From Streptosporangiaceae bacterium (GTDB lineage: Bacteria > Actinomycetota > Actinomycetes > Streptosporangiales > Streptosporangiaceae): DNA of 64,000 nt. Numbering within the stretch: position 1 is the first letter of the stretch; the number at the start of each line of letters is the position of its first letter. The position numbers and the translations under genes are program-made. Below, piece by piece: positions 1-64,000 of the stretch. The notes under the pieces were generated by a model that saw only the letters and a list, made by a program, of their open reading frames with translations, was not told the origin of the DNA and did no database searches. The stretch is taken from assembly GCA_025934375.1 (NCBI GenBank), contig JAICYD010000008.1, forward strand, positions 1 through 64,000, given 5' to 3'.

Positions 1-504
1 GGCGGAGGAGGCCAGCTGGCGGCAGGCCGCCGGGGTGCGGCCGGTGATCTCGGCGACCTCGGCGAAGGGGTAGCCGAAGACGTCGTGCAGGACGAACGCG
101 ACCCGCTCGGCGGGGGTCATCGACTCCAGCACGACGAGGAACGCCATGCTGACCGACTCATCCAGGGTGACCCGGTCAGCCGGGTCCCCCGTCATGCCGC
201 CCGGCCGCCCGGGCTCCCACTCCGCCGGGTCGGGCAGCGGCTCGGGCACCCACTCGCCCACGTAGCGCTCCCGCCGCGCCCGCGCCGAGCCGAGCACGTC
301 CAGGCAGACGCGGCTGGTCACCGTGGTCAGCCACGCGCCCGGGGAGGCGATGGCGTCTTGGTCCGGCGGCGGCAGGGCGTACCAGCGGGCGTAGGCCTCC
401 TGGACGGCGTCCTCGGACTCGGCCAGCGAGCCCAGCAGCCGGTAGGCGAGGTTGATCAGCTGGCGCCGCTCGCCCATGACCGCACTGTTGACGGCACTGC
501 TCAT
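1..504 (-). CDS. SigJ-like ECF RNA polymerase sigma factor (partial, C-terminus outside window)
   Basis: The first 168 residues of a sigma-70-family factor read leftward off the window edge. Residues about 8-75 fit sigma region 2 (RRQLINLAYRLLGS, then AESEDAVQEAYARW). Residues about 130-168 fit region 4, including MTPAERVAFVLHDVFGYPF and AEITGRTPAACRQ, the recognition-helix region. The ATG at 504 follows a GGGAAGGG ribosome site. Factors of this type (ECF41/SigJ group) usually carry a C-terminal SnoaL-like domain, which would lie outside the window. The gene is divergent from a carboxymuconolactone decarboxylase-like gene. That pairing is common for this sigma group, so the neighbour is a probable target. 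Family call is firm; the subgroup is inferred. Confidence 0.9.
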   Translation of the reverse strand, partial: MSSAVNSAVMGERRQLINLAYRLLGSLAESEDAVQEAYARWYALPPPDQDAIASPGAWLTTVTSRVCLDVLGSARARRERYVGEWVPEPLPDPAEWEPGRPGGMTGDPADRVTLDESVSMAFLVVLESMTPAERVAFVLHDVFGYPFAEVAEITGRTPAACRQLASSA

Positions 505-656
505 TGTCTTGCCCTTCCCCGATCGCGCCTGTCCCTACCAGCTCGACGACATAGCGGCCCGAATTGTGAGGCCACCTCGCCTCCTGACATTCCGCGGAGC
601 TACCTCGTCGTACTGGCGAGAGGCAGAACACGCCCGTGAAAAGCAAGGAGATGACG

Positions 657-1130
657 ATGGAAGCCCGTCTGGATTACCTCGCCAGCCCGCTGGTGATGAA
701 AGTCGTCAAGCACATCAACGCCGCCCAGGCCGTCCTGCACGATTCGGCCCTGCCCGCCGCCACTCAGGAGCTCATGAAGCTGCGGGCCAGCCAGATCAAC
801 GGCTGCGGCTTCTGCACCGACATGCACATCAAGGACGCCCTGCACGCCGGGGAAGGCCAACAGCGGCTGAACCTGGTCGCCGCCTGGCGCGAGGCGAAGG
901 TCTTCACCGACCCTGAGCGGGCCGCGCTGGAGCTCACCGAGCAGGGCACCCGCATCGCCGACGCCGCCGGCGGCGTCACCGACGAGGCCTGGGCCACCGC
1001 CGCCAAGTACTACGACGATGAGCAACTCGCCGCGCTGGTGACGGTCATCGCCCTCATCAACGCCTACAACCGGATGAACGTCATCGTCCGCCAGCCCGCC
1101 GGCGACTACCAGCCCGGCCAGTTCGGCTAA
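657..1130 (+). CDS. Carboxymuconolactone decarboxylase / AhpD-like family protein
   Basis: A 157-residue alpha-helical protein of the CMD/AhpD family. It carries the redox-type motif CGFCTDMHIKDAL, that is CxxC followed by His, as in AhpD-like peroxidase partners. I chose ATG 657 because AAGGAG ends six bases upstream; a GTG at 636 and an ATG at 651 are in frame but badly placed for that ribosome site. It is divergent from the SigJ-like sigma factor, a context typical of ECF41-controlled CMD proteins. Likely role is thiol-dependent peroxide or redox chemistry in the cytosol, with unknown substrate. Confidence 0.88.
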   Translation: MEARLDYLASPLVMKVVKHINAAQAVLHDSALPAATQELMKLRASQINGCGFCTDMHIKDALHAGEGQQRLNLVAAWREAKVFTDPERAALELTEQGTRIADAAGGVTDEAWATAAKYYDDEQLAALVTVIALINAYNRMNVIVRQPAGDYQPGQFG

Positions 1131-1139
1131 GAGCGCTTT

Positions 1140-1166
1140 CCCGCGGCCCGCGGCCCGCGGCCCGCG
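1140..1166. repeat. 7-bp tandem repeat (CCCGCGG)
   Basis: Nearly four head-to-tail copies of CCCGCGG sit just after the CMD-family stop codon. It is one of several short tandem repeats in the window. Confidence 0.9.
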
Positions 1167-1200
1167 CGCCACGGGCGGCGCCGGCATAGGCTGCCATGCC

Positions 1201-1740
1201 ATGGAGGACAAGCCTTCGACCGCGCGGGGCGCGCCGCAGCTGACGGCCGAGCTGGCGGCGGCGATCGAGCACGGATACGCGCAGCGCGACCGGGCGGACA
1301 TGGCGCCGACGATCGCCTACTTCGAGGCGCTGCTCGCCCAGTACCCGGATCACCCGGTGCTGATGTATGAGGTCGCCGGGGCCTACGACACCGCCGGGCA
1401 GGAGGCGAAGGCGCGCGTGCTTTACGAGCGCGCGCTGGAGCTGGGGCTGGCCGGCGAGCCGCTGCGGATGTGCCTGTGCCAGTACGGCAGCACGCTGCGC
1501 TGGCTGGGGCGGCATGAGGAGTCGCTGGCCGTCTTGGACCGGGCCCGGCGCGAGTTCCCGGATTCCGACGCGGTCCGCGTCTTCCGCGCGCTCACGCTGA
1601 GCGAGGCCGGGCAGCGGGACGGGGCCGTCGCCGAGCTGCTGACCGTGATCACCGCCCACGCCGAGCTGACCGACCTCGGCCGCTACGCGGTCGGCCTGGC
1701 CGGGCTCGCCCGGTGGCTAGCCGACGGGCGGCCCGGCTAG
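1201..1740 (+). CDS. Tetratricopeptide repeat protein
   Basis: A 179-residue soluble protein built of TPR-like helix pairs. Examples are the stretch around LLAQYPDHPVLMYEVAGAYD, then AKARVLYERALELG, then the unit with LRWLGRHEESLAVLDRARRE. TPR proteins of this size serve as protein-interaction scaffolds. No signal peptide or membrane segment is visible. The ATG at 1201 has no convincing ribosome site and may belong to a leaderless or short-leader transcript. It stands alone between the CMD-family gene and the oxidase gene, so no partner can be inferred. Confidence 0.8.
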   Translation: MEDKPSTARGAPQLTAELAAAIEHGYAQRDRADMAPTIAYFEALLAQYPDHPVLMYEVAGAYDTAGQEAKARVLYERALELGLAGEPLRMCLCQYGSTLRWLGRHEESLAVLDRARREFPDSDAVRVFRALTLSEAGQRDGAVAELLTVITAHAELTDLGRYAVGLAGLARWLADGRPG

Positions 1741-1858
1741 CGTTTCACCCGCCAGAGGCTAGTCACCTGGCCGGAGGCGGCCAGGGGACTAGCGGGGACG
1801 CAGGCCCCGTCCGGTAAACTCGCCCAGCCACCCCAACGACCATGCGGAAGGTGCGACC

Positions 1859-3088
1859 ATGGTCCAGCGCCAGTTCCCCAAGCCTGCCGAGATCTTCGAG
1901 CTGCTGCAGGTCAAGAAGCCCGTGCTGGACGGGAGGCGGCGTCGCCTGGAGGCCGCGCAGACGATTTACGACCTGCGCGACATCGCCCGGCGGCGCACCC
2001 CGCGCGCTGCGTTCGACTACACCGACGGCGCGGCCGACGGCGAGATCTCGCTGACCCGAGCCCGGCAGGCGTTCGAGGACGTCGAGTTCCACCCGCAGGT
2101 CCTGCGCGACGTCGCGGACGTCACCACCGCGACGACGATCTTCGGCGGCCCCTCCGCGCTGCCGTTCGGGATCGCGCCCACCGGATTCACCCGGCTGATG
2201 CAGACCGAGGGCGAGGTCGCCGGCGCCGGGGCGGCGGGGGCGGCCGGGATCCCGTTCACCTTGTCGACGCTCGGTACGACGACGATCGAGGGCGTGCAGG
2301 CGGCCAACCCGGACGGCCGGAACTGGTTCCAGCTGTACGTCATGCGCACCCGCGAGGTCTCCTATGAGCTGACGAAGCGGGCCGCCGCCGCTGGCTTCGA
2401 CACGCTCTTCTTCACTGTCGACGCCCCTGTCGCGGGCGCCCGGCTGCGCGACAAGCGCAACGGGTTCACCATCCCGCCGCAGATCTCGCTGGCCACGATC
2501 GCCAACGCGATCCCGCGGCCGTGGTGGTGGTATGACTTCCTCACCACGCCCAAGCTCGAGTTCGCCTCGCTCACCTCGACCGGCGGCACGGTCGGGGCGC
2601 TGCTCGACTCCGCGATGGACCCGACGATCTCCCTCGACGACCTGGCCGTGATCCGCGAGCTGTGGCCGGGCAAGATCGCGATCAAGGGCGTGCAGGCCGT
2701 CCAGGACGCCAAGACGCTCGCCGGCCTGGGCGTCGACGGCATCGTGCTGTCCAACCACGGCGGCCGGCAGCTCGACCGCGCCCCGGTCCCGTTCCACCTG
2801 CTCCCCGACGTGGTGCGCGAGATCGGCGCGGACGTGGAGGTCGTGATCGACACCGGCATCATGCACGGCGCCGACATCGTCGCCTCGATCGCCCTCGGCG
2901 CCCGGTTCACCCTCGTCGGCCGCGCCTACCTCTACGGCCTCATGGCGGGCGGGCGCGCCGGGGCCGACCGGGCCATCGCGATCCTCGCCGAGCAGGTCGT
3001 CCGCACCATGAAGCTGCTCGGCGCGCACTCCCTCGACGAGCTCACCCCCGCCCACGTGACCCAGCTCCGCCGCCTGCTCCCCCGCTAG
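1859..3088 (+). CDS. lldD: FMN-dependent alpha-hydroxy-acid oxidase/dehydrogenase (LldD-like)
   Basis: A 409-residue member of the L-lactate dehydrogenase / glycolate oxidase flavoprotein family, close in pattern to mycobacterial LldD proteins. Visible landmarks are [16 protein letters not shown] near the N-terminus, [14 protein letters not shown], the flavin-contacting IAIKGVQ lysine, and SNHGGRQLD with the catalytic histidine. [11 protein letters not shown] and [12 protein letters not shown], the phosphate-binding end of the barrel, follow. It probably oxidises L-lactate or a related 2-hydroxy acid to the keto acid. ATG 1859 follows GGAAGGTG. Substrate is inferred from family only; mycofactocin-linked MftD is a relative, but no mycofactocin genes are nearby. 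Confidence 0.88.
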
Positions 3089-3632
3089 CCGCCCTGCCTC
3101 CGGGCCCTGAGCCCCGGGCCCCGGCGGCGATGGCGCCCTCGCGTCCCCCGCCAGGGCGGCGATGGCACCCGTCGCGCCCCCTTTCCCAGGGCCGGCGATG
3201 GCGCCGGCGCGCGCCCGGTACTGGCCCGCCACTCGCCCGCCCGGCACCCTCCTGAGAGCGCCGGCGACTATCGAGGAGGATGGGTCCCCTTTCGGATTCG
3301 CAGGTCTTGCCCTGATTTGAGAAGTTAGCTGTGCAAGTTCAGTAGACGCAAGTGCACTTCCCAATCTTCACCCCGGCCGCGATACCCGCCTGTGAGGGAT
3401 TACCGAATAACGTCCGTAACCTGCGCACAGAGCATAGGTATAGACCTAGATGCATACCTAGCTTCAGTCATAATCTTGCGAGCCGCGCAATTGCATGATT
3501 AGGTTAGCGGCAAGTGCTTCACCCCGATCTCCTCTGATCAAGACGCCGCCTAGGCTTACCGGGCTTCCCCTCATCCGGTTTGCCTGGGGGGATCATCACG
3601 GTGCCGGTCAATGGGAAGCAGCTGAGGAAGAT
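3089..3632. promoter_or_regulatory. Intergenic region with a 7-bp inverted repeat (TAGGTAT / ATACCTA)
   Basis: No gene is seen. The stretch becomes AT-richer from about 3290 and holds TAGGTAT (3435-3441) and ATACCTA (3454-3460), perfect 7-bp arms 12 bases apart. This lies 170-200 bases before the HATPase gene and is a plausible operator. The first part (3110-3240) is GC-rich with repeated GGCGATGGCGCC-like words. Confidence 0.5.
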
Positions 3633-4187
3633 ATGTCGCACGCCATAGACGCGGCCCGGGCCCGCCGGGGAGCCAGGATCATTTCGCGTCCGCCATTGCC
3701 GGCCACCGGCGATGGCGGCACCGTGACCACGGTGTCGCTGGACGTCCACAAACCTGAATGCCTTGCCCGCCGCACGGTGATCACGGTGCTGGACCGCCTG
3801 GGCGTCTGCGCCGAGCGGCGCGACGAGGTTGAGCTAGCGGTCGCCGAGCTTGTCGCCAACGCCGGACTGCACGCTCCCGGTCCCCGGGAACTGCGCGTCT
3901 GCGTTGGCGGGGACGCCGTGACGCTCGCCGTGGCCGATGGCGGCGGCGATTACGCCGTGATCGCGCGAATCCTCGCCGATCCCGGTGCCGGGGTGCCGTG
4001 GTACGAGGAGCACGGCCGGGGGCTGCGGATCGTCGCGGCCTTGTTTCCCGGCGCATGTGGTGCCGCGCCTGTCGCTGCCGTCCGCGGGGGCGGCGGCAGC
4101 GACAGGCCGGCCAAGGAAGTGTGGGTCACGCTGCCCCTAGGGGGCCACGGCGATGGCCTGGATCAACCGGGCCCGTCCGGGCGATAG
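3633..4187 (+). CDS. ATP-binding anti-sigma-type protein (HATPase, RsbW-like)
   Basis: A 184-residue GHKL ATPase-domain protein of the kind that acts as an anti-sigma factor kinase. The N box reads ELAVAELVANAGLHA, the G1 box VADGGG and the G2 box EEHGRGLRIVAALF. I chose ATG 3633 because GAGGAAG lies just upstream; an earlier in-frame start at 3495 would add residues unlike the family. It differs from the other three HATPases in the window (11505, 31303, 46400), which share a LELGAY entry motif. No sigma factor or antagonist is adjacent, so its partner is unknown. Confidence 0.82.
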   Translation: MSHAIDAARARRGARIISRPPLPATGDGGTVTTVSLDVHKPECLARRTVITVLDRLGVCAERRDEVELAVAELVANAGLHAPGPRELRVCVGGDAVTLAVADGGGDYAVIARILADPGAGVPWYEEHGRGLRIVAALFPGACGAAPVAAVRGGGGSDRPAKEVWVTLPLGGHGDGLDQPGPSGR

Positions 4188-4256
4188 GGCAGCGGTCAGG
4201 TTCACGGCCTTGCCCGCGAAGTCGGCCATGAAGTCAGGCGGCCGAGCGGCTCCCGG

Positions 4257-4943
4257 TCATTGACTGGTCCCTGGCGCGGTGGACGGCATGGGCTGGCTGG
4301 GCGTGAGCCGGCGAAGGGCGTCCTCGTCGCCCTCGGCGCGCAGGCCCTTGTCGCGGGCCTCCCCCAGGGACAGCAGGCCGGACAGGTACCCGCCGATCAG
4401 CCGGGCCTCGCCGGACAGCCTCGCGTCGGCTGCGGCCGGGCGGCCGCGGCGGACCTCGAATCCGCCGTCGCCGCCGCCCGCGCCGTCATCATGGCTGACG
4501 AGGTGGACCGGCGCCTCGGGGGTCTCGATGGCGATGGTGAGCGGGCCGCGCTCGGGGTGGGCGTCACGCAGGCGCGCCGCGGCGATCATGCCCAGCCAGC
4601 TCCCGTGGACCACGTCCCCCTCCCGGTCGAGGTACATCGTCGGCAGGCCCCACTCGGTCAGCGCCTCGATCACCGGCCGCAGCTGACGCCCGCGCTCGGT
4701 GAGCTGGTACAGGCCGGTGGCGACCGGCGGCGGGGCGTCGACCCGGGTGAGCAGCCCGCTTTCCGCCATCTCGGCCAGGCGGGCCGCCAGCAGGTTGGTG
4801 GCGATGCCCGGCAAGCCAGCGCGCAGGTCGGTGAACCGCGACGGGCCCTGCATGAGCAGTTCCCGTACGATCAGCAGCACCCAGCGATCGCCCACCAGGT
4901 CAAGGGCCCGCGCCGCCGCGCAGTACTGGCCGTAGGTCTTCAT
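4257..4943 (-). CDS. HxlR-family winged-helix transcriptional regulator
   Basis: A 228-residue regulator whose first 110 residues are a typical HxlR domain: YGQYCAAARALDLVGDRW, then LLIVRELLMQGPSRFTDL, then an asparagine-rich recognition region and LTERGRQLRPVIEALTEWG. The C-terminal half is an extra ligand-type domain. Two starts are credible. ATG 4943 has GGGAG upstream and gives the family-length N-terminus. ATG 5027 overlaps the MFS stop codon as ATGA and also has GGAGGG. Lying directly after the MFS exporter in the same direction, it probably controls that exporter in response to a small molecule. Confidence 0.88.
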   Translation of the reverse strand: MKTYGQYCAAARALDLVGDRWVLLIVRELLMQGPSRFTDLRAGLPGIATNLLAARLAEMAESGLLTRVDAPPPVATGLYQLTERGRQLRPVIEALTEWGLPTMYLDREGDVVHGSWLGMIAAARLRDAHPERGPLTIAIETPEAPVHLVSHDDGAGGGDGGFEVRRGRPAAADARLSGEARLIGGYLSGLLSLGEARDKGLRAEGDEDALRRLTPSQPMPSTAPGTSQ

Positions 4944-5023
4944 CCGCGCCGCTCCCGGTTCATGCGTCCCGTCGCCGTCGGTAGCGCCCCGCCCGCCCGG
5001 ATCGCCGCGTCCTGCGTGCCCGG

Positions 5024-6598
5024 TCATGCGTGCGCTTCCCTCCTGGCTTCTACCGCACCGATTTCTACCGCACCAGCCGCCACGCCCGGCGGCTGCTCGG
5101 GCTGGGACGGCAGGAACAAGGCCACCAGGATGGCCCCGGCCGCCGCCACTCCCCCGGCGACGAGCGCGCCGATGCTCAGGCCGCGCAGGAACGCGTTGGT
5201 CGACGCGAGCTGCAGGGCCTGCCCGAGGCCGGGATTGCCGTGCGCCGCGATCGTGCCCGCGGCGGCGTAGGCTGCGCCGACGCCCTGGTGCGCGATCGCC
5301 GCGACCTGCCCCGGAACGCCGTGCGGCATCGCGGCCGTCAGCCGGGACCCGTACACCGACGCGTAGACGCTGCCCATGACGGCGACGCCGAGCGTGCCGC
5401 CGACCAGCCTGGTCGAGTCGTTGACCGCCGACCCGACGCCGGCCCGGGACCGCGAGACCGCGCCCATGATCGACTCGGTGGCCGGCGCCGAGGTCAGGCC
5501 CATGCCGAGGCCGAACACCACCATCTGCACCGCGATGATCGGGTAGCTGAGCGTCGCGCTGGTGATCGCCGCCGCCCCCGCGTAGAACCCCGCCATCGCG
5601 ATCAGGCCAATGCCGACGATGAGCTTGGTGCCCGCCCGCACGGCCAGCTGCGTTCCGGCGACCGACCCGAGGCCGACCGACAGCGCCACCGGCAGCAGCC
5701 GCACGCCGGTGCTCAGCGGCGCGTACCCGCGCACGAACTGGAAGTACTGAGTGATCAGGAAGATGAAGCCGAACAGCGTGAAGAACGAGATGGTGACCGC
5801 GGCGCTGGCCACGCTGAACCGCGGGTTGCGGAAGAGCCGCACGTCGAGCATCGGGTGGGCGGCCGCTCGCTCGCGGGCGATGAAGGCGGCCAGCAGGATC
5901 GCCGCCCCGGCGAAGCCGGCAACGCTGCGCGCGGCGGTCCATCCGTGGGTGGGCGCCTCGATGATGGTGAACACCAGCAGTGCCATGGTCGCCGCCGACA
6001 GGATGAGGCCGGGAATGTCCGGGGCCTGCGCGCCCGGGTCCTTCGACGCCGGCAGGACCAGCGCCGCCAGGATCGCGGCGGCCGCCGCGATCGGCGCCAT
6101 GACGATGAAGATGCTCACCCAGGTGAAGTGCTCCAGCAGCCAGCCGCCGGCGATCGGGCCCATGGCGATCGCCGCCCCGCCGACCGCGCCCCACAAGCCG
6201 ATCGCACGCGCCCGCTCCCCGCGCTCGGTGAAGACGTTGGAGATGAGCGACAGCGTGGCCGGGAAGGTCATCGCGGCGCCCAGGCCCATCACCGCGCGGG
6301 CCGCGATGAGCTCCGCCGCCGTGCTCGTGAACCCGCCGGCCAGGGACGCGGCCCCCACGACGGCCAGCCCCGCCAGCAGCATGCCCTTGCGGCCGAACCG
6401 GTCCGACAGGGCGCCGAACGTCAGCAGCAGCGCGGCGAAGACCAGGTTGTAGGCATCGACGACCCACTGGAGCTGGGTGGTGGTGGCGTGCAGCTCGCGC
6501 ACCAGGGCGGGCAGCGCCACGTTGACCAGGGTCGTATCGAGGTTGACGAGGAACGCCGCGAACAGCAGCGCGCCGAGGATAAGTGGCTTGGATCTCAT
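5024..6598 (-). CDS. MFS drug exporter, DHA2 (14-TMS) family
   Basis: A 524-residue multidrug-type transporter of the EmrB/QacA group. Many hydrophobic helices are visible. The loop LSDRFGRKGMLL is the MFS motif A, and VDAYNLVFAALLL and the motif around LGAAMTFPATLSLISNVF are typical of DHA2 proteins. ATG 6598 is preferred; the TTG at 6613 lies inside the operator-like palindrome. The stop overlaps an ATG of the downstream HxlR gene frame, so the two are probably co-transcribed and perhaps coupled. Substrate is unknown; proton-driven efflux across the cytoplasmic membrane is inferred from family. Confidence 0.9.
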   Translation of the reverse strand: MRSKPLILGALLFAAFLVNLDTTLVNVALPALVRELHATTTQLQWVVDAYNLVFAALLLTFGALSDRFGRKGMLLAGLAVVGAASLAGGFTSTAAELIAARAVMGLGAAMTFPATLSLISNVFTERGERARAIGLWGAVGGAAIAMGPIAGGWLLEHFTWVSIFIVMAPIAAAAAILAALVLPASKDPGAQAPDIPGLILSAATMALLVFTIIEAPTHGWTAARSVAGFAGAAILLAAFIARERAAAHPMLDVRLFRNPRFSVASAAVTISFFTLFGFIFLITQYFQFVRGYAPLSTGVRLLPVALSVGLGSVAGTQLAVRAGTKLIVGIGLIAMAGFYAGAAAITSATLSYPIIAVQMVVFGLGMGLTSAPATESIMGAVSRSRAGVGSAVNDSTRLVGGTLGVAVMGSVYASVYGSRLTAAMPHGVPGQVAAIAHQGVGAAYAAAGTIAAHGNPGLGQALQLASTNAFLRGLSIGALVAGGVAAAGAILVALFLPSQPEQPPGVAAGAVEIGAVEARREAHA

Positions 6599-6638
6599 AG
6601 TTGAGATTCTCAAGTATCTACTTTAAAAAGTCAACTAT
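6597..6638. promoter_or_regulatory. Operator cluster upstream of the MFS-HxlR operon
   Basis: Several dyads overlap in 42 AT-rich bases. ATAGTTGAG-ATT-CTCAAGTAT (6597-6617) has 9-bp arms with one mismatch. AAGTA-TC-TACTT (6612-6623) and ACTTT-AA-AAAGT (6620-6631) are perfect. The arm ATAGTTGA recurs inverted as TCAACTAT (6631-6638). On the minus strand TTGACT could serve as a -35 box. AAGTANNTACTT-type sites suit HxlR proteins; binding is inferred. Confidence 0.6.
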
Positions 6639-6704
6639 CCAGCCCGGGGCCCGGCTCGCCCGCCCGATACCCGGCGGGCGGCGGGGTACCGCGACGAGGT
6701 GACG

Positions 6705-8297
6705 TCAGCCGGAGCGCCCGGGCAGCACGGCCGCCGCTATCAGGCCGGCGAACGCCAGGGCGGCCGCGACGACAAGGCCGGCCCGGAAGCCATTGCTGAA
6801 CGCCTGCGGCGACGTGATGGCTCCGGCCGCGGCGAACGCGGCGCCGCCGATGGCCACGCCGAACGCGCCGCCCAGCTGGCGCATCGTGGCGAAGGCACCG
6901 GAGGCCTTGCCCACGTCGGCCAGCGGCGTGGTGGCCGTCGCCGACCTGGTCAGCGACGGGATCGCGATCGCCAGGCCCACGCCGGACGTGGCGATGGGCG
7001 CGACCAGCGCGCCGTAGCCGACGCCCGGCGTCACCACCTCGGCCAGCCAGGCCACCGCGGCCGCCTGGACCGCCAGCCCGGCCACGGACAGGGACCGCGT
7101 GCCGATCCGGTCGGCGAGCGCGCCGGCCGGCGATGCCAGCAGGAACGGCGCTATGCCCCACGGCAGGAGCCGCAGGCCCGCGCCCAGCGGGTCCTGGCCG
7201 CTGACGACCTGTAGGAACTGGGGCATGAGGAACACCACGACGGTCAGTGACCCGTTCAGCGCGAAGATCGCGACGTTGCCCGCCGCCAGGGCACGCGACC
7301 GCAGCAGCCGGGGCGGCAGCATCGGTGCCGCGGCGCGGCGCTCCCAGGCTCCGAACGCGACGGCCGCCACCGCCCCGGTGGCGAGCGCGCCGATGGTCTG
7401 CGCGCTCCCCCAGCCCGCCTCGTTGCCGCGGATCAGGCCCCAGGCCAGGCCCAGGGCGGCCACAACGGCCAGCAGCACCCCGGGCATGTCAATCGTGGCG
7501 CCCGGCCGGGGCGGCTCCGCCAGCCGGGTGAGCACCAGCGGCACCGCGGCCAGCGCGACCGGCACGTTCACCCAGAACACCCACTGCCAGCCCAGCCCCT
7601 GGGTGACCGCGCCGCCGAGGACCGGGCCGAGCACCACCGCCACGCTGGTGATGCTGCCGTACATTCCGATCGCCCGGCCGCGCCGGTGCGGCGGGAACGC
7701 CATGTTCAGCAAGGCCAGCGCCATCGGCATGATGGCCGCCGCGCCGGCCCCCTGCACGGCCCGGGCGGCGATCAGCACTCCCACGCTGGGCGCCAGCGCG
7801 CACGCGGCGGACGCCACCGCGAACAGCGCCAGCCCGGCCGCGAAGACGCGCCGCCGGCCGAGCATGTCGCCCAGCGCCGCGCCGGTCAGCAGCAGCACCG
7901 CGAAGCTCAGCGTGTAGGCGTTGACCGTCCACTCCAGGCCGCCCAGGGAGGCGCCGAGATCGCGCCCGATCGAGGTCAGCGCCGTCGCCACCACCAGGGA
8001 GTCCAAGACCACCAGGAACGACGCCGCCGACGACAGGGCCAGCGCCCACCGCTGCGCGGACAGCCGCGCCCCCGCGCCCCCGCCCGCCCCGGCCGCCGGC
8101 CCCGCCAGCCCTGTGGCCGGCGGCGCTGTTGTCGGCGGCATTGTTGCCGGCGGCGCTGTGGCCGGCGGCATTGTTGCCGGCGGCGCTGTTGCCGGCGGCG
8201 CTGTTGCCGGCGGCGCTGTTGCCCGCTGCTCGCTCACCGCCGTGTCCGGTTCCGCTTTCCCTGCCACGTCTGCCTCCACGCTCCTCATCGTTGCCAT
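6705..8297 (-). CDS. MFS drug exporter, DHA2 (14-TMS) family, with repeat-coded N-terminal linker
   Basis: A 530-residue transporter related in kind to its neighbour at 5024 but not its close copy. Landmarks are FLVVLDSLVVATALTSIGRD in the first helix, LGDMLGRRRVFAAGL (motif A) and GAGAAAIMPMALALLNMAF (motif C region). Before the first helix lies a cytosolic tail of about 60 residues made of ATAPP/ATMPP pentapeptides, coded by a 15-bp minisatellite. That tail is unusual for the family and probably disordered. ATG 8297 is a best guess; ATG 8288 or an upstream ATG at 8432 is possible. Its substrate cannot be told. Confidence 0.87.
   Translation of the reverse strand: MATMRSVEADVAGKAEPDTAVSEQRATAPPATAPPATAPPATMPPATAPPATMPPTTAPPATGLAGPAAGAGGGAGARLSAQRWALALSSAASFLVVLDSLVVATALTSIGRDLGASLGGLEWTVNAYTLSFAVLLLTGAALGDMLGRRRVFAAGLALFAVASAACALAPSVGVLIAARAVQGAGAAAIMPMALALLNMAFPPHRRGRAIGMYGSITSVAVVLGPVLGGAVTQGLGWQWVFWVNVPVALAAVPLVLTRLAEPPRPGATIDMPGVLLAVVAALGLAWGLIRGNEAGWGSAQTIGALATGAVAAVAFGAWERRAAAPMLPPRLLRSRALAAGNVAIFALNGSLTVVVFLMPQFLQVVSGQDPLGAGLRLLPWGIAPFLLASPAGALADRIGTRSLSVAGLAVQAAAVAWLAEVVTPGVGYGALVAPIATSGVGLAIAIPSLTRSATATTPLADVGKASGAFATMRQLGGAFGVAIGGAAFAAAGAITSPQAFSNGFRAGLVVAAALAFAGLIAAAVLPGRSG
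8111..8230. repeat. 15-bp minisatellite inside the MFS gene
   Basis: Eight successive 15-bp units of the type CTGTTGCCGGCGGCG, with small variations, encode a proline-alanine-threonine pentapeptide repeat in the MFS N-terminal tail. The unit length is a multiple of three, so copy changes keep the frame. Confidence 0.93.
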
Positions 8298-8578
8298 CGC
8301 GTATGCAGACCCCGCCCGGACCGCTAACTGGTCGCCTCGGGCCGGCCTCATCAAGAGGACGGACGAGACGGCGAGCGCAGGACCACGCTGCCCTGCTCGC
8401 ACTCGCCCCCGCGATGACGCCATCGCGGTCATGGCGAGCGCCGCCTTCGCTCGGCCTTCCGTCCGTGTATCCGGGACGCGCCGGCGTCCTCCTGAACTGA
8501 AAGGGCGCGCTATGCGTTCTGAAGGACAGGGCGCGGGGCGCGCCTTGCGGGGGAAGGCTTGCAGGCCGGGGGGTCAGC

Positions 8579-9121
8579 ATGAGCATGCGCCAGGGGATGG
8601 CTGCGCTCAAAATGGCGGGCGGACGATGGTGGCCGGCGTGGTGCGCCCGGTTCGGGCTCGCCGAGGTGTGCGGCACCCTCACCGCCCTCAGCGGCTTCGC
8701 CGCCGGGTACCTGTCCACCGGATCGCTGCTGGTTGCCGCCGGGATGGCCACGATGTGCGAGGCCGTCGGGTTCTACGGGTGCATCGGGGTGAAGTCGACG
8801 ACGGCGGCGTCCCGGGCCACGGCCCACCTCACCGGGTTTCGCCGGCTTGCCGCCGGGACGTGGCACGCGGTGACCGAGCAGCTGGCCTCGTGCGCGGCCG
8901 CCGAGGCCCTGGACGCGTTCGTGGTCCGCCCCGGGTGCCTGGCGGGCGCGGCGTGGCTGGCCCGGCCACTGCCGGGCGGCGTGTGGCTCGGGTTCGCGGT
9001 GGGCAAGCTCGCCGCCGACGTGGCTTTCTACGGCATGGAGGCCATGGCTCGCCGGGGCCTGGCCCGGCCGGTGGCCGCCAGCCCCCTGGCTCCCGCCCAG
9101 CCGGGGCTCTCGCCCCGCTGA
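8579..9121 (+). CDS. Conserved-looking small integral membrane protein of unknown function
   Basis: A 180-residue protein with about four hydrophobic segments. These are around LAEVCGTLTALSGFAAGYL, SLLVAAGMATMCEAVGFYG, CLAGAAWLARPL and GVWLGFAVGKLAADVAFYG. Charged or polar residues inside the helices (E in CGTLTAL context, E-x-x-GFYG, K-x-x-ADVAFYG) recur in a pseudo-repeated pattern: the first half has EAVGFYG and the second DVAFYG. I do not recognise the family with certainty. ATG 8579 follows a G-rich stretch. It stands between the divergent MFS gene and the nitronate monooxygenase gene, with a 34-base gap to the latter, so the two may be co-transcribed. Confidence 0.72.
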   Translation: MSMRQGMAALKMAGGRWWPAWCARFGLAEVCGTLTALSGFAAGYLSTGSLLVAAGMATMCEAVGFYGCIGVKSTTAASRATAHLTGFRRLAAGTWHAVTEQLASCAAAEALDAFVVRPGCLAGAAWLARPLPGGVWLGFAVGKLAADVAFYGMEAMARRGLARPVAASPLAPAQPGLSPR

Positions 9122-9155
9122 TACGCCGGGCATCCCGCCGGCGGAAGATGGCGGC

Positions 9156-10211
9156 ATGATCCTCGATCGCTGTGACATCCCCATCGTGGGCGCCCCGCTG
9201 GCGGGTGGCCCGTCAACCCCGGAACTGGCCGCCGCGGTCTGCGACGCGGGCGGCCTCGGCTTCCTCGCCGCCGGCTACCTCAGCGCCCCGGAGCTGGAAC
9301 GGCGCCGCCGCCGCACCGAACAGATCACGAGCCGCCCGTTCGGCGTGAACCTGTTCTGCCCGGGCCCGGCCGGGGACGCCAGCCGGGTGCGCGAGTACGC
9401 CGCCGTCATCGAAAAGGACGCGCACGCCGCGGGGGCGGCGCTGGGCGCTCCCCGCCACGACGACGATGACTGGGACGCCAAGGTGGAGTACCTGCTGGCC
9501 CATCCGGTGCCCGTGGTGTCATTCACCTTCGGGATCCCGGGGCCGGAGGTCATCGGCGACCTGCGGGCGGCGGGCTGCGAGACGTGGGTCACCGTCACGA
9601 CGCTGGCGGAGGCGCGCCGCGCCGCCGAGGCCGGCGCGGACCTGCTCGTCGCCCAGGGATACGAGGCAGGCGGGCACCGCGGCGGGGTGAGCGACTCCGC
9701 CCACGACGCGGTCGGCCTCATCGCGCTCCTGCAGCTGATCACCGCGCGCCTGCCAACGCCGGTCGCCGCCTGCGGCGGTATCGCCACCGGCGCCGCCATC
9801 GCGGCGGTGCTGTGCCTGGGCGCGCGGGCGGCCGCGCTGGGGACGGCCTTCCTGGACTGCCCCGAGGCCGGCACGGCCGCCGTCCACCGTGCCCGCCTGC
9901 ACGCCGCCCCGCCCGAGGAAGCGCCCCCGACCAGGCTCACCCGCGCGTTCAGCGGGCGCACCGCGCGCGGGATCGAGAACGGCTTCCTGCTGGCTCACTC
10001 CGCGGGCGCTCCGGCGGCCTACCCGGAGGTGCACCACCTGACGACGCCGATGCGGAAGGCGGCCCGGGAGGCCGGGCTGGCCGACTACGTGAACCTGTGG
10101 GCCGGGCAGGCCTATCCGCTGACGGGCGCCAGGCCGGCCGGGGACGTCGTGCGCGAGCTGTGGGCGCAGGCGCGAGCGGTCCTCGGCCAGTCATCCGCGC
10201 GGCACGCGTGA
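9156..10211 (+). CDS. Nitronate monooxygenase (2-nitropropane dioxygenase family)
   Basis: A 351-residue FMN TIM-barrel enzyme. The start PIVGAPLAGGPSTPELAAAV is the family N-terminus. FGVNLFCPGP, the middle VSFTFGIPGPEVI, VAQGYEAGGHRGG with the catalytic histidine, PVAACGGIATGAAIAAVL, and LGARAAALGTAFL (phosphate binding) all fit. It should oxidise alkyl nitronates to carbonyls and nitrite in the cytosol, protecting against nitro toxins such as propionate-3-nitronate. ATG 9156 has GGAAG upstream. The preceding membrane protein may share its transcript. Confidence 0.92.
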   Translation: MILDRCDIPIVGAPLAGGPSTPELAAAVCDAGGLGFLAAGYLSAPELERRRRRTEQITSRPFGVNLFCPGPAGDASRVREYAAVIEKDAHAAGAALGAPRHDDDDWDAKVEYLLAHPVPVVSFTFGIPGPEVIGDLRAAGCETWVTVTTLAEARRAAEAGADLLVAQGYEAGGHRGGVSDSAHDAVGLIALLQLITARLPTPVAACGGIATGAAIAAVLCLGARAAALGTAFLDCPEAGTAAVHRARLHAAPPEEAPPTRLTRAFSGRTARGIENGFLLAHSAGAPAAYPEVHHLTTPMRKAAREAGLADYVNLWAGQAYPLTGARPAGDVVRELWAQARAVLGQSSARHA

Positions 10212-10233
10212 TGACCACCCGATGGGTGCGTAG

Positions 10234-10479
10234 TTAGGCACGGATCCCGGCGAGCAGGGCGCGCCAGGCGGTGGCGGGGATGGTCAGCACCGCGCCCGCG
10301 CGGGCGGTGGTGTCCCGCACCTGGACACCGGCCCTGGCATCGCCGACCTCGACGCACGCCGCGCCGCCGTTGCCGCTGCAGCTGGACGTGCGCCACGCGC
10401 CGACCTCGACGCACTGCGCGCCGCCGTTGGGACTATAGCTGGACTTGCGCCAGCCGGGGCTTACTGCTGCTGGCTCCAC
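10234..10479 (-). CDS. DUF397 protein with duplicated signature (module 1)
   Basis: An 81-residue protein of the DUF397 family, which accompanies XRE/DUF5753 regulators in actinomycetes. The family signature WRKSSYSPNGGAQCVEV is followed at once by a second copy, WRTSSCSGNGGAACVEV. The usual VRDTTA...LTIPATAWRALL tail comes next. The GTG start at 10479 lies inside the last codons of the XRE gene, a 19-base overlap, so translation is probably coupled. The DUF397 gene of the second module (44947) has the same double signature and the same 19-base overlap. In WhiJ/AbaA-type loci such proteins act with the XRE partner; the biochemical role is not established. Confidence 0.9.
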   Translation of the reverse strand: MEPAAVSPGWRKSSYSPNGGAQCVEVGAWRTSSCSGNGGAACVEVGDARAGVQVRDTTARAGAVLTIPATAWRALLAGIRA

Positions 10480-11303
10480 TGCTGGATCGCCTCCGTGATG
10501 AGGGCCCGCGTCTCCTCGATGCTGAGGGCGTGGCCTTGGATCTGCCGGAACAACCGGGTGGCCTTGCGGACCACCTTCTTGTCGTCCACGGTCTGGTCCT
10601 CCACCGCCACCATCACCACAGTATCGGTGATCTCCTCGCCGCTGGCGATCTCAAATGGCCCCTCCAGCCCCCAGAAGTACCCCTCGTCCTGGATGACCTG
10701 GATGCTCACGTTCGCCCGCTCGGACATCTGGAGCAGGTGATTGAGCTGCCTAGTCATTACCTCGGGGGTGCCGACCCGGCGACGTAGGACCGACTCGTGC
10801 AGGAGCAGCGTCACGTGCGGTGCGTCCGGGCCGTTCAGGATCGTTTGCCGATCTTGACGGGCGTTGGCCTTTGCGGCGGCCTCGTCCTCACCGAATCCGG
10901 CGCGGGTGTTCATGGCATGCGCGTACTCGTAGACCTGGAACAGCCCGGACACGATCACGGGGCACCACAGCAGCAGGTACTCCGCTTCCCGTTCCCGTTC
11001 CAGGTACTTCTGGAAGAACTGCGGCACAGGTCCGCGCACGGCGCGGGCGAGCACCAGCATTCCCAGGTACACCTTGCGCTCGCGCTCGGTGGCGTTGCAC
11101 TTGGCCATGATCGCGTCGAACACGTCCTGGGTCGGGGGCTGGTACCCCGATTCGGCCTTGGCGATGACATCCCGGCTGACATGGATCGCAACGGCCAGTG
11201 CGTCCTGCGTGGCATATCCCGCCTCCGCGCGGAGTTCCGCCAGCAGCTCGCCGAGCTTCGCGGCGGGGTCCTGCTCGGGGTTACGGCTCTTTGGGCGCGG
11301 CAT
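10461..11303 (-). CDS. XRE-family regulator with DUF5753 domain (module 1)
   Basis: A 280-residue regulator. The N-terminal helix-turn-helix spans about residues 17-75 (LGELLAELRAEAGYATQDAL, SRDVIAKAESGYQPP). The rest is the DUF5753 ligand-type domain: IVSGLFQVYEYAHAM, LLHESVLRRRVGTPEVMTRQL, the NVSIQVI strand and a C-terminal helix. ATG 11303 begins the family-length MPRPKSRNPEQDPAA start; the longer open frame upstream is not coding. It is exactly the length of the module 2 regulator. It is divergent from an HATPase gene and overlaps DUF397, an arrangement like Streptomyces whiJ/abaA-type developmental loci. Confidence 0.92.
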   Translation of the reverse strand: MPRPKSRNPEQDPAAKLGELLAELRAEAGYATQDALAVAIHVSRDVIAKAESGYQPPTQDVFDAIMAKCNATERERKVYLGMLVLARAVRGPVPQFFQKYLEREREAEYLLLWCPVIVSGLFQVYEYAHAMNTRAGFGEDEAAAKANARQDRQTILNGPDAPHVTLLLHESVLRRRVGTPEVMTRQLNHLLQMSERANVSIQVIQDEGYFWGLEGPFEIASGEEITDTVVMVAVEDQTVDDKKVVRKATRLFRQIQGHALSIEETRALITEAIQQWSQQQ

Positions 11304-11372
11304 GAGCGGGGCCTCCGTGAGGTAGGGAAACGTTAGTGCGGGATGTGCGTACGGATAGCGTAAGCCGCTGTT

Positions 11373-11387
11373 TGCGTGGCACGGTGG
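11373..11387 (+). promoter_or_regulatory. Module-shared promoter motif (copy 1)
   Basis: TGCGTGGCACGGTGG lies between the divergent XRE and HATPase genes of module 1. The matching site in module 2 (46335-46349) differs at one base, and a GCGT lies at the same distance upstream in both. A shared operator or promoter element is inferred. Confidence 0.5.
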
Positions 11388-11504
11388 ATTTCCTGAGATA
11401 ACACGCCGGATTTCATGAACGGGAACCGCCGCCAGGGGCGCGGGCCATTCCGTGATTCCGGCATGCCCATCATCTGGCCGCGACGGAGCCGCACTGTGAA
11501 TGGC

Positions 11505-12026
11505 ATGAATTCCCGCACGCTGACACCGCCTGTCATCCCTCCTCATCCACTCGTGTCCAATGGGAACTGGCTGAGCGGGTTTCCGCTTCGATCTTTCCTG
11601 GAGCTGGGCGCGTACCGGAACGCGCCGGGCAGCGCGCGTGGTCATGCACGGAACGTGCTGGCGGAATGGGGGCTGGGGCAGTTCACCGACGCGGTGACCA
11701 TGGTGGTTTCGGAGATGATCACCAACTCGGTGAACGCGACGGAAAAGGTGACCTGGGACGCGGGCGTACCGCCCGTTCGGCTGTGGATGCTCGGCGGGCC
11801 GGGCGCCGGCGGGGCCGGGGAGGTGCTGCTGGTGGTGTGGGACGCCGTCGCCGTGGTGCCGGAGATGGGCGCGGCGGGCGCGGACGACGAGTCGGGCCGG
11901 GGGCTGGGGATCGTGCACTGGCTCAGCGGGCGGCAGTGGGACTGCTACCTCCCGCCCGCCCCGCCCGCCGGCAAGGTCACCCGGGTGCTGATCGATCACC
12001 CCTGGCGCGATCAGCCGCCCGGCTAA
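11505..12026 (+). CDS. ATP-binding anti-sigma-type protein, HATPase (module 1)
   Basis: About 173 residues with a GHKL ATPase fold. The entry motif is FLELGAYRNAPGSARGHARNVL. The N box is MVVSEMITNSVNAT, the G1 region VVWDAVAVVP and the G2 box ESGRGLGIVHWLS. The ATG at 11505 is a compromise; in-frame ATGs at 11415 and 11463 exist, and none has a strong ribosome site. It is divergent from the XRE regulator and 141 bases before the CxCG mini-protein. Anti-sigma-like activity is a family inference. Homologous proteins at 31303 and 46400 share the entry motif. Confidence 0.85.
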   Translation: MNSRTLTPPVIPPHPLVSNGNWLSGFPLRSFLELGAYRNAPGSARGHARNVLAEWGLGQFTDAVTMVVSEMITNSVNATEKVTWDAGVPPVRLWMLGGPGAGGAGEVLLVVWDAVAVVPEMGAAGADDESGRGLGIVHWLSGRQWDCYLPPAPPAGKVTRVLIDHPWRDQPPG

Positions 12027-12167
12027 GCCGGCGCGGCCGGGACGGCGGAGAAAACCGTGCCGTTCTCCTGATCTCCCGGCCGCGCCGCCCCTTTCCGCGA
12101 TTGCGTAGTCGCGGGCACTGCCCTGTCCTCGCTGACCATCATCAGCAACGGAAGAAAGGACGCCGGA

Positions 12168-12431
12168 ATGCCAGGCGCACAATGCTCGTGTGGCTTCACC
12201 GTCGTTAACGGAGATGACGAGACGATCGAGGATCACCTTCTCTCGGTGTTCACGCCGGAAGGCGATAAGGGCACCGACGGGCAGGCTCACCTGGAAGGGG
12301 AAGCAGAGCTGGCGTGCCTTTGCGGGCTCCGGGCGGGCACCGCCGGGGAACTGGACTCTCATTTCCTGGAGATGTTCATCCCGGCGGACCGGGTGGACTC
12401 CGGCGGCGTCGAGCACACGGTGATCGCGTAA
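12168..12431 (+). CDS. Double CxCG...H...H mini-protein (module 1)
   Basis: An 87-residue protein made of two copies of one pattern: Cys-x-Cys-Gly, then a His 13-15 residues on, then a second His exactly 18 residues later. Unit 1 uses C6, C8, H23, H41; unit 2 uses C50, C52, H65, H83. Around the first His the units read DHLLSVFTP and SHFLEMFIPAD. This spacing suggests two small zinc (CCHH) sites. GAAAGGA precedes ATG 12168. The homologue at 46873 carries the same two unit types in reverse order. I do not know a named family; a metal-binding partner of the upstream HATPase is an inference from the conserved gene order. Confidence 0.8.
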   Translation: MPGAQCSCGFTVVNGDDETIEDHLLSVFTPEGDKGTDGQAHLEGEAELACLCGLRAGTAGELDSHFLEMFIPADRVDSGGVEHTVIA

Positions 12432-12477
12432 CCAGCCGCGATCTGGTGAGCGGGCTAAGGCCGTTTGATGAGCACTG

Positions 12478-13221
12478 CTAGCAGGCGCCCGCGCCCGCCT
12501 GCGCCACGATGGCCAGGGCCTTGGCCGCCTCATCGGTGATGATGGCCGCGACCCTGGAGTCAGCGGCGAACCTGCGGATGTCGGCGTCGGCGTTCACGGT
12601 CCACAGCAGGCACGGCAAGCCGGCGGCCGCGGCGCGGTGCACCACGCCGAAGCGGGCGAGCCGGAAGTGCGGCGCGAGGTAGTCCGCGCGCACCTTGCGA
12701 GCCAGACCGACCGGGAACAGCTGACGGTAATGCTGGCGCAGCCGCCACGGCGGCGCGTCCGTTCCCACCAGCAAGCCCGTCTTGACCTCAGGGAAGGCGG
12801 CCTTCGCGGCGGCGATGACCGCGGGCAGGAACGAGGTCACCACCATCTGGCCCACGTCCGCGCCGGCCCGCAGGGCGGCCATGACGTCGGGCACGTAGCC
12901 GTCTTCCTTGAGTTCGACATCCAGCCTGATCCGCCCGGCGCAGGCCCGCAGCACCTCGGTCAGCAACGGCGGGCGGACGCCGGTCACCGCCACGATGTCA
13001 TCGCGGGTCAGGTGGCCCACCGGCACGCCGCCCACGGACGCGTCGTGGAACGCGATCAGCTCCCCGTCCCGCGTCCGCCGGACGTCGAACTCCACCATGT
13101 CGGCGCCGACGTCAATCGCGTTCGTAAACGCCTCGATCGTGTTCTCGGCCGCCCCGGTCGCCACTCCCCGGTGCGCGGCCACCATAGGACGGCTCACGAA
13201 CCGCAGTATGCCCTGTGCCAC
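12478..13221 (-). CDS. Glycerophosphodiester phosphodiesterase
   Basis: A 247-residue TIM-barrel enzyme of the GlpQ/UgpQ family. VAAHRGVATGAAENTIEAF carries the catalytic HRG and the E-N pair. ADMVEFDVRRTRDGELIAFHD supplies the metal-binding E-x-D and the second catalytic His. RLDVELKED and LLWTVNADADI follow. It hydrolyses glycerophosphodiesters to an alcohol and glycerol-3-phosphate. No signal peptide is seen, so it is probably cytosolic. The start is uncertain: GTG 13221 or ATG 13185, neither with a clear ribosome site. Confidence 0.9.
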   Translation of the reverse strand: MAQGILRFVSRPMVAAHRGVATGAAENTIEAFTNAIDVGADMVEFDVRRTRDGELIAFHDASVGGVPVGHLTRDDIVAVTGVRPPLLTEVLRACAGRIRLDVELKEDGYVPDVMAALRAGADVGQMVVTSFLPAVIAAAKAAFPEVKTGLLVGTDAPPWRLRQHYRQLFPVGLARKVRADYLAPHFRLARFGVVHRAAAAGLPCLLWTVNADADIRRFAADSRVAAIITDEAAKALAIVAQAGAGAC

Positions 13222-13304
13222 CGGCCCAGGCGCGCCGCCCCGGGCGGATGTCGCCCTTGGCTGCGCGCCTGGTGTGCCGGGGTGCCGTGACAGCGGAGGC
13301 GTCC

Positions 13305-14396
13305 TTAGCTGACCGGGGTCAGCTCGTAGCCCACCTGCAGCCCCTGGGCGTTGACGGCGGTGCCGACGATGACTCCGCTGTCGTTGATGCTGGCCGCGGT
13401 GGTCAAGGTGACGCCCGAGCCGGCTGGGATGAGGGTGTTGAGGTCGGTGGCGGTGCCGTTCTGGTCAATGAACGCCCGGCCGGCGCCATCGCCGACGATC
13501 ACGCCATTGACGTTGATCCCGGTCGCCTCGGCGTCGCCACCTCCCGGGAAGCGCAGGTCGGTGGCCTTGCCGTTGGCCCACAGCACGGCGTGCGCGTTGC
13601 CGTCGGCGGTGAGCACCGAGGCGCCGACGGCCTGGCCGGAGGCGTTGACGGCCAGCGCTGCCGAGGTGAGCGTCCCGGTCAGGGCCGGGAACTTCTTGAT
13701 CGCGCCGTTCACCCACTCGACCGCCACCGCGTCCTGGGTCGTGGTGTCGGCGTTGCCGACGATGGTGGTGCCGGCGCTGTTGACGGCGGCCGCGTCGGCG
13801 TCGACGCCCTTGGACAGCAACGGCAGGACCTTGACCGTGCTGCCCTGGATCGTGAAGGACTTAGTGAGGTCGCCGTTGCTGCCGGGGGTCTGGCCGAAGC
13901 CGACGATCAGCCCGCTGTCGGTAATCGCCGTGGCCCGGGTGTTGAAGAAGCTCGCCGCGAGCGTGGGCAGTTGCGACAGGTCGGCCGGCGTGCTGCTGCC
14001 CGCCGGCCACTCGAGCGCGGTGAACACGCCGGTGTCGGAGTTACCGACTACCTGGTCGGCGTTGTTGAGGCCCGCGGCGCTGGCGAACGCTCCCCCGGCG
14101 GCCTGGCCGGCAGGCGGGTTGAGGAACAGCGGCGTTCCCCCGGCCTTCGCCACGAAGGGCGAGGAGAAACTGTCTCCCTGCTGGGGGGCGGAGCCGACGA
14201 TGTCGCCGTGATTGTTGATCGCCTGGTACTGCGAGTCCGCGGACGTGCTGAGCGTGAGCCGGTACTTGGCGGGGGTGGCGGCCTGCGCGGTCCCGGCGAC
14301 AGCCGTGGCCGCCATCGCGGTCCCGGCGACGGCGAGCGTCGCGATCAGCGGCCTGCGCACCCGCGTGGTCCATGAGCGGCGTGAGAGGAAGGGCAC
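13305..14396 (-). CDS. Secreted HAF-repeat (beta-propeller-like) protein
   Basis: About 363 residues. The N-terminus (FLSRRSWTTRVRRPLIATLA, then an Ala-rich core ending in GTAQAA) is a signal peptide with twin arginines at RR. The mature part repeats units such as AINNHGDIVGSA, GLNNADQVVGNS, AITDSGLIVGFG, AVNSAGTTIVGNA, AVNASGQAVGAS, GINVNGVIVGDG and SINDSGVIVGTA. These are HAF-type repeats expected to form a propeller outside the cell. The GTG at 14396 has TTGGAG six bases upstream; the TTG at 14459 would lie in a palindrome. Function is unknown. The 37-bp palindrome upstream and the BlaI/BlaR-type pair beside it suggest BlaI-type control. Confidence 0.82.
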   Translation of the reverse strand: MPFLSRRSWTTRVRRPLIATLAVAGTAMAATAVAGTAQAATPAKYRLTLSTSADSQYQAINNHGDIVGSAPQQGDSFSSPFVAKAGGTPLFLNPPAGQAAGGAFASAAGLNNADQVVGNSDTGVFTALEWPAGSSTPADLSQLPTLAASFFNTRATAITDSGLIVGFGQTPGSNGDLTKSFTIQGSTVKVLPLLSKGVDADAAAVNSAGTTIVGNADTTTQDAVAVEWVNGAIKKFPALTGTLTSAALAVNASGQAVGASVLTADGNAHAVLWANGKATDLRFPGGGDAEATGINVNGVIVGDGAGRAFIDQNGTATDLNTLIPAGSGVTLTTAASINDSGVIVGTAVNAQGLQVGYELTPVS

Positions 14397-14420
14397 CTGG
14401 TACTCCAATCTGGACGATCT

Positions 14421-14457
14421 GTCATCTACTAATCTACTTAGTAGATTAGTAGATGAC
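14421..14457. promoter_or_regulatory. Perfect 37-bp palindrome, probable BlaI-type operator
   Basis: Two 18-bp arms (GTCATCTACTAATCTACT and its complement) flank a single central T. Inside are nested CTACT/AGTAG dyads like the TACTA/TAGTA words before the blaI-like gene. It lies 25 bases upstream of the HAF-repeat gene start and just beyond the 3' end of the M56 gene. BlaI binding is inferred from the shared words. Confidence 0.75.
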
Positions 14458-14492
14458 AAACCGGCCGCCCGCCGGCGACCGTCGCCGCCGGG

Positions 14493-15443
14493 TCAGGCCG
14501 CCGGGACCGGCCCGAGCGCGAGGGCCACCAGCGCCGGGGTCAGCGCCAGGAGGAGCGGGCACAGCGCCAGCCCCGCCACCCCGGCGCGCAGGAACAGCCG
14601 GTGCGCCCGGCGCAGCGGCTCGGCCGGGCGCAGCAGCCGGGTCACCCGGCGGGCGACGTCGGTCGCGGCCGCGGCCATGGCGGGCTCGTGGCTGCCACCG
14701 GTGGCCAGGGTCACCAGCGCGGCGGCTACCACGGAGCCGGAGTCGCAGGCCCGCGCGGCGGCGTCGTCCGCGTGCAGCTCCGCCAGCCGCGCCACCTGAG
14801 TGTCAGCCTCGCGCAGCAGCGGGACGAACGGGAATACCACGCGGCCGGCCCTCGCCATCGTCATGAGCAGGTGGTGGCGGCCGGCCAGGTGCGCTCGCTC
14901 GTGAGCCAAGACTGCGGTCAGCTGAGCGGGGTTGAGCAGGCGCAGCGCGCCCGTGGTCAGCACCACCGTCGGCTGCCGTCCGCCCAGGCAGTAGGCGGCC
15001 GGGCTCGGATGCTCCACGACGGTGGCCCTCAGCCCTGGCATCTCCCGGCCGACCAGCCGGGCCGTTTGCGCGTGGCGCAGCGCCTCCCGCCTTGCCGCAC
15101 GCAGCCGGGCCGCGCTGGTGAGGACGGCGCGGACCACGACGACCCCGGCCAAGGCCAGGCCGAGCACGGCGGCCGCGCTGCCGCCGGGCGTGGCGTAAGT
15201 GTCGCGGAGCCGTCGCGCGCAGGCCCCGATGAGGTCGCTGAGCCCGCCGCCGATCGCGGTCCCGTGGACCGCCAGGGTCAGCCCGGCCAGCGCGATCGCG
15301 ACGATCACCGACCAGGCGGCGGCCAGGTAGCCGGCGATCGCCAGCATCGGCGCCCTGTCGGGCCACGCCGCCTGGCGGGTAAGCCGGGGACCCAGCACCC
15401 CGACGGCGGCCGCGTACGCGAGCAGCGCGGTCCCGATGATCAC
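14493..15443 (-). CDS. M56-family membrane metallopeptidase (BlaR1-like, short form)
   Basis: A 316-residue membrane protein. Hydrophobic segments lie near the N-terminus (IGTALLAYAAAVGVLG), around MLAIAGYLAAAWSVIVAIALAG, around VLGLALAGVVVVRAVL, and at the C-terminus (GLALCPLLLALTPALVALAL). The zinc motif LAHERAHLAGRHH (HExxH form HERAH) is present, with LAELHADDAAARA supplying the third ligand region. It lacks the penicillin-binding sensor domain of true BlaR1, as usual in actinomycete M56 proteins. The GTG start at 15443 overlaps the TAG of the blaI-like gene by one base. It probably cleaves or signals to that repressor; the signal is unknown. Confidence 0.88.
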   Translation of the reverse strand: MIIGTALLAYAAAVGVLGPRLTRQAAWPDRAPMLAIAGYLAAAWSVIVAIALAGLTLAVHGTAIGGGLSDLIGACARRLRDTYATPGGSAAAVLGLALAGVVVVRAVLTSAARLRAARREALRHAQTARLVGREMPGLRATVVEHPSPAAYCLGGRQPTVVLTTGALRLLNPAQLTAVLAHERAHLAGRHHLLMTMARAGRVVFPFVPLLREADTQVARLAELHADDAAARACDSGSVVAAALVTLATGGSHEPAMAAAATDVARRVTRLLRPAEPLRRAHRLFLRAGVAGLALCPLLLALTPALVALALGPVPAA

Positions 15444-15820
15444 TACGCCTCGCCCGGCTCGGGCCGTGGACGGGCGCTGTCGAGCGCCTGCTGCAAGAGC
15501 GCGGCGTCCCGCGGGCTGAGCTGGAGGACGAAGTGCGCGAGGGCCGTGCGCCGGTCCGGGTTGGTCTCGAGTGCTTCCTGCATGAGCGCCGCAGTGTACC
15601 CCGACCGCGATCTGGTGGGCATGTAGCGCCACGCCCGGCCGTCCCGCTCCCGTTCCAGCCAGCCCTTGTGGTAGAGGTTCTCCATCACGGTCATCACCGT
15701 GGTGTAGGCGGGCGGGCGGTCTGGGCGCAGCCCGTCGACCACCTCGCGGACCAGCGCGGGCTTGCCCAAGGCCCACAGCCGGTCCATGATCGCCGCCTCC
15801 AGCTCGCCGAATTGGTGCAT
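15443..15820 (-). CDS. BlaI/MecI/CopY-family transcriptional repressor
   Basis: A 125-residue winged-helix repressor. FGELEAAIMDRLWALGKPAL starts the family domain. REVVDGLRPDRPPAYTTVMT and VMENLYHKGWLERERDGRAW contain the recognition helix and the wing. The C-terminal LQLSPRDAALLQQAL helix would dimerise. ATG 15820 begins the family-standard N-terminus. It is co-transcribed with the overlapping M56 peptidase gene, the usual repressor/sensor pair. TACTA-N7-TAGTA lies 38 bases upstream, which suggests autoregulation. Confidence 0.92.
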   Translation of the reverse strand: MHQFGELEAAIMDRLWALGKPALVREVVDGLRPDRPPAYTTVMTVMENLYHKGWLERERDGRAWRYMPTRSRSGYTAALMQEALETNPDRRTALAHFVLQLSPRDAALLQQALDSARPRPEPGEA

Positions 15821-15857
15821 CCGTGAAACCCGCGCCTCCGCCGTCGCCGCCGCAATC

Positions 15858-15874
15858 TACTAGGGACGATAGTA
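15858..15874. promoter_or_regulatory. BlaI-type operator TACTA-N7-TAGTA
   Basis: Perfect 5-bp inverted arms 7 bases apart lie before the blaI-like start and overlap the last codons of the Lrp gene. The half-sites match the core words of the 37-bp palindrome at 14421. Confidence 0.65.
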
Positions 15875-16366
15875 TACAGGCCGGATCAGGAGCGCCGCCG
15901 GTAAGTCGGCCGCGGGAAAGGCGCGGTCGGCGGTCCAGGATTCCAAGACGATGAGGGTCTTGCTGGACGTGACCCGGCGGCTACGGCGCATCTCGTCGAT
16001 CACCTCCTGCAGGTGGCGCATGTCGCGGGCGCGCAGCCACACCAGGGCGTCCGGGTCGCCGGCGATGGTGAACACCGCCTGGGTCTCGGGCTGCCGCGTC
16101 GCCGTCGCCTTGATGTCATCGACGTTGGCGCTGCCCAGGAAGCGCAGCTCGGTGAACGCCTCGATGCCCCAGCCGAGCTTGGCGTAGTCCACGCGCACCG
16201 TGAACCCGGTGATGACGCCGTCGCGCTGCATCCGGTCGATCCGACGCTTTACCGCCGCCACCGACAGCGTGACCCGGTCGGCGATGTCCGACAACGTCCG
16301 CCGGGCATCCTGCCGCAGCAGCGCCAGGATCTCGCGGTCAGTCGGGTCCAGCGCGGTAGCCTCCAT
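15860..16366 (-). CDS. Lrp/AsnC-family transcriptional regulator
   Basis: A 168-residue regulator. The N-terminal helix-turn-helix reads LDPTDREILALLRQDARRTL, SDIADRVTLSVAAVKRRIDR, then MQRDGVITGFTVRVDYAKLG. The C-terminal part is the RAM ligand domain (VFTIAGDPDALVWLRARDMR). It is divergent from the indolepyruvate ferredoxin oxidoreductase gene, with about 120 bases between the starts. Lrp proteins often control adjacent amino-acid catabolism genes, so this enzyme is the likely target. Its final codons overlap the operator of the downstream blaI-like gene. Confidence 0.92.
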   Translation of the reverse strand: MEATALDPTDREILALLRQDARRTLSDIADRVTLSVAAVKRRIDRMQRDGVITGFTVRVDYAKLGWGIEAFTELRFLGSANVDDIKATATRQPETQAVFTIAGDPDALVWLRARDMRHLQEVIDEMRRSRRVTSSKTLIVLESWTADRAFPAADLPAALLIRPVYYRP

Positions 16367-16380
16367 GAACCGGCAGGGTA

Positions 16381-16428
16381 ACGCAAAGATCCGGCAGTCA
16401 ATAGCCTTCCGGCTCTCATTCCTTGCGT
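16381..16428. promoter_or_regulatory. Inverted ACGCAA/TTGCGT pair between lrp-like and oxidoreductase genes
   Basis: ACGCAA (16381-16386) and TTGCGT (16423-16428) are inverted and 42 bases apart start to start, about four helical turns. The gap holds a CCGG...CCGG pair. Multiple in-phase sites suit an Lrp octamer; binding is inferred. Confidence 0.4.
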
Positions 16429-16489
16429 GTTAGGCCGTTTTCAGGCCCCAGGCGTTGCGCCGCTCCTGCGGTCGTTGTTCATTAGCGTG

Positions 16490-19400
16490 ATGAGCGCGTT
16501 CACCCTCGACGACCGTTACCTGCGCGAGGACGGCGAGGTCTACCTCACCGGCGTCCAGGCCCTGGTCCGCGTCATGCTGGACCGGCTGCGCGACGACCGG
16601 CGCGCGGGGCGCCAGACGGCCGCGTTCATCTCCGGGTACGAGGGCTCGCCGCTCGGCGGGCTGGACCTGGAGGTGGCCCGCCGCCGCCCGCTGTTCCAGG
16701 GCTTTCAGCTCGTGCACCAGCCGGGGCTGAATGAGGAGCTGGCGGCGACGTCGGTGATGGGCACCCAGCTGGCCGCGCCGCTCGGGCTGCGCTGCGACGG
16801 CGTGACCGGGTTCTGGTACGGGAAGGCGCCCGGGCTGGACCGCGCCACCGACGCGCTCCGGCACGCCAACATGGCCGGCGCCCACCCGCGCGGCGGCGCC
16901 GTGGCGCTGGTCGGCGATGACCCGAACGCCAAGTCCTCCACGGTCCCGTCCGCGTCCGAGGCGGCGCTGGCCGACCTGTCGATCCCCGTGCTGTTCCCAG
17001 CCGACCCCGCCGACGTCCTGGACTTCGGCCGCCACGCGGTCGAGTTGTCCCGCGCCAGCGGCCTGTGGACGGCGCTGAAGATGGTCGCCAACGTCGCCGA
17101 CGCCGCCGGCACGGTCACCGTCAGCCCGGACTGGGCCGCACCCGACTGGACGGCGGAAGGCGCCTACCGGCACGAGCCGAGCGCCCGGCTGCTGGGCGCC
17201 GACCTCAAGCGGATAGAGGAGAGCCTGTACCGGGTGCGGCTGCCGCTGGCGGCCAGCTACATCCGGGCCAGCGGCATCAACCAGCTCAGCGCCGGCCCGC
17301 GCGACCGGGTCGGCATCGTCACCGCCGGCAAGTCCTACCTCGACGTGCGCCAGGCGCTGCGGGCGCTGGGGCTCGGCGAGGAGGAGGACCGGCGGCGCGT
17401 GGGCATCCGGCTGCTCAAGCTGGGCGCCATCTGGCCGCTGGAGCCAGCCATCGTGCGCGAGTTCGCCGCCGGGCTGGGCGAGGTCATCGTCGTGGAGGAA
17501 AAGCGCGCCTTCCTGGAGCCCGCCGTCAAGGACGTGCTGTACGGCATGCCCGGCGCCCCCCAGGTGCGCGGCAAGGAGCTGTTCACCGAGGCCGGCGAGC
17601 TGGACGCCGACATCGTCGCCCGGGGGCTGCGCACCCGGCTGGAGTGCCACGCCGACCTCGCCGCGGTAATCGGCACCGCCCCGGTCGCGCCCCGCCAGCG
17701 CGTTAGCCTGCCGCTGCTCGCCCGGACCCCGTACTTCTGCTCCGGGTGCCCGCACAACTCCTCGACGCGGGTGCCGGAAGGCTCCGCCGTCGGGGCGGGG
17801 ATCGGCTGCCACACCCTGGCCATGCTGATGCCCTCGCCTGCCGTCGGGGACATCGTCGGGCTGACCCAGATGGGCGGCGAAGGGGCGCAGTGGATCGGCA
17901 TGGCGCCCTTCGTGGAGACCCCGCACCTGATCCAGAACCTCGGCGACGGCACCTACGCGCACTCCGGCGCCCTCGCCGTCCGGGCCGCCATCGCGGCCGG
18001 GGTGAACATCACCTACAAGATCTTGTTCAACTCGGCGGTCGCCATGACCGGCGGCCAGCGGGCCGTCGGCGGGCTGCCCATCCACGTCCTGGCCGAGCGG
18101 CTGCAGCGGGAGGGGGCTGCGAAGGTGGTCATCACCAGCGACGCGCCGGCCAAGGTCCGCCGGGACTGCGCCGCCGCCAAGGTCCGTGGCGTTGAGGTCC
18201 GGCACCGCGACCATCTCGTCGATGTCCAGGCGGAACTCAGCCGCGTGCCCGGGGTCACCGTGCTGATCCACGAGCAGGAGTGCGCGGCGGAAAAGCGCCG
18301 CAAGCGCCGTCGCGGCATCTACCGCGCCCCGGCCCGGCGGGTGCTGATCAACGAGCGCGTCTGCGAGGGGTGCGGCGACTGCGGCGCCGCCTCCAACTGC
18401 CTGTCGGTGCAGCCGGTGGACACCGAGTTCGGCCGCAAGACAGCCATCCACCAGGACTCGTGCAACCTGGACTTCTCCTGCCTCAAGGGCGACTGCCCGT
18501 CATTCCTCACCGTGACCCCGGGCACGGGGCACGCCCGCGACAAGTCCGGGCCGCCCGCGCCCGGCCTCAGCGGGCGCCGGCCGGTCGCCGACCTGGCGGC
18601 GGACGACCTCCCCGCGCCCGTCCCCGATGGCCTTGTCGATGGCCTTGTCGATGGCCTTGTCGACGGCACTGCCACCGCCGGCGGCGACTTCACCGTCCGC
18701 ATCACCGGCATCGGCGGCACCGGCATCGTCACCGTCTCCCAGGTCCTGGCGACCGCGGCGTTCCTCGATGGACGGCACGTGCGCACGCTGGACCAGATCG
18801 GGCTGGCCCAAAAGGGCGGCGCCGTCGTCTCCGACGTCAAGGTCACCGCCGCCCCGGTCACGCAGTCGCCGAAGCTCGCCGAGCGCGAGTGCGACCTGTA
18901 CCTCGCCTGCGACTCGCTCGTCGGCGCCGACCCGGTCAACCTGCGGGTCGCCGACCCGGCCCGCACCATCGCCGTCGTCTCCACCGCGCAGGTCCCGACC
19001 GGGGCGATGATCGCCGATCCCGGGGTGTCGTTCCCCGGCCAGCCGGCCATCCGCGCGAGCATCGACGGGGCCGTCGCCCGCGCCTGGTACCTGGACGCGC
19101 AAGGGCTGTCCGGCGCGCTGTTCGGCGATGACCAGTTCGCCAACATCCTCCAGCTCGGTGCCGCCTACCAGGCGGGCGGGATCGGGCTGAGCGCGCAGGC
19201 GATCGAGCGCGCCATCGAGGCCAACGGCACCGCCGTGGCCGCCAACATCCAGGCGTTCCGCCGCGGCCGGCAAGCGGTCGCCGACCCCGCCGCCTTGGAT
19301 CGCGCCCTTACCGGCGAGCCGCCTCTTGCCGGCCAGCACCGCGGCGAGCCTCCCCTTACCGGCCAGCACCGCGGCGAGCCTCCCCTTACCGGCCAGCCGA

Positions 19401-20101
19401 CGCCGGCGACCAGCCTGGCGGCGGCCCGGGTGCGGGCCATCGTGGCCGCCGAGCCGGGGTCGGAACTGGCCCGCGCGCTTGACCCGCGCGTCCCCGACCT
19501 CATCGCCTACGAAGACGAGGCGTACGCCGCGCGCTACGCCCGGTTCGTGGAGCAGGCGCGCGCCCAGGCGCCGGAAGCGCCGGAGCTGGCGGTGGCAGTC
19601 GCGCGCGGACTGTACAAGCTGATGGCATACAAGGATGAGTACGAGGTCGCCCGGCTGTCCCTCGACCCGGCGCTCGACGCCCAGGTGAGCAGGCAGTTCG
19701 GCGCGGGCGCGCGCGTGGCCTACCAGCTGCACCCGCCGCTGCTGCGCTCCCTCGGCATGGACCGCAAGATCTCGCTCGGCCCCTGGTTCCGCCCGGCCTT
19801 CCGGGGCTTGCGGGCAATGCGCCGCGTGCGCGGCACCCGCCTGGACCCGTTCGGGCACACCGAGGTCCGCCGCACCGAGCGCGCCCTCATCGGCGAGTAC
19901 CGCGCCGCGATCGAGCAGGTGCTAGCGGGCGCGCCCGTGGACGAGCGGGCCATCGAGCTCGCGAACGAGCTGGCCGGCCTGCCGGACATGGTGCGCGGCT
20001 ATGAGGAGGTCAAGCTCGCCAACGTCGCCCGCTACCGCGCCCGCCAGGCGGAGATCCTGGCCAGCCTGGCCCAGCCGTCGCGCGCCGTCCGCTCGGCCTG
20101 A
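16490..20101 (+). CDS. Fused indolepyruvate:ferredoxin oxidoreductase
   Basis: A 1,203-residue single-chain enzyme of the IOR family. The N-terminal part has the pyrimidine-type region (FISGYEGSPLGGLDLEV). The TPP-binding part includes TPYFCSGCPHNSSTRVPEG and GGEGAQWIGMAPF. The iron-sulfur region has CEGCGDCGAASNC and CNLDFSCLKGDC. The gamma-subunit region reads ITGIGGTGIVTVSQVL and LDQIGLAQKGGAVVSDVK, followed by a DUF6537-like C-terminus. It should convert aryl-pyruvates or branched 2-oxoacids to acyl-CoA with reduced ferredoxin. ATG 16490 fits the family start better than 16427. Two minisatellites insert Gly-Leu-Val-Asp and Gly-Glu-Pro-Pro-Leu repeats in its linkers. Confidence 0.92.
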   Translation: MSAFTLDDRYLREDGEVYLTGVQALVRVMLDRLRDDRRAGRQTAAFISGYEGSPLGGLDLEVARRRPLFQGFQLVHQPGLNEELAATSVMGTQLAAPLGLRCDGVTGFWYGKAPGLDRATDALRHANMAGAHPRGGAVALVGDDPNAKSSTVPSASEAALADLSIPVLFPADPADVLDFGRHAVELSRASGLWTALKMVANVADAAGTVTVSPDWAAPDWTAEGAYRHEPSARLLGADLKRIEESLYRVRLPLAASYIRASGINQLSAGPRDRVGIVTAGKSYLDVRQALRALGLGEEEDRRRVGIRLLKLGAIWPLEPAIVREFAAGLGEVIVVEEKRAFLEPAVKDVLYGMPGAPQVRGKELFTEAGELDADIVARGLRTRLECHADLAAVIGTAPVAPRQRVSLPLLARTPYFCSGCPHNSSTRVPEGSAVGAGIGCHTLAMLMPSPAVGDIVGLTQMGGEGAQWIGMAPFVETPHLIQNLGDGTYAHSGALAVRAAIAAGVNITYKILFNSAVAMTGGQRAVGGLPIHVLAERLQREGAAKVVITSDAPAKVRRDCAAAKVRGVEVRHRDHLVDVQAELSRVPGVTVLIHEQECAAEKRRKRRRGIYRAPARRVLINERVCEGCGDCGAASNCLSVQPVDTEFGRKTAIHQDSCNLDFSCLKGDCPSFLTVTPGTGHARDKSGPPAPGLSGRRPVADLAADDLPAPVPDGLVDGLVDGLVDGTATAGGDFTVRITGIGGTGIVTVSQVLATAAFLDGRHVRTLDQIGLAQKGGAVVSDVKVTAAPVTQSPKLAERECDLYLACDSLVGADPVNLRVADPARTIAVVSTAQVPTGAMIADPGVSFPGQPAIRASIDGAVARAWYLDAQGLSGALFGDDQFANILQLGAAYQAGGIGLSAQAIERAIEANGTAVAANIQAFRRGRQAVADPAALDRALTGEPPLAGQHRGEPPLTGQHRGEPPLTGQPTPATSLAAARVRAIVAAEPGSELARALDPRVPDLIAYEDEAYAARYARFVEQARAQAPEAPELAVAVARGLYKLMAYKDEYEVARLSLDPALDAQVSRQFGAGARVAYQLHPPLLRSLGMDRKISLGPWFRPAFRGLRAMRRVRGTRLDPFGHTEVRRTERALIGEYRAAIEQVLAGAPVDERAIELANELAGLPDMVRGYEEVKLANVARYRARQAEILASLAQPSRAVRSA
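18626..18661. repeat. 12-bp tandem repeat in the oxidoreductase gene
   Basis: Three units of GATGGCCTTGTC encode GLVD repeats in a linker just before the gamma-type domain. The frame is kept. Confidence 0.92.
19313..19397. repeat. 30-bp minisatellite in the oxidoreductase gene
   Basis: Almost three 30-bp units encode the decapeptide GEPPLTGQHR in a loop ahead of the DUF6537-like part. The first unit differs from the other two at a few bases. Confidence 0.92.
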
Positions 20102-20147
20102 TGCGGCCCGGCCGCGCCCCCGATCGACGTGGCCGGGTCGCGGGCCA

Positions 20148-21554
20148 TCAGCTCGCGGGCTTGATGTTCTGGTTGACGTGGAAGGCGTTGGCCGGGTCGT
20201 AGCGCCGCTTGACCTGCGCTAGGCGGTCGTAGTTGCCTCGGTAGGAGGCCCTGATCCGGTCCTCGCCCTCGGCCATCATGAAGTTGATGTAGGCGCCCCC
20301 GGCCGAGGTCGGGTGCAGCTCGGCCCAGTAGTCCTGCGCCCATTGCGTGATGGGCCCGGAGCTGGCGGGGTCGGGGTCGACGCCGACGATGACGCCGGCC
20401 CAGCCGCCGTCCCGGTAGGCGAAGGCGGTCGCGTCAGCGGGCACCCGGCTCGCCGCCCCGTCGATCGGGTACAGGTGCATCGTGGAGTGGCCGGTCGGCA
20501 GCTGCGCCCCGTACTTGACGTGCACGTCGATCGCCTCGTCGGAGATCTCGCGGAAGAAGTCCGCCTTCCAGTACCAGTACAGCCCGGCCGGGTACAGCGG
20601 GTCGAACGCGCTCTGCAGCGCGGTGAACGGCATCTCCTGCAGCCCGACGACCAGCGGCGAGCCGAACGACCGCACTGGCTCCAGCACCTCCTCGGCCTTG
20701 GCGTGCGGGCCGGTGTAGCACCAGACGATGGCGCAGGCCTTGCGGCCCCACAGGGACTCGGGGAACGGCGGTGCCGGCGGGATGGTGATCAGGCCGATCC
20801 AGCCGCTGAGCTCCTCGGGCAGCGAGGGCAGCAGCCCCCGGTACCAGCGCATGACCGCCGCGGTGTCGGCGAAGTCGTACAGGACCGGGCCGCCGATGAC
20901 CGAGCCGTGCTCACCGATGTCGTGGCAGCGGAAGGTGAACGACGTGACGACGCCGAAGTTCCCGCCGCCGCCGCGCAGCGCCCAGAACAGGTCGCTGTGC
21001 TCGTTGTCGGCGGTGGCCGTCACCAATGACCCGTCGGCCACGACCACGTCGGCGGACAGCAGGTTGTCCACCGTCAGGCCGAAGCGGCGGGAGAGGTACC
21101 CGATGCCGCCGCCGAGCGTCAGGCCCGCCACGCCCGTCGAGGCGAGGAACCCCGACGGGGTGGCCATTCCGAACGCGACGGTCGCGTGGTCGACGTCACC
21201 CCAGGTGCAGCCGGGGTCGACGCGCACCGTGTGGTCCTGCGGGTTGACAGTGGTGCTGCGCATCCCCGACAAGTCGATGACCAGCGCGTCATCGGCGACC
21301 GCGAGGCCCGCGGCGTTGTGGCCGCCGCCCCGGACGGCGATGTCGATGTCATGAGCCCGGGCGAACCGCACGCAGGTCACGATGTCCGCGGTGTCGGCGC
21401 AGCGCGCGATGGCGGCCGGGTGCTTGTCGATCATGGCGTTGTAGACGGCGCGGGCCTCGGGGTAGCCGGGCTCCCCGGCCACGATCAGGGGCCCGCGCAA
21501 GGCGGCGGATAGTTCCTCATAGGGCGCCATGATGGTCCCCGTTGTGACGCTCAT
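20148..21554 (-). CDS. FAD-binding (PCMH/BBE-type) oxidoreductase
   Basis: About 468 residues. The PCMH FAD domain is clear: PAAIARCADTADIVTCVRFA, DIAVRGGGHNAAGLAVADDA with the flavinylated-type histidine, VRVDPGCTWGDVDHAT, and GVAGLTLGGGIGYLSRRFGL. The C-terminal BBE segment reads YINFMMAEGEDRIRASYRGN, then YDRLAQVKRRYDPANAF. Such oxidases act on sugars, alkaloids or polyketides. GAAGGAG precedes twin ATGs at 21557 and 21554; 21554 has the better spacing. It lies 80 bases downstream of the SARP-AAA regulator in the same direction, and may be its target or share its transcript. Confidence 0.9.
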   Translation of the reverse strand: MSVTTGTIMAPYEELSAALRGPLIVAGEPGYPEARAVYNAMIDKHPAAIARCADTADIVTCVRFARAHDIDIAVRGGGHNAAGLAVADDALVIDLSGMRSTTVNPQDHTVRVDPGCTWGDVDHATVAFGMATPSGFLASTGVAGLTLGGGIGYLSRRFGLTVDNLLSADVVVADGSLVTATADNEHSDLFWALRGGGGNFGVVTSFTFRCHDIGEHGSVIGGPVLYDFADTAAVMRWYRGLLPSLPEELSGWIGLITIPPAPPFPESLWGRKACAIVWCYTGPHAKAEEVLEPVRSFGSPLVVGLQEMPFTALQSAFDPLYPAGLYWYWKADFFREISDEAIDVHVKYGAQLPTGHSTMHLYPIDGAASRVPADATAFAYRDGGWAGVIVGVDPDPASSGPITQWAQDYWAELHPTSAGGAYINFMMAEGEDRIRASYRGNYDRLAQVKRRYDPANAFHVNQNIKPAS

Positions 21555-21633
21555 CATTGTCTCCTTCAGGTACGCGTTGCAATGAGCTACGGACCCGACG
21601 GTAGGAACCAGGGCGTTCGCGGGGCGTTCGGGT

Positions 21634-24600
21634 TTACGGCGCGCCGCTCGGCGGCCCGGCGTCCGGCGGCCCGGCGTCCAGCGGCCCGGGATCCAGCGGC
21701 CCGGGATCCAGCGGCTGAGCGCCGCGGGCGCGGAGGTCATCCGCGCACCGGCGGACCAGCGCGACGCTGCCGTGACTGGCCGCGAGGGCGGCCGCGGCGC
21801 GCAGCCGCGCCACGGCTTGCCCCGGCTTGTCGTAGCCCGCGCGCATTCGCATCACCTCGGGCAGCCACCACAGGTCCTCGTGGAGGCGCCCGGCCGTCAA
21901 GGCAGCATCCAGGGTCGCTCGCGCGGCTGCTGGCCGACCCTCCCGGGCCTGCAGGTCGGCCAGCAGCGACAGCCAGTAGGGCCGACGGGCGAAGGCGCCC
22001 TCGGCCTTGAGGTTGCCGATGCCTGCCTCGGCCAGCCGGGTGCCCTGGCCGCCGGAGTTGTCCGCGGTGGACCAGCCGTCGAGGATCAGCCCCCACTCCC
22101 GGTAGTAGGCGATTTCATACCGCTGGCACAAGGAATGCAACTGCCCGACGACCTCGCGGAGCCGGGGCAGGTCGTGACGCATCTGCTGGGTGACAGCGCT
22201 GTAGGCGAGGGCGAGGGCCAGGTTGTACGGGTCATCCATCGCGCGGGGCGCCTCGATCGCCTGCTGGGCCGCCTTCACCGCCGCCTCGTCATCGCCGAGC
22301 AGCCAGTGGGCATGGGCTCCCCAGGCCGTCGCGTGCACGTCGACCCGCGTCCCCACGGTGAGCCGCGCCTGGCCGCCGCCCAGGCCGGCCACGACCGCCA
22401 GGTGGCGCAGGCCCTCGGCCGGCTTGCCCATGTGGATGGCGGTCCCGCCGACGATGAAGTGTGCCTGGCCCGCGGCGCTGGATCCGGGGGTGGCCAGGGC
22501 GAGCGCACGGGCCGCGACCCGGTGGCTGTCGGCCGTGCGGCCCTGGACGAACCATATGCCACCCAGCGCGATCAGGCTCGCCTGCACGAGGTCGCCGCGG
22601 CCCAGGGACTCAGCCAGGGCGAGGGAGCGCTGCATGTCCCGTTCCAGGGCGACGGACGCGTAGCCCTGGAGGGCGTTCAGCGGCGCGGCCAGCGCGGTCA
22701 GGACCGCGAGTTCCAGGCTGTCGCGATCCCTGCCCTCAGGCATGGCCTTGAGGACCGCCAGGGCCTCCCGGTACAGCCGGATGGCCTCGGCGTACGCGAA
22801 CCGGCCCGCCGCGACCTGCGCGGCGCGCCGGTGGTAGGCCACCGCCTTGGCCTGGCCGCCGGCCCGCGCGTACTGCCCGGCGAGCTGGGCCGCGACCGGG
22901 TCCGCATCCCCGGCGTGCAGCAGCTCCAGGCCCTGGGCGATCCGCCGGTGCAGCAGCCACCGCCGGGCCGGGGGCACCTCCGCGTACGCGGCCTCTCGCA
23001 GCAGGTCGTGAGAGAAGTCATACCCGGCGCCGAACTCCCGCAAGATCCGGTCCCGCCACAGCTCGTCGACCGCCGCCACGACCACGTCGGCCGCCAGGTC
23101 GCTCGCCTCGGTGAGCAGGTCCAGGGAGAAGTTCGTGCCCACCGCCGCCGCCAGCCCTGCTATCTCCCGGGCCGCCGGGGTCGCCTGGGCCAGGCGCTTG
23201 CGCAGCACGTCGGACAGCTCACCAGCCGGCAGGGGCCTGGCGTCTGCGCGGCGCCCGCTGTCCTCGCCGACGCTGCTGCGCGCCGCCTCGATGACGTACA
23301 GCGGGAACCCGCCGGTGGTGGCGTGCAGCGTGGCCATGTCGGCCGCAGCGAGGGGCCGCCCGGAGATCGCCTGGGCCAGGCTCGCCGTGGCGGCGGCATC
23401 CAGCGGGGATAGGGACAGCTCGGTGAGCAGCCCGGCCGCCTGCATCCGGACGGCCCACGCCGCCAGGGCGGGGTCGCCGCGGCGGGACTCGTCGCGGACG
23501 GTGCCCGCCACCAGGAGCGGCGTGCCGTCTCCGGCCAAGCCAAGGCAGAACGTGACAAAGTCGAGCGTCTCCTGATCGCACCACTGCACGTTGTCCAGGA
23601 CGAGAAGCAGCGGACGGCCCACGGCGATCAGCGCCCTGGCCAGGCCCTCGAAGAACCGGTGCCGCTGCCAGGCGTCCGCGATCATCCACGGCCCGGGATC
23701 ATGCCCGGCAACGCCAGGGGCCGGCACCAGACGCGCGACTTCGGCCCGCCAGGCGGGATCGAGGGTCGCCGCGGCCGCCTGGACCACCGGATCGCGCAGC
23801 CAGTCAGCGACCGGGGCCAGCGCCAGCCGCCCCGGCGCGGCGAAGCACTGCGTGCACACCACCAGCGCGCCCTGCCGACGGGCCAGTTCGGCGACCTCGG
23901 TCACCAGGCGGGTCTTCCCGACGCCCGCGCTGCCCACGACGAGCATCACCCCGTGCCGTCCGGCGACGGCGGCCTGCCAGGCGGACCGCAGGACGCGGAA
24001 CTCGGCCGCGCGCCCGATCAGCGGCGCGCCGGGCTGGCCGGGGCGACGGTCAGCGGCCTGCCCCCTGGCCAGTGCCGTCCCCGCCGGCGTCGCGGTCCCC
24101 GCCGGGGGCGCCGCCGGGGCCTGCGCGGTCGGCGGGCCCGGGCGCGCCCGCGTCATGAGCCGCTGGAACACCGCGCGCGTCGCGTCATCGGGGATCACGG
24201 CCAGCTCTCGCTCGAGCACCGACGCGCAGTGGTGATAGGTGCTCACGGCCGCCGCCCGGTCGCCCATCTCGGCCTGCAGCCCCATCAGCACCCGGTAGCC
24301 GGTCTCTTCCAGCGGCTGCAACTCGATCCGGCGCCGCGCGGCGATCACCGCCCCGGCGAGGTCGCCGGCCCGTGCCCGGGCGGCGCCGACCAGGTCACAG
24401 AGCTCCACGCACTGCCGCTCAAGCCGTGCCCGGGCCTCCTGCAGCCAGTCGTCATACACCCCGGGGAGCAGGTCACCGCAGTACAGGGCGATCGCGCGGG
24501 CGCCGTGCTCGATCACCGCGTCGTCATCACCGGACCCGGCCGCCGCCAGGGCAGTGGCCCGCTCGGCGTCGAAGACCCGGACGTCGGCGTGGCAGGTCGG

Positions 24601-24879
24601 CGAGTCCACCCAGCGCACGTCGCGCGCGGTAGCCTGCAGCGAGCCATCATCGCCGAGCACCTGGCGCAGGTGGTGCAGCTCACGGCGCAGGTTGGTCAGC
24701 GCCTGCGCGTCGCCGGAATCCGGCCACAGCAGCCCGGCCACCCGCAGGCGGGCGTGCGGGACCCCGGCGTGCACGGCCAGGTAGGCGACCAGGGCGAGCG
24801 CGCGCGAAGACCGGACCCGGACGCCGCCGTCGCGGTCATCGGTGATCTGCTGCCCGCCCAAGACAGTCACCCTCAGCAC
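21634..24879 (-). CDS. SARP/BTAD transcriptional activator with AAA ATPase and TPR-like C-terminus
   Basis: About 1,081 residues. Residues 1-90 form an OmpR-like DNA-binding domain (SRALALVAYLAVHAGVPHAR, LLWPDSGDAQALTNLRRELH). A bacterial transcriptional activator domain (LYCGDLLPGVYDDWLQEARA, LMGLQAEMGDRAAAVSTYHH) runs to about 250. The ATPase domain has Walker A GSAGVGKTR and Walker B-type LLLVLDNVQWCDQ. The rest is helical repeats. This is the large AfsR-type pathway activator layout. GTG 24879 has GAGGAGGG upstream; GTG 24897 is also possible. The last 25 residues are pentapeptide repeats from a 15-bp minisatellite. The adjoining FAD oxidase is a candidate target. Confidence 0.9.
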   Translation of the reverse strand: MLRVTVLGGQQITDDRDGGVRVRSSRALALVAYLAVHAGVPHARLRVAGLLWPDSGDAQALTNLRRELHHLRQVLGDDGSLQATARDVRWVDSPTCHADVRVFDAERATALAAAGSGDDDAVIEHGARAIALYCGDLLPGVYDDWLQEARARLERQCVELCDLVGAARARAGDLAGAVIAARRRIELQPLEETGYRVLMGLQAEMGDRAAAVSTYHHCASVLERELAVIPDDATRAVFQRLMTRARPGPPTAQAPAAPPAGTATPAGTALARGQAADRRPGQPGAPLIGRAAEFRVLRSAWQAAVAGRHGVMLVVGSAGVGKTRLVTEVAELARRQGALVVCTQCFAAPGRLALAPVADWLRDPVVQAAAATLDPAWRAEVARLVPAPGVAGHDPGPWMIADAWQRHRFFEGLARALIAVGRPLLLVLDNVQWCDQETLDFVTFCLGLAGDGTPLLVAGTVRDESRRGDPALAAWAVRMQAAGLLTELSLSPLDAAATASLAQAISGRPLAAADMATLHATTGGFPLYVIEAARSSVGEDSGRRADARPLPAGELSDVLRKRLAQATPAAREIAGLAAAVGTNFSLDLLTEASDLAADVVVAAVDELWRDRILREFGAGYDFSHDLLREAAYAEVPPARRWLLHRRIAQGLELLHAGDADPVAAQLAGQYARAGGQAKAVAYHRRAAQVAAGRFAYAEAIRLYREALAVLKAMPEGRDRDSLELAVLTALAAPLNALQGYASVALERDMQRSLALAESLGRGDLVQASLIALGGIWFVQGRTADSHRVAARALALATPGSSAAGQAHFIVGGTAIHMGKPAEGLRHLAVVAGLGGGQARLTVGTRVDVHATAWGAHAHWLLGDDEAAVKAAQQAIEAPRAMDDPYNLALALAYSAVTQQMRHDLPRLREVVGQLHSLCQRYEIAYYREWGLILDGWSTADNSGGQGTRLAEAGIGNLKAEGAFARRPYWLSLLADLQAREGRPAAARATLDAALTAGRLHEDLWWLPEVMRMRAGYDKPGQAVARLRAAAALAASHGSVALVRRCADDLRARGAQPLDPGPLDPGPLDAGPPDAGPPSGAP
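21650..21709. repeat. 15-bp minisatellite at the 3' end of the SARP gene
   Basis: Four 15-bp units (two GGCGGCCCGGCGTCC, two AGCGGCCCGGGATCC) encode the C-terminal LDPGP/PDAGP repeats. Confidence 0.93.
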
Positions 24880-24970
24880 GCCGCCCCCCTCCTCCACCTC
24901 CTGACTCTCCCGAGCCTCCCAGGCCTAGCCTCCATCACTTCGCCCCCGTTGACCAGCCCGCCGCCCCGAC

Positions 24971-24983
24971 TCTTGCTGTTATC
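24971..24983 (+). repeat. Dispersed word TCTTGCTGTTATC (copy 1)
   Basis: One of six copies of a word with core TTGCTGTTATC in this window; it stands in the gap upstream of the SARP gene. Confidence 0.7.
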
Positions 24984-25330
24984 CTCGCCACCAGCGGCGG
25001 GCGCCCATTTCGCGCCACGAACGAGAAGATCGTCACGCTCCGCCTCGGCGTTCCCCACGTGCGCACGCCGGACGACTGCTGCACGATCGCGGCCGGGATC
25101 GTGAAGCTCCTCGGCGACCGCGGCCCTGCGGTCGGGCATCCCTGCCAGCGGCCAGCCTGCCCAGTAGGGCGCCCCGAGGGCACTGCCGCCCCCGATGCGG
25201 TGCCTGCCGCCGGGGAATGGTGACCTGTCCGCGATGGTTGCCGGGCGCTGCCGCCCCCTGGCCGCCCGTCAGGCGAGGGCCGGCAGCGCCCGGCGCCGGA
25301 TAAGCGGAATACCAAGGTCGCCAATCCCGC

Positions 25331-25654
25331 TACACTTACTCGTATCTGGCATTGATCCGGCTATCACCGGGGAGCCCTCGGAAGAACAGGCACGGTTTCC
25401 GCGGAAGCGTTCCCACGGAGCACGGCCCTAGTAGAACCGGGCGGGTCTGGCCCGTCATAGCCGGCCAACGAGCGGCCTGTCCTCCCGCGAAGCCCCACCG
25501 GGGCCAGCGGGCGGGCGGCAAGCGAGGTGGTACCGCGGTGCGCCCGCGCGGGAGCGGGCGCGTCGTCCTCGCGGCAGTGTGCCCAACGGGCCTGATGGTG
25601 ACAACCAAAGGCCAGCGGCAAGCGACGCAGCCGCCGAGGAGAGCGACGAACAAG
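25331..25654 (+). promoter_or_regulatory. T-box riboswitch leader of ileS (isoleucine)
   Basis: A -10-like TACACT (25331-25336) opens the leader. Next comes an actinobacterial short stem I with a probable AUC specifier at 25363-25365 and the GGGGAGCC...GGAAGAA pattern. The diagnostic T-box word AGGTGGTACCGCGG lies at 25525-25538. It is followed by the hairpin CGCCCGC/GCGGGCG (25541-25560). CGTCGTCCTC (25561-25570) can pair with the ribosome site GAGGAGAGCGACG (25636-25648). That supports translational control: uncharged isoleucyl-tRNA would free the ribosome site. The element class is certain; the exact fold is inferred. Confidence 0.9.
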
Positions 25655-28600
25655 ATGGCCACCTACCCGCGCGCTGGCGCCGCCGACGTGCCCGCGCAGC
25701 CGGACTTCCCCGAGCTTGAGCGACGCGCGCTCGCTTACTGGCACGCGCACGACACCTTCCGGCACTCGATCGAGCGGCGGGATGACGCGAGCGAGTTCGT
25801 GTTCTACGACGGGCCGCCGTTCGCCAACGGCCTCCCCCATTACGGGCACCTGCTGACCGGCTACGTCAAGGACATCGTCCCGCGCTACAAGACCATGCGC
25901 GGCGCGAGGGTCGACCGGCGCTTCGGCTGGGACTGCCACGGGCTGCCCGCCGAGGTCGAGGCCGAACGCCTCCTGGGCATCTCCGGCAAGGCCGACATCC
26001 TCAAGATGGGCATCGAGACGTTCAACGACGCCTGCCGCGAATCGGTGCTGCGCTACACCCAGGACTGGCAGGAGTACGTCACCCGCCAGGCCCGCTGGGT
26101 TGACTTCGCCAACGACTACAAGACGCTCGACCTCCCGTACATGGAGAGCGTCATGTGGGCGTTCAGGCAGCTCTACGACAAGGGGCTGGTCTACCAGGGC
26201 TTCAAGGTCCTGCCGTACTGCTGGCGCTGCGAGACGCCGCTGTCCAACCACGAGCTGCGGATGGACGACGACGTCTACGCCGAGCGCACCGACCCGTCGG
26301 TCACCGTCCGGTTCAAGCTGGAGACCGGCGAGTGGATCCTGGCCTGGACCACCACCCCGTGGACGCTGCCGTCCAACCTCGCCGTCGCCGTTGGCCGCGA
26401 CATCACCTACGACGTCCTGCAGTTGCCCGACGGCGAGCGGTACATCCTCGCCCACGACCGGGTCAAGGCGCATGCGAAGGAGCTGGACGGCGCCGTCACC
26501 ACCGGCTCGTTGCGAGGGGAAGAGCTTGTCGGGCGTCGCTACCAGCCGCTTTTCGACTACCTGGCCGACACCGGCAAGTTCGGCACTGGCAACGCGTTCC
26601 GGGTCATCGTCTCCGAGGAGGTGACCACCGAGGACGGCACCGGCGTGGTGCACATGGCGCCCGCCTACGGCGAGGCGGACGCGGCCGCCTGCGCCGACGC
26701 CGGCATCCCGACCGTGCTCACGGTCGATGACCAGGGCAAGTACCTGCCGGTCGTGCGCGACTGGACGGGCGTGCACGTCTTCGAGGCCAACAAGCCGATC
26801 ATCGCCCGCCTCAAGGCGGACGGCGCGCTGGTGCGCCGCGCCGACTACACGCACTCCTACCCGCACTGCTGGCGCTGCCGCAACCCGCTGATCTACAAGG
26901 CGGTGTCGAGCTGGTTCGTGGAGGTCACGCAGTTCCGCGACCGGATGGTCGAGCTGAACGAGCAGATCACCTGGATCCCCGAGCACGTCAAGCACGGGCA
27001 GTTCGGCAAGTGGCTGTCCGGCGCGCGGGACTGGTCGATCAGCCGCAACCGGTTCTGGGGCTCGCCGATCCCGGTGTGGATGAGCGACAACCCCGACTAC
27101 CCGCGCGTCGACGTGTACGGAAGCCTGGATGAGCTGGAGCGCGACTTCGGCGTGCGCCCCGATGACCTGCACCGGCCGGGGATCGACAGCCTGACCCGGC
27201 CCAACCCGGACGACCCGACCGGCGCGTCGGTGATGCGGCGGGTCCCGGAGGTGCTGGACTGCTGGTTTGAGTCCGGGTCGATGCCGTTCGCGCAGGTGCA
27301 CTACCCGTTCGAGAACCGCGAGTGGTTCGACTCGCACTACCCCGGCGACTTCATCGTGGAGTACATCGGGCAGACCCGGGGCTGGTTCTACACGCTGCAC
27401 GTGCTGGCCACGGCGCTGTTTGACAAGCCGTCGTTCCGCTCGTGCGTCTCCCACGGGATCGTGCTCGGCAATGACGGGCGCAAGATGTCCAAGTCGCTGC
27501 GGAACTACCCCGACGTCAACGAGGTGTTCGATACCCACGGCTCGGACGCGATGCGCTGGTTCCTGATGGCCAGCCCGATCTTGCGCGGCGGCAACCTGGT
27601 CGTCACCGAGCAGGGCATCCGCGAGGGCGTGCGGCAGGCACTGCTGCCGCTGTGGAACTCCTACTACTTCTTCGCGCTGTACGCCAACGCGGAAGGGTAC
27701 CTGGCGTCGGCGTCGCTGCGCTCCGAGCACGTGCTCGACCGGTACATCCTCGGCAAGACCCGCGCGCTCGTCCAGGCGCTGGGCGACCGGCTCGACGTGT
27801 ACGACGTCGCCGCCGCCTGCCAGCTGCTGCGCGATTACCTGGAGCTGCTGACCAACTGGTACATCCGGCGGTCCCGGGACCGGTTCTGGGCCGGCGACCG
27901 CGCGGCGCTGGACACGCTGTGGACGGTGCTGGAGACCGTGACGCGGGCGACGGCGCCGCTGCTGCCGATGACCGCCGAGACGATCTGGCGCGGCCTGACC
28001 GGCGGGGAGTCGGTTCACCTGGCCGACTGGCCGTCGGTGGCGGACTGGCCCGCCGATGAGCCCCTGGCCCAGACGATGGACCTGACCCGCTCGGTGTGCA
28101 GCGCCGCGCTGAGCCTGCGCAAGAACCGCCAGCTGCGCGTGCGGCTCCCGCTGGCCACGCTGACGGTGGCCGACGTGTCCGCGGGGACGCTGGCGGAGTT
28201 CGGCGACCTCATCAAGGACGAGGTGAACGTCAAGGAGCTGGTGCTGTCCGCCGACCCGGCGTCGCTGGGGACCAAGACGCTGACCGTCAACCCGCGCGCC
28301 CTCGGCCCCCGGCTGGGCAAGCAGGTGCAGGAGGTGATCCGCGCGGTGAAGGCCGGCTCGTGGTCGGCCGCCGGCGACGTCGTCGTGGCCGGCGGGGTCG
28401 AGCTGCTGCCGGGCGAGTACGAGCTGCGGCTGACCGCCGCCGACCCGGGCTCGACCCTGTCGCTGCCCGGGTCCAGCGGGCTGATCGCGCTGGACACGCG
28501 CGTGACCCCGGCCCTGGCCGCCGAGGGGACCGCGCGCGACGTGGTGCGCGTCATCCAGCAGGCCCGGCGCGACGCCGGCCTGGACGTGTCCGACCGGATC

Positions 28601-28810
28601 GAGCTGGTCATCGGCGCTGACGGCGCGGTCGCGGACGCGGTGCGGGCGCACGCGGCGTTCATCACCGGGGAAACCCTCGCCGTCTCGATGTCCGTGGTGC
28701 CCGGGTCGCAGCTCCCGGCCGAGCCTCAGCCGGTGGGCGATCCTCAGCCGGCTGGCAACTCTGCCGTCGGCGGGGCCGCGGAAATCCGTGTCCAGGTCGG
28801 TAAGAAGTGA
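25655..28810 (+). CDS. ileS: Isoleucyl-tRNA synthetase
   Basis: A 1,051-residue class I synthetase of the longer, eukaryote-like IleS type. The HIGH-type motif reads HYGH at residues 62-65 ([19 protein letters not shown]). The editing domain includes [22 protein letters not shown] is exact near residue 610 ([18 protein letters not shown]). The C-terminal anticodon-binding region includes [12 protein letters not shown] and [18 protein letters not shown]. It charges tRNA-Ile in the cytosol. ATG 25655 follows GAGGAGAG and gives the normal N-terminus; the open frame upstream is the T-box leader. Confidence 0.98.
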
Positions 28811-28897
28811 AGATAGGTGCGCAACGGGTCCCGGCTGACTGTCGTTGTCCCGCTATATCCCCCTGTTCCCCTTTCCCTTAAGTGACGGTGACTGGAC

Positions 28898-29335
28898 ATG
28901 CGCGGACCCGCGCCCTCGCTTTCCTCCCTGCGGCCCGCGGCCCCGTCGGCCAAGCTGCTGCGGCGCGCCCGCCTGGGCGCGACCGCGGTCGGCGGCTTCC
29001 TGGTGCCCTGGTCGGCGGTGCTCGCGAAGACGCTCCCGAACACTACGCAGGTACGCCGGTGGTCCACCGCGTGGGCGGGCCTGGACGCCAGTGAGGCCGT
29101 CGCCGCGCTGACCACGAGCGCGTTGCTGGCTCGCGGGGACCGCCGGGCGGCGGTCCCCGCGGCCGCCTTCGGCGCGCTGGTACTGGCCGACGCCTGGTTC
29201 GACGTGACCACGTCGGCACCCGGCCGTGAGAGCGCCATCGCCATCGCCGAGGCCGCCGTCGTCGAGGTCCCCCTCGCCGCCGCCGCGTTCTGGCTAGCCG
29301 CCAAGCTGACCGCCAGCGACCTCCGCCGGCCCTAG
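28898..29335 (+). CDS. Small integral membrane protein of unknown function
   Basis: A 145-residue protein with about four membrane segments, around VGGFLVPWSAVLAKTL, SEAVAALTTSALLARG, VPAAAFGALVLADAWFDVTT and VVEVPLAAAAFWLAAKL. The conserved-looking core WAGLDASEA...DAWFDVTTSAPGRE resembles unnamed actinomycete membrane proteins. No function can be given. It follows ileS by 87 bases in the same direction but probably has its own signals. The start ATG 28898 lacks a strong ribosome site. Confidence 0.72.
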   Translation: MRGPAPSLSSLRPAAPSAKLLRRARLGATAVGGFLVPWSAVLAKTLPNTTQVRRWSTAWAGLDASEAVAALTTSALLARGDRRAAVPAAAFGALVLADAWFDVTTSAPGRESAIAIAEAAVVEVPLAAAAFWLAAKLTASDLRRP

Positions 29336-29374
29336 CGCTCCCCCGCCACCCCGGCGCCTCGCCCGCGGGCCGCC

Positions 29375-29389
29375 TCTTGCTGTTATCAG
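29375..29389 (+). repeat. Dispersed word TCTTGCTGTTATCAG (copy 2)
   Basis: Second copy of the TTGCTGTTATC word, between the membrane protein and DUF1918 genes. It is 65 bases from copy 3 in the same orientation. Confidence 0.75.
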
Positions 29390-29439
29390 CCGGGGCTGCC
29401 AGCCGGGACTGCCCGCCGGCGCCTCGCCTGCCGGCGGCA

Positions 29440-29454
29440 CCTTGCTGTTATCAG
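29440..29454 (+). repeat. Dispersed word CCTTGCTGTTATCAG (copy 3)
   Basis: Third copy of the word, same orientation as copy 2, in an otherwise GC-rich gap. Confidence 0.75.
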
Positions 29455-29506
29455 CGTGTCGGGCAGTTAGCCAGCCCGCCAACCCCGGGCCGCCAACCCC
29501 GGGCCG

Positions 29507-29710
29507 CTAGTCCGCGAGGCGCTGGCGGGGGACGTGCTCGATGATCGCGTCCGGCCCGGGGAACATGAGCGTGGTCTGGCCGTCCTCGAACCGCACCATG
29601 TACGGGGGCTCGCCCCGGTCGCCGCGTACCTCGACGATCTCCCCGTGCCGGTCCGGATGCCCGACGACATGCCCGTGAATGCAGATCCGGTCGCCAGTGG
29701 CAGCTTCCAT
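29507..29710 (-). CDS. DUF1918 domain protein
   Basis: A 67-residue protein with the full DUF1918 pattern: GDRICIHGHVVGHPDRHGEI, VEVRGDRGEPPYMVRFEDGQ and LMFPGPDAIIEHV. This is a small SH3-like beta fold common in actinomycetes, sometimes found beside stress proteins; its biochemical role is unknown. ATG 29710 has GGAGGGAG upstream. An in-frame longer start at 29737 is unlikely. It stands alone. Confidence 0.92.
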   Translation of the reverse strand: MEAATGDRICIHGHVVGHPDRHGEIVEVRGDRGEPPYMVRFEDGQTTLMFPGPDAIIEHVPRQRLAD

Positions 29711-30069
29711 GTCAGTCTCCCTCCGCTGAGGCACCACTCATCCTTCCCAGCCTCCCCCCTGGTGACCCTCCCTGACCAGACCCGGATCCGTACCGGGACA
29801 CGCACGTGGATAGTTGACCGCGGGCGCACGTGGCCGGGGGCGAACGGGAGCGTCCCCAGGCCCGCGCCCAGCGGCACCGGCGATCCCGGCCGCGCGGCCC
29901 CCGCCCCGCCTCTGCGCCACAGCGGCCACCGACGCCCCCGGGAGCCCCCGGCGAGCCCAGACCTCCACGTAATCGTGACAAGACCGCGCTTTGCTATCTC
30001 ATGGTCGCGCGGGTCATTCATGCCATGATCTGACCAATTAGCGGGTTTCTGGCTCTAGGGGGGATATCG
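29711..30069. other. Intergenic region without a recognised gene
   Basis: This 359-base gap between the divergent DUF1918 and Lon-like genes has shadow frames only. The last 100 bases are AT-richer and should hold the promoter of the Lon-like gene, but no clear -35/-10 pair stands out. Confidence 0.5.
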
Positions 30070-30984
30070 ATGCTCTTCAAGCACAAGCACTTGCTGGAGG
30101 AATTGCGGGAGAACGGCCGCCATGCGACGGCGGAGATCATCTCCATGCAGACCGAGGGTGGCGGAAACTCGATGCGGGCGAGCCGGGCGCCTGATGACGA
30201 CCTGACGACCACGTGGACCGATTGCCGGATGGACCTGCGGGTTTTCCCGCCGGGGGAGTCGCCGTTCGAGGCGACGGTGCACACTCGGCTGCACACCTTC
30301 AAGTGGAAGGGCGACAAGGTCCCCGTGTGGTATGACCCGGGCAATCGCCACCGGGTCGTGGTCGATTACGAGGAAGACGCGGCGACGAGGACGCGCGCGG
30401 TCAACGACGCCGAGCTGTCGCTGCACCGTAACGATTTGCGGCCGGGGCTGGTATGGACGCCCGTGGGGCACGCCGTCTTGCCGCTAGAGGCGATCGCCAA
30501 GCCGGGGAAAGGCCGGCTAAAGCACACCGGGAAGCTGGCCGCGCTGCTGACCGGGCCGGCCCAGACCGCCCTGGCGTACCTGCGGGACAACGCCAGCGAG
30601 CTCATGCCGCACATCAGCGCCGACTGGCTCGTCCGCAACGACGTGCACCTGGACCAGCCCTACGGGTCGGCTCCCGCCGAACTGGACACCGACAGCGTGA
30701 CGGGCGCCGGCCTGGCCGTCGCCGTCGCGATCGCCTCGCTCATGGCCGCCCAGTCCCCCGGCCGCGGCACCGTGGTCACCGGCGCTCTGACCCCGGGCGG
30801 CGAGCTCGCGCCGGTCTCCCATGTCACGGAGAAGATCCTCGCCGCCGACCGCGTCCAGGCCGGCCGCATCATCGTCCCGGAAGGCAACCGGTCCCACTGG
30901 CAGGACCACCCGACCATCAAGGTGCTGAAGACCAAGGTCGTCTTCGTGGGGTCGATCGGCGAAGCGCTCCGCGCGCTGTCTTAG
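30070..30984 (+). CDS. Lon-type (S16) proteolytic-domain protein, catalytic residues apparently lost
   Basis: A 304-residue protein. Residues 1-115 form a beta-rich domain like those in actinomycete DUF3592-type proteins (HATAEIISM, RVFPPGESPFEATVHTR, DKVPVWYDPGNRHRVVVDYE). Residues about 200-300 match the Lon protease domain: TGAGLAVAVAIASLMAAQSP, VVTGALTPGGELAPVSHVTE, KILAADRVQAGRIIVPEGN. The Lon active-site Ser motif (DGPSAG) is VTGAG here, and the lysine motif (LKEK) is VTEK. The dyad therefore looks absent. A binding rather than cleaving role is inferred. A G-rich ribosome site precedes ATG 30070. Confidence 0.72.
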   Translation: MLFKHKHLLEELRENGRHATAEIISMQTEGGGNSMRASRAPDDDLTTTWTDCRMDLRVFPPGESPFEATVHTRLHTFKWKGDKVPVWYDPGNRHRVVVDYEEDAATRTRAVNDAELSLHRNDLRPGLVWTPVGHAVLPLEAIAKPGKGRLKHTGKLAALLTGPAQTALAYLRDNASELMPHISADWLVRNDVHLDQPYGSAPAELDTDSVTGAGLAVAVAIASLMAAQSPGRGTVVTGALTPGGELAPVSHVTEKILAADRVQAGRIIVPEGNRSHWQDHPTIKVLKTKVVFVGSIGEALRALS

Positions 30985-31005
30985 AGGCGGCACCGTCCTC
31001 GCCCT

Positions 31006-31168
31006 GAAATATTTCGGCTCAAATCCGAAACTATCGGGCAACCCCCCCGAACAGCATTTATCGGCCGACAACGATGAGTACCTCACCCGATAGCCCCAAT
31101 CGTGACCGGTTCACGTTTCGAAACATTTCCGAAAGTCATTGACAGGCCGTTGTGAAACTACACATACT
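31006..31168 (+). promoter_or_regulatory. Promoter with GAAA-N2-TTTC operators upstream of the orphan HATPase
   Basis: GAAATATTTC (31006-31015) and GAAACATTTC (31120-31129) are inverted repeats. The second lies ten bases before TTGACA (31139-31144), which is 18 bases from CATACT (31163-31168), a near-consensus promoter. The same two decamers precede the esterase gene at 58514. Confidence 0.65.
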
Positions 31169-31302
31169 TCACCCAACGGCAGTGCACGCGAACCACAGGG
31201 CTTACTGAGCACGGGGCTAGCTAATCACAGCCGATCCAGGTCCCGCCGCAGCCTGGTGTCCTCTGGTCAGAGACGACACTTGATGAGGAGGAACGCACGG
31301 TC

Positions 31303-31833
31303 GTGAACGGCGCGCTCCTCCCCATCCACGGAGACGGTGAAAAGCCCGTGGAACTCACGCAAGAGCAAGCATGGTCCCCTCCGCGGCGCAGCCCGGCGGC
31401 CTGGCCTCGGCGATCACACCTGGAGCTGGGCGCCTACCCTACAGCGCCAGGCAGTGCGCGTGGTCACGCCGGCAACGTGCTGCGCGAGTGGCGGCTGGGC
31501 CAGTTCGCGGAGGCCGCCGAAGTCGTGGTCTCCGAGCTGGTGACCAACTCCGTGCAGGCCACGCGGGCGGTCCGCTGGCCGACCAGGCAGCCGCCCGTGG
31601 GGCTGTGGCTGGTCAGTGACGGCTCCAGCGTCCTCGTGCGGGTGTGGGATGCCGTGACCAGCCCGCCCGAGCGCCGCCCGGCCGGGCTCGAGGACGAATG
31701 CGGCCGCGGCCTGGCCATCGTGACCGCCCTGTGCTCGGACTGGGGCCACCATTACCCGCCCCCGGATACCGGCGGGAAGATCACCTGGGCGCACATCACC
31801 AGCCCCTGGATGACCGAGGAAGCCTTCAGCTGA
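31303..31833 (+). CDS. ATP-binding anti-sigma-type protein (HATPase, orphan paralogue)
   Basis: A 176-residue GHKL protein. Its entry motif, SHLELGAYPTAPGSARGHAG, is shared with the module proteins at 11505 and 46400. The N box is VVVSELVTNSVQAT, the G1 region RVWDAVTSPP and the G2 box ECGRGLAIVTALC. GTG 31303 has GAGGAGGAA upstream, with a slightly long spacer. Unlike its two paralogues it has no XRE, DUF397 or CxCG partner beside it. A consensus-like promoter with inverted-repeat operators lies 135 bases upstream. The partner sigma or regulator is unknown. Confidence 0.85.
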   Translation: MNGALLPIHGDGEKPVELTQEQAWSPPRRSPAAWPRRSHLELGAYPTAPGSARGHAGNVLREWRLGQFAEAAEVVVSELVTNSVQATRAVRWPTRQPPVGLWLVSDGSSVLVRVWDAVTSPPERRPAGLEDECGRGLAIVTALCSDWGHHYPPPDTGGKITWAHITSPWMTEEAFS

Positions 31834-31867
31834 GCTAGCCCTGGTCAGCTAGCCCTGGTCAGCTAGC
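31833..31867. repeat. 14-bp tandem repeat AGCTAGCCCTGGTC
   Basis: Two and a half copies span the stop codon of the HATPase gene and the end of the convergent hydrolase remnant. The remnant stop codon lies inside the second unit. Confidence 0.9.
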
Positions 31868-32139
31868 AGGGCGAGGATGCGACTCCACGCGTCCTGCCTG
31901 GCCTGCTGGTTGAACTCGGCCGTGCCCGGCCACCAGAAGGCGTGCGCCGCGCCCGGATAGCTCACCACCTCGTGGTCGGTGCCCGCCGCCCGCAGGGCTC
32001 GCGCGATCTGCCGCCGCTGGCCGGCGTCGATCAGGAAATCGTCCTCGCCGACCAGGTACAGCAGCCGCCCGCTGATCCCGGGCGTGAGGTCCAGCGTGGG
32101 CGTCGGCCAGGTGTTGTCATGCCCGCCACCATAGGAAAG
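31849..32139 (-). pseudogene. 3' remnant of a dienelactone hydrolase-family gene
   Basis: The minus strand keeps about 94 in-frame residues that match the C-terminal third of a DLH-type alpha/beta hydrolase. They include RLLYLVGEDDFLID (the Asp loop), HEVVSYPGAAHAFWWPG (the His loop) and QDAWSRILALL. Upstream the frame soon meets a TAA and shows no nucleophile elbow or start. The 5' two-thirds are gone, and what follows is the palindrome and repeat region before the MmyB-type regulator. The left copy may once have been divergent from, and controlled by, that regulator. A full DLH gene exists at 49335. Confidence 0.72.
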
Positions 32140-32169
32140 CCTGGTACTAGTAACCAGAGCAGTGCTTTA

Positions 32170-32188
32170 CTAGTAATGGGATTACTAG
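32170..32188. promoter_or_regulatory. Inverted repeat CTAGTAAT-GGG-ATTACTAG
   Basis: Perfect 8-bp arms around GGG, overlapping a second palindrome TTACTAGTAA (32167-32176). A further ACTAG word lies at 32146. The cluster is 100-120 bases before the MmyB-type regulator and is a candidate operator for it. Confidence 0.6.
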
Positions 32189-32207
32189 CCTGACCGGGGT
32201 AAGGCAA

Positions 32208-32290
32208 CACTGGTGAGGCGGCACTGGTGAGGCGGCACTGGTGAGGCGGCACCGATGAGGCGGCACCGATGAGCGAACGCTGGTGAGGCG
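32208..32290. repeat. 14-bp tandem repeat directly before the MmyB-type regulator
   Basis: Six units of the type CACTGGTGAGGCGG, the later ones diverged, run up to the regulator's ATG. The last unit supplies its GGTGAGG ribosome site. Two mini-ORFs arise inside: ATG 32255 to stop 32272 and ATG 32269 to stop 32286, overlapping as ATGA. Confidence 0.88.
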
Positions 32291-33106
32291 ATGACCGCTG
32301 GGGATCCGCGAGCGCTCGGGCAGTTGCTGCGCGTCCGCCGCGAACGGCTGACGCCGCAGGACGTCGGCCTGCCGGCCGGAACCCGGCGGCGGACGTCCGG
32401 GCTGCGTCGCGAGGAGGTCGCCGCGCTCGCCAGCGTGTCCACGACCTACTACACGTTCCTGGAGCAGGGGCGCCCGGTCCGCCCGTCCGAGCAGGTCCTC
32501 GACGCCCTCGCCGCGGCGCTGCGGATGACCCCGGCCGAGCGCCGCTACCTGCTCACGCTCGCGTACGGCCCCGACGCCACAGCACCCGACGCCACAGTGC
32601 CGGGCGCGGACGCCGGGCCGCCGCCGGCGCTGGAACAGGTGAGCCCGGGCGTGCTGGACCTCGTCCAGCGCCTGGAGCCGCACCCGACGCTGGTGAAGGG
32701 ACGCCGCTGGGATGTGCTCGCCGCCAACCCGGCCGCGCGGGAGCTGTTCGGCGACTGGTCCGGTGGCGGTGAGCGGAACCTGGTCCGCTGGATGTTCACC
32801 AGCGACCGCGCCCGCGAGGTCTACCTGGAGTGGGAGCCGGAGGCCCGGGCGATGCTCGGCCGCTTCCGCCTCGCCGCCGCCCGCCATCCCGACGACCCGC
32901 GGCTGGCACGGCTGATCGCCGGCCTCACGCGCGAAAGCCCGCACGTCCGCGAGTGGTGGCCCGCCCACGACGTCACCCCCATCGGCGGAGAAGGCACCAA
33001 GAAGCTCCGCCACCCCCGCCTCGGCCCCGTCGAGTACGCCCACGTCGTCCTCCAGGTCGCCGACCACCCCGACCATGTGCTCGTCACCTACTCCCCCGCC
33101 CCCTGA
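32291..33106 (+). CDS. MmyB-like helix-turn-helix transcriptional regulator
   Basis: A 271-residue regulator. The XRE-type domain (residues about 8-85) reads LGQLLRVRRERLTP, RRRTSGLRREEVAALASVST, TYYTFLEQGRPVRPSEQVLD. The C-terminal MmyB ligand domain has PHPTLVKGRRWDVLAANPAA, RNLVRWMFT and a helical end with HVREWWPAHDV. Proteins of this kind usually control a neighbouring oxidoreductase or hydrolase gene divergent to them. Here the divergent neighbour is a broken hydrolase. ATG 32291 is preceded by GGTGAGG from the tandem repeat. Confidence 0.9.
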   Translation: MTAGDPRALGQLLRVRRERLTPQDVGLPAGTRRRTSGLRREEVAALASVSTTYYTFLEQGRPVRPSEQVLDALAAALRMTPAERRYLLTLAYGPDATAPDATVPGADAGPPPALEQVSPGVLDLVQRLEPHPTLVKGRRWDVLAANPAARELFGDWSGGGERNLVRWMFTSDRAREVYLEWEPEARAMLGRFRLAAARHPDDPRLARLIAGLTRESPHVREWWPAHDVTPIGGEGTKKLRHPRLGPVEYAHVVLQVADHPDHVLVTYSPAP

Positions 33107-33144
33107 CTTCCCTCCGCCGGCAGGCCGCGCGCGCTTCCATGCGT

Positions 33145-33163
33145 AGCATATCGATGTTATGCT
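33145..33163. promoter_or_regulatory. Inverted repeat AGCATA-N7-TATGCT
   Basis: Perfect 6-bp arms in an AT-rich patch, 40-58 bases before the start of the TIGR03083 gene; a TTGACC follows at once. Candidate operator and promoter. Confidence 0.5.
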
Positions 33164-33202
33164 TTATTGACCTTGCTGGCAGCGATGTACCGGGAAGGCA
33201 GT

Positions 33203-34057
33203 ATGGGCGCTTGTGTCACCGGCGAGCAGTGGAATGCCGTCCGTGAGTCCGTCCGCACCACGGCCGGGCGATTCTGCGACCTGGTCGCCTCGGTCCCCGA
33301 CCCGGCGGCCACGGCATCCGCCGGGTGGACGGTGGCCGACGTCGCCGCGCACGTGACCACCATCTCCTTCCTGAACACGATGCTGACGGGGGCCGCCGAG
33401 CCGCCCTTCGACATGCCGGGCCTGGCCGAGGCGATAGCGGCCACCACCGTTGACACCGTCCACGGCCTCAACGACCAGGTGATGAGCCACTTCCGCGAGC
33501 GCGACGTGCCCCGCCTCCTGGACATGCTGCGCCACCATGTCGATCTCATGCTGACGGCCAGCCAGGACCACGACCCCGGCGAGACCTTCTCCTGGCTCGG
33601 GCAGGCCCGGCCCACGCTGGCCGGGATGTTCGCGCACCTGGTGAACGAGCTGCTCATCCACGGAAACGACATAGCCGGCGCCGTCAAGGTCCCGTGGGCG
33701 ATGCCCGCCCAGGACGCCGCATTGTTCTTCGACCTCTTCTACGCCGGGCTGGCTAACGGGCAGCAGGGCCGGCTGCTCGACGGCAGCAAGCGGCCGCTGC
33801 GGCGGCGCATCGCCGTGGAGTTCCGCTCCGCATACACCACCCCCGTCACGATCGTGGTCCGCGACGGCCAGGTCACCGCCGAGCCAGCCGGCCCGGGCGC
33901 TGACGCCTGGGTGCGGTTCGACCCGGCGACCCTCAACATGATGATGTTCGGCCGCATCAGCAGGCCGCGAGCGGTCCTGACCAGGAAAATCATCATCGGC
34001 GGGCGTCGGCCCTGGCTCATGCCGGCCTTCCTGCGCACCGTCCGCCTCCCGTCCTGA
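33203..34057 (+). CDS. Maleylpyruvate isomerase-type (DinB/TIGR03083) protein with SCP2-like tail
   Basis: About 284 residues. The N-terminal four-helix domain (TASAGWTVADVAAHVTTISF, then AGMFAHLVNELLIHGNDIAG) carries the His/Glu/His metal ligands typical of mycothiol-dependent isomerase-fold proteins. The C-terminal 90 residues resemble an SCP2-type domain (VTIVVRDGQVTAEPAGPGAD, VRFDPATLNMMMFGRI). It may be a mycothiol-dependent enzyme; the substrate is unknown. ATG 33203 is chosen for GGGAAGG five bases upstream; in-frame ATGs at 33167 and 33185 are alternatives. Confidence 0.82.
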   Translation: MGACVTGEQWNAVRESVRTTAGRFCDLVASVPDPAATASAGWTVADVAAHVTTISFLNTMLTGAAEPPFDMPGLAEAIAATTVDTVHGLNDQVMSHFRERDVPRLLDMLRHHVDLMLTASQDHDPGETFSWLGQARPTLAGMFAHLVNELLIHGNDIAGAVKVPWAMPAQDAALFFDLFYAGLANGQQGRLLDGSKRPLRRRIAVEFRSAYTTPVTIVVRDGQVTAEPAGPGADAWVRFDPATLNMMMFGRISRPRAVLTRKIIIGGRRPWLMPAFLRTVRLPS

Positions 34058-34192
34058 CGCCGGCTCGCCACCCGGGAAGCCGGGTCGGCGCCCGTCGGCG
34101 CCAGCCCGCACCTCCCCACCAGGCCCGCCCGGCACGCCCGCCAGCATGGTTACACATTGTTATTTTCCATATTGGTAACTATCCTTGCCTTC

Positions 34193-34787
34193 ATGGAAAG
34201 GAACGAGGCTTGGCTCCTTCCGCTGCTGCGGTCACGGGTCACGGGTCACGGGGGCACTGCTGGCCCTCCTCTACCTTCACCCCGACCGTGACTACAGCCT
34301 GGCCGAGGCGGGAAAGCTGATCGACGCCAGCCCGAAGGTCATGTCCACCGAGGCTGATCGACTGGTGACCGCCGGGCTGGTCCGCGAGACCAGGCGGGGC
34401 ACCTTGCGCTTGCTGCGGGCGGAAACCAGCGGCCCGGTTAGCCGTCCGCTGACGGACCTCCTCGCGGTCACCTATGGCCCGATGCCCGTCCTCGCCGATC
34501 TGCTGTCCGCCGTCCCTGGGGTGGAGGAGGCATATATCTACGGCTCTTGGGCGGCCCGGTACCTTGGCGAGCCCGGCCCTGTTCCGCACGACGTGGATGT
34601 CCTCGTTATCGGCGCCGCAGACGAAGACGACCTTTACGACAAAGCGCGCGAAGCAGAGAACCGGTTGGGACGGGAGGTCAACATTAGCGCCGTAAACCGG
34701 CAATACTGGGAAACCCCGGATCCGGCCGATTCCTTCATGCGCCACGTCCGGGAACGCCCCCTCGTCAAGCTGGAGCTGTCAACGTGA
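34193..34787 (+). pseudogene. MNT nucleotidyltransferase with wHTH domain, frameshifted by a 7-bp repeat
   Basis: The frame from ATG 34193 starts MERNEAWLLPLLRSRVTG and the matching continuation (ALLALLYLHPDRDYSLAEAG) lies in another frame. The break falls in three tandem copies of TCACGGG; with two copies the frames join perfectly. After the wHTH part (SPKVMSTEADRLVTAGLVRE) comes a nucleotidyltransferase core, VEEAYIYGSWAARYLGE (GSW in place of GSx) and HDVDVLVIG (the DxD). Such proteins are antitoxins of MNT/HEPN systems, or regulators. The 3' end overlaps the HEPN start as GTGA. Either decayed, phase-variable, or rescued by an internal start. Confidence 0.75.
34232..34252 (+). repeat. 7-bp tandem repeat (TCACGGG)3
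   Basis: Three exact copies near the 5' end of the MNT gene. Because seven is not a multiple of three, each gain or loss of a unit changes the frame; two copies would restore it. Confidence 0.93.
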
Positions 34788-35060
34788 GATGGAACCAGGG
34801 CCGCGTAGTGATCGAGAAGCTGATCGCCGACGGGGAACTGCAGCGAGTCCCGGCAAGTCGCGAGCACGCCGATCAACTCCTCGTCCAGGCGCGAAAGGAC
34901 CTCGACAGTGCCCAGGTGCTAGCCGACGCCAACCCCAGGCGAGCGTATGAGAGCCTGTACGACGCGGCGCGAATGGCCCTGACTGCCGTCCTGGAAAACG
35001 AGGGACTACGCCCTACCATTCGCGGTGGCCACCTCGCGTCGTTTTCCGCAGTCACCGCTT
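34784..35060 (+). pseudogene. HEPN-domain protein, truncated at the restriction-modification island
   Basis: The GTG start overlaps the MNT stop. The first 90 residues match the HEPN family that follows wHTH-MNT proteins: HADQLLVQARKDLDSAQVLA, PRRAYESLYDAARMALTAVL and LRPTIRGGHLASFSAVTA. The homology then ends. The frame runs on into the antisense of the hsdR 3' end. The expected second half with the R-x4-6-H RNase motif is absent. In intact pairs the HEPN protein is the toxin; this one should be inactive. The break point lies about 45 bases beyond the hsdR stop. Confidence 0.75.
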
Positions 35061-35103
35061 TCCGTTCTAATCATGGTGGCGCCGACCTGAGCACTGCCCG
35101 GGG

Positions 35104-38100
35104 TTACGCCTGTGGTGACCATTCGTCGGCGAAGGTTTCCATCTGGTCGAGGACGAGCTTGATGGCCGCGGCCTGGGCGTCGGGGGGATATCCCCATTTA
35201 GCAAGCAGGCGCTTGATGGTGGAGCGGATCTTGGCCCGCACGTCGTCGCGGGACGCCCAGTCGGTGGTGACGTCGCGGCGCAGCGTGCGGACCAGGTCGC
35301 GGGCAATGTCGGCAAGAATGCTTTCGCCCATCTCGGTGACCGCGGACTCGTTTTGCCGGACCGCGTCATAGAAGGCCAGCTCGTCGTTGTTCAGCGGCGG
35401 CGAGAACTGCTCGCCGCGCCGCGCGTCTGCCGCTACGTCCTTGGCCAGGGCGACGAGCGCGGCGATGATCTCGGCGGCGCTCAGGTGCTGGTTGGTGTAC
35501 TGGCGCATCAACTCCGCGAGCCGGTCAGAGAAGCTGGTCTGGGCCACGATGTTATGCCTCGTCACCTTGCGCATTTCGCTTTCGACGAGGCGGCGCAGCG
35601 CCTCGATCGCCAGGTGGGGATGGCGCTGCGCGCGCATCCGCTCGATGAACGCCTCGTCCAGGTGCGACAGGTCCTGGTTTCCGATCCCGGCGGCGGCGTA
35701 AATGTCGGTGACGCCGCCCGCCTCGATGGCGCTGGCGGCCAGCGACTTCAGGTAAAGCTCGACGTCCGGCGAGACCGTCTCGCCGCGGGCGCGGCGATCC
35801 TCGGCGTCGCGCCGCGCCATCATGACGCGGATCTCCTCGAAGAACCTGACGTCACCGCGGAACCCGGCCATGTCCACGTGGGTGGAGCAGATCGCGTACA
35901 TGCGCGCCAGCCGGGCCGACGCTTGCCGGAACCTATCCCCCAGCGTCAGCGCGTCCTCGCCTACCTGGTTGCCCGGCGTGGCCGGCGATCGCAGGAACTC
36001 CACCGCGCCCAGCAGGGCGTCCAGGTACGCTTTCGGCCCCGGCAGTGCCCGCGCCGAACGCCAGTCGTAGCCGTCAAGGATTACGTCGCCGATGACCGCG
36101 AGCAGGTTCTTCGCCTCATCGACAGCCCATTCGGCCTTCTGGCCGACCGGCATGCGGGCCTGGTCGGTGGCGGTGTACTCGGCGAGCGCCGCGTACAGGT
36201 TGCCCTCCAGCGGCGCGTACCCGACCAGCAGCCCGCCTTCCTTGTCGCGGAACGTCCGGTTGACCCGCGCCAGGGCCTGCATCAGCGCCGCCCCGCGCAT
36301 CGGCTTGTCCACGTACATCGTGTGCAGCGGCGGAGAGTCAAACCCGGTCAGCCACATCGACTGGACGATCACCAGCTCAAGCTCATCGTCGGGATCCTTC
36401 GCGCGCTGCTGGATCACCCGAGTCTGGGCCGGGCGCCGGACGTGCCTGCGGATGTGCGGTTCATCGCCCGGCCCGCCCGTGTAGACGACCTTGATCTTCC
36501 CGGTCCGGTCGTCGTCTGTGCACCAGTCCGGCTTTAGGTCGATAAATCGCGCATACAGGGCGGCGCAGATCTCGCGGGTGGCGCACACGATCATGCCCTT
36601 GCCGGGCACCCCGATGAACTTGGCCATCTGCGCCGAGCGCTGCTCCCAGTGCTTGACGACGTCCGTCGAGAGCTGCCGGATCCGGTCCGGGGCACCGTAC
36701 AGGCTGTTCATCGCCAGCACCGCCTGCTTGATGCGCTCACGTTCGGAGTCGTCCAGCCCCACGGTCGCCTCGTCGGCCCGGTCGTCGATCTCCTCCGGGT
36801 CGATGCCCGCGGGCAGGTCGAGTTGGATGAGCCGGCTTTCGTAGAAGACCGGGACGGTCGCGCCGTCGTCGACCGCCCGGGTCAGGTCGTAGATCGAGAT
36901 GTAGTCGCCGAAGACCTGGCGGGTGTCCCGCTCGCCGAGCGAGATCGGCGTGCCGGTGAACGCGATGAGCGTGGCGTGGGGGAGCGCGTCCCGCAGGTGC
37001 CGGGCGTATCCGTCGAGGTTGTCATAGTGACTGCGGTGGGCTTCATCGACGATGACCACGATGTTGCGCCGGTCCGACAGCAGCGGGTGGTCCGCGCCAC
37101 GCTCCCGCTCTTCCTTGGTGCGGCCGAACTTTTGCAGCGTGGTGAAGACGATCCCGCCGGTCCGCTTGTTCGCCAGCACCGTGCGCAGCTCATCGCGGGT
37201 GGCGATCTGCGAAGGCTTCTCTGGCAGCAGCTCGCTGGCCCAGAACGTGCCGAACAGCTGGTCGTCCAGGTCGGTCCGGTCGGTGATCACCACGATGGTG
37301 GGGTTGCCGAGCGACGGGTGGGTGAGTACCTGGTTGGCGTACAGCTCCATCTCCATCGACTTGCCGGACCCCTGGGTGTGCCACACCACGCCGGCCCGCC
37401 CGTCGCCGCGCACCGCGATGATGGTCTTGCGGATCGCCTCGGCCACCGCGAAATACTGGTGCGGCTTGGCCAGCAGCTTCGCCAGCCCGTCCTCGGTGCG
37501 GGCGAAGGTCACGTATCCGGTCAGCAGGTCAAGGAACCGGTACAGCTCGAAAAGCCCGTTGAGCAGCAGGACGAGCGGCTGGTCCTCCGACCGCGTCGAC
37601 GGCTGCTTGACCGGCTCGCCGTACTCATCCACCGTCCACGGCGCGAAGTGCTCGAACGGGGTGAAGGCGGTGCCATGCAGCGCCCCCGGCCCGTCGGTCA
37701 CCACGCACACGACGTTGCACCGGAACGCCAGCGGCAGTTCCTCGACGTACGTCATCAGCTGGGCGTGCGCGGTCTTCAGGTCGTCGCCCTTGGCGCTGGT
37801 CTTCTTCAGCTCGATGATCGCCAGCGGCATCCCGTTGACGTACAGGACGACGTCGAAACGCCGCCGGTGCTCCCCGTCCACCACCAGCACCTGGTTGGCG
37901 GCCAGGTAGTCGTTGTTGCCAGGATCCCGCTTATCGATGAGCCAGATCGTCGGGTTGTGCTCCGCCCCGAAATGGTCGGTGTAGACGACGCTCCGGATGC
38001 CACGCGTCAGGAACTCATGGACCCGGTGATTCTCAGCCCGCGCGTCGCGGGATGTCACCGACAAGACAGCCTTCGCCGCCTGGTCGACCGCATCCGTCGG

Positions 38101-38283
38101 CAGGCCGGGATTGATCCGGGCGATCGCGTCGGCTAGCCGCCCCGGAATGATCAGCTCACTCCAGGATTCCCGCTCCCCCGACCCCGGCCCGATTGCCTTG
38201 CCGGTCCGAAACTCCCAGCCAAGCTCTCCCAGCTCATTCAAGACCAGCTCTTCCCAGCCAGCCTCCGCCATCCCCAAGGGCAT
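35104..38283 (-). CDS. hsdR: Type I restriction endonuclease, R subunit (HsdR)
   Basis: About 1,059 residues. The N-terminal nuclease domain includes RRRFDVVLYVNGMPLAIIEL followed by KK, the D...ExK site. The SF2 motor has Walker A WHTQGSGKSMEMELYA, the DEAH box IVDEAHRSHYDNL, GTPISLGERDT (motif III), and late helicase motifs around ALARVNRTFRDKEGGLLVGY. The C-terminus is helical and should bind the methylase core. ATG 38283 overlaps the hsdS stop. It is the last gene of the operon. The enzyme translocates DNA and cuts unmodified sites at a distance. Confidence 0.96.
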   Translation of the reverse strand: MPLGMAEAGWEELVLNELGELGWEFRTGKAIGPGSGERESWSELIIPGRLADAIARINPGLPTDAVDQAAKAVLSVTSRDARAENHRVHEFLTRGIRSVVYTDHFGAEHNPTIWLIDKRDPGNNDYLAANQVLVVDGEHRRRFDVVLYVNGMPLAIIELKKTSAKGDDLKTAHAQLMTYVEELPLAFRCNVVCVVTDGPGALHGTAFTPFEHFAPWTVDEYGEPVKQPSTRSEDQPLVLLLNGLFELYRFLDLLTGYVTFARTEDGLAKLLAKPHQYFAVAEAIRKTIIAVRGDGRAGVVWHTQGSGKSMEMELYANQVLTHPSLGNPTIVVITDRTDLDDQLFGTFWASELLPEKPSQIATRDELRTVLANKRTGGIVFTTLQKFGRTKEERERGADHPLLSDRRNIVVIVDEAHRSHYDNLDGYARHLRDALPHATLIAFTGTPISLGERDTRQVFGDYISIYDLTRAVDDGATVPVFYESRLIQLDLPAGIDPEEIDDRADEATVGLDDSERERIKQAVLAMNSLYGAPDRIRQLSTDVVKHWEQRSAQMAKFIGVPGKGMIVCATREICAALYARFIDLKPDWCTDDDRTGKIKVVYTGGPGDEPHIRRHVRRPAQTRVIQQRAKDPDDELELVIVQSMWLTGFDSPPLHTMYVDKPMRGAALMQALARVNRTFRDKEGGLLVGYAPLEGNLYAALAEYTATDQARMPVGQKAEWAVDEAKNLLAVIGDVILDGYDWRSARALPGPKAYLDALLGAVEFLRSPATPGNQVGEDALTLGDRFRQASARLARMYAICSTHVDMAGFRGDVRFFEEIRVMMARRDAEDRRARGETVSPDVELYLKSLAASAIEAGGVTDIYAAAGIGNQDLSHLDEAFIERMRAQRHPHLAIEALRRLVESEMRKVTRHNIVAQTSFSDRLAELMRQYTNQHLSAAEIIAALVALAKDVAADARRGEQFSPPLNNDELAFYDAVRQNESAVTEMGESILADIARDLVRTLRRDVTTDWASRDDVRAKIRSTIKRLLAKWGYPPDAQAAAIKLVLDQMETFADEWSPQA

Positions 38284-39431
38284 CACGTTACATCCCCAAC
38301 GACTTTCTCCGCCTCCCGCACCCGAATCTCCCCCGACATGAGCCTAGGAAGGAGCGAGTCGCGCAGCTTCGCGAGAGCGTCGGACTCCCCTAGCGCTGAA
38401 TCACCGAGGTTTTCAAGTGCAGTAAGCACCGGTCGGAGTCGCTTGGCGCTGTCTCTCGATGGCAGAGTAATTCGCAGCCCCGAGAGCTGACCGCGGCTGA
38501 GTTCTGTTTGCCCTGTGCTGCCTTCGCCAAGAGCCTCGATTTCGGGTTCCGCGCTGAGCATGGCGAATCCTGCACAGACGGGATCGATTCTGGTCTCATC
38601 GAATCGGACGATAGTCACATGCGAGTCGACAGTACAGGCATCGTCCCGGGTCCAGCGCGCGACACGCCCTAGGGTTCCCATGCCAGTCGAATTAACCAGT
38701 ACGTCATTTGGCTTAAGCAGCTTCGCCGGCACAACCTTACCCCCGAGGGTCCACCGGGACGGGCCAAGGCTGACTCGACCATCACGAATACATTTCTGAT
38801 TCAGCACTCGAAGCTGAGACTGATCTTCAGTGTAGTTGGGCGCAATGCCGCGATTGAACAACTCCACAACTGATGAGAGTACAAATTCACTCGCACCACC
38901 CGAGTTGATGACCTCGCGAAAGTGCGCCCAAGCCAAACTCCGGGCAGTCTTCGCAATCTGATTCTTGACGGCGATCTTGTCGTCGAATGCCCCTAGAACT
39001 TCAACAATCGAATCCTGACACTTTCGACTTGGCAGCCGAACCGCAATACGATTCATTGCAGCTTGAGTGAGCTTCGGCTGAGTTGAACCGGAGAGATAGC
39101 CGGATATATCTATTCCTACCAGCGCGTATGCCAGATAGCGCACATTAGCCAAATGATTACCCTGAACCACGTGGGCATGATTATTGACCCAGAATTTTCC
39201 AGAAGCCATGAAAGCCACTGGCGTCTTCCGGGTCCGCAGATTCTCTCCATCCTCGGCTATCAGGAGATAATCACCATCGAATATATAAGCATCGACGCGA
39301 TCCACTATTCCCGATGCGCCATAGTACGGATATGATCCAGGCTTACGCTCGCTAGATCGGATCGGCACTCTGAGCGAGTCAAAGTTGACGATCACATCGC
39401 CTAGAAGAAAAGTCTTGAAATCATACATCAT
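38283..39431 (-). CDS. hsdS: Type I restriction specificity subunit (HsdS)
   Basis: A 382-residue protein with two target-recognition domains. TRD1 (residues 1-140) has [20 protein letters not shown], then [10 protein letters not shown] and a conserved-helix end ([20 protein letters not shown]). TRD2 (about 190-340) ends with the second helix ([16 protein letters not shown]). TRD1 DNA, about 38,850-39,430, is strikingly AT-rich compared with the rest of the window, a sign of separate origin. ATG 39431 lies inside the hsdM 3' end, an 11-base overlap. It sets the recognition sequence for both methylation and cleavage. Confidence 0.95.
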
Positions 39432-41031
39432 CGAGGCGCTCCAGTTGGGCGCGGACTTCCTTTTCCAAGCGAGACGACTCTTCGAAGTGAGCGTAAAGCT
39501 CCTTCTTGAGGCGGTCGACCTTTTCCGCTAGGGGTTCTGCGTCGTCATCGGTCGACTCGGGCGCGCCTACGTAGCGCCCGGGGGTGAGGATGTGCTCGTG
39601 GCTGCGGACCTCATCCAGGGTTGCGGAGTAGCAGAAGCCGGGGACGTCCGCGTACTTCAGGCCAGCCAGGCGAGCCGACTCAGCGCCGCGCCAGGCGTGG
39701 TAGGTGCCAGCGATCTTGGCGATGTCGTCGTCGGTGAGGATGCGTTCGGTGCGGTCGACCATCGTGCCCATGGTGCGGGCGTCGATGAACAGGATGTCGC
39801 CGCGCCGGTCGCGCAGCGCCTTCGCGCCCTGGGGTCCCTTGTCCTTGGCGAAGAACCACAGGCAGGCTGGGATCTGGGTAGTACGGAACAGTTGCGGCGG
39901 CAAGGCGATCATGCACGAGATGAGGTCGGCCTCGACCATCGCGGCGCGGATCTCGCCCTCGCCGGACTGCTTAGACGACATCGACCCGTTCGCGAGCACC
40001 ACGCCGGCTGAGCCGCGGTTGCCGAGCTTCCAGATGATGTGCTGCAGCCAGGCGAAGTTGGCGTTGCCGGCCGGCGGGGTGCCGTACTTCCAGCGTGGGT
40101 CGCTGGTCTTGCGCGCCCAGTCGGACATGTTGAACGGCGGATTGGCGAGGATGAAGTCGGCCTTGATGTCGGGGTGCTTGTCCTCGTAGAACGTGTCCGC
40201 CCAGCGGCTGCTCAGGTCCCCGGTGATCCCATGGATGGCCAGGTTCATCTGCGCGAGCCGCCAGGTGCGCTCGTTGGACTCCTGGCCGTAGACGGCGATG
40301 TCGTCACGTCGCCCGCGGTGGGCGAGGACGAACTTCTCCGCCTGCACGAACATGCCACCGGACCCGCAGCACGGGTCGTAGACGCGACCGGCGTACGGCT
40401 CCAGCATCTCGACGAGGACCCTGACTACCGAAGCGGGAGTGTAGAACTCGCCGCCCCGCTTGCCTTCGGCGCGGGCAAACTTCTCCAGGAAGTACTCATA
40501 GACCTCGCCGAGCACGTCGCGGGCCTTTTTGCCTTCGTGCCCGGTGAACCGCGCGTCGCTGATCAGGTCGACCAGTTCGCCGAGGCGGCGCTGGTCGACG
40601 TTGTCGCGGTTGAAGATCTTGGGCAGCACGCCGGTCAGCGCCGCGTTGGTCTGCATGATCGCGTCCATCGCGCCGTCGATCAGCTGGCCGATGCCGGCGC
40701 TCTTAGCTTGCGCCGCCAGGTCATCCCAGCGCGCGCCCTGCGGCACCCAGAAGGCGCCCTCGCGCCGGTACTCGTCCTCGTCATCCAGGAACTGGCCAAG
40801 CTGCGACTCGGGCACCCCGTCGGCGAGAACGTCAGCGCGGATCTGGTCGCGTCGCTCGGCGAAGGCGTCCGACACGTACTTGAGGAAGACCAGGCCGAGG
40901 ACGAAGTCCTTGTACTGCGCCGCGTCCATCGACCCACGTAGCTTGTCGGCTGCCTTCCACAAGGTGGCGTGCAGGTCCTCCATTGTGGGCATCCCAGGGA
41001 GGGTCGCCTGGTTCTTCTTCCGGGCTGGCAT
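39421..41031 (-). CDS. hsdM: Type I DNA methyltransferase, M subunit (HsdM)
   Basis: About 536 residues. An N-terminal helical domain ([36 protein letters not shown]) is followed by the N6-adenine methylase core. Motif I is [17 protein letters not shown] and motif IV is [13 protein letters not shown], both intact. ATG 41031 has AGGA upstream; GTG 41049 overlaps the previous stop as GTGA and is possible. It methylates adenine in the site chosen by HsdS, protecting self DNA. It lies between the degenerate methylase-like gene and hsdS in one operon. Confidence 0.96.
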
Positions 41032-41045
41032 CAGGTTCCTATCCG

Positions 41046-43145
41046 TCACTCTTCGTTACCAACAAGGGACAGTGTCCCATCAATCAGGCCGTCAATGGCG
41101 ACCTGGCGCAATTCGTCCAGCGTGTCGATCTCGCGCCGGGCGAGCTGCCGACGCGACTCGATCGCGACCAGCATCCGGTCCAGCAGCGCGACCTCGGCAT
41201 CGGGCAGTAGGATCACGCGGTGATCTTCCATCCGCCGAGCACGGACCGCCCCGGCGGGCCGGGTCCCGCCATCAGCGGATAGCAGCGCGGCAAGCACGCG
41301 GGGCGTGAAGTGCCTTCGCTCCCCCGCCGGTATGCGAAGGATACGCACTGGGGCCTCGACGATCGCGAACCCCGCATGATCGATCATCACGCACGGTCGG
41401 GGATTGACGGTGAGCAGCACATCGCCTGGCTCGGTGAGCATCCCCCGCGGGTACCGGGCGGCAAAGGTAGCCCGGTCAACTCGGCGCGACCCACTAGGCC
41501 GACCGGCCAGCACCTCGTCCGGGCCGATCAGCAGGTGGGTGCCGGTCGACGTGACGTGGGCGGGTTTGATCCGGGTTCCCGGCCGCATGATGAGCCGGCC
41601 AGCGGTGATCAGAGAGGCGAGCGACTCGGCCGGCGTGTTTCGATTCGCGGCGGCCAGCGCCCGAGCCGTAACGTGCGGACGGCGGCTGACCGCACCCTCG
41701 CGGAGCTGATCCAGATCGGCGCCGCACCGTGTCGCCTGGGTCACCCGCGCGGCGGCATCCGCCTGTCGCTCTCGCTCGCCGATCGGACCCGCCCGGACCA
41801 GCAGCGGACGAGGCGGATCAACGAGGTCGGCCACCAGCTTCTCCACTCCGTATGTCCGCCGGTGCGAGACGGGCCGGTAACCCTCACGCCGCCAGGTGGT
41901 GACGTCCTCGACGAGGCCTTCGATCACCTCGTGGGTCAGCTCGCCGGTGGCGACGTCCGCGACGAGCACCCGGCCGCTCCATCGCGTACCCCGGGCTTGA
42001 GTCAGCACCCAGATCGCCGTCTCATAGCCAGGCCGAAAGGGATGCTGGCCACCTGGAAGCCGGATGATCGCCTCGACCATATCTTCCCTCAGGCGCCGGG
42101 CGCGCTCAGTGGCGACCGGCGAGCTAGCGGGCAGGTCGTCGGCCAGGACCTCGGCCGGGCCGAGGACAACCGCGAAGCGGCCAGGCTTCAACCGGACAGC
42201 GATTTCGTCGAGCGCTTCCAGCGCGGCGATGCCGTCACGCTCGCGCGTAGGGGTGTACGGAAGCTGCGTCACGATAACGTCCGGATCGCCGACGCTGTCG
42301 GGCAGCATAGCCGCGCCGCGAATGTCGCAGTCCCACGGTTGGATACCACGAACTGCCAGGCGACGCCGGGTAAGCCGGGCAAGGCCCTGATCAGCCTCGG
42401 CCCCCGCCACCACCGGCTCCGCATCGGGACCCAGGACATCCACGACGGCCGCGAGCAGATCGCCGGAACCCGCCGTGAGGTCGGCCACCATGAGGGTTCC
42501 GGCACGCCGGGCGATCTCCCGGGCGCCGGACAGCTCGGCGATGAGCTGGGCGAGCAGTGGCGACACCACGGCGGTCGCCCCGGCCGCCGCCACGCCACCG
42601 CCGAGCCGGTGCCGCACCGCGAGCACCCGCTCGAACGCGCTCTCACAGGTCCACGCGGCGTCGATGAGATCGTCCACCGTGCTGACTAGCCAGGCCGACG
42701 GGCGGGGGATCGCCCTGATCTCGGCCAGTAGCCGCTGGTTATCGGGGTCCACGGTGACTGCCAGCTCGCGGATCTTCCCGATGAGATCATGCGCCTCGTC
42801 ATCGAGCCGCCCGGCTTCGTTGGAGAGGCGGCGCAGGCAGACCAGGGCCGTTACTGCCGCCAGGAAGTCTCCGTTGTAGTAGACGGCCCGCTCAGTGAGC
42901 GCGTGGAGGCAAACGCCTATCTCCATGTCCTCGCGCGTCGTCTTGTGCTTGCCGGTGCTGGTGAGCCAGTCGACTACTTCGCGCGGGTCATACAGCTCCC
43001 GCGTGGCATCCCCGCCGACAGGACTCGGGAAGCCCAGGTCCCGGCTGATCCAGGCATTGACTACCGGGCGCCGGACTCCGGCTACCACGGCGACGGCAGC
43101 CTTGGACATCAAGGCGGCCGGCATGATCCCGATCCTGGTCGTCAT
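41046..43145 (-). CDS. Degenerate N6-methylase fused to a specificity-like domain, first gene of the type I operon
   Basis: A 699-residue protein. Residues 13-65 look like the small helix-turn-helix found at the N-terminus of stand-alone N-6 DNA methylases ([20 protein letters not shown], then [15 protein letters not shown]). The middle is a methylase fold: motif [17 protein letters not shown] is intact, but motif IV, normally NPPF/Y, reads VTQLPYTP. Catalysis is therefore doubtful. The last 200 residues resemble an HsdS recognition domain ([40 protein letters not shown]) ending in a long helix. The stop overlaps the hsdM GTG. An accessory specificity or control subunit is inferred. ATG 43145 has weak ribosome signals. 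Confidence 0.8.
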
Positions 43146-43172
43146 GCCCCTACAGTAATTTTCTGGTTGGTT

Positions 43173-43207
43173 GAATCAAGCGATTCACTGATAACCAGGG
43201 TTATCAG
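43173..43207. promoter_or_regulatory. Paired inverted repeats in the restriction operon control region
   Basis: CTGATAACC-AG-GGTTATCAG (43188-43207) has perfect 9-bp arms. GAATC-AAGC-GATTC (43173-43186) lies next to it. Both sit between the restriction operon (start 43145, minus) and the TIGR04141 gene (start 43252, plus), so one protein could control both. Confidence 0.72.
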
Positions 43208-43251
43208 CAACTCGATGCCACTCAGTCGATTTCAGCTCCTAGCGTGATGAC

Positions 43252-44913
43252 ATGAAGCACTCCAAGACGCGTCAAGCGACGCTGTACAGGCTGCCCCGCG
43301 TGACGCCCACGCCCGACGGCATGTTCGACGCCTTCACCGCCTATGTCGGCGTCCAGGACCTGGACGCCGCCCACGCCACGCTCACCGTCATCGACATCGC
43401 GGGTGAGCCTGCCATCCTCATCGGCGTGCAGGGCGAGGAGTCCGCGTGCGACTGGTGCCCGGACGCCGCCACGACGACCGGGCTGGACATGCCCTACACC
43501 GACTCCCGGGCGGGGGCCGTGCTGCTGCTCGCGATCGACGGGGTCGTGTACGCCATGACCTACGGCAACGGGTACACGCTCGTCCCCGATGAGCTCAAGG
43601 ATCCCCGATTCGGGCTGAGCTTCATTACCCGCCGGCTGGACCCGGCCCAGGTGCAGGACCTGGTCCGCCGACGGATGCACGCCCGCGGGCGGACCGACAT
43701 CACCCTGGTCCCCGGCGGCGCGCCCGTGTGGGGGCTGGAGATCACCGAGCATGTAGAGGTCATCAGGCGCGTCGGCGGCCGGGCCGAGGATTTGCAGGTC
43801 ACCTTCGCCTCCCATGACGACCGGCCGGTCAACGTCCAGGGGGCGGTCGGGCTCCGGATGCGGTTCGGCGTCGCGCCCGCGGATCTGGTCAGGGACATCC
43901 GCGAGGTCGCGCGTGCCTGCCGGGACGAGGAGCCGCATCCGGACCTCGCCTTTATTGACTACATCCAGCCCATCGAGGACGGCCCGACCAAGGCCGACCT
44001 CGACAGTGCCTTCGATGATCTCATCGGCCGCGACGAGGCGGCCGATCACGTGGCACCGGTGGTCCCGCTTTCCGCGCTCGATGACTTCCCGGACGTGCGG
44101 AGCTTCACCGTCAGGATCGGCGGCGCGCGGCCCACCACGCAACCGTCGCTGGACGTTGATGTATTGCTGCGCCGCGCGCGCCTGCAGCGCCCCGGAGACC
44201 GCGTGGCCAAGCTGCGCGCCGGCTCCGTAGCGATGAACAACGACGAGGATGGCCGCGTGGTGCTGCTTATCGCGCGGGCAGACAAGTGGCTTGAGGTCAG
44301 CCTGTCGCTTGGCACGCGACAGTTCTTCCTGATGGAGGGGAACTGGTACGAGATCGGCGACCAGTACGTCCGTGCCGCGCGCGACGCGATCACCAGCCTG
44401 TTCGCGGCTACGCCGTCCGTCAGCCTGCCGCCGTGGTACCTGACCAAGGGACACGCCGAGCGTCAGTACAACGAGTACGTGCCCCGCGTCCGTCAGGGCT
44501 TCATCTGCCTCGACCGGGACCAGGGCGTCCGCAACCCGATCGAGCCGCGCCACAATACCGTGGAGATCTGCGACCTGCTCGGCCCGGACAACGAGCTGAT
44601 CCTGGCCAAGCGCGCGGCGGGCTCGGCGCCACTCAGCCACCTGTTCTACCAAGGCCTCGTTGCCGTGCAGACCCTCATCTCGGGCCCGAGCGAAGTCCGC
44701 GACCAGTTCCGCAAGGCGGTCGCGAACCTCGGGCGCGATCTGCCCGCTGACTTCCGGCCGACGAAGGTCGTGTTCGCGATCATGCTGGGCAGCGGCAAGG
44801 AACTGACGGTCGACACGCTGTTCCCGTTCTCCATGGTGACCCTCGCGCACGCCGCCCGGGTTCTGCGCGGCTACCGCATCGACGTCGAGGTCATCGGCAT
44901 TCCCTCGGCCTAA
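43252..44913 (+). CDS. TIGR04141/DUF6119-family sporadically distributed protein
   Basis: A 553-residue protein. The start (TRQATLYRLPRVTPTPDGMF), the central VVYAMTYGNGYTLVPDELKD, then PRFGLSFITRRLDPAQVQDL, fit the TIGR04141 pattern, whose members carry a [FY]GxG loop and an FGL strand. Later blocks include EICDLLGPDNELILAKRAAG, then SAPLSHLFYQGLVAVQTLI. The family is patchily distributed and often sits with restriction-modification genes; its biochemistry is unknown to me. Here it is divergent from the type I operon and shares a palindrome-bearing control region of 106 bases. ATG 43252 lacks a strong ribosome site. Confidence 0.8.
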   Translation: MKHSKTRQATLYRLPRVTPTPDGMFDAFTAYVGVQDLDAAHATLTVIDIAGEPAILIGVQGEESACDWCPDAATTTGLDMPYTDSRAGAVLLLAIDGVVYAMTYGNGYTLVPDELKDPRFGLSFITRRLDPAQVQDLVRRRMHARGRTDITLVPGGAPVWGLEITEHVEVIRRVGGRAEDLQVTFASHDDRPVNVQGAVGLRMRFGVAPADLVRDIREVARACRDEEPHPDLAFIDYIQPIEDGPTKADLDSAFDDLIGRDEAADHVAPVVPLSALDDFPDVRSFTVRIGGARPTTQPSLDVDVLLRRARLQRPGDRVAKLRAGSVAMNNDEDGRVVLLIARADKWLEVSLSLGTRQFFLMEGNWYEIGDQYVRAARDAITSLFAATPSVSLPPWYLTKGHAERQYNEYVPRVRQGFICLDRDQGVRNPIEPRHNTVEICDLLGPDNELILAKRAAGSAPLSHLFYQGLVAVQTLISGPSEVRDQFRKAVANLGRDLPADFRPTKVVFAIMLGSGKELTVDTLFPFSMVTLAHAARVLRGYRIDVEVIGIPSA

Positions 44914-44946
44914 CGGGACAGCGCCGTCGGTGCACCGGAACTGATA

Positions 44947-45198
44947 TCAGCGGAGGGTCGCCACGAACGCGCGCCACGTCTCCGGGGAAACACGCAGGAC
45001 CGGACCCGCGCCGCGCTCCTTGGTGTCGCGGATGAGGATCGCGCCTCCGGCGTGAGCTGCCTCTACGCAGTTGCCACCACCGTTGCCGGTGTAGCTCGAC
45101 GTCCGCCAGGGGATACTGCCGACCTCCACGCAGTTGCCACCACCGTTAGCGGTGTAGCTAGACGTGCGCCAGCTGGGGGTCACTGCTCGCGCTTCCAT
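44947..45198 (-). CDS. DUF397 protein with duplicated signature (module 2)
   Basis: An 83-residue DUF397 protein. As in module 1 the signature occurs twice: WRTSSYTANGGGNCVEV, then WRTSSYTGNGGGNCVEA. The tail is ILIRDTKERGAGPVLRVSPE. The two signature copies are nearly identical, also at the DNA level (45054-45166), a recent internal duplication. ATG 45198 overlaps the XRE gene by 19 bases, exactly as in module 1. A functional partner of the XRE regulator is inferred from this repeated arrangement. Confidence 0.9.
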   Translation of the reverse strand: MEARAVTPSWRTSSYTANGGGNCVEVGSIPWRTSSYTGNGGGNCVEAAHAGGAILIRDTKERGAGPVLRVSPETWRAFVATLR

Positions 45199-46022
45199 CG
45201 GTCGATCGCCTCCACTATCGCCGCCCGCGACTCTTCTACATTGAGCGCATGGCCGCGAACCTGCTCGAATACCGCAGCCATCGTGCGGACTAGCTCGCGG
45301 CTGTCCGTGATCTGGTCTGCCACCGCATCTATGCGTATCATATCGGGAACCTCCGGACCCCTGGCGATGTCGAACGCCCCGTTTAGACCAGCCACAGCGC
45401 CCGGACCACGGACTATCTGGAGCGTGATGCGTCGCCGTCGGGATATCGCCGTCAGATGCTCTAGTTGCCTGACCATGATCTCAGCGGTGCCCATGAGTCG
45501 GTGCAGCACCGACTCTTCGATAAGAACCGTGAGGTGCACGGGGTCGTCGCCGTCAATGATGGCCTGACGGTCCAGGCGAGCGGCGACCTTCTCGTCGGCC
45601 TCGTCCTCGTCGACGCCAGCCAGCAGGTACATGGCGCGAATGTACTCCTCGATCTGCAGCAGGCCCGGGATAACCAGCGGGCACCAGATACGGATCGAGT
45701 CCGCCTTCCTCTCCACGTCGATCCACCAGGTGAACCACCCGGGGACGGCACCCCTGGCGTTCCGGGCAAGGATGAGCTGCCGCTCCAGCATCGCCCGTTC
45801 GGTGCCCGCGATACCGCAGGCATCCATCCACGCGTTGAACACCACATCGGTTGGCGGGCGGTCGCCCGACTCGGCCTTGCTGATGACCGTTCGCTCGTAG
45901 CCGAGGACGACGGCGAACGCCGCCTGGACTGGATGGCCAGCCTCGATTCGCACCCGGGCCAGTTCCATGCCGAGCAGGGCGGCGGGATCATTCTCGGGGC
46001 TTCGGCTGCTGTTTCTGGGCAT
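45180..46022 (-). CDS. XRE-family regulator with DUF5753 domain (module 2)
   Basis: A 280-residue protein, the same length as the module 1 regulator. The HTH spans about residues 15-75 (GMELARVRIEAGHPVQAAFA, VVLGYERTVISKAESGDRPP). The DUF5753 domain includes WCPLVIPGLLQIEEYIRAMY, VLIEESVLHRLMGTAEIMVR, QLEHL and RITLQIVRG. The final helix reads ALNVEESRAAIVEAIDRWK. Similarity to the paralogue is family-level, so the duplication is old. ATG 46022 is the natural start. The gene is divergent from an HATPase gene across a 377-base gap. Confidence 0.92.
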   Translation of the reverse strand: MPRNSSRSPENDPAALLGMELARVRIEAGHPVQAAFAVVLGYERTVISKAESGDRPPTDVVFNAWMDACGIAGTERAMLERQLILARNARGAVPGWFTWWIDVERKADSIRIWCPLVIPGLLQIEEYIRAMYLLAGVDEDEADEKVAARLDRQAIIDGDDPVHLTVLIEESVLHRLMGTAEIMVRQLEHLTAISRRRRITLQIVRGPGAVAGLNGAFDIARGPEVPDMIRIDAVADQITDSRELVRTMAAVFEQVRGHALNVEESRAAIVEAIDRWKREQ

Positions 46023-46399
46023 GCGGCAACCTCCCGCTCATAGTGGCGGCTCACGATGATTCTTGGCGCGATCAGGATAACCCGCGAGAAACGCGGATGC
46101 TAAACATTCGACGCGAAGGACAGGGACGTTAGAGGCAATGATCATGGGGTTGCCGGCCCTCACCCATGGTCGCCACATGGCCCGTGTCATCGAGTTGCGC
46201 GATCTATTAACGCCGCGATTTATCGGCCACACTCATAATGGCTGGCCGCGTACGGCTTCCGCGCGTTGTGGCACGGATCTCCGGCGTTGTGGCGGCTGGT
46301 GGCGGATGTGGTGACACCTGCGTTTCCCTGCTTCTGCGTGGCAGGGTGGGAAACCTACAGGGACATGCCGGCCGTTTCGCATTGAAGGGTGAAATTCTC
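46023..46399. promoter_or_regulatory. Divergent control region of module 2
   Basis: This 377-base gap separates the XRE and HATPase genes. An in-frame ORF extension from 46238 is probably not coding. It contains TGCGTGGCAGGGTGG (46335-46349), matching the module 1 gap at 11373-11387 with one mismatch, and a GCGT at 46320 spaced as in module 1. Confidence 0.55.
46335..46349 (+). promoter_or_regulatory. Module-shared promoter motif (copy 2)
   Basis: TGCGTGGCAGGGTGG, 51 bases before the HATPase start. Fourteen of fifteen bases match copy 1. Candidate site for the module's XRE regulator. Confidence 0.5.
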
Positions 46400-46858
46400 A
46401 TGGAAGCCACTCGTGCTCCAGTCGGGTCGCCATTTCATCGCAGCCCGGAAAGCTGGCCCCGGCGATCTCACCTGGAACTCGGCGCGTATCGCACCGCGGC
46501 GGGAAGCGCCCGCGGGCACGTCGCGAGCATGCTGCGCGAATGGGACCTGCGTGAGCTCGCGGAGGCCACCGAATACGTCGTATCAGAGCTGGTGGCCAAT
46601 TCCGTGCTGGCGACCGAGGCAATGCAATGGCTGATCCGCCCGCCGGTGCGGCTGTGGCTGCTCAGTGACGGCGCGGCCGTCCTCGTGCACGTCTGGGACG
46701 CGATCGCCGCCGTGCCGCAGCCGCGCGCCGCCGCCCCGGATGACGAGAACGGGCGGGGGCTGGCGATCGTGGCCGCACTGAGCGCGCAGTGGGGGCACGA
46801 CTGGTCGCCGCGCGGGCTGGGCGGGAAGGTCACCTGGGCGTTGATCACCACACCGTGA
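46400..46858 (+). CDS. ATP-binding anti-sigma-type protein, HATPase (module 2)
   Basis: A 152-residue GHKL protein. The entry motif is SHLELGAYRTAAGSARGHVA. The N box is YVVSELVANSVLAT, the G1 region HVWDAIAAVP and the G2 box ENGRGLAIVAALS. ATG 46400 gives the same N-terminal length class as its paralogues. The CxCG mini-protein starts 14 bases after its stop, so the two are surely co-transcribed. Anti-sigma-like function is a family inference; its target is unknown. Confidence 0.87.
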   Translation: MEATRAPVGSPFHRSPESWPRRSHLELGAYRTAAGSARGHVASMLREWDLRELAEATEYVVSELVANSVLATEAMQWLIRPPVRLWLLSDGAAVLVHVWDAIAAVPQPRAAAPDDENGRGLAIVAALSAQWGHDWSPRGLGGKVTWALITTP

Positions 46859-46872
46859 GGACGGAACCGCCA

Positions 46873-47175
46873 ATGAGCGAGCGCGCGTGCAGTTGCGGAT
46901 TCGCCGTGTCCAGCGGCGACGAGGTCACCGACCACTTGGGCGAGATGTTCATTCCGGCCGACGACATCGCCGCCGACGGCGTCCGGCACGCCGAAGATGG
47001 GCGCGAGGCTCCCGGCCGAGCCTGCTTGTGCGGGTTCACCAGCCCGGGCGCCGGGGCACTCGATGAGCACCTGCTCACCGTGTTCACGCCCACCGACGAG
47101 ACCGGCCGCGACGGCAGGCGGCATGCGGCATGCGGCGAGACCGGCGTGAGCTGCGAATCGCGCGGCCGGCGCTAA
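46873..47175 (+). CDS. Double CxCG...H...H mini-protein (module 2)
   Basis: A 100-residue homologue of the protein at 12168. Unit 1 uses C6, C8, H21, H39; unit 2 uses C51, C53, H66, H84. The His-to-His distance is 18 in every unit of both proteins. Unit 1 has DHLGEMFIPADDI, matching unit 2 of the first protein; unit 2 has EHLLTVFTPTDE, matching unit 1 of the first. The order of unit types is therefore swapped. A short Arg-rich tail with one more Cys follows. The stop overlaps the convergent LacI gene by four bases. Zinc binding is inferred from the ligand pattern. Confidence 0.82.
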   Translation: MSERACSCGFAVSSGDEVTDHLGEMFIPADDIAADGVRHAEDGREAPGRACLCGFTSPGAGALDEHLLTVFTPTDETGRDGRRHAACGETGVSCESRGRR

Positions 47176-48185
47176 CTGGTGGACTGGCGGATGACAAGCT
47201 CGGGCTCGAAGATGACCTGGCGGTGCCGGTGCGAGTCGCCATCGGCCACCTCTTCCAGCAGCAGCCGCGCGGCGGTGCGCCCCAGTTGCTGGCGCGGCTG
47301 GCGCACCGAGGTCAGCGGGACGGCGGCCGCCGCCGCGAAGTCGATGTCGTCGTAGCCGACGATCGAGACGTCCTCCGGCACCCGGATCCGGTTACGGGTC
47401 ATCTCCTGCAGCACGCCCAGCGCCATCAGGTCGTTCACGCAGAACACAGCGGTCGGCCGGTCCCCGGCCCGCAGCGCGGCCAGCTGCGCGCCGATCCGCT
47501 GGCCGGCGGCCACGTTGAGCGCGTCGGCCCGGAACACGGCCAGGTCGCCCGGCGCCAGGCCGGACCTCTTCATCGCCCGTAGCGCGCCCTCATGCCGGTC
47601 AGCGACCTGCCGGATGTTCTGCGGGCCGCCGCTGAAGGCGATCCGCTCGTGGCCCGCGGCGAGCAGGTGCGAGGCGGCGAGGTCGCCGCCGAGCACGTCA
47701 TCCACCGCCACCGAGCACTGGCCGCGCGATGGTGACCTGCTGTCCACGAGCACCACCGGGGTACCCCGGCGCTGCAGCCGCGCCAGCCGCGTGCCCTCGC
47801 TGGCCACCGGCGTGATGAGCACGCCCTGCACGCGGTGCTCCTCCAGCAGGTCCAGGTAGCGGTTCTCCTTACGCTCCTGGTCATCACTGTTGCACAAGAT
47901 GACCGCCAGGCCCGCCTTGCTCGCCTCGTCCTCGACGCCGCGCGCGAGGTCGGTGAAGAACGGGTTGGCGACGTCCAGCACGACCAGCCCGATCGTCCGG
48001 CTCCGCCCGGCGCGCAGCTGGCGGGCTGACTCGTTGCGGACGAAGCCGAGCTCGCTGATCGACGCGCTCACCCGCTCCCGGGTCGCCTGCGCCACGATCT
48101 CCGGGCGGTTCAAGACGTTGGAGACCGTGGCGACGGACACGCCGGCGTGCGCGGCGACCTCCTTGATGCTGACAGGCACGTTCAC
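47172..48185 (-). CDS. LacI-family transcriptional regulator
   Basis: A 337-residue repressor. The HTH/hinge reads SIKEVAAHAGVSVATVSNVL, NRPEIVAQATRERVSASISE and ARQLRAGRSRTIGLVVLDVA. The periplasmic-binding-like sensor follows with NPFFTDLARGVEDEA, VQGVLITPVASEG, VAVDDVLGGDLAASHLLAAG and VSIVGYDDIDFAAAAAVPL. GTG 48185 follows GGAG. A remnant of a rhamnulokinase gene lies upstream in the same direction, so the regulator may once have served rhamnose use. Its current target is unclear. Confidence 0.93.
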   Translation of the reverse strand: MNVPVSIKEVAAHAGVSVATVSNVLNRPEIVAQATRERVSASISELGFVRNESARQLRAGRSRTIGLVVLDVANPFFTDLARGVEDEASKAGLAVILCNSDDQERKENRYLDLLEEHRVQGVLITPVASEGTRLARLQRRGTPVVLVDSRSPSRGQCSVAVDDVLGGDLAASHLLAAGHERIAFSGGPQNIRQVADRHEGALRAMKRSGLAPGDLAVFRADALNVAAGQRIGAQLAALRAGDRPTAVFCVNDLMALGVLQEMTRNRIRVPEDVSIVGYDDIDFAAAAAVPLTSVRQPRQQLGRTAARLLLEEVADGDSHRHRQVIFEPELVIRQSTS

Positions 48186-48297
48186 CCGATTCTCCGTAGA
48201 CCGAGCGGCAGTCTCGGTTGCGGTCGGTACATGCCATTGACTGCGCCAACGCCTGTCCGTCTCCGGGCGGAACCGTCAGCCACGCCAAGACTCGTGC

Positions 48298-48313
48298 TGT
48301 AACGATACATCGT
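48298..48313. promoter_or_regulatory. LacI-type operator-like palindrome
   Basis: TGTAACGATACA (48298-48309) has TGTA/TACA arms around a central CG. ACGAT-AC-ATCGT (48302-48313) is a perfect overlapping dyad. It lies 113 bases upstream of the LacI gene and downstream of the kinase remnant. Autoregulation is plausible. Confidence 0.5.
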
Positions 48314-48372
48314 GATACCGTCTCGCGGCCCGGTGTCCCTGGTCACCTTTACGCTGCTCAGCATGGCCGGCC

Positions 48373-49134
48373 TCAGCCCCGGCCGATCCGGCGGCTGGCG
48401 GCCAGCCAGGAGCCGCCGTCCCCGGCCGGCCGGTACGTCCGCAGTTCGGCGCGGGCACGGATCAGGGCGCGCATTCCCTCGAGCGTTCCCGGGGCGGCGC
48501 CGAGCGCGCGCGCCTGCACCAGCACGTTGCCCAGCGCGGTCGCCCCGGCGGGGCCGGCGATGACCACCAGCCCGGTCGCGTCCGCGGTGAGCTGGCACAG
48601 CAGCTCGTTGCGGGACCCGCCGCCGACGATGTACACGACGTCGGCATGGCGGCCCGACAGCTCCTGCGCCGCCAGCAGGGCACGCCGGTAGGCCAGGGCC
48701 AGGCTGTCCAGCACGCAGCGGACGACCTGCGCGCGCCCGGACGGCGCCGGCAGCCCGCGTGCGGTCAGCCACGCGGCGATCCGGGCGGGCATGTCGCCCG
48801 GCGGGAGGAACACCGGGTCGTCGGCGTCGATGACGTACCGCAGCGGGGGCACGCCGGCCGCCGCCGCCAGCAGTGCCTCCAGCGACTGCGCATCCGGCGA
48901 CTGCGCATCCCAGTGCCGCACGCACTCCTGCAGCAGCCACAAGCCCGTCACGTTGCGCAAGAACCGGACCGTGCCGTCGATGCCCGCCTCGTTGGTGAAG
49001 TTGGCCTCGCGGCTCGCCGCCGACAGCACCGGCGCCGGCAGCTCCATCCCGGCCAGCGACCACGTGCCGCAGGAGATGTAGGCGAAGTGCTGCCCGGCGG
49101 CGGGCACCGCGGCGACCGCCGAGGCGGTGTAGTC
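48373..49134 (-). pseudogene. 3' half of a rhamnulokinase (FGGY kinase) gene
   Basis: About 253 in-frame residues match only the C-terminal half of rhamnulokinase. They start at DYTASAVAAVPA (normally HDTASA), then FAYISCGTWSLAGMELPAPV, NFTNEAGIDGTVRFLRNVTG, LWLLQECVRHWD and VVYIVGGGSRNELLCQLTAD, the ATP-binding end. The N-terminal sugar-binding half and any start are missing upstream of 49134. No rhamnose isomerase or aldolase gene is nearby. It should be inactive. The break is abrupt, which suggests a deletion or rearrangement just before the dienelactone hydrolase gene. Confidence 0.82.
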
Positions 49135-49334
49135 TCGGCGCGGCCCCTGAGGGTGTCAATATGACCGCGTTCGCCAGCAACTGAATCGTTATAACCCAGT
49201 TCCCGGCCCTCGCGCGGGGGGCCGCCGCCGGCCGCCCCGTCCGCCCGCGAACGGCCTTCCCGCGCCTTACCCTGCGTGGTAGAACGTTCAACGAACCTCC
49301 ATTCCCTTCCCGCGCCTGCCCTAGGAGACCCCCC

Positions 49335-50072
49335 ATGCCGCGCATCGACGTTGAGATCCCCGCCCCCGACGGCACCGCGCCGGGGACGCTGCACGTTCCG
49401 GACGGCGACGGCCCGTGGCCGGGCGTCGTGATGTTCCCCGACGCCTTCGGCGCCCGCGAGACGATGTCGGGGATGGGCGACAAGCTCGCCAGCCTTGGCT
49501 ACGTCACGCTGATCCCGGACGTCTACTACCGCAGCCCTGGCTGGACGCCGTTCGACCCGGGCACCGCCTTCGCGCAGGAGGCCGAGCGCGGACGGCTGTT
49601 CGGCCTGATGGGCTCGCTGACCAACGACCGGATCGCCGCCGACGCCGCCGCGTACGCGGACTTCCTGCTGGCGCGGCCGGAGGTGCGCGGGACCGCCGTC
49701 GGGACGACGGGCTACTGCATGGGCGGGCGGATGTCGATGGTCGCCGCCGCCTCGCTGGGATCGAAGGTCGGCGCCGCCGCGTCCTTCCACGGCGGCCGCA
49801 TCGCCGTGGAGGGCGACCCGAACTCCCCGCACCTGGCCGCCGACCAGATCTCCGCCGTGGTGTACGTGGCCGGCGCGATCGAGGACGGCTCGTTCACCGC
49901 CGAGCAGGCCGACCTGCTGCGCGAGGCCCTGGAAAAGGCGGGGGTCGCGCACACCGTGGAGTTCTACGAGGCCCACCATGGCTTCGCGGTCCCCGACAAC
50001 GGCACCTACGACGAGGACGCCGCCGCCCGCCACTACCAGGCGATGGCCTCCCTCTACGCGGCCACCCTCTAA
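49335..50072 (+). CDS. Dienelactone hydrolase-family protein
   Basis: A 245-residue alpha/beta hydrolase. The DLH landmarks are PGVVMFPDAFGARETMSGMG, the nucleophile elbow GTTGYCMGGRMSM with cysteine, and EFYEAHHGFAVPD with the catalytic histidine. The Asp-loop region is VAGAIEDGSFTAEQA. It may hydrolyse lactones or esters in aromatic degradation. ATG 49335 has AGGAGACC upstream. It is complete, unlike the DLH-type remnant at 31849. No catabolic cluster surrounds it. Confidence 0.92.
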   Translation: MPRIDVEIPAPDGTAPGTLHVPDGDGPWPGVVMFPDAFGARETMSGMGDKLASLGYVTLIPDVYYRSPGWTPFDPGTAFAQEAERGRLFGLMGSLTNDRIAADAAAYADFLLARPEVRGTAVGTTGYCMGGRMSMVAAASLGSKVGAAASFHGGRIAVEGDPNSPHLAADQISAVVYVAGAIEDGSFTAEQADLLREALEKAGVAHTVEFYEAHHGFAVPDNGTYDEDAAARHYQAMASLYAATL

Positions 50073-50216
50073 CCCTCCCGCCACCCCTCCCCACGGCTCC
50101 CCGCGCCACCCCACGCTCCACTCCACCCACCGCGCTCCACTCCACCCAGCGCCCAGCGCCCCGCGCCCCGCGCTCCACTCCACCCACGCCACCCACCGCG
50201 CTCCGGGTTCCGCGCC

Positions 50217-50229
50217 TCTTGCTGTTATC
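50217..50229 (+). repeat. Dispersed word TCTTGCTGTTATC (copy 4)
   Basis: Fourth copy, preceded by CGCGCC as in copy 5, in the gap between the hydrolase and the large regulator. Confidence 0.75.
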
Positions 50230-50349
50230 GCAAGCCGGGTCCGCGTTGCTGACGATCGGACCGCGAAATGCGGTCCGATCGTCTGCAACAGCGCCTGAAA
50301 CTGACGGCCTCGCGCCCCGCAAGCCTCGCCAATACCCGCGCTCTGCGCC

Positions 50350-50364
50350 TCTTGCTGTTATCAG
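50350..50364 (+). repeat. Dispersed word TCTTGCTGTTATCAG (copy 5)
   Basis: Fifth copy, same orientation as copy 4, in the same gap. Confidence 0.75.
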
Positions 50365-50461
50365 GCGGGCGGGTGCGGGAGCCCGCATTACCGGCGTGAT
50401 CGACGGCCACATCGCCGGGATCCTGACGCCACAGGGGCGAAGGTGACTCACGATCGGCGGG

Positions 50462-53400
50462 TCAGAAGTAGCCGAGGGTGGCGGCGGCGTCCAGGGCGGC
50501 GCGCAGGCCGTCCGCCGCCGGGCCAGGGGAACCGGCGTCCCACGCGCGGCAGGCCTGCCGCACTCGCGCCGCGACCTCGTCCGGGAGGACCTGCTGGTCG
50601 GGGCCGAGCACCTCGCGGGCATGGGCGACCGCGGCCTCGGTGTCGGCGCGCTCCAGGCAGACCGCGATCAGCGGCAGCAGGTACACCCACTTGTAGCTGT
50701 CCCCATACGGCACGTCGCTCGGGCCGCGCTCGGCTGCTTGCGCGGCGACGGCGACCACGTCCTCGGGACGTCCGTCCTGCCAGGCCAGCCAGGCGAGCGG
50801 GGCCGACGCCCAGGACCGCAGGCAGGTGTCGACTTCCTCGGCCGCCGTCACCGCCCGGGGCGTGAGCTCGCGAACGGCCGCCACGTCGCGGCGGGCGAGC
50901 GCGGCCAGGGCCATGCTGCCCAGGGCGTTCGCGCGCAACACCACCTCGCCGACTCGGTCGGCGATCGCCAGCGCCGAGGCGAGGTACTCCCGCGCCGCGT
51001 CGAGGTCACCGTGCTGCCACAGCGCCCAGCCGATGAAGTAGGTGGCGTACCCGATGTCCTTGGCGTCATGGCTTTCCTCGGCGGCCGCCAGGGCGCGCCG
51101 GAAGTCGGCGATGGCCTGCTCGTCAGCGTGCAGCCCGAGGCAGTGGACCCGCTCGACGCCCAGGGACTGGTAGTAGCCGTACCGGCGGGTGGCGTTCCCC
51201 CTGGCCTCCAGGACCGGGCGGGCCGCCGCCAGCGCCGCGCGCGCCCCGGCGGGGTCGCCTTGGCGCAGCAGCAGGTCCGAGCGCCCGTCGATCATCAGCT
51301 CGAGCCACACGTCGACCTCGGCGTCGCTGTCTCCGGGGGTGTCGCCGAGCAGCGCCGCCGCCGCGTCGTACGCCTGGCTGGCCGCGTCGTTGCGGCCGTC
51401 GGTCATTTCCAGCCGCCCGAGCCGGGTCAGCAGCCACGCCCGGCGCAGCCGTTCGGCTGGCGGCGGCTGCTCCCCCGCGGCCAGCGTGCCGGCCAGCCGC
51501 AGCGCCTCGGTGAACGCCGCGCGGGTCTCGGCCTTGCGCGCGGTGCGCCACAGCACGTTCGCCAGCTTGGCGCACAGCCGCGCCCCGGCATCGGCGTCCG
51601 CGATTTCCCCCGTAACGGACAGGCCCTCCTGGTAGGCCGAGATCGCCTCGTCGTTGGCGAACGCCCACGTCGCGTTGTCCCCGGCCATCTCCAGGTAGCG
51701 GATCGCCTTGGCGTGATGGCCGGCCGCCGCGAAGTGGCGGCCCAGCACCGCGGCGATCTCATCCAGGCCGTTCGGGCGGGCCGCCTCCAGGGCCGCGGCG
51801 GCGCGGCCGTGCAGCCGGCGGCGATCGGCGCGCAGCATCCCGTGGTACGCGGCCTCCTGGATGAGGGCGTGCCGGAACTGGTAGCTCGTCTCCAGCCCCC
51901 CGGGCACCGGGTCCCCGGGCACCGGGCTGCCGATCACGTGGTGCACGATCCCGCTGTCGCGAAGCTCCGCGATGGCGGGGGTCAGGTCGGCGCGGAGCAT
52001 GGGATCGTTGGCGGGAAGGTGCTCTTGACTGTAGACGTCGGTCACGATCGCCACCAGGAACTGCGGGCCGAGCACCGAGGCGATGCGGACCACCTCCTGC
52101 GCGGCGGGGCTGAGCCGGTCGATGCGCGAGCGGACCAGCCGGTCGAGCACCTGCGGGAGGGCCGGGCCGGGCACGTCGGTGAGCCGCCAGCCGCCGGGGC
52201 CGCCCGCCAGCGCGCCCGTCTCCAGCAGCGAGGACAGCCGCTCCTCGAGGAACAGCGGGTTACCGTCCACGGTGGCGACCACCGCGTCGAGGACCTCGGC
52301 GCTGGGGTCGCCCCCGCCCATCAGCGCGCGGGCCAGCTCCCGGGCGGCGGCATCGGGCAGCGGGCGCAGGTCGACCGTCCGCACCCCCGCGATGGTGGCC
52401 AGGTCGCCGGCTTCGGGGTCGGCGTCGGGCCGGGTGGTGGCCAAGATGAGCAGTGGCCGGCCGGCCGTGAGGGTAACCAGCTCGGCGGTGAACCGCAGCG
52501 AGGTCGGGTCAGCCCAGTGCAGGTCCTCAAGGACGATGACCGCGGGGCGCCGGGCCGGGACGAGGCGGGAGATGACGGTGCGCAAGGCGGCGAAGGCGAC
52601 CCTGCGCAGTTCCTCCGGGCCCATCTCCTGATGATGGTCGGCGCGGCGAGTCGCCGGGACCAGCCCCATGACGTGCTCAAGGACCGGCAGTAGCTCGGTG
52701 CTGGCCAGCAGCGCGCGCAGTGCCCGCTCGAGTGCGGCGCGGGCGACCGGCCGCGGCTTATCGGGCGCGACGCCCGTCCAGCCGGCCAGCAGCTGCTGGT
52801 ACAGCCCGTAGGGGGTGGCCGAGGCGTAAGAGGCGCCGCGGCCCTCCAGCCACAGCGGAAGCCGGCCATCGCGGGCGCCGACCCAGGCCATGAATCGCTT
52901 GCGGCACTCCTGGATGAGCCGGGTCTTGCCCAGGCCGGGGTCGGCCCGCAGCAGCACGACGCCGCCGCGGCCGGCGATCGCCTCGCGCAGCGCGGTGTCC
53001 AGGGCGGCCAGCTCCGCGCGGCGCCCCACGATCGGGCCGCGCGCGCCCAGCCGCAGCTGGCCGCCGGCCGCCAGCGGCGCGTCCAGGTAACTGGCCGCCT
53101 GCTCATCCGCGCCCCAGCTGAACAGGTGCCCGGCCGCGGCCCTGGTCACCGGCCCGATCAGCGCCGCGCCCGGCCGGGCCTGCGACTGCAGCGCCGCCGC
53201 GGCCGCGACGACCTCGCCCAGCGCGCCGTACTCGACCTTGGCCCCGCCGCCGATCGAGCCCACGACAGCCGGGCCGGTCTCGACCCCGATCCGCAGCGTG
53301 ACCGGATAGGCGGCCAGCCATCTGTTGCTGTTATCAGAGTCGTGGTCGGGGGCGGCGGCCGGCACGGTACCGTCACCCGCGGGGGGCTGGGCGCCCACGG

Positions 53401-54826
53401 CCGCGAGGGCGCGGTAGGCCGCGCGCAGCGCCCGCTCGGGGTCGTCCTCATGCGACTGGGGCGCGCCCCACATAGCCTGCAGGCCCCGGCCGGAAACCGA
53501 CGTCACCAGCCCGCCGAGCGCCTCCACCTCAGCGATCACGGCGGCCAGGGACGTGCCGATCACGTCGCGGACGGCCTCGGGATCCATCCGCCCGCCCGTA
53601 CCGGCAGGCGCCGCGACCTCAGCGAACAGCATCGTGACGGTGCGCAGCTCCTCGCGCGGCGCCGGCGCCCCGCCAGGCACCGCCCGCCCTCCCGCCACGG
53701 TGCCATCCGGCACCGTCCCATCCGGCACCGTCCCATCCGGCACCGTCCCATCCGGCACCGTCCCATCCAGCACCGTCCCATCCAGCACCGTTCCTTCCGG
53801 CAGGGGGCTGGCGAGCACCGGCGTGCCTGGCACCGTGTTCGCTGGGACCGTGTTCGCTGGGACCGTGGTTGCTGGGACCGTGGTTGCTGGGACCGTGACC
53901 GCGGCGTGCAGCGCATCCAGGGACGGGGAGGTGGCCAGGGCCAGCTCGGCCAGCGCGGCCGCGCAGCGCTCGTAGATCCGCACCGCCAGCTCGCGGTGGC
54001 CCTGCGCGTGGTAGCCGTGCATCAGCGCGCCGGCCGCCTCCTCGCTGGCCGGGTCGTGCTCAAACACGGCCAGCCAGGCGTCCAGGGCGGTGGCGGCTGG
54101 CGCAGTGGCGGCTGGCACGGTGGTGGCGAGCGCGGTGCTGGCGAGCGCGGTGCTGGCGAGCGCAGTGCTGGCGAGCGCAGTGCTGGCGAGCGCAGTGCTG
54201 GCGAGTCCGGTGCCGGCCACCCCGGCACCGGGCGGGGCAGTGTTAGCCAGCCCGGCGCTCATGTCCCTGGCCAGGGCGAGCCGCGCCTGCTGGCGCAGCG
54301 ATTCCAGGTGCTCGCGGGGACGCGCCGCCCATCCGGCGTACGGCTCGTCGGCCAGCAGCTCGCCGTCGGCGGCGAGCGCCGCGGCCAGGGCCCGCGCGCG
54401 CCCGGGGCCGGGCCTCATCGCCAGCGCCCCGCTGATCGCGGCCAGCTGGTCCGCCGCGTCCACCCGGACCCCGGGGGCGGCCCAGATGTGGGTCAGGTCG
54501 GCGCCGAGCAGCGCCGCGCCTGGCTCGCCGAGATCGGCCAGCGCCGCGCGCGCCATCGACAGCGCCTTGGACAGCGCGCGGGCGGCGGCGCGCGGCTCCA
54601 TGCCCGGGAAAAGCTCCTCGCAGGCCAGGTCCCGGCTGACCCGGCGACCCGGGGAGGCGAACACCAGCTCGCACAGCCGCCGCGCGGTCGGCCGCGGCCA
54701 CGGGCCGGCCGCCTGCCCGCCCGAGGTCACGGTGAACGGGCCGAGCAACTGGACGGTGATGCCCGCCCCGGCCAGTCCCGTCCCCGGCCCGGGGCCGGTG
54801 GCCTCCGCTGTGGTCACGCCTTCCAT
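50462..54826 (-). CDS. Large BTAD / cyclase-like / AAA ATPase regulator
   Basis: 1,454 residues. The N-terminus is an SARP-type winged helix plus BTAD (ITVQLLGPFTVTSG, RRLCELVFASPGRRVSRDLA, and AVFEHDPASEEAAGALMHGY). Residues about 395-600 are a class III cyclase-like domain (ELRTVTMLFAEVAAP, GVETGPAVVGSIGGGAKVEY). The first metal Asp is Glu, so catalysis is doubtful. The ATPase part has Walker A RADPGLGKTRLIQ and Walker B-type VIVLEDLHWADPTSLR. TPR-like helices end the protein. Three 15-bp minisatellites code ALAST, TVPAT and GTVPD linkers. ATG 54826 lacks a ribosome site and may be leaderless. The regulated genes are unknown. Confidence 0.85.
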   Translation of the reverse strand: MEGVTTAEATGPGPGTGLAGAGITVQLLGPFTVTSGGQAAGPWPRPTARRLCELVFASPGRRVSRDLACEELFPGMEPRAAARALSKALSMARAALADLGEPGAALLGADLTHIWAAPGVRVDAADQLAAISGALAMRPGPGRARALAAALAADGELLADEPYAGWAARPREHLESLRQQARLALARDMSAGLANTAPPGAGVAGTGLASTALASTALASTALASTALASTALATTVPAATAPAATALDAWLAVFEHDPASEEAAGALMHGYHAQGHRELAVRIYERCAAALAELALATSPSLDALHAAVTVPATTVPATTVPANTVPANTVPGTPVLASPLPEGTVLDGTVLDGTVPDGTVPDGTVPDGTVPDGTVAGGRAVPGGAPAPREELRTVTMLFAEVAAPAGTGGRMDPEAVRDVIGTSLAAVIAEVEALGGLVTSVSGRGLQAMWGAPQSHEDDPERALRAAYRALAAVGAQPPAGDGTVPAAAPDHDSDNSNRWLAAYPVTLRIGVETGPAVVGSIGGGAKVEYGALGEVVAAAAALQSQARPGAALIGPVTRAAAGHLFSWGADEQAASYLDAPLAAGGQLRLGARGPIVGRRAELAALDTALREAIAGRGGVVLLRADPGLGKTRLIQECRKRFMAWVGARDGRLPLWLEGRGASYASATPYGLYQQLLAGWTGVAPDKPRPVARAALERALRALLASTELLPVLEHVMGLVPATRRADHHQEMGPEELRRVAFAALRTVISRLVPARRPAVIVLEDLHWADPTSLRFTAELVTLTAGRPLLILATTRPDADPEAGDLATIAGVRTVDLRPLPDAAARELARALMGGGDPSAEVLDAVVATVDGNPLFLEERLSSLLETGALAGGPGGWRLTDVPGPALPQVLDRLVRSRIDRLSPAAQEVVRIASVLGPQFLVAIVTDVYSQEHLPANDPMLRADLTPAIAELRDSGIVHHVIGSPVPGDPVPGGLETSYQFRHALIQEAAYHGMLRADRRRLHGRAAAALEAARPNGLDEIAAVLGRHFAAAGHHAKAIRYLEMAGDNATWAFANDEAISAYQEGLSVTGEIADADAGARLCAKLANVLWRTARKAETRAAFTEALRLAGTLAAGEQPPPAERLRRAWLLTRLGRLEMTDGRNDAASQAYDAAAALLGDTPGDSDAEVDVWLELMIDGRSDLLLRQGDPAGARAALAAARPVLEARGNATRRYGYYQSLGVERVHCLGLHADEQAIADFRRALAAAEESHDAKDIGYATYFIGWALWQHGDLDAAREYLASALAIADRVGEVVLRANALGSMALAALARRDVAAVRELTPRAVTAAEEVDTCLRSWASAPLAWLAWQDGRPEDVVAVAAQAAERGPSDVPYGDSYKWVYLLPLIAVCLERADTEAAVAHAREVLGPDQQVLPDEVAARVRQACRAWDAGSPGPAADGLRAALDAAATLGYF
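53325..53337 (+). repeat. Dispersed word TTGCTGTTATCAG (copy 6, inside a gene)
   Basis: The only copy inside a coding region. It is read in the minus direction as DSDNSN, in a loop of the cyclase-like domain. Confidence 0.7.
53702..53791. repeat. 15-bp minisatellite A in the large regulator gene
   Basis: Six units of CCCATCCGGCACCGT type encode GTVPD/GTVLD pentapeptides ahead of the cyclase-like domain. Confidence 0.94.
53835..53894. repeat. 15-bp minisatellite B in the large regulator gene
   Basis: Two GTGTTCGCTGGGACC and two GTGGTTGCTGGGACC units encode TVPAN/TVPAT repeats. Confidence 0.94.
54090..54209. repeat. 15-bp minisatellite C in the large regulator gene
   Basis: Eight units, the central five of GTGCTGGCGAGCGCA type, encode ALAST repeats splitting the BTAD domain region. 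Confidence 0.94.
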
Positions 54827-54939
54827 TGTCGCGCCGGCGCCAAGCGGTTTTCACCAGCGCGCGCAGGGACTTCGCGCGGGTTTTCTGATGCCGACGCGGC
54901 GGGAACACCGCGGGAACACCTGGTTCCTACCGTGAATAC

Positions 54940-55161
54940 ATGAACTTCGGATACACCCTCTACCAAGCCGAACGAACAATGTCCCGCGCCGAGCGGCGCG
55001 CGGTCGACATCCAGCGCGGCGAGATGGCGGCGGCCCTGTCCCGCCTGCGGCGCCGCAACCGCCAGCGGGGCCCGGTGACCACGGTGGCCGCGCACCCCAC
55101 GGTCCCGGACTGCGCGTGCGCGCTGATCGCCACCGAGCTAGACGGCGCGCACGTCCGCTAA
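54940..55161 (+). CDS. Short actinomycete protein of unknown function
   Basis: A 73-residue basic protein starting MNFGYTLYQAERTMSRAERR, followed by AVDIQRGEMAAALSRLRRR. This resembles a group of short actinomycete proteins with a helical Arg-rich N-terminus and no assigned role. It is divergent from the large regulator, so it may be its target. The last 24 bases overlap the convergent kinase gene. Coding status is likely but not certain. Confidence 0.6.
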   Translation: MNFGYTLYQAERTMSRAERRAVDIQRGEMAAALSRLRRRNRQRGPVTTVAAHPTVPDCACALIATELDGAHVR

Positions 55162-56127
55162 GACGTAATCGCGCAGGCCCGTGGTCCCGATGACGATCAG
55201 CGAATCGGTCTCGGGGCCGCGGTTGCCCTGCCGCCACTGGTTCAGGCCGCCGAGCAGTTCCATCGCCGCCGCCGCGCGGCCGAACGCGCCCAGCGCGCCA
55301 AGCTCGCCCGGTGACAGGGGAACCGGCGCGATCTGGGAGTACCTCGCCGCGACGTGCTCCATGCGCTCGCGCAGGGATCCCGGGGCGCCGTGCATCAAGC
55401 TGGCCGCGATCACCGCCAGCTCCTGCAGCCGGGGCCAGCGGTTGGCGAGCGCGAAGTCCAGCACGGTGAGCTCCCCGTCCGGGGCGACCAGGAGGTTGCC
55501 GGCCGTGAGGTCGGCGTGGATGAGCGCCTCGGGCAGCTCCCGCCAGCGCGCGCCCGCCACCTCCTCCAGGCACGCGCCCACCAGGCGGCGCTGCTCGGCG
55601 TCCAGGAGGTCCCCGACCTGCCGGGCCAGCGGCAGGAGGTTGTCGATTGCCCACGGGTCGAACACCGGCTCCGGACGGGCGTCGATGGCGTGGATGAGCG
55701 CCGCCTGCTCCAAGACCTTGCCGAGCTCGTCCTCGCTGGGCGGGCGGCCCATCTCGTAGAAGCTCTGGCCGGGCGCGAAGTCCATGACGATGAGGTGGTG
55801 GCCGTCGTATTCGTGCACGTGGCCGCCGTCGGCGTCGCGGCGCAGCGCCGGGTGCCGCACGCCCGCCGCGCGGGCCCGGGTAATGATGCCGGCGGTGCGC
55901 GCGGGAACGCTGGCCGGGCGGCCGGCCGAGAAGACCTTGACGACCACCCGGGCCTGCCGCGCGCGCAGGTCAAGGTTGCAATCCTCGTAGCCGGTCTCCA
56001 GCACCGACCAGCTGGCCACGTCACCCAGCCCGTACCGCGCGGCGACGTGCTCGACGAGCTCGGGCAAGCTGGTGGCGACCCGGCCGACCGGGCCCGGGGC
56101 GGTGCTCAGCGTCCCATCGGGGGTCAC
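55138..56127 (-). CDS. Aminoglycoside phosphotransferase-family kinase
   Basis: A 329-residue protein-kinase-like phosphotransferase. The N-lobe lysine is in RVVVKVFSAG. The hinge region is HHLIVMDFAPGQSF. The catalytic loop is ALIHADLTAGNLLV (HxDxxxxN), and the metal loop is LTVLDFALANRW (DFG replaced by DFA). The substrate may be a small alcohol such as an aminoglycoside, homoserine or choline; the family alone cannot say. GTG 56127 is the start, with a weak ribosome site. It is divergent from the LLM oxidoreductase. Confidence 0.87.
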   Translation of the reverse strand: MTPDGTLSTAPGPVGRVATSLPELVEHVAARYGLGDVASWSVLETGYEDCNLDLRARQARVVVKVFSAGRPASVPARTAGIITRARAAGVRHPALRRDADGGHVHEYDGHHLIVMDFAPGQSFYEMGRPPSEDELGKVLEQAALIHAIDARPEPVFDPWAIDNLLPLARQVGDLLDAEQRRLVGACLEEVAGARWRELPEALIHADLTAGNLLVAPDGELTVLDFALANRWPRLQELAVIAASLMHGAPGSLRERMEHVAARYSQIAPVPLSPGELGALGAFGRAAAAMELLGGLNQWRQGNRGPETDSLIVIGTTGLRDYVLADVRAV

Positions 56128-56215
56128 CTCGCCAGGTTATCCGGCTTCCCGGTGAACCGCCGGAATGGAGCAGCCCGCGGGCAGGTTACGGTTTGCCGGA
56201 AGAGGTGATCATCTG

Positions 56216-57211
56216 ATGCGCATCCGGCTGTCCATCCTGGACCTCGCGCCCATCGGGCGGGGCCAGACGGCGAGCGACAGCTTCGCCGCGAGCGTGGCGC
56301 TCGCGCGCAAGGCCGAGGAGCTCGGCTACCACCGGGTCTGGTACGCCGAGCATCACAACATGCCGAGCATCGCCTCGTCGGCGACCAGCGTGCTGATCGC
56401 CCACGTGGGCGCGCAGACGAGCTCGATCCGGCTCGGCGCGGGCGGGATCATGCTGCCCAATCACTCACCGCTGGTGATCGCCGAGCAGTTCGGCACGCTC
56501 GCCGCGATGTATCCCGGCCGCATTGACCTGGGCCTGGGCCGCGCGCCGGGCTCGGACCAGCAGACCACCTACGCGCTGCGCCGCGACCCGCGCACGGCCG
56601 ACCGGTTCCCGCAAGACGTCCTGGAACTGCAGGGCTTCCTCGCCGGGGCCTCCCTGGTCCAGGGGGTGGACGCGATTCCCGGCAAGGGGTCGGACGTCCC
56701 GCTGTACATCCTGGGGTCGTCGATGTTCGGGGCCAAGCTGGCGGCCACGCTGGGGCTGCCGTACGCGTTCGCCTCCCACTTCGCGCCCGACCTGCTGCTG
56801 GACGCGATCGCCGCGTACCGCGCCGAGTTCAAGCCATCACCGCGGCTGGAGGCGCCGTACGTGATCGCCGGGGTCAACGTGACCGCCGCCGACTCGGCCG
56901 CCGCCGCGCGGGAGGCCTTCCAGGCGGTCCGGCGGACCCGCGCCGTCGCCCTGTTCGGCCGACGCCTGGGCCTGTCGCAGGACCTGTCCGATGAGCAGGC
57001 CGACGAGCTGCTGGCCAGCGCCGTCGGGCTGCACGTGGACCAGATGCTCAGGTACTCAGCCGTCGGCGCGCCCGGCGACGTGCGCGACTACCTCGACGCC
57101 TTCGTCAAGGACACCGGCGCCGATGAGCTGATCACGGTGCACCAGGCCCCGGGCCTGGCCGCCCGCCTCCGCTCGGTCGAGCTGACCGCCCAGTGCTACT
57201 TCGCGGACTGA
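56216..57211 (+). CDS. LLM-class flavin-dependent oxidoreductase
   Basis: A 331-residue luciferase-like monooxygenase. The start ([20 protein letters not shown]), then [40 protein letters not shown] and [20 protein letters not shown], are the hallmark blocks of the alkanal-monooxygenase-like subgroup. It likely uses FMNH2 or F420. ATG 56216 is preferred, with AGAGGTGA upstream; 56165 is in frame but less likely. A strong hairpin lies downstream. Substrate unknown. Confidence 0.93.
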
Positions 57212-57254
57212 GCACCGCCGCATCAGGCGTCCGCCGCCCTACGCGGCGCTTACC

Positions 57255-57328
57255 GCGAAGAGTTTTCGCATTGCGAAGACATTTTACACCTATACGGTAA
57301 AAGGTCTTCGCAGCCAAAAAAGTCTTCG
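57255..57328. repeat. Symmetric four-copy CGAAGA array
   Basis: GCGAAGA words stand at 57255 and 57273, and inverted TCTTCG words at 57304 and 57322 (GTCTTCG). The two copies on each side are exactly 18 bases apart. The inner copies extend to a 15-bp inverted repeat with one mismatch (57273-57287 and 57297-57311). The patch is AT-rich. Confidence 0.75.
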
Positions 57329-57378
57329 ATACCTGCTGTGACCGTGGTGACGGCAGATCCGCGAGGGCCGCGAGAGGC

Positions 57379-57428
57379 GATAGCCCGGGTTACCCCGCCG
57401 ACGGGGCGGCGGGGTAACCCGGGCTATC
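57379..57428. terminator. Perfect 22-bp hairpin, probable two-way terminator
   Basis: Arms 57379-57400 (GATAGCCCGGGTTACCCC...) and 57407-57428 pair perfectly around a 6-base loop. It lies between convergent genes, 7 bases past the esterase stop, and has no T-run, as is usual for GC-rich actinomycete terminators. Confidence 0.85.
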
Positions 57429-57434
57429 CGCGTC

Positions 57435-58514
57435 CTACCGGCCGGCGTTCCCGTGCCCGCCGGCGATGCCGAAGAACTGGATCGCGATCTGCGCCCAGTC
57501 CGGGTAGTGGAAGCCCAGGTTGTGGTCTTCTCCCGCCACGCTGTAGGCGTCGACCGCCACGCCGTCGCGGTTGACGTACACGGTGTGCGTCCAGGTCGGC
57601 TGCGGGTGGTCAACGAACGCCACGCGCGCGTGCAGCACGTTGGTCCACTGCTTCACCTCTTCGCCGAAGTTCGGGTAGAAGAGGATCGAGTCCGCGGTGC
57701 CGTGCCATAGCTGGATGCGCGGACGGGGACCCCGGTAGCCGGGGAAGGCCGCCCGGACCAGGTCGCCCCACGCCTGCGGCGTCTTACTGACCAGGCCGTT
57801 AGCGCAGTCGTTGTTCCACAGCACGTCGGCCGGGGCGGCGAAGCAGCCGAACGGCACGCCGGACATCACCGAGCCGGCCGCGAACACGTTCGGGTAGTCG
57901 CCGAGCAGCACGTTGGTCATCATGGCCCCGGAGGAGATGCCGGTCGCGAAGACCTGGTGCCGGCTCGCGTGCAGGTGCCGCTGGACGTAGCGGACCATGG
58001 ACACGATTCCGACCGGGTCGCTGTTCCCGTTGTGCAGGTAAGTCCCCGGGGTCGAGACGTCGAAGCAGATCAGCGGCGTCGTGCGGGTCACCGAGGGGTA
58101 GACGACGATGAAGCCGTACTTGTCGGCGAGCGAGGCGAACTCGGTGCCGCCGAAGAACGCCGGCCCGGATCCGCCGCAGTAATGGAGGGCGACCACGACC
58201 GCCGGGTGCGGGCGCACGTGCTGCGGCACGTACAAGAACATGCGCAAGCTCGTCGGGTTCGGCCCGAACCCGGTGACCTCCTGCAATGTCGACGCGGGCG
58301 GCGGCAGTGCCGCCGGAGCCGCCGCCGAAGCCACTGCCGAAGCCACTGCCGCCGAAGCCGACGACGGGGAGGCCGGCGCGGCCTGGGCACCGGCCAGGGG
58401 CGCCGTCGCCAGGCCGCCGGCGATCACGACGGCGGCCGCGCCGCGCGCCACGAGCCCGGGGCGGCTGAGGCCGCGAACCGCTCGCGTGAGGCCAGGGAAG
58501 TTCAGATGAGGCAC
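57435..58514 (-). CDS. Secreted PHB-depolymerase/feruloyl-esterase-type esterase
   Basis: A 359-residue alpha/beta hydrolase. An N-terminal signal peptide (GLVARGAAAVVIAGGLATAP, then AGAQAAPA) is followed by an Ala/Pro linker. The esterase domain has PAVVVALHYCGGSGPAFF (oxyanion region) and the elbow VFATGISSGAMMTNVLL. QLWHGTADSILFYPN provides the acid region, and AGEDHNLGF the histidine. The fold group includes LpqC, PHB depolymerases and CE1 acetylxylan or feruloyl esterases. GTG 58514 has GGGAG seven bases upstream. Two GAAA-N2-TTTC dyads precede it. The natural ester is unknown. Confidence 0.88.
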   Translation of the reverse strand: MPHLNFPGLTRAVRGLSRPGLVARGAAAVVIAGGLATAPLAGAQAAPASPSSASAAVASAVASAAAPAALPPPASTLQEVTGFGPNPTSLRMFLYVPQHVRPHPAVVVALHYCGGSGPAFFGGTEFASLADKYGFIVVYPSVTRTTPLICFDVSTPGTYLHNGNSDPVGIVSMVRYVQRHLHASRHQVFATGISSGAMMTNVLLGDYPNVFAAGSVMSGVPFGCFAAPADVLWNNDCANGLVSKTPQAWGDLVRAAFPGYRGPRPRIQLWHGTADSILFYPNFGEEVKQWTNVLHARVAFVDHPQPTWTHTVYVNRDGVAVDAYSVAGEDHNLGFHYPDWAQIAIQFFGIAGGHGNAGR

Positions 58515-58550
58515 GATCGGCTCCCTACTCTCCAGGGGCAATCCCAAGTC

Positions 58551-58582
58551 GAAACATTTCGGAAAAATACCGGAAATATTTC
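58551..58582. promoter_or_regulatory. GAAA-N2-TTTC operators upstream of the esterase gene
   Basis: GAAACATTTC (58551-58560, inside CGAAACATTTCG) and GAAATATTTC (58573-58582). Both decamers also occur upstream of the HATPase gene at 31303. GAAA/TTTC inverted repeats of this style are known near Streptomyces xylanase genes; a common regulator is inferred. Confidence 0.6.
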
Positions 58583-58697
58583 AGGACGAACATAAGCCGC
58601 CACGCCAGCGCAGTCAATCATCTAAACAGCATTGAATTCTCGAAATGATTTCGAACCGCGCGCCCCGCGCAGCAGCCCCCTCGCGCCCACAGGGATA

Positions 58698-59339
58698 ATG
58701 GTGCCAGTGACCCGATCCGCGATTTCGCTGTCCCCGCGCACCGTCATCATCGACTACGGCGAGGTGATCTCGCACAGCCCGTCCGAGGCTGACCGCGCCG
58801 TCTTGGAGGAGCTCGCGGGCGTTGACCGCGAGAAGTTCTGGGCGGCGTACTGGGCGCACCGGCCCGCGCTGGACCTCGCCGTGGAGGGAGTGCGCGAGTA
58901 CTGGACGGCCATCAGGGCCGACACCGGCGCGCACTGGGATGACGGCCGGGTCTGCGAGCTGTGGCTGGCCGACTTCCGCGGCTGGCTGTCGGTCAACCCC
59001 GAGGTGATCGACGTTCTCGCCGACCTGCGCGCGGGCGGGACCCCGCTCGCCTTGCTGTCCAACGCCGGGCCGGATTTCGGCAGCTTCTTCCGGCACGGGA
59101 TCCTCGGCGAGTACCTTGACGCGGTCTACGTGAGCGGCGAGCTCAAGCTGCTCAAGCCGGGCGCGCAGATCTACCGGCACGTCCTGGACGACCTGGGCAT
59201 CACGGCAGCGGAGGCGGTCTTCATCGACAACCGCGCCGACAACGTCCGCGGCGCGGAGGAGCTCGGCATAACGGGCCACGTGTTCACCGGCGCGGCGGCC
59301 CTGCGCGCGTTCCTGGAGTCACTGGCCGCGCGCTCGTAA
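58698..59339 (+). CDS. HAD-family hydrolase
   Basis: A 213-residue HAD-IA protein. Motif I is VIIDYGEVI, the DYGxV variant in which the usual second Asp is Gly. Motif II is ALLSNAGPDFG, motif III lysine is in KLLKPGAQIYRHVL, and motif IV is VFIDNRADNV. The variant occurs in many HAD-IA members of unclear activity, so phosphatase function is only possible. ATG 58698 has AGGGA close upstream. The following HAD gene at 59552 is in the same direction but distinct. Confidence 0.87.
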   Translation: MVPVTRSAISLSPRTVIIDYGEVISHSPSEADRAVLEELAGVDREKFWAAYWAHRPALDLAVEGVREYWTAIRADTGAHWDDGRVCELWLADFRGWLSVNPEVIDVLADLRAGGTPLALLSNAGPDFGSFFRHGILGEYLDAVYVSGELKLLKPGAQIYRHVLDDLGITAAEAVFIDNRADNVRGAEELGITGHVFTGAAALRAFLESLAARS

Positions 59340-59464
59340 TTCCTGACTGCGCGGCCCGCCTCACATTCGCGCGGGCTCATGAACGCCGCCGGGCCGCCTG
59401 CCACCGCCGCCCACCCGCCTCCCGAAGTGCCAGACTTGAGCATCAACGCCGCCTGGAGGACACA

Positions 59465-59548
59465 TTGACTAGCACGCACGACTTCACCGCGACGACCGCC
59501 GCCGGGCAGGACGCGCCGCTGCGCGAACTACCTGTGAGGCAGGCATAG
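59465..59548 (+). pseudogene. N-terminal remnant of a glutathione peroxidase gene
   Basis: TTG 59465, behind a good GGAGG ribosome site (59455-59459), opens a 27-residue frame with STHDFTATTAAGQDAPLREL, the usual N-terminus of bacterial glutathione peroxidases. It then stops. The active-site part (NxASxCG) does not follow. The remnant runs directly to the HAD gene 4 bases later, so the HAD gene may use its transcript signals. Confidence 0.6.
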
Positions 59549-59551
59549 CGC

Positions 59552-60238
59552 ATGGACTATCCGCAGGCACCGGTGCCCTCGTTCCTCTTCGACCTCGACG
59601 GGACGCTCATCGACAGCGTGTACCAGCACGTGACCGCCTGGCACGTGGCGCTCGCGGCGATCGGGATCGACTTGTCCGTGTGGCGCATCCACCGGCGGAT
59701 CGGGATGAGCGGCGGGCTGTTCGTGCAGGCGCTGCTGCGGGAGACCGGCCGGACGCTCAGCCCCGAGGAGATCAGCCAGCTGCAGTCCGCCCACGCCGCG
59801 GCCTACCGCGAGCACGCCGCGACAGTGACCGCGCTGCCGGGGGCCGCTGACCTGCTCGCCACGCTCACCGCGGCCGGCGTGAAGTGGGCGATCGCCACCA
59901 GCGGGTACGCGGCGACCGCGCGGCCGGCCCTGGGCCTGCTCGGCGTCGCCCCGGACACCCCGATGGTGACCAGGGACCTGGTGCGGCACGCTAAGCCCGA
60001 CCCCGACCTGTTCCTGGCCGCCGCGGCGCTGCTCGGGGTCGACCCCCGGCACGCGGTCGTCGTCGGCGACAGCGTGTGGGACCTGCTCGCCGCCCGCCGC
60101 GCCGGGACGCTCGGCGTGGGCCTGCAATCGGGCGGCTACGGCCGCGAGGAACTGGAGCGCGCCGGCGCCTACCGCGTCTACGCCGACCCCGCGGAGATGC
60201 TGGCCCGCCTGTATGAGATCGGCGTCCGGCCCGAGTAG
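59552..60238 (+). CDS. HAD-IA hydrolase, beta-phosphoglucomutase/phosphatase type
   Basis: A 228-residue protein. Motif I is FLFDLDGTLIDSVYQHVTAW, intact. The cap includes IHRRIGMSGGLFVQALLRE. Motif II is WAIATSGYAATARPAL, motif III HAKPDPDLFLAAA and motif IV VVVGDSVWDLLAARRAG. A small sugar-phosphate or 2-phosphoglycolate-type phosphatase is likely. ATG 59552 lacks its own ribosome site and lies 4 bases after the stop of the peroxidase remnant, so translation may be coupled to that remnant. Confidence 0.92.
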   Translation: MDYPQAPVPSFLFDLDGTLIDSVYQHVTAWHVALAAIGIDLSVWRIHRRIGMSGGLFVQALLRETGRTLSPEEISQLQSAHAAAYREHAATVTALPGAADLLATLTAAGVKWAIATSGYAATARPALGLLGVAPDTPMVTRDLVRHAKPDPDLFLAAAALLGVDPRHAVVVGDSVWDLLAARRAGTLGVGLQSGGYGREELERAGAYRVYADPAEMLARLYEIGVRPE

Positions 60239-60382
60239 GCCACTCGCCGCCCAGGATCGCTCGCGCGGGTGACCACGACCAACGGCGCGCAGGCAAGCAG
60301 CGGATGCCAGCGGCCCGGGCCTCATGCCCAGGCCAGTTCTCCAGCGGAGCAGGTGCGCATTCGACACGCGCCTGCGCGGCGG

Positions 60383-61411
60383 TCAGGCCGTGCGGGCCGC
60401 CAGGGCGGACAACAGCTCGTAGCCGACGTGCGCGGCGGCCACGCCGGTGATCTGCGCGTGGTCGTAGGCGGGGGCGACCTCGACGATGTCGGCGCCCACC
60501 AGGTTGAGCCCGGCGAAGGAGCGCAGCACCGCCAGCAGCTCGCGGCTGGTCAGGCCGCCCGCCTCGGGGGTCCCGGTGCCGGGGGCGAACGCCGGGTCGA
60601 GCACGTCGATGTCGACGCTGACGTAGACGGGGCGGTCGCCGACGCGGCGGGCGATCGCGTCCACCATGCCGGGAGCGCCCAGGCGGTCGGCGTCGGCCGC
60701 GGGCACCACCTGGAAGCCGAGGGCGGTGTCCGCGCCCAGGTCACCCTCGTCGTACAGCGGGCCGCGGATCCCGACGTGCAGGCACCCCGACTGATCCAGC
60801 AGGCCCTCTTCCGACGCCCGGCGAAACGGGGTGCCGTGGGTGTACGCCGCGCCGAAGTAGGTGTCCCAGGTGTCGAGGTGCGCGTCGAAGTGCACGACGG
60901 CGACCGGGCCGTGCACCGCGTGCATGGCGCGCAGCAGCGGCAGCGCGATCGTGTGGTCCCCGCCGAGGGTCAGCAGGCGGGGGACGCCGAGGCCGGTGAG
61001 CATCTCCCGGGCCGCGCTCTCGATCGCGCCGATCGCCTCCTCGATGCGGTACGGGTTGACCGCGACGTCCCCCGCGTCCGCGACCTGCTGGACCGCGAAC
61101 GGGGAGACGCCTGCCGCCGGGTTGTACGGGCGCAGCAGCCGGGAGGACTCCCGGATGTGCCCGGGGCCGAACCGCGCCCCGGGCCGGTAGCTGACCCCGC
61201 TGTCGAAGGGCACCCCGAGGATCGCCACGTCGGCCCGGCTGACTTCGCCGATGCGGGGCAGCCGGGCGAACGTCGCCTCCCCGACCCAGCGCGGCACCCG
61301 CGAGGCGTCGACCGGGCCGACGATCCCGTCCGCCGAGATGACGCGCGGGACCGGCGAGACCGCGGATGGCACGGCGTCGTTCGGGATGGAATTGTCCTTG
61401 GGGCTGATCAT
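60383..61411 (-). CDS. speB: Agmatinase-type ureohydrolase
   Basis: A 342-residue arginase-family enzyme with a complete dimanganese site: [23 protein letters not shown] and [40 protein letters not shown] is the family N-terminal block. Agmatinase or guanidinobutyrase activity is most likely; exact substrate is open. ATG 61411 overlaps the permease stop as ATGA, so the two are one operon. The upstream permease frame is 5'-truncated, which leaves the promoter of this gene in question. Confidence 0.93.
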
Positions 61412-62520
61412 TTGGTGAGGGCCTCCAGCTGGCGGTCGCTGGCCTCGATGGCCGCCTGCTCGGCCGACCGGTCGAGCGAGCGGGACAAGATCCAGTACCC
61501 GAGGCCGGACACTACCAGTCCTACTACCCACGAGTAGTCCACCCCATTGGTGAGGTGCGCGGGGACCGGGCCGGTGTAGGACAAGCCGGCAATCGGCGGC
61601 AGCACCATGAACGGGACCTCCGCCGCGAACCCGAGCGCGTAGGCCAGCAGGCCGCGCCAGTTCCAGGCGCCGTAGACGCCATCAGCGCGGAAGATGTCGG
61701 TGATCGCGTAGTGCCCGCGGCGGACGAAGAAGTAGTCGACCAGGTTGAGCGCGGTCCACGGCACCAGCAGGTAGAGCATGAGGGTCAGCGAGTTCAGCAC
61801 CGCGCTTACGGCGGACCCGCCCGACAGGGCCAGGCCGATGACGTACCAGATGATGGCGAGGACCACGATGGTGCCCGCCCGCCAGGCCCGGTTGGTGGCG
61901 ACCTTCTTGAACGAGTCGACGCCGGTCAAGACGGTGAGCATCCCGCCGTAGGCGTTCATCCCCATCGTGGCAAGCAGGGACGTGGCCGACAAGATCGCGG
62001 TGACCGAGCCGAGCGGGGCGGCGACGTTGTTGCCCGCCTGGCGCAGGCCCACGAGCCCGTCGGAGACGCCCAGCCGGGTCGCCATCCACGCGCCCAGCGC
62101 GATCAGCCACACCGCCGAGCCAGACGCGCCGAAGAACACCGCGGCGATGATGCCCGCCGGGGAGGTGCCCTTGGGCATGTAGCGCGAGTAGTCCGAGACG
62201 TAGGGGGCGTAGGTGATGTTGTAGGCGGCGGCCACCGAGAACTGCGTCATGAACGCGGTGAACAAGAACCCGCCGGGGTGCTGCGGGGCGTGGCCGCCGG
62301 CCCCGCCGACGAAGATCGCCACCGAGATGATCGCATAGCAGGGCAACGAGATGACCAGCAGGAACCGGAAGACCCGGTGCACCCAGTCATAGCCGAAGAT
62401 CGCCAGCGCGGCCGCGAGCACGGCGGTGACGATGGCGACCGCACCCGCGCTCCACCCGAACGCGTCGTGCAGGCCGCTGGCCATCAGCACCTGGTCGGCG
62501 ACGTTGAAGACCCCCTCGGG
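61408..62520 (-). pseudogene. NCS1 (cytosine/purine/allantoin) permease, 5'-truncated
   Basis: About 370 residues match the C-terminal three-quarters of an NCS1 permease: LAIFGYDWVHRVFRFLLVIS, YAPYVSDYSRYMPKGTSPAG, GMNAYGGMLTVLTGVDS and LVPWTALNLVDYFFVRRGHY. The first transmembrane helices are missing. The earliest homologous residues are near GVFNVADQVLMASGLHDAFG (62,450-62,510). Beyond 62520 the opposite strand is a cupin remnant. A GTG at 62490 could start a short product, unlikely to work as a transporter. It is coupled to the agmatinase gene. Confidence 0.78.
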
Positions 62521-62521
62521 C

Positions 62522-62797
62522 GAGCGGCGCGTGCAGGCGATCTTGTCCGATATCGAGCCGGGCGGCGGCAGCGGCGAGGAGGCCTATCGCCTGCCCGCCG
62601 GCGTGGAGTTCGCGTTCGTGCTGTCCGGGGCGCTGGAGGTCACCGTCGAGGGGTCCGCGGTGACCCTGGAGGCCGGCGACGCGTTCACGTTCGCCGCCAG
62701 CTCACCCCACGCGTTCCGCGCGGTCCCGGCGGGCGGCCCGGTCCGCGTCCTGTGGGTCGTCTCCCCCGCCCTCCCCGACGACACCCAGCGCGGCTGA
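62522..62797 (+). pseudogene. Cupin-domain remnant of an XRE-cupin regulator
   Basis: About 91 residues match the C-terminal cupin of XRE-cupin regulators: LSDIEPGGGSGEEAYRLPAG, VEFAFVLSGALEVTVEGSAV and LEAGDAFTFAASSPHAF. The helix-turn-helix part and the start are absent. The open frame upstream (from 62426) is only the antisense of the permease. In intact loci such a regulator is divergent from the permease-agmatinase operon. Here both 5' ends are gone, joined head to head. Confidence 0.75.
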
Positions 62798-62894
62798 CGC
62801 GGGTTCCGGCCGGCCGGGCTCGCGTGACGCCTGGGGCGTTATGGTTAAGTCTGCGGGAAATCAGACCGATCCGCGGCAGGGACGGAGGCTTGCG

Positions 62895-63728
62895 ATGACC
62901 AGCTTCCCCGACGAGCGGCCGACGGCGGCGTTCGACGTCAGCAAGCCGAATGTCGCCCGGGTCTACGACTACTTCGTCGGCGGCAAGGACAACTTCGCCG
63001 CCGACCGCGAGTTCGCGCAGGCCGCCATGCGCATCGCGCCCAAGGCGCCGCTGGCGGCGCTGAACAACCGGGAGTTCCTCGGGCGCGCCGTCCGCTTCCT
63101 GGTCGGCGAGGCGGGCATCACCCAGCTGCTCGACATCGGGTCCGGGCTGCCCACCCGGGGCAACGTCAGCGAGGCCGCGCACGCCATCAACCCCGACGCG
63201 CACGTGGTGCACGTCGACAACGACCCGGTCGTCTACACCCACAGCAAGGCACTGCTGGCCGACGACCGGACGACAGACATCAGCACGGCCGACGTGCGCC
63301 GGCCCGCCGAGCTGCTGGCCGACCCGGTCGTGACCAAGCTGATCGACTTCTCCAAGCCGGTGGGGCTGCTGCTGCTCGCGGTGCTCCATCACATCGAGGA
63401 CGAGGACAAGCCCGCCGAGATCATGGACACGCTGCGCGCCGCCATGCCGCCCGGCAGTTACCTGGCGATCTCCAGCCTGCGGATGCCCGGGCCGGAGCTG
63501 CCCGAGCTGCGGGCGATCACGATCGAGGGCGAAAAGCTCCTCACCGGCTCGCTCGGCAGCGGCCGCTGGCGGGAGAGCGCCGAGATCCAGGCCTGGTTCG
63601 GCGACTGGGAGATGCTCGCGCCGGGGCTGGTGTCGCTGCTGGAGTGGCGGCCGCCGATCCAGCGGGACCTCGAGCGCGATGAGGTCTACCACAGCTTCTA
63701 CGGCGGCCTCGCGCGCAAGCCCGCTTAG
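62895..63728 (+). CDS. SAM-dependent methyltransferase, DUF574/PF04672 family
   Basis: A 277-residue protein of an actinomycete-expanded methyltransferase family. The N-terminal signature NVARVYDYFVGGKDNFAADR is exact. The SAM site is QLLDIGSGLPTRGNVSEAAH. VVHVDNDPVVYTHSKALLAD contains the acidic residue for the ribose, and VGLLLLAVLHHIEDEDKP follows. Substrate is unknown. ATG 62895 has GGAGG six to seven bases upstream; the longer in-frame start at 62841 is unlikely. Confidence 0.94.
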   Translation: MTSFPDERPTAAFDVSKPNVARVYDYFVGGKDNFAADREFAQAAMRIAPKAPLAALNNREFLGRAVRFLVGEAGITQLLDIGSGLPTRGNVSEAAHAINPDAHVVHVDNDPVVYTHSKALLADDRTTDISTADVRRPAELLADPVVTKLIDFSKPVGLLLLAVLHHIEDEDKPAEIMDTLRAAMPPGSYLAISSLRMPGPELPELRAITIEGEKLLTGSLGSGRWRESAEIQAWFGDWEMLAPGLVSLLEWRPPIQRDLERDEVYHSFYGGLARKPA

Positions 63729-64000
63729 TGCCTTTCCTGGCGATAATCGCTCAGAAAGCCATAGCTACCGACCAGTAACCAGTAAGGGCTGGCCAAATGC
63801 CTGGCATCTCCTGACCCTTTCATCACTCCCGTCACTATGCTCACGCTTACCTCGAAGACTTGGCTGGTCACGAAGCCTTTGTCCGGTCATAGCGGCAATA
63901 GTCTTCGCAAGTCGGAAACTATTCGCGATAAGTCCCGGCTAGCGTGAGCTTGGCCACAGGCCACCGGGCGCCTGCTGGCACTCCGGGAAACTATGATGAG
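63729..64000. other. Right-end region without a recognised gene
   Basis: AT-richer than average, with shadow frames only. It contains CGAAGAC (63853-63859) and GTCTTCGC (63901-63908), the same words that form the array at 57255. It may be the control region of a gene beyond the window. Confidence 0.45.

Follow-up and report, generated by a model that had tools for sequence, protein, structure and literature searches.

A two-unit Cys/His mini-protein encoded behind AbaA-like HATPases in whiJ/bldB/abaA-type loci of one Streptosporangiaceae genus

Loci of the whiJ/bldB/abaA type in a Streptosporangiaceae genome carry a fourth gene, encoding a predicted acidic mini-protein with two CxCG..H..H units, which lies immediately 3′ of an AbaA-like HATPase gene, often in apparent translational coupling with it, in ~16 modules per genome of two species. 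Only two genomes, both of one genus, are known to have this fourth gene, and its product constitutes, to judge from its sequence, a new protein family. Our preferred reading, to which we give a probability of roughly 0.6, is that a locus of this type gained the fourth gene in one Streptosporangiaceae lineage and that the encoded protein acts as an acidic, metal-stabilised partner modulating the HATPase under WhiJ/BldB-type control. The genomic association of mini-protein, HATPase and XRE regulator is strong; the biochemical role is what we infer.

Two modules, A and B, lie in the 64,000-nt stretch of DNA analysed here (the window). An earlier note had described the gene order DUF397, XRE/DUF5753, divergent HATPase and mini-protein as occurring twice, and we recovered both copies at the same positions, with strong Pfam matches for DUF5753 and DUF397. 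In module A, the minus strand encodes a small DUF397 (BldB-like) protein (10234..10479; PF04149, E=1.1e-24, two stretches) and a regulator with an XRE HTH and a DUF5753 domain (WhiJ-like; 10461..11303; PF19054, E=8e-41; HTH_31, E=1e-9), and the plus strand encodes the AbaA-like HATPase (11505..12026, with a likely start codon at 11505 in a frame open from 11415) and an 87-residue mini-protein (12168..12431). The divergent promoter region between them (11304..11504), by its position the presumed operator of the WhiJ-like regulator, contains a stretch, TAGCGTA..CCGC..AGATAACACGCCG, that recurs in related modules; k-mer counts over the divergent promoters gave motifs only among close modules and no operator common to all. 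Past the HATPase stop, folding predicted a strong GC hairpin (12027..12088, plus strand), nearly identical in the HATPase–mini-protein gaps of three related modules (L035, L085 and L088), which is possibly a terminator or attenuator. Module B comprises, on the minus strand, the DUF397 protein (44947..45198; PF04149, E=2e-27, two stretches) and the XRE/DUF5753 regulator (45180..46022; PF19054, E=1.2e-43), then the divergent promoter region, assigned by position (46023..46399), and, on the plus strand, the AbaA-like HATPase (46400..46858) and, 14 bases after it, a 100-residue mini-protein (46873..47175). Both XRE proteins have 280 residues, both XRE/DUF397 overlaps span 19 bases and both DUF397 proteins carry a doubled WR(K/T)SS..CVEV signature, all as the earlier note had it. 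Elsewhere in the window, a short tandem repeat at 8130-8250 codes for AALLP/AAGNS-like runs in overlapping frames.

By its sequence, the XRE-DUF397-HATPase core is a locus of the known whiJ/bldB/abaA kind, in line with the assignment made in the earlier note: XRE/DUF5753, DUF397, an AbaA-like HATPase and many paralogues were all found. The doubled DUF397 signature is common in the genus and also occurs without a mini-protein (locus L096 in G004), and is therefore not specific to mini-protein-bearing modules; one DUF397 protein, at 3254-3529 of L075, has three tandem WR.SSYS..CVEV signatures. The HATPases matched HATPase_c_2 just below the Pfam gathering score of 27.4 bits (module A, 18.5 bits, E=0.002; module B, 24.4 bits, E=3e-5), and the module B protein was also matched by a phage-derived family of the same type (PHROG 12354, E=6.5e-17). 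The two proteins are 55% identical over 135 residues, and most HATPases of the family have an N-box of the form SE..TN/AN and a GRGL box, module A having SE..TN and GRGL. A related LELGAY-type HATPase (31303..31833, plus strand) is not part of a module, with no DUF5753, DUF397 or mini-protein adjoining, as had been noticed before; it joins a 23-row clade of mini-protein-bearing HATPases, and its syntenic orthologue in the congener G003 is likewise without partners.

A search of the 7.4-Mb draft genome with the module B mini-protein returned ~26 relatives, 20 of them full length and about 6 fragments, and the congener G003 (MAG JAICUO01, Streptosporangiaceae bacterium isolate GZL_ISSM_2_bin.89) gave 21 matches, 18 of full length. 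Neighbour tables built with iterated profiles placed the four-gene module ~20 times in the window's own genome, A and B being two of these, alongside about 45 DUF397 and 56 DUF5753 loci, many paralogous copies per genome being characteristic of whiJ/bldB/abaA loci. Among the full-length copies of both genomes that lie away from contig ends, 32 of 36 directly follow an AbaA-like HATPase gene encoded on the same strand; the four that do not are L036, the orthologous pair L031/L090 and the mini-protein that opens the L022 array. The three copies without a HATPase (L031/L090 and L036) indicate that a mini-protein can be maintained on its own. Of the 30 modules whose divergent side is readable, 29 have a divergent XRE/DUF5753 gene, in most cases accompanied by DUF397 (exception L087). 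The earlier note had regarded the mini-protein as a fixed and undescribed fourth member, a view that these counts and the lack of any family-library match bear out, and had held that mini-proteins found mostly without HATPase or XRE neighbours would speak against it, which is the opposite of what we observed. Random placement would put a mini-protein beside a HATPase in ~0.15% of copies, at which rate a count of 16/18 has P of about 1e-43.

The link to the XRE regulator was also seen from the HATPase side. Of the HATPases in the own genome that were found independently of the mini-protein and are readable on both sides, 15 had mini-protein and XRE, none mini-protein without XRE, four XRE without mini-protein and nine neither, so that a mini-protein accompanies 15/19 HATPases with a divergent XRE versus 0/9 without (Fisher p=1e-4). 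Corrected for ancestry, this link comprises 5 to 7 independent contrasts, all in the same direction or showing no difference (sign test p 0.06-0.13 for most pairings). HATPase and mini-protein genes overlap by four bases (ATGA) in seven modules and are separated by 7-240 bases in the others, and mini-protein and HATPase distances correlate modestly over 16 modules (rho 0.34, permutation p 0.003). Shortened mini-proteins in L037, L039, L041, L042, L043 and L094, some beside intact XRE/DUF397 genes, mark decaying modules.

An alignment of 38 full-length mini-proteins, those of modules A and B included, has only nine invariant columns (C6, C8, H21, H39, E41, C51, C53, H66 and H84, module B numbering), namely the eight Cys/His residues of two CxC-x(11-14)-H-x(17)-H units and one Glu. 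Each unit follows the general form CxCG-x(n)-H-x(17)-H, with the consensus C.CGf.......ld.Hll..FtP.d..g.dG..H. Given the invariance of the Cys/His residues, each unit is probably a site for a single metal ion, zinc being the likeliest. The two units within one protein are ~39% identical, no more than unit 1 and unit 2 across proteins, suggesting that the tandem duplication is older than the expansion of the paralogues. All 38 copies are acidic (pI 4.1-5.1, median 4.5; net charge -5 to -14, median -10), properties more in keeping with binding to a protein than to a nucleic acid. In orthologue pairs between the two genomes, dN/dS was 0.27 for the mini-protein, 0.26 for the HATPase and 0.23 for the XRE protein; these ratios mark the mini-protein as a genuine protein that purifying selection constrains as strongly as it does HATPase and XRE. 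It had no accepted match in Pfam, NCBIfam, PHROGs or PADLOC, none in a profile search of the PDB, and no description in the literature searchable here. An AlphaFold model computed from 4 sequences (pLDDT 44) predicted, at low confidence, a β-hairpin and a helix.

We searched for the mini-protein with a profile built from 20 of its sequences. Two of 41 relatives had it when nearly all candidates were scored, as did 2 of 343 genomes from 68 genera of the family when the best 13-15 candidates per genome were scored; it was thus absent from 6 other congeners and 335 other genomes of the family. Samples of the class and the phylum outside the genus, scored in the same way, at a depth at which very distant relatives could be missed, yielded no mini-protein, and two weak matches (G401 and G873) proved to be chance, with no intact CxC..H..H unit on reading. 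A motif scan of 84,980 species recovered only JAICUO01, and PLSDB plasmids and viral contigs contained no mini-protein. The earlier note would have taken co-occurrence far above chance across actinomycete genomes as support for the module; the linkage is indeed far above chance, but it is confined to two genomes of one genus.

XRE-DUF397-HATPase triads without a mini-protein exist in congeners, and the mini-protein appears or disappears at least 9 times across a tree of 67 HATPases, for which a single mini-protein-bearing clade is rejected (p-AU 5e-60). On this tree, which does not separate gain from loss, many divergent HATPases of one lineage have either acquired the mini-protein or lost it. 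Repeated gain inside that lineage is the simpler account, because the mini-protein is absent from all other congeners. Twelve reciprocal-best mini-protein pairs connect the two genomes, which places much of the expansion before the two species separated. From 27.3 to 50.4 kb, a segment covering module B and the solitary HATPase, the window is collinear, in inverted orientation, with contig C705 of G003, which carries the syntenic orthologue of the module B mini-protein, so the pair of modules is not a recent local duplication. Local duplication as the only source of the arrangement, an option left by the earlier note, was rejected for A and B, whose mini-proteins are 44% identical and fall on separate branches, module B moreover having its orthologue in G003. 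Two stretches of the window, 34100-39430 and 40980-44940, are missing from the otherwise collinear contig; the latter adjoins module B and contains a 553-residue ORF (43252-44913).

The position 3′ of the HATPase is not reserved for the mini-protein. Some triads in the genus have nothing there, or a different small helical protein of 54-86 residues with the pattern LERLKLAADVILRL..LEAEL..FRDRIEHALL. In a search of 31 relatives, this helical family turned up in G000, G003 and G007, and G005 gave a weak match. Its members behind AbaA-like HATPases include L120 (G000 C23:5365-5547), L124 (C217:7928-8095), L129 (C4:43715-43888), L101, L106 and L107. At L022 (G000 C33, about 3600-6800), DUF397 and XRE genes diverge from a mini-HATPase-helical-mini array, showing that both small partners can share one module; the idea that helical and mini-proteins exclude each other was dropped on account of this locus. 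The slot 3′ of AbaA would thus seem to accommodate small partners specific to individual lineages.

Taking these observations together, we propose how such a module might operate. Family resemblance makes WhiJ/BldB-type control of the HATPase–mini-protein operon likely: by analogy with the WhiJ9/BldB control of the divergent gene iosA in S. venezuelae (PMC10294661), the divergent WhiJ-like XRE/DUF5753 protein would control the operon, and the BldB-like DUF397 protein would restrain the WhiJ-like regulator. Each mini-protein unit would hold one metal ion. Gene adjacency, translational coupling and correlated divergence point to the HATPase as the target, and the acidic mini-protein may bind its cognate HATPase and modulate it, conceivably by presenting or blocking the HATPase's own target, a sigma factor or another regulator; these last two steps are the least supported. 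The mini-protein would then serve as the antagonist missing from AbaA-type HATPases, and metal or thiol state might be an input. A more ambitious version, which we hold only tentatively and would not bet on, is that a young, lineage-restricted family of two-site metalloproteins was recruited beside many divergent AbaA-type HATPases as their obligate cognate partner, creating ~20 parallel WhiJ/BldB-controlled switches with metal or thiol input, and that the slot 3′ of AbaA is generally open to new small partners, the helical proteins being a second such family in the same genus.

The main competing explanation, doubtful in our view and still the one to be taken most seriously, is that the mini-protein is the effector of the locus and acts elsewhere in the cell, the HATPase merely sharing its operon. 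The unrelated IosA offers a precedent, in that it occupies the AbaA position in an S. venezuelae bldB/whiJ locus and blocks sporulation (PMC10294661), and the solitary mini-proteins, together with the unrelated helical proteins in the same slot, are in keeping with such a role; however, an effector independent of the HATPase would not readily explain why the mini-protein is almost never found without one or why the distances of the two proteins correlate. Paired Cys/His units and the low-confidence hairpin-and-helix model could alternatively make the mini-protein a zinc finger that binds DNA or RNA and serves the locus as a further transcription regulator, a possibility we consider improbable in view of the strong acidity of every copy, a CxC and H-x17-H spacing unlike that of C2H2 fingers and the lack of a Pfam or PDB match.

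A shade less probable again is a toxin-antitoxin or selfish cassette, in which the XRE protein would be the antitoxin and DUF397 or the mini-protein the toxin, the copies having multiplied through addiction and not through regulatory use. XRE-DUF397 has been predicted to be a type II pair (PMC2701414), and the copies are numerous, dispersed and in some cases decayed, but the Scr1/Scr2 pair was not toxic when tested (PMC6262351), plasmids and viral contigs lacked the mini-protein, and many modules are kept as orthologous pairs in two species. That all copies share one common ancestor and usually one position might finally be put down to passive hitch-hiking, the mini-protein having been copied with the HATPase by segmental duplication; purifying selection, strict conservation of the ligand residues and the repeated changes of mini-protein presence on the HATPase tree already disfavour this reading and leave it very improbable.

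Few regulatory gene sets of complex actinomycetes have been multiplied as much as the WhiJ/BldB/AbaA loci, and the mini-protein points to an unrecognised partner of such regulators, surprising both in its copy number and in its narrow distribution. About 30 natural HATPase–mini-protein pairs and a motif of eight Cys/His residues offer a handle for tests of interaction, metal binding and specificity, and the family is a well-resolved example of a taxon-restricted gene family in one fixed place of many copies of an old module.

In Streptomyces, clusters such as SCO4542-4544, S. venezuelae bldB2-11 and abaA orfA likewise combine an XRE protein, which in modules A and B has a C-terminal DUF5753, with an acidic DUF397 protein and an AbaA-type HATPase, in many dispersed paralogues. 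These loci have been put forward as brakes on development that include an antisigma-like member whose role is unknown (PMC4255298), and the biochemical role of the AbaA-type HATPase is unknown in the literature (PMC4255298, PMC10294661). Loss of BldB activates the divergent gene only in the presence of WhiJ9, which binds direct repeats in the divergent promoter, and BldB forms hetero-oligomers with its paralogues (PMC10294661). The iosA-whiJ9-bldB9 locus also has a small protein of unknown fold beside the controlling whiJ/bldB paralogues (PMC10294661), but IosA is described as basic (pI 10.3), has a mass of 15 kDa and replaces AbaA, whereas the mini-protein is acidic and Cys/His-rich and follows AbaA. 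A HATPase fold with an N-box, a GRGL-type ATP lid and a small protein encoded alongside is reminiscent of the partner-switching anti-sigma kinases SpoIIAB/RsbW, whose partner, however, is a STAS antagonist, whereas the mini-protein matches neither STAS nor any other family and is probably a metal-site protein without homologues. With ZAS-type zinc anti-sigma factors (RsrA-like) it would have in common only the notion of a small metal protein with Cys/His residues acting in sigma-factor control, the ZAS motif HxxxCxxC being missing from all 38 sequences, which have CxC..H..H in two tandem units, and no sequence relation being detected; nor does its spacing follow the Cx2-4C..Hx3-5H pattern of classical C2H2 zinc fingers. 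Streptomyces whiJ/bldB/abaA loci are described as having two or three genes, whereas in the present modules the HATPase is followed by a two-unit CxC/H/H protein: the core of the locus is of an already known kind, and the fourth member, a new protein family, makes a new variant of it.
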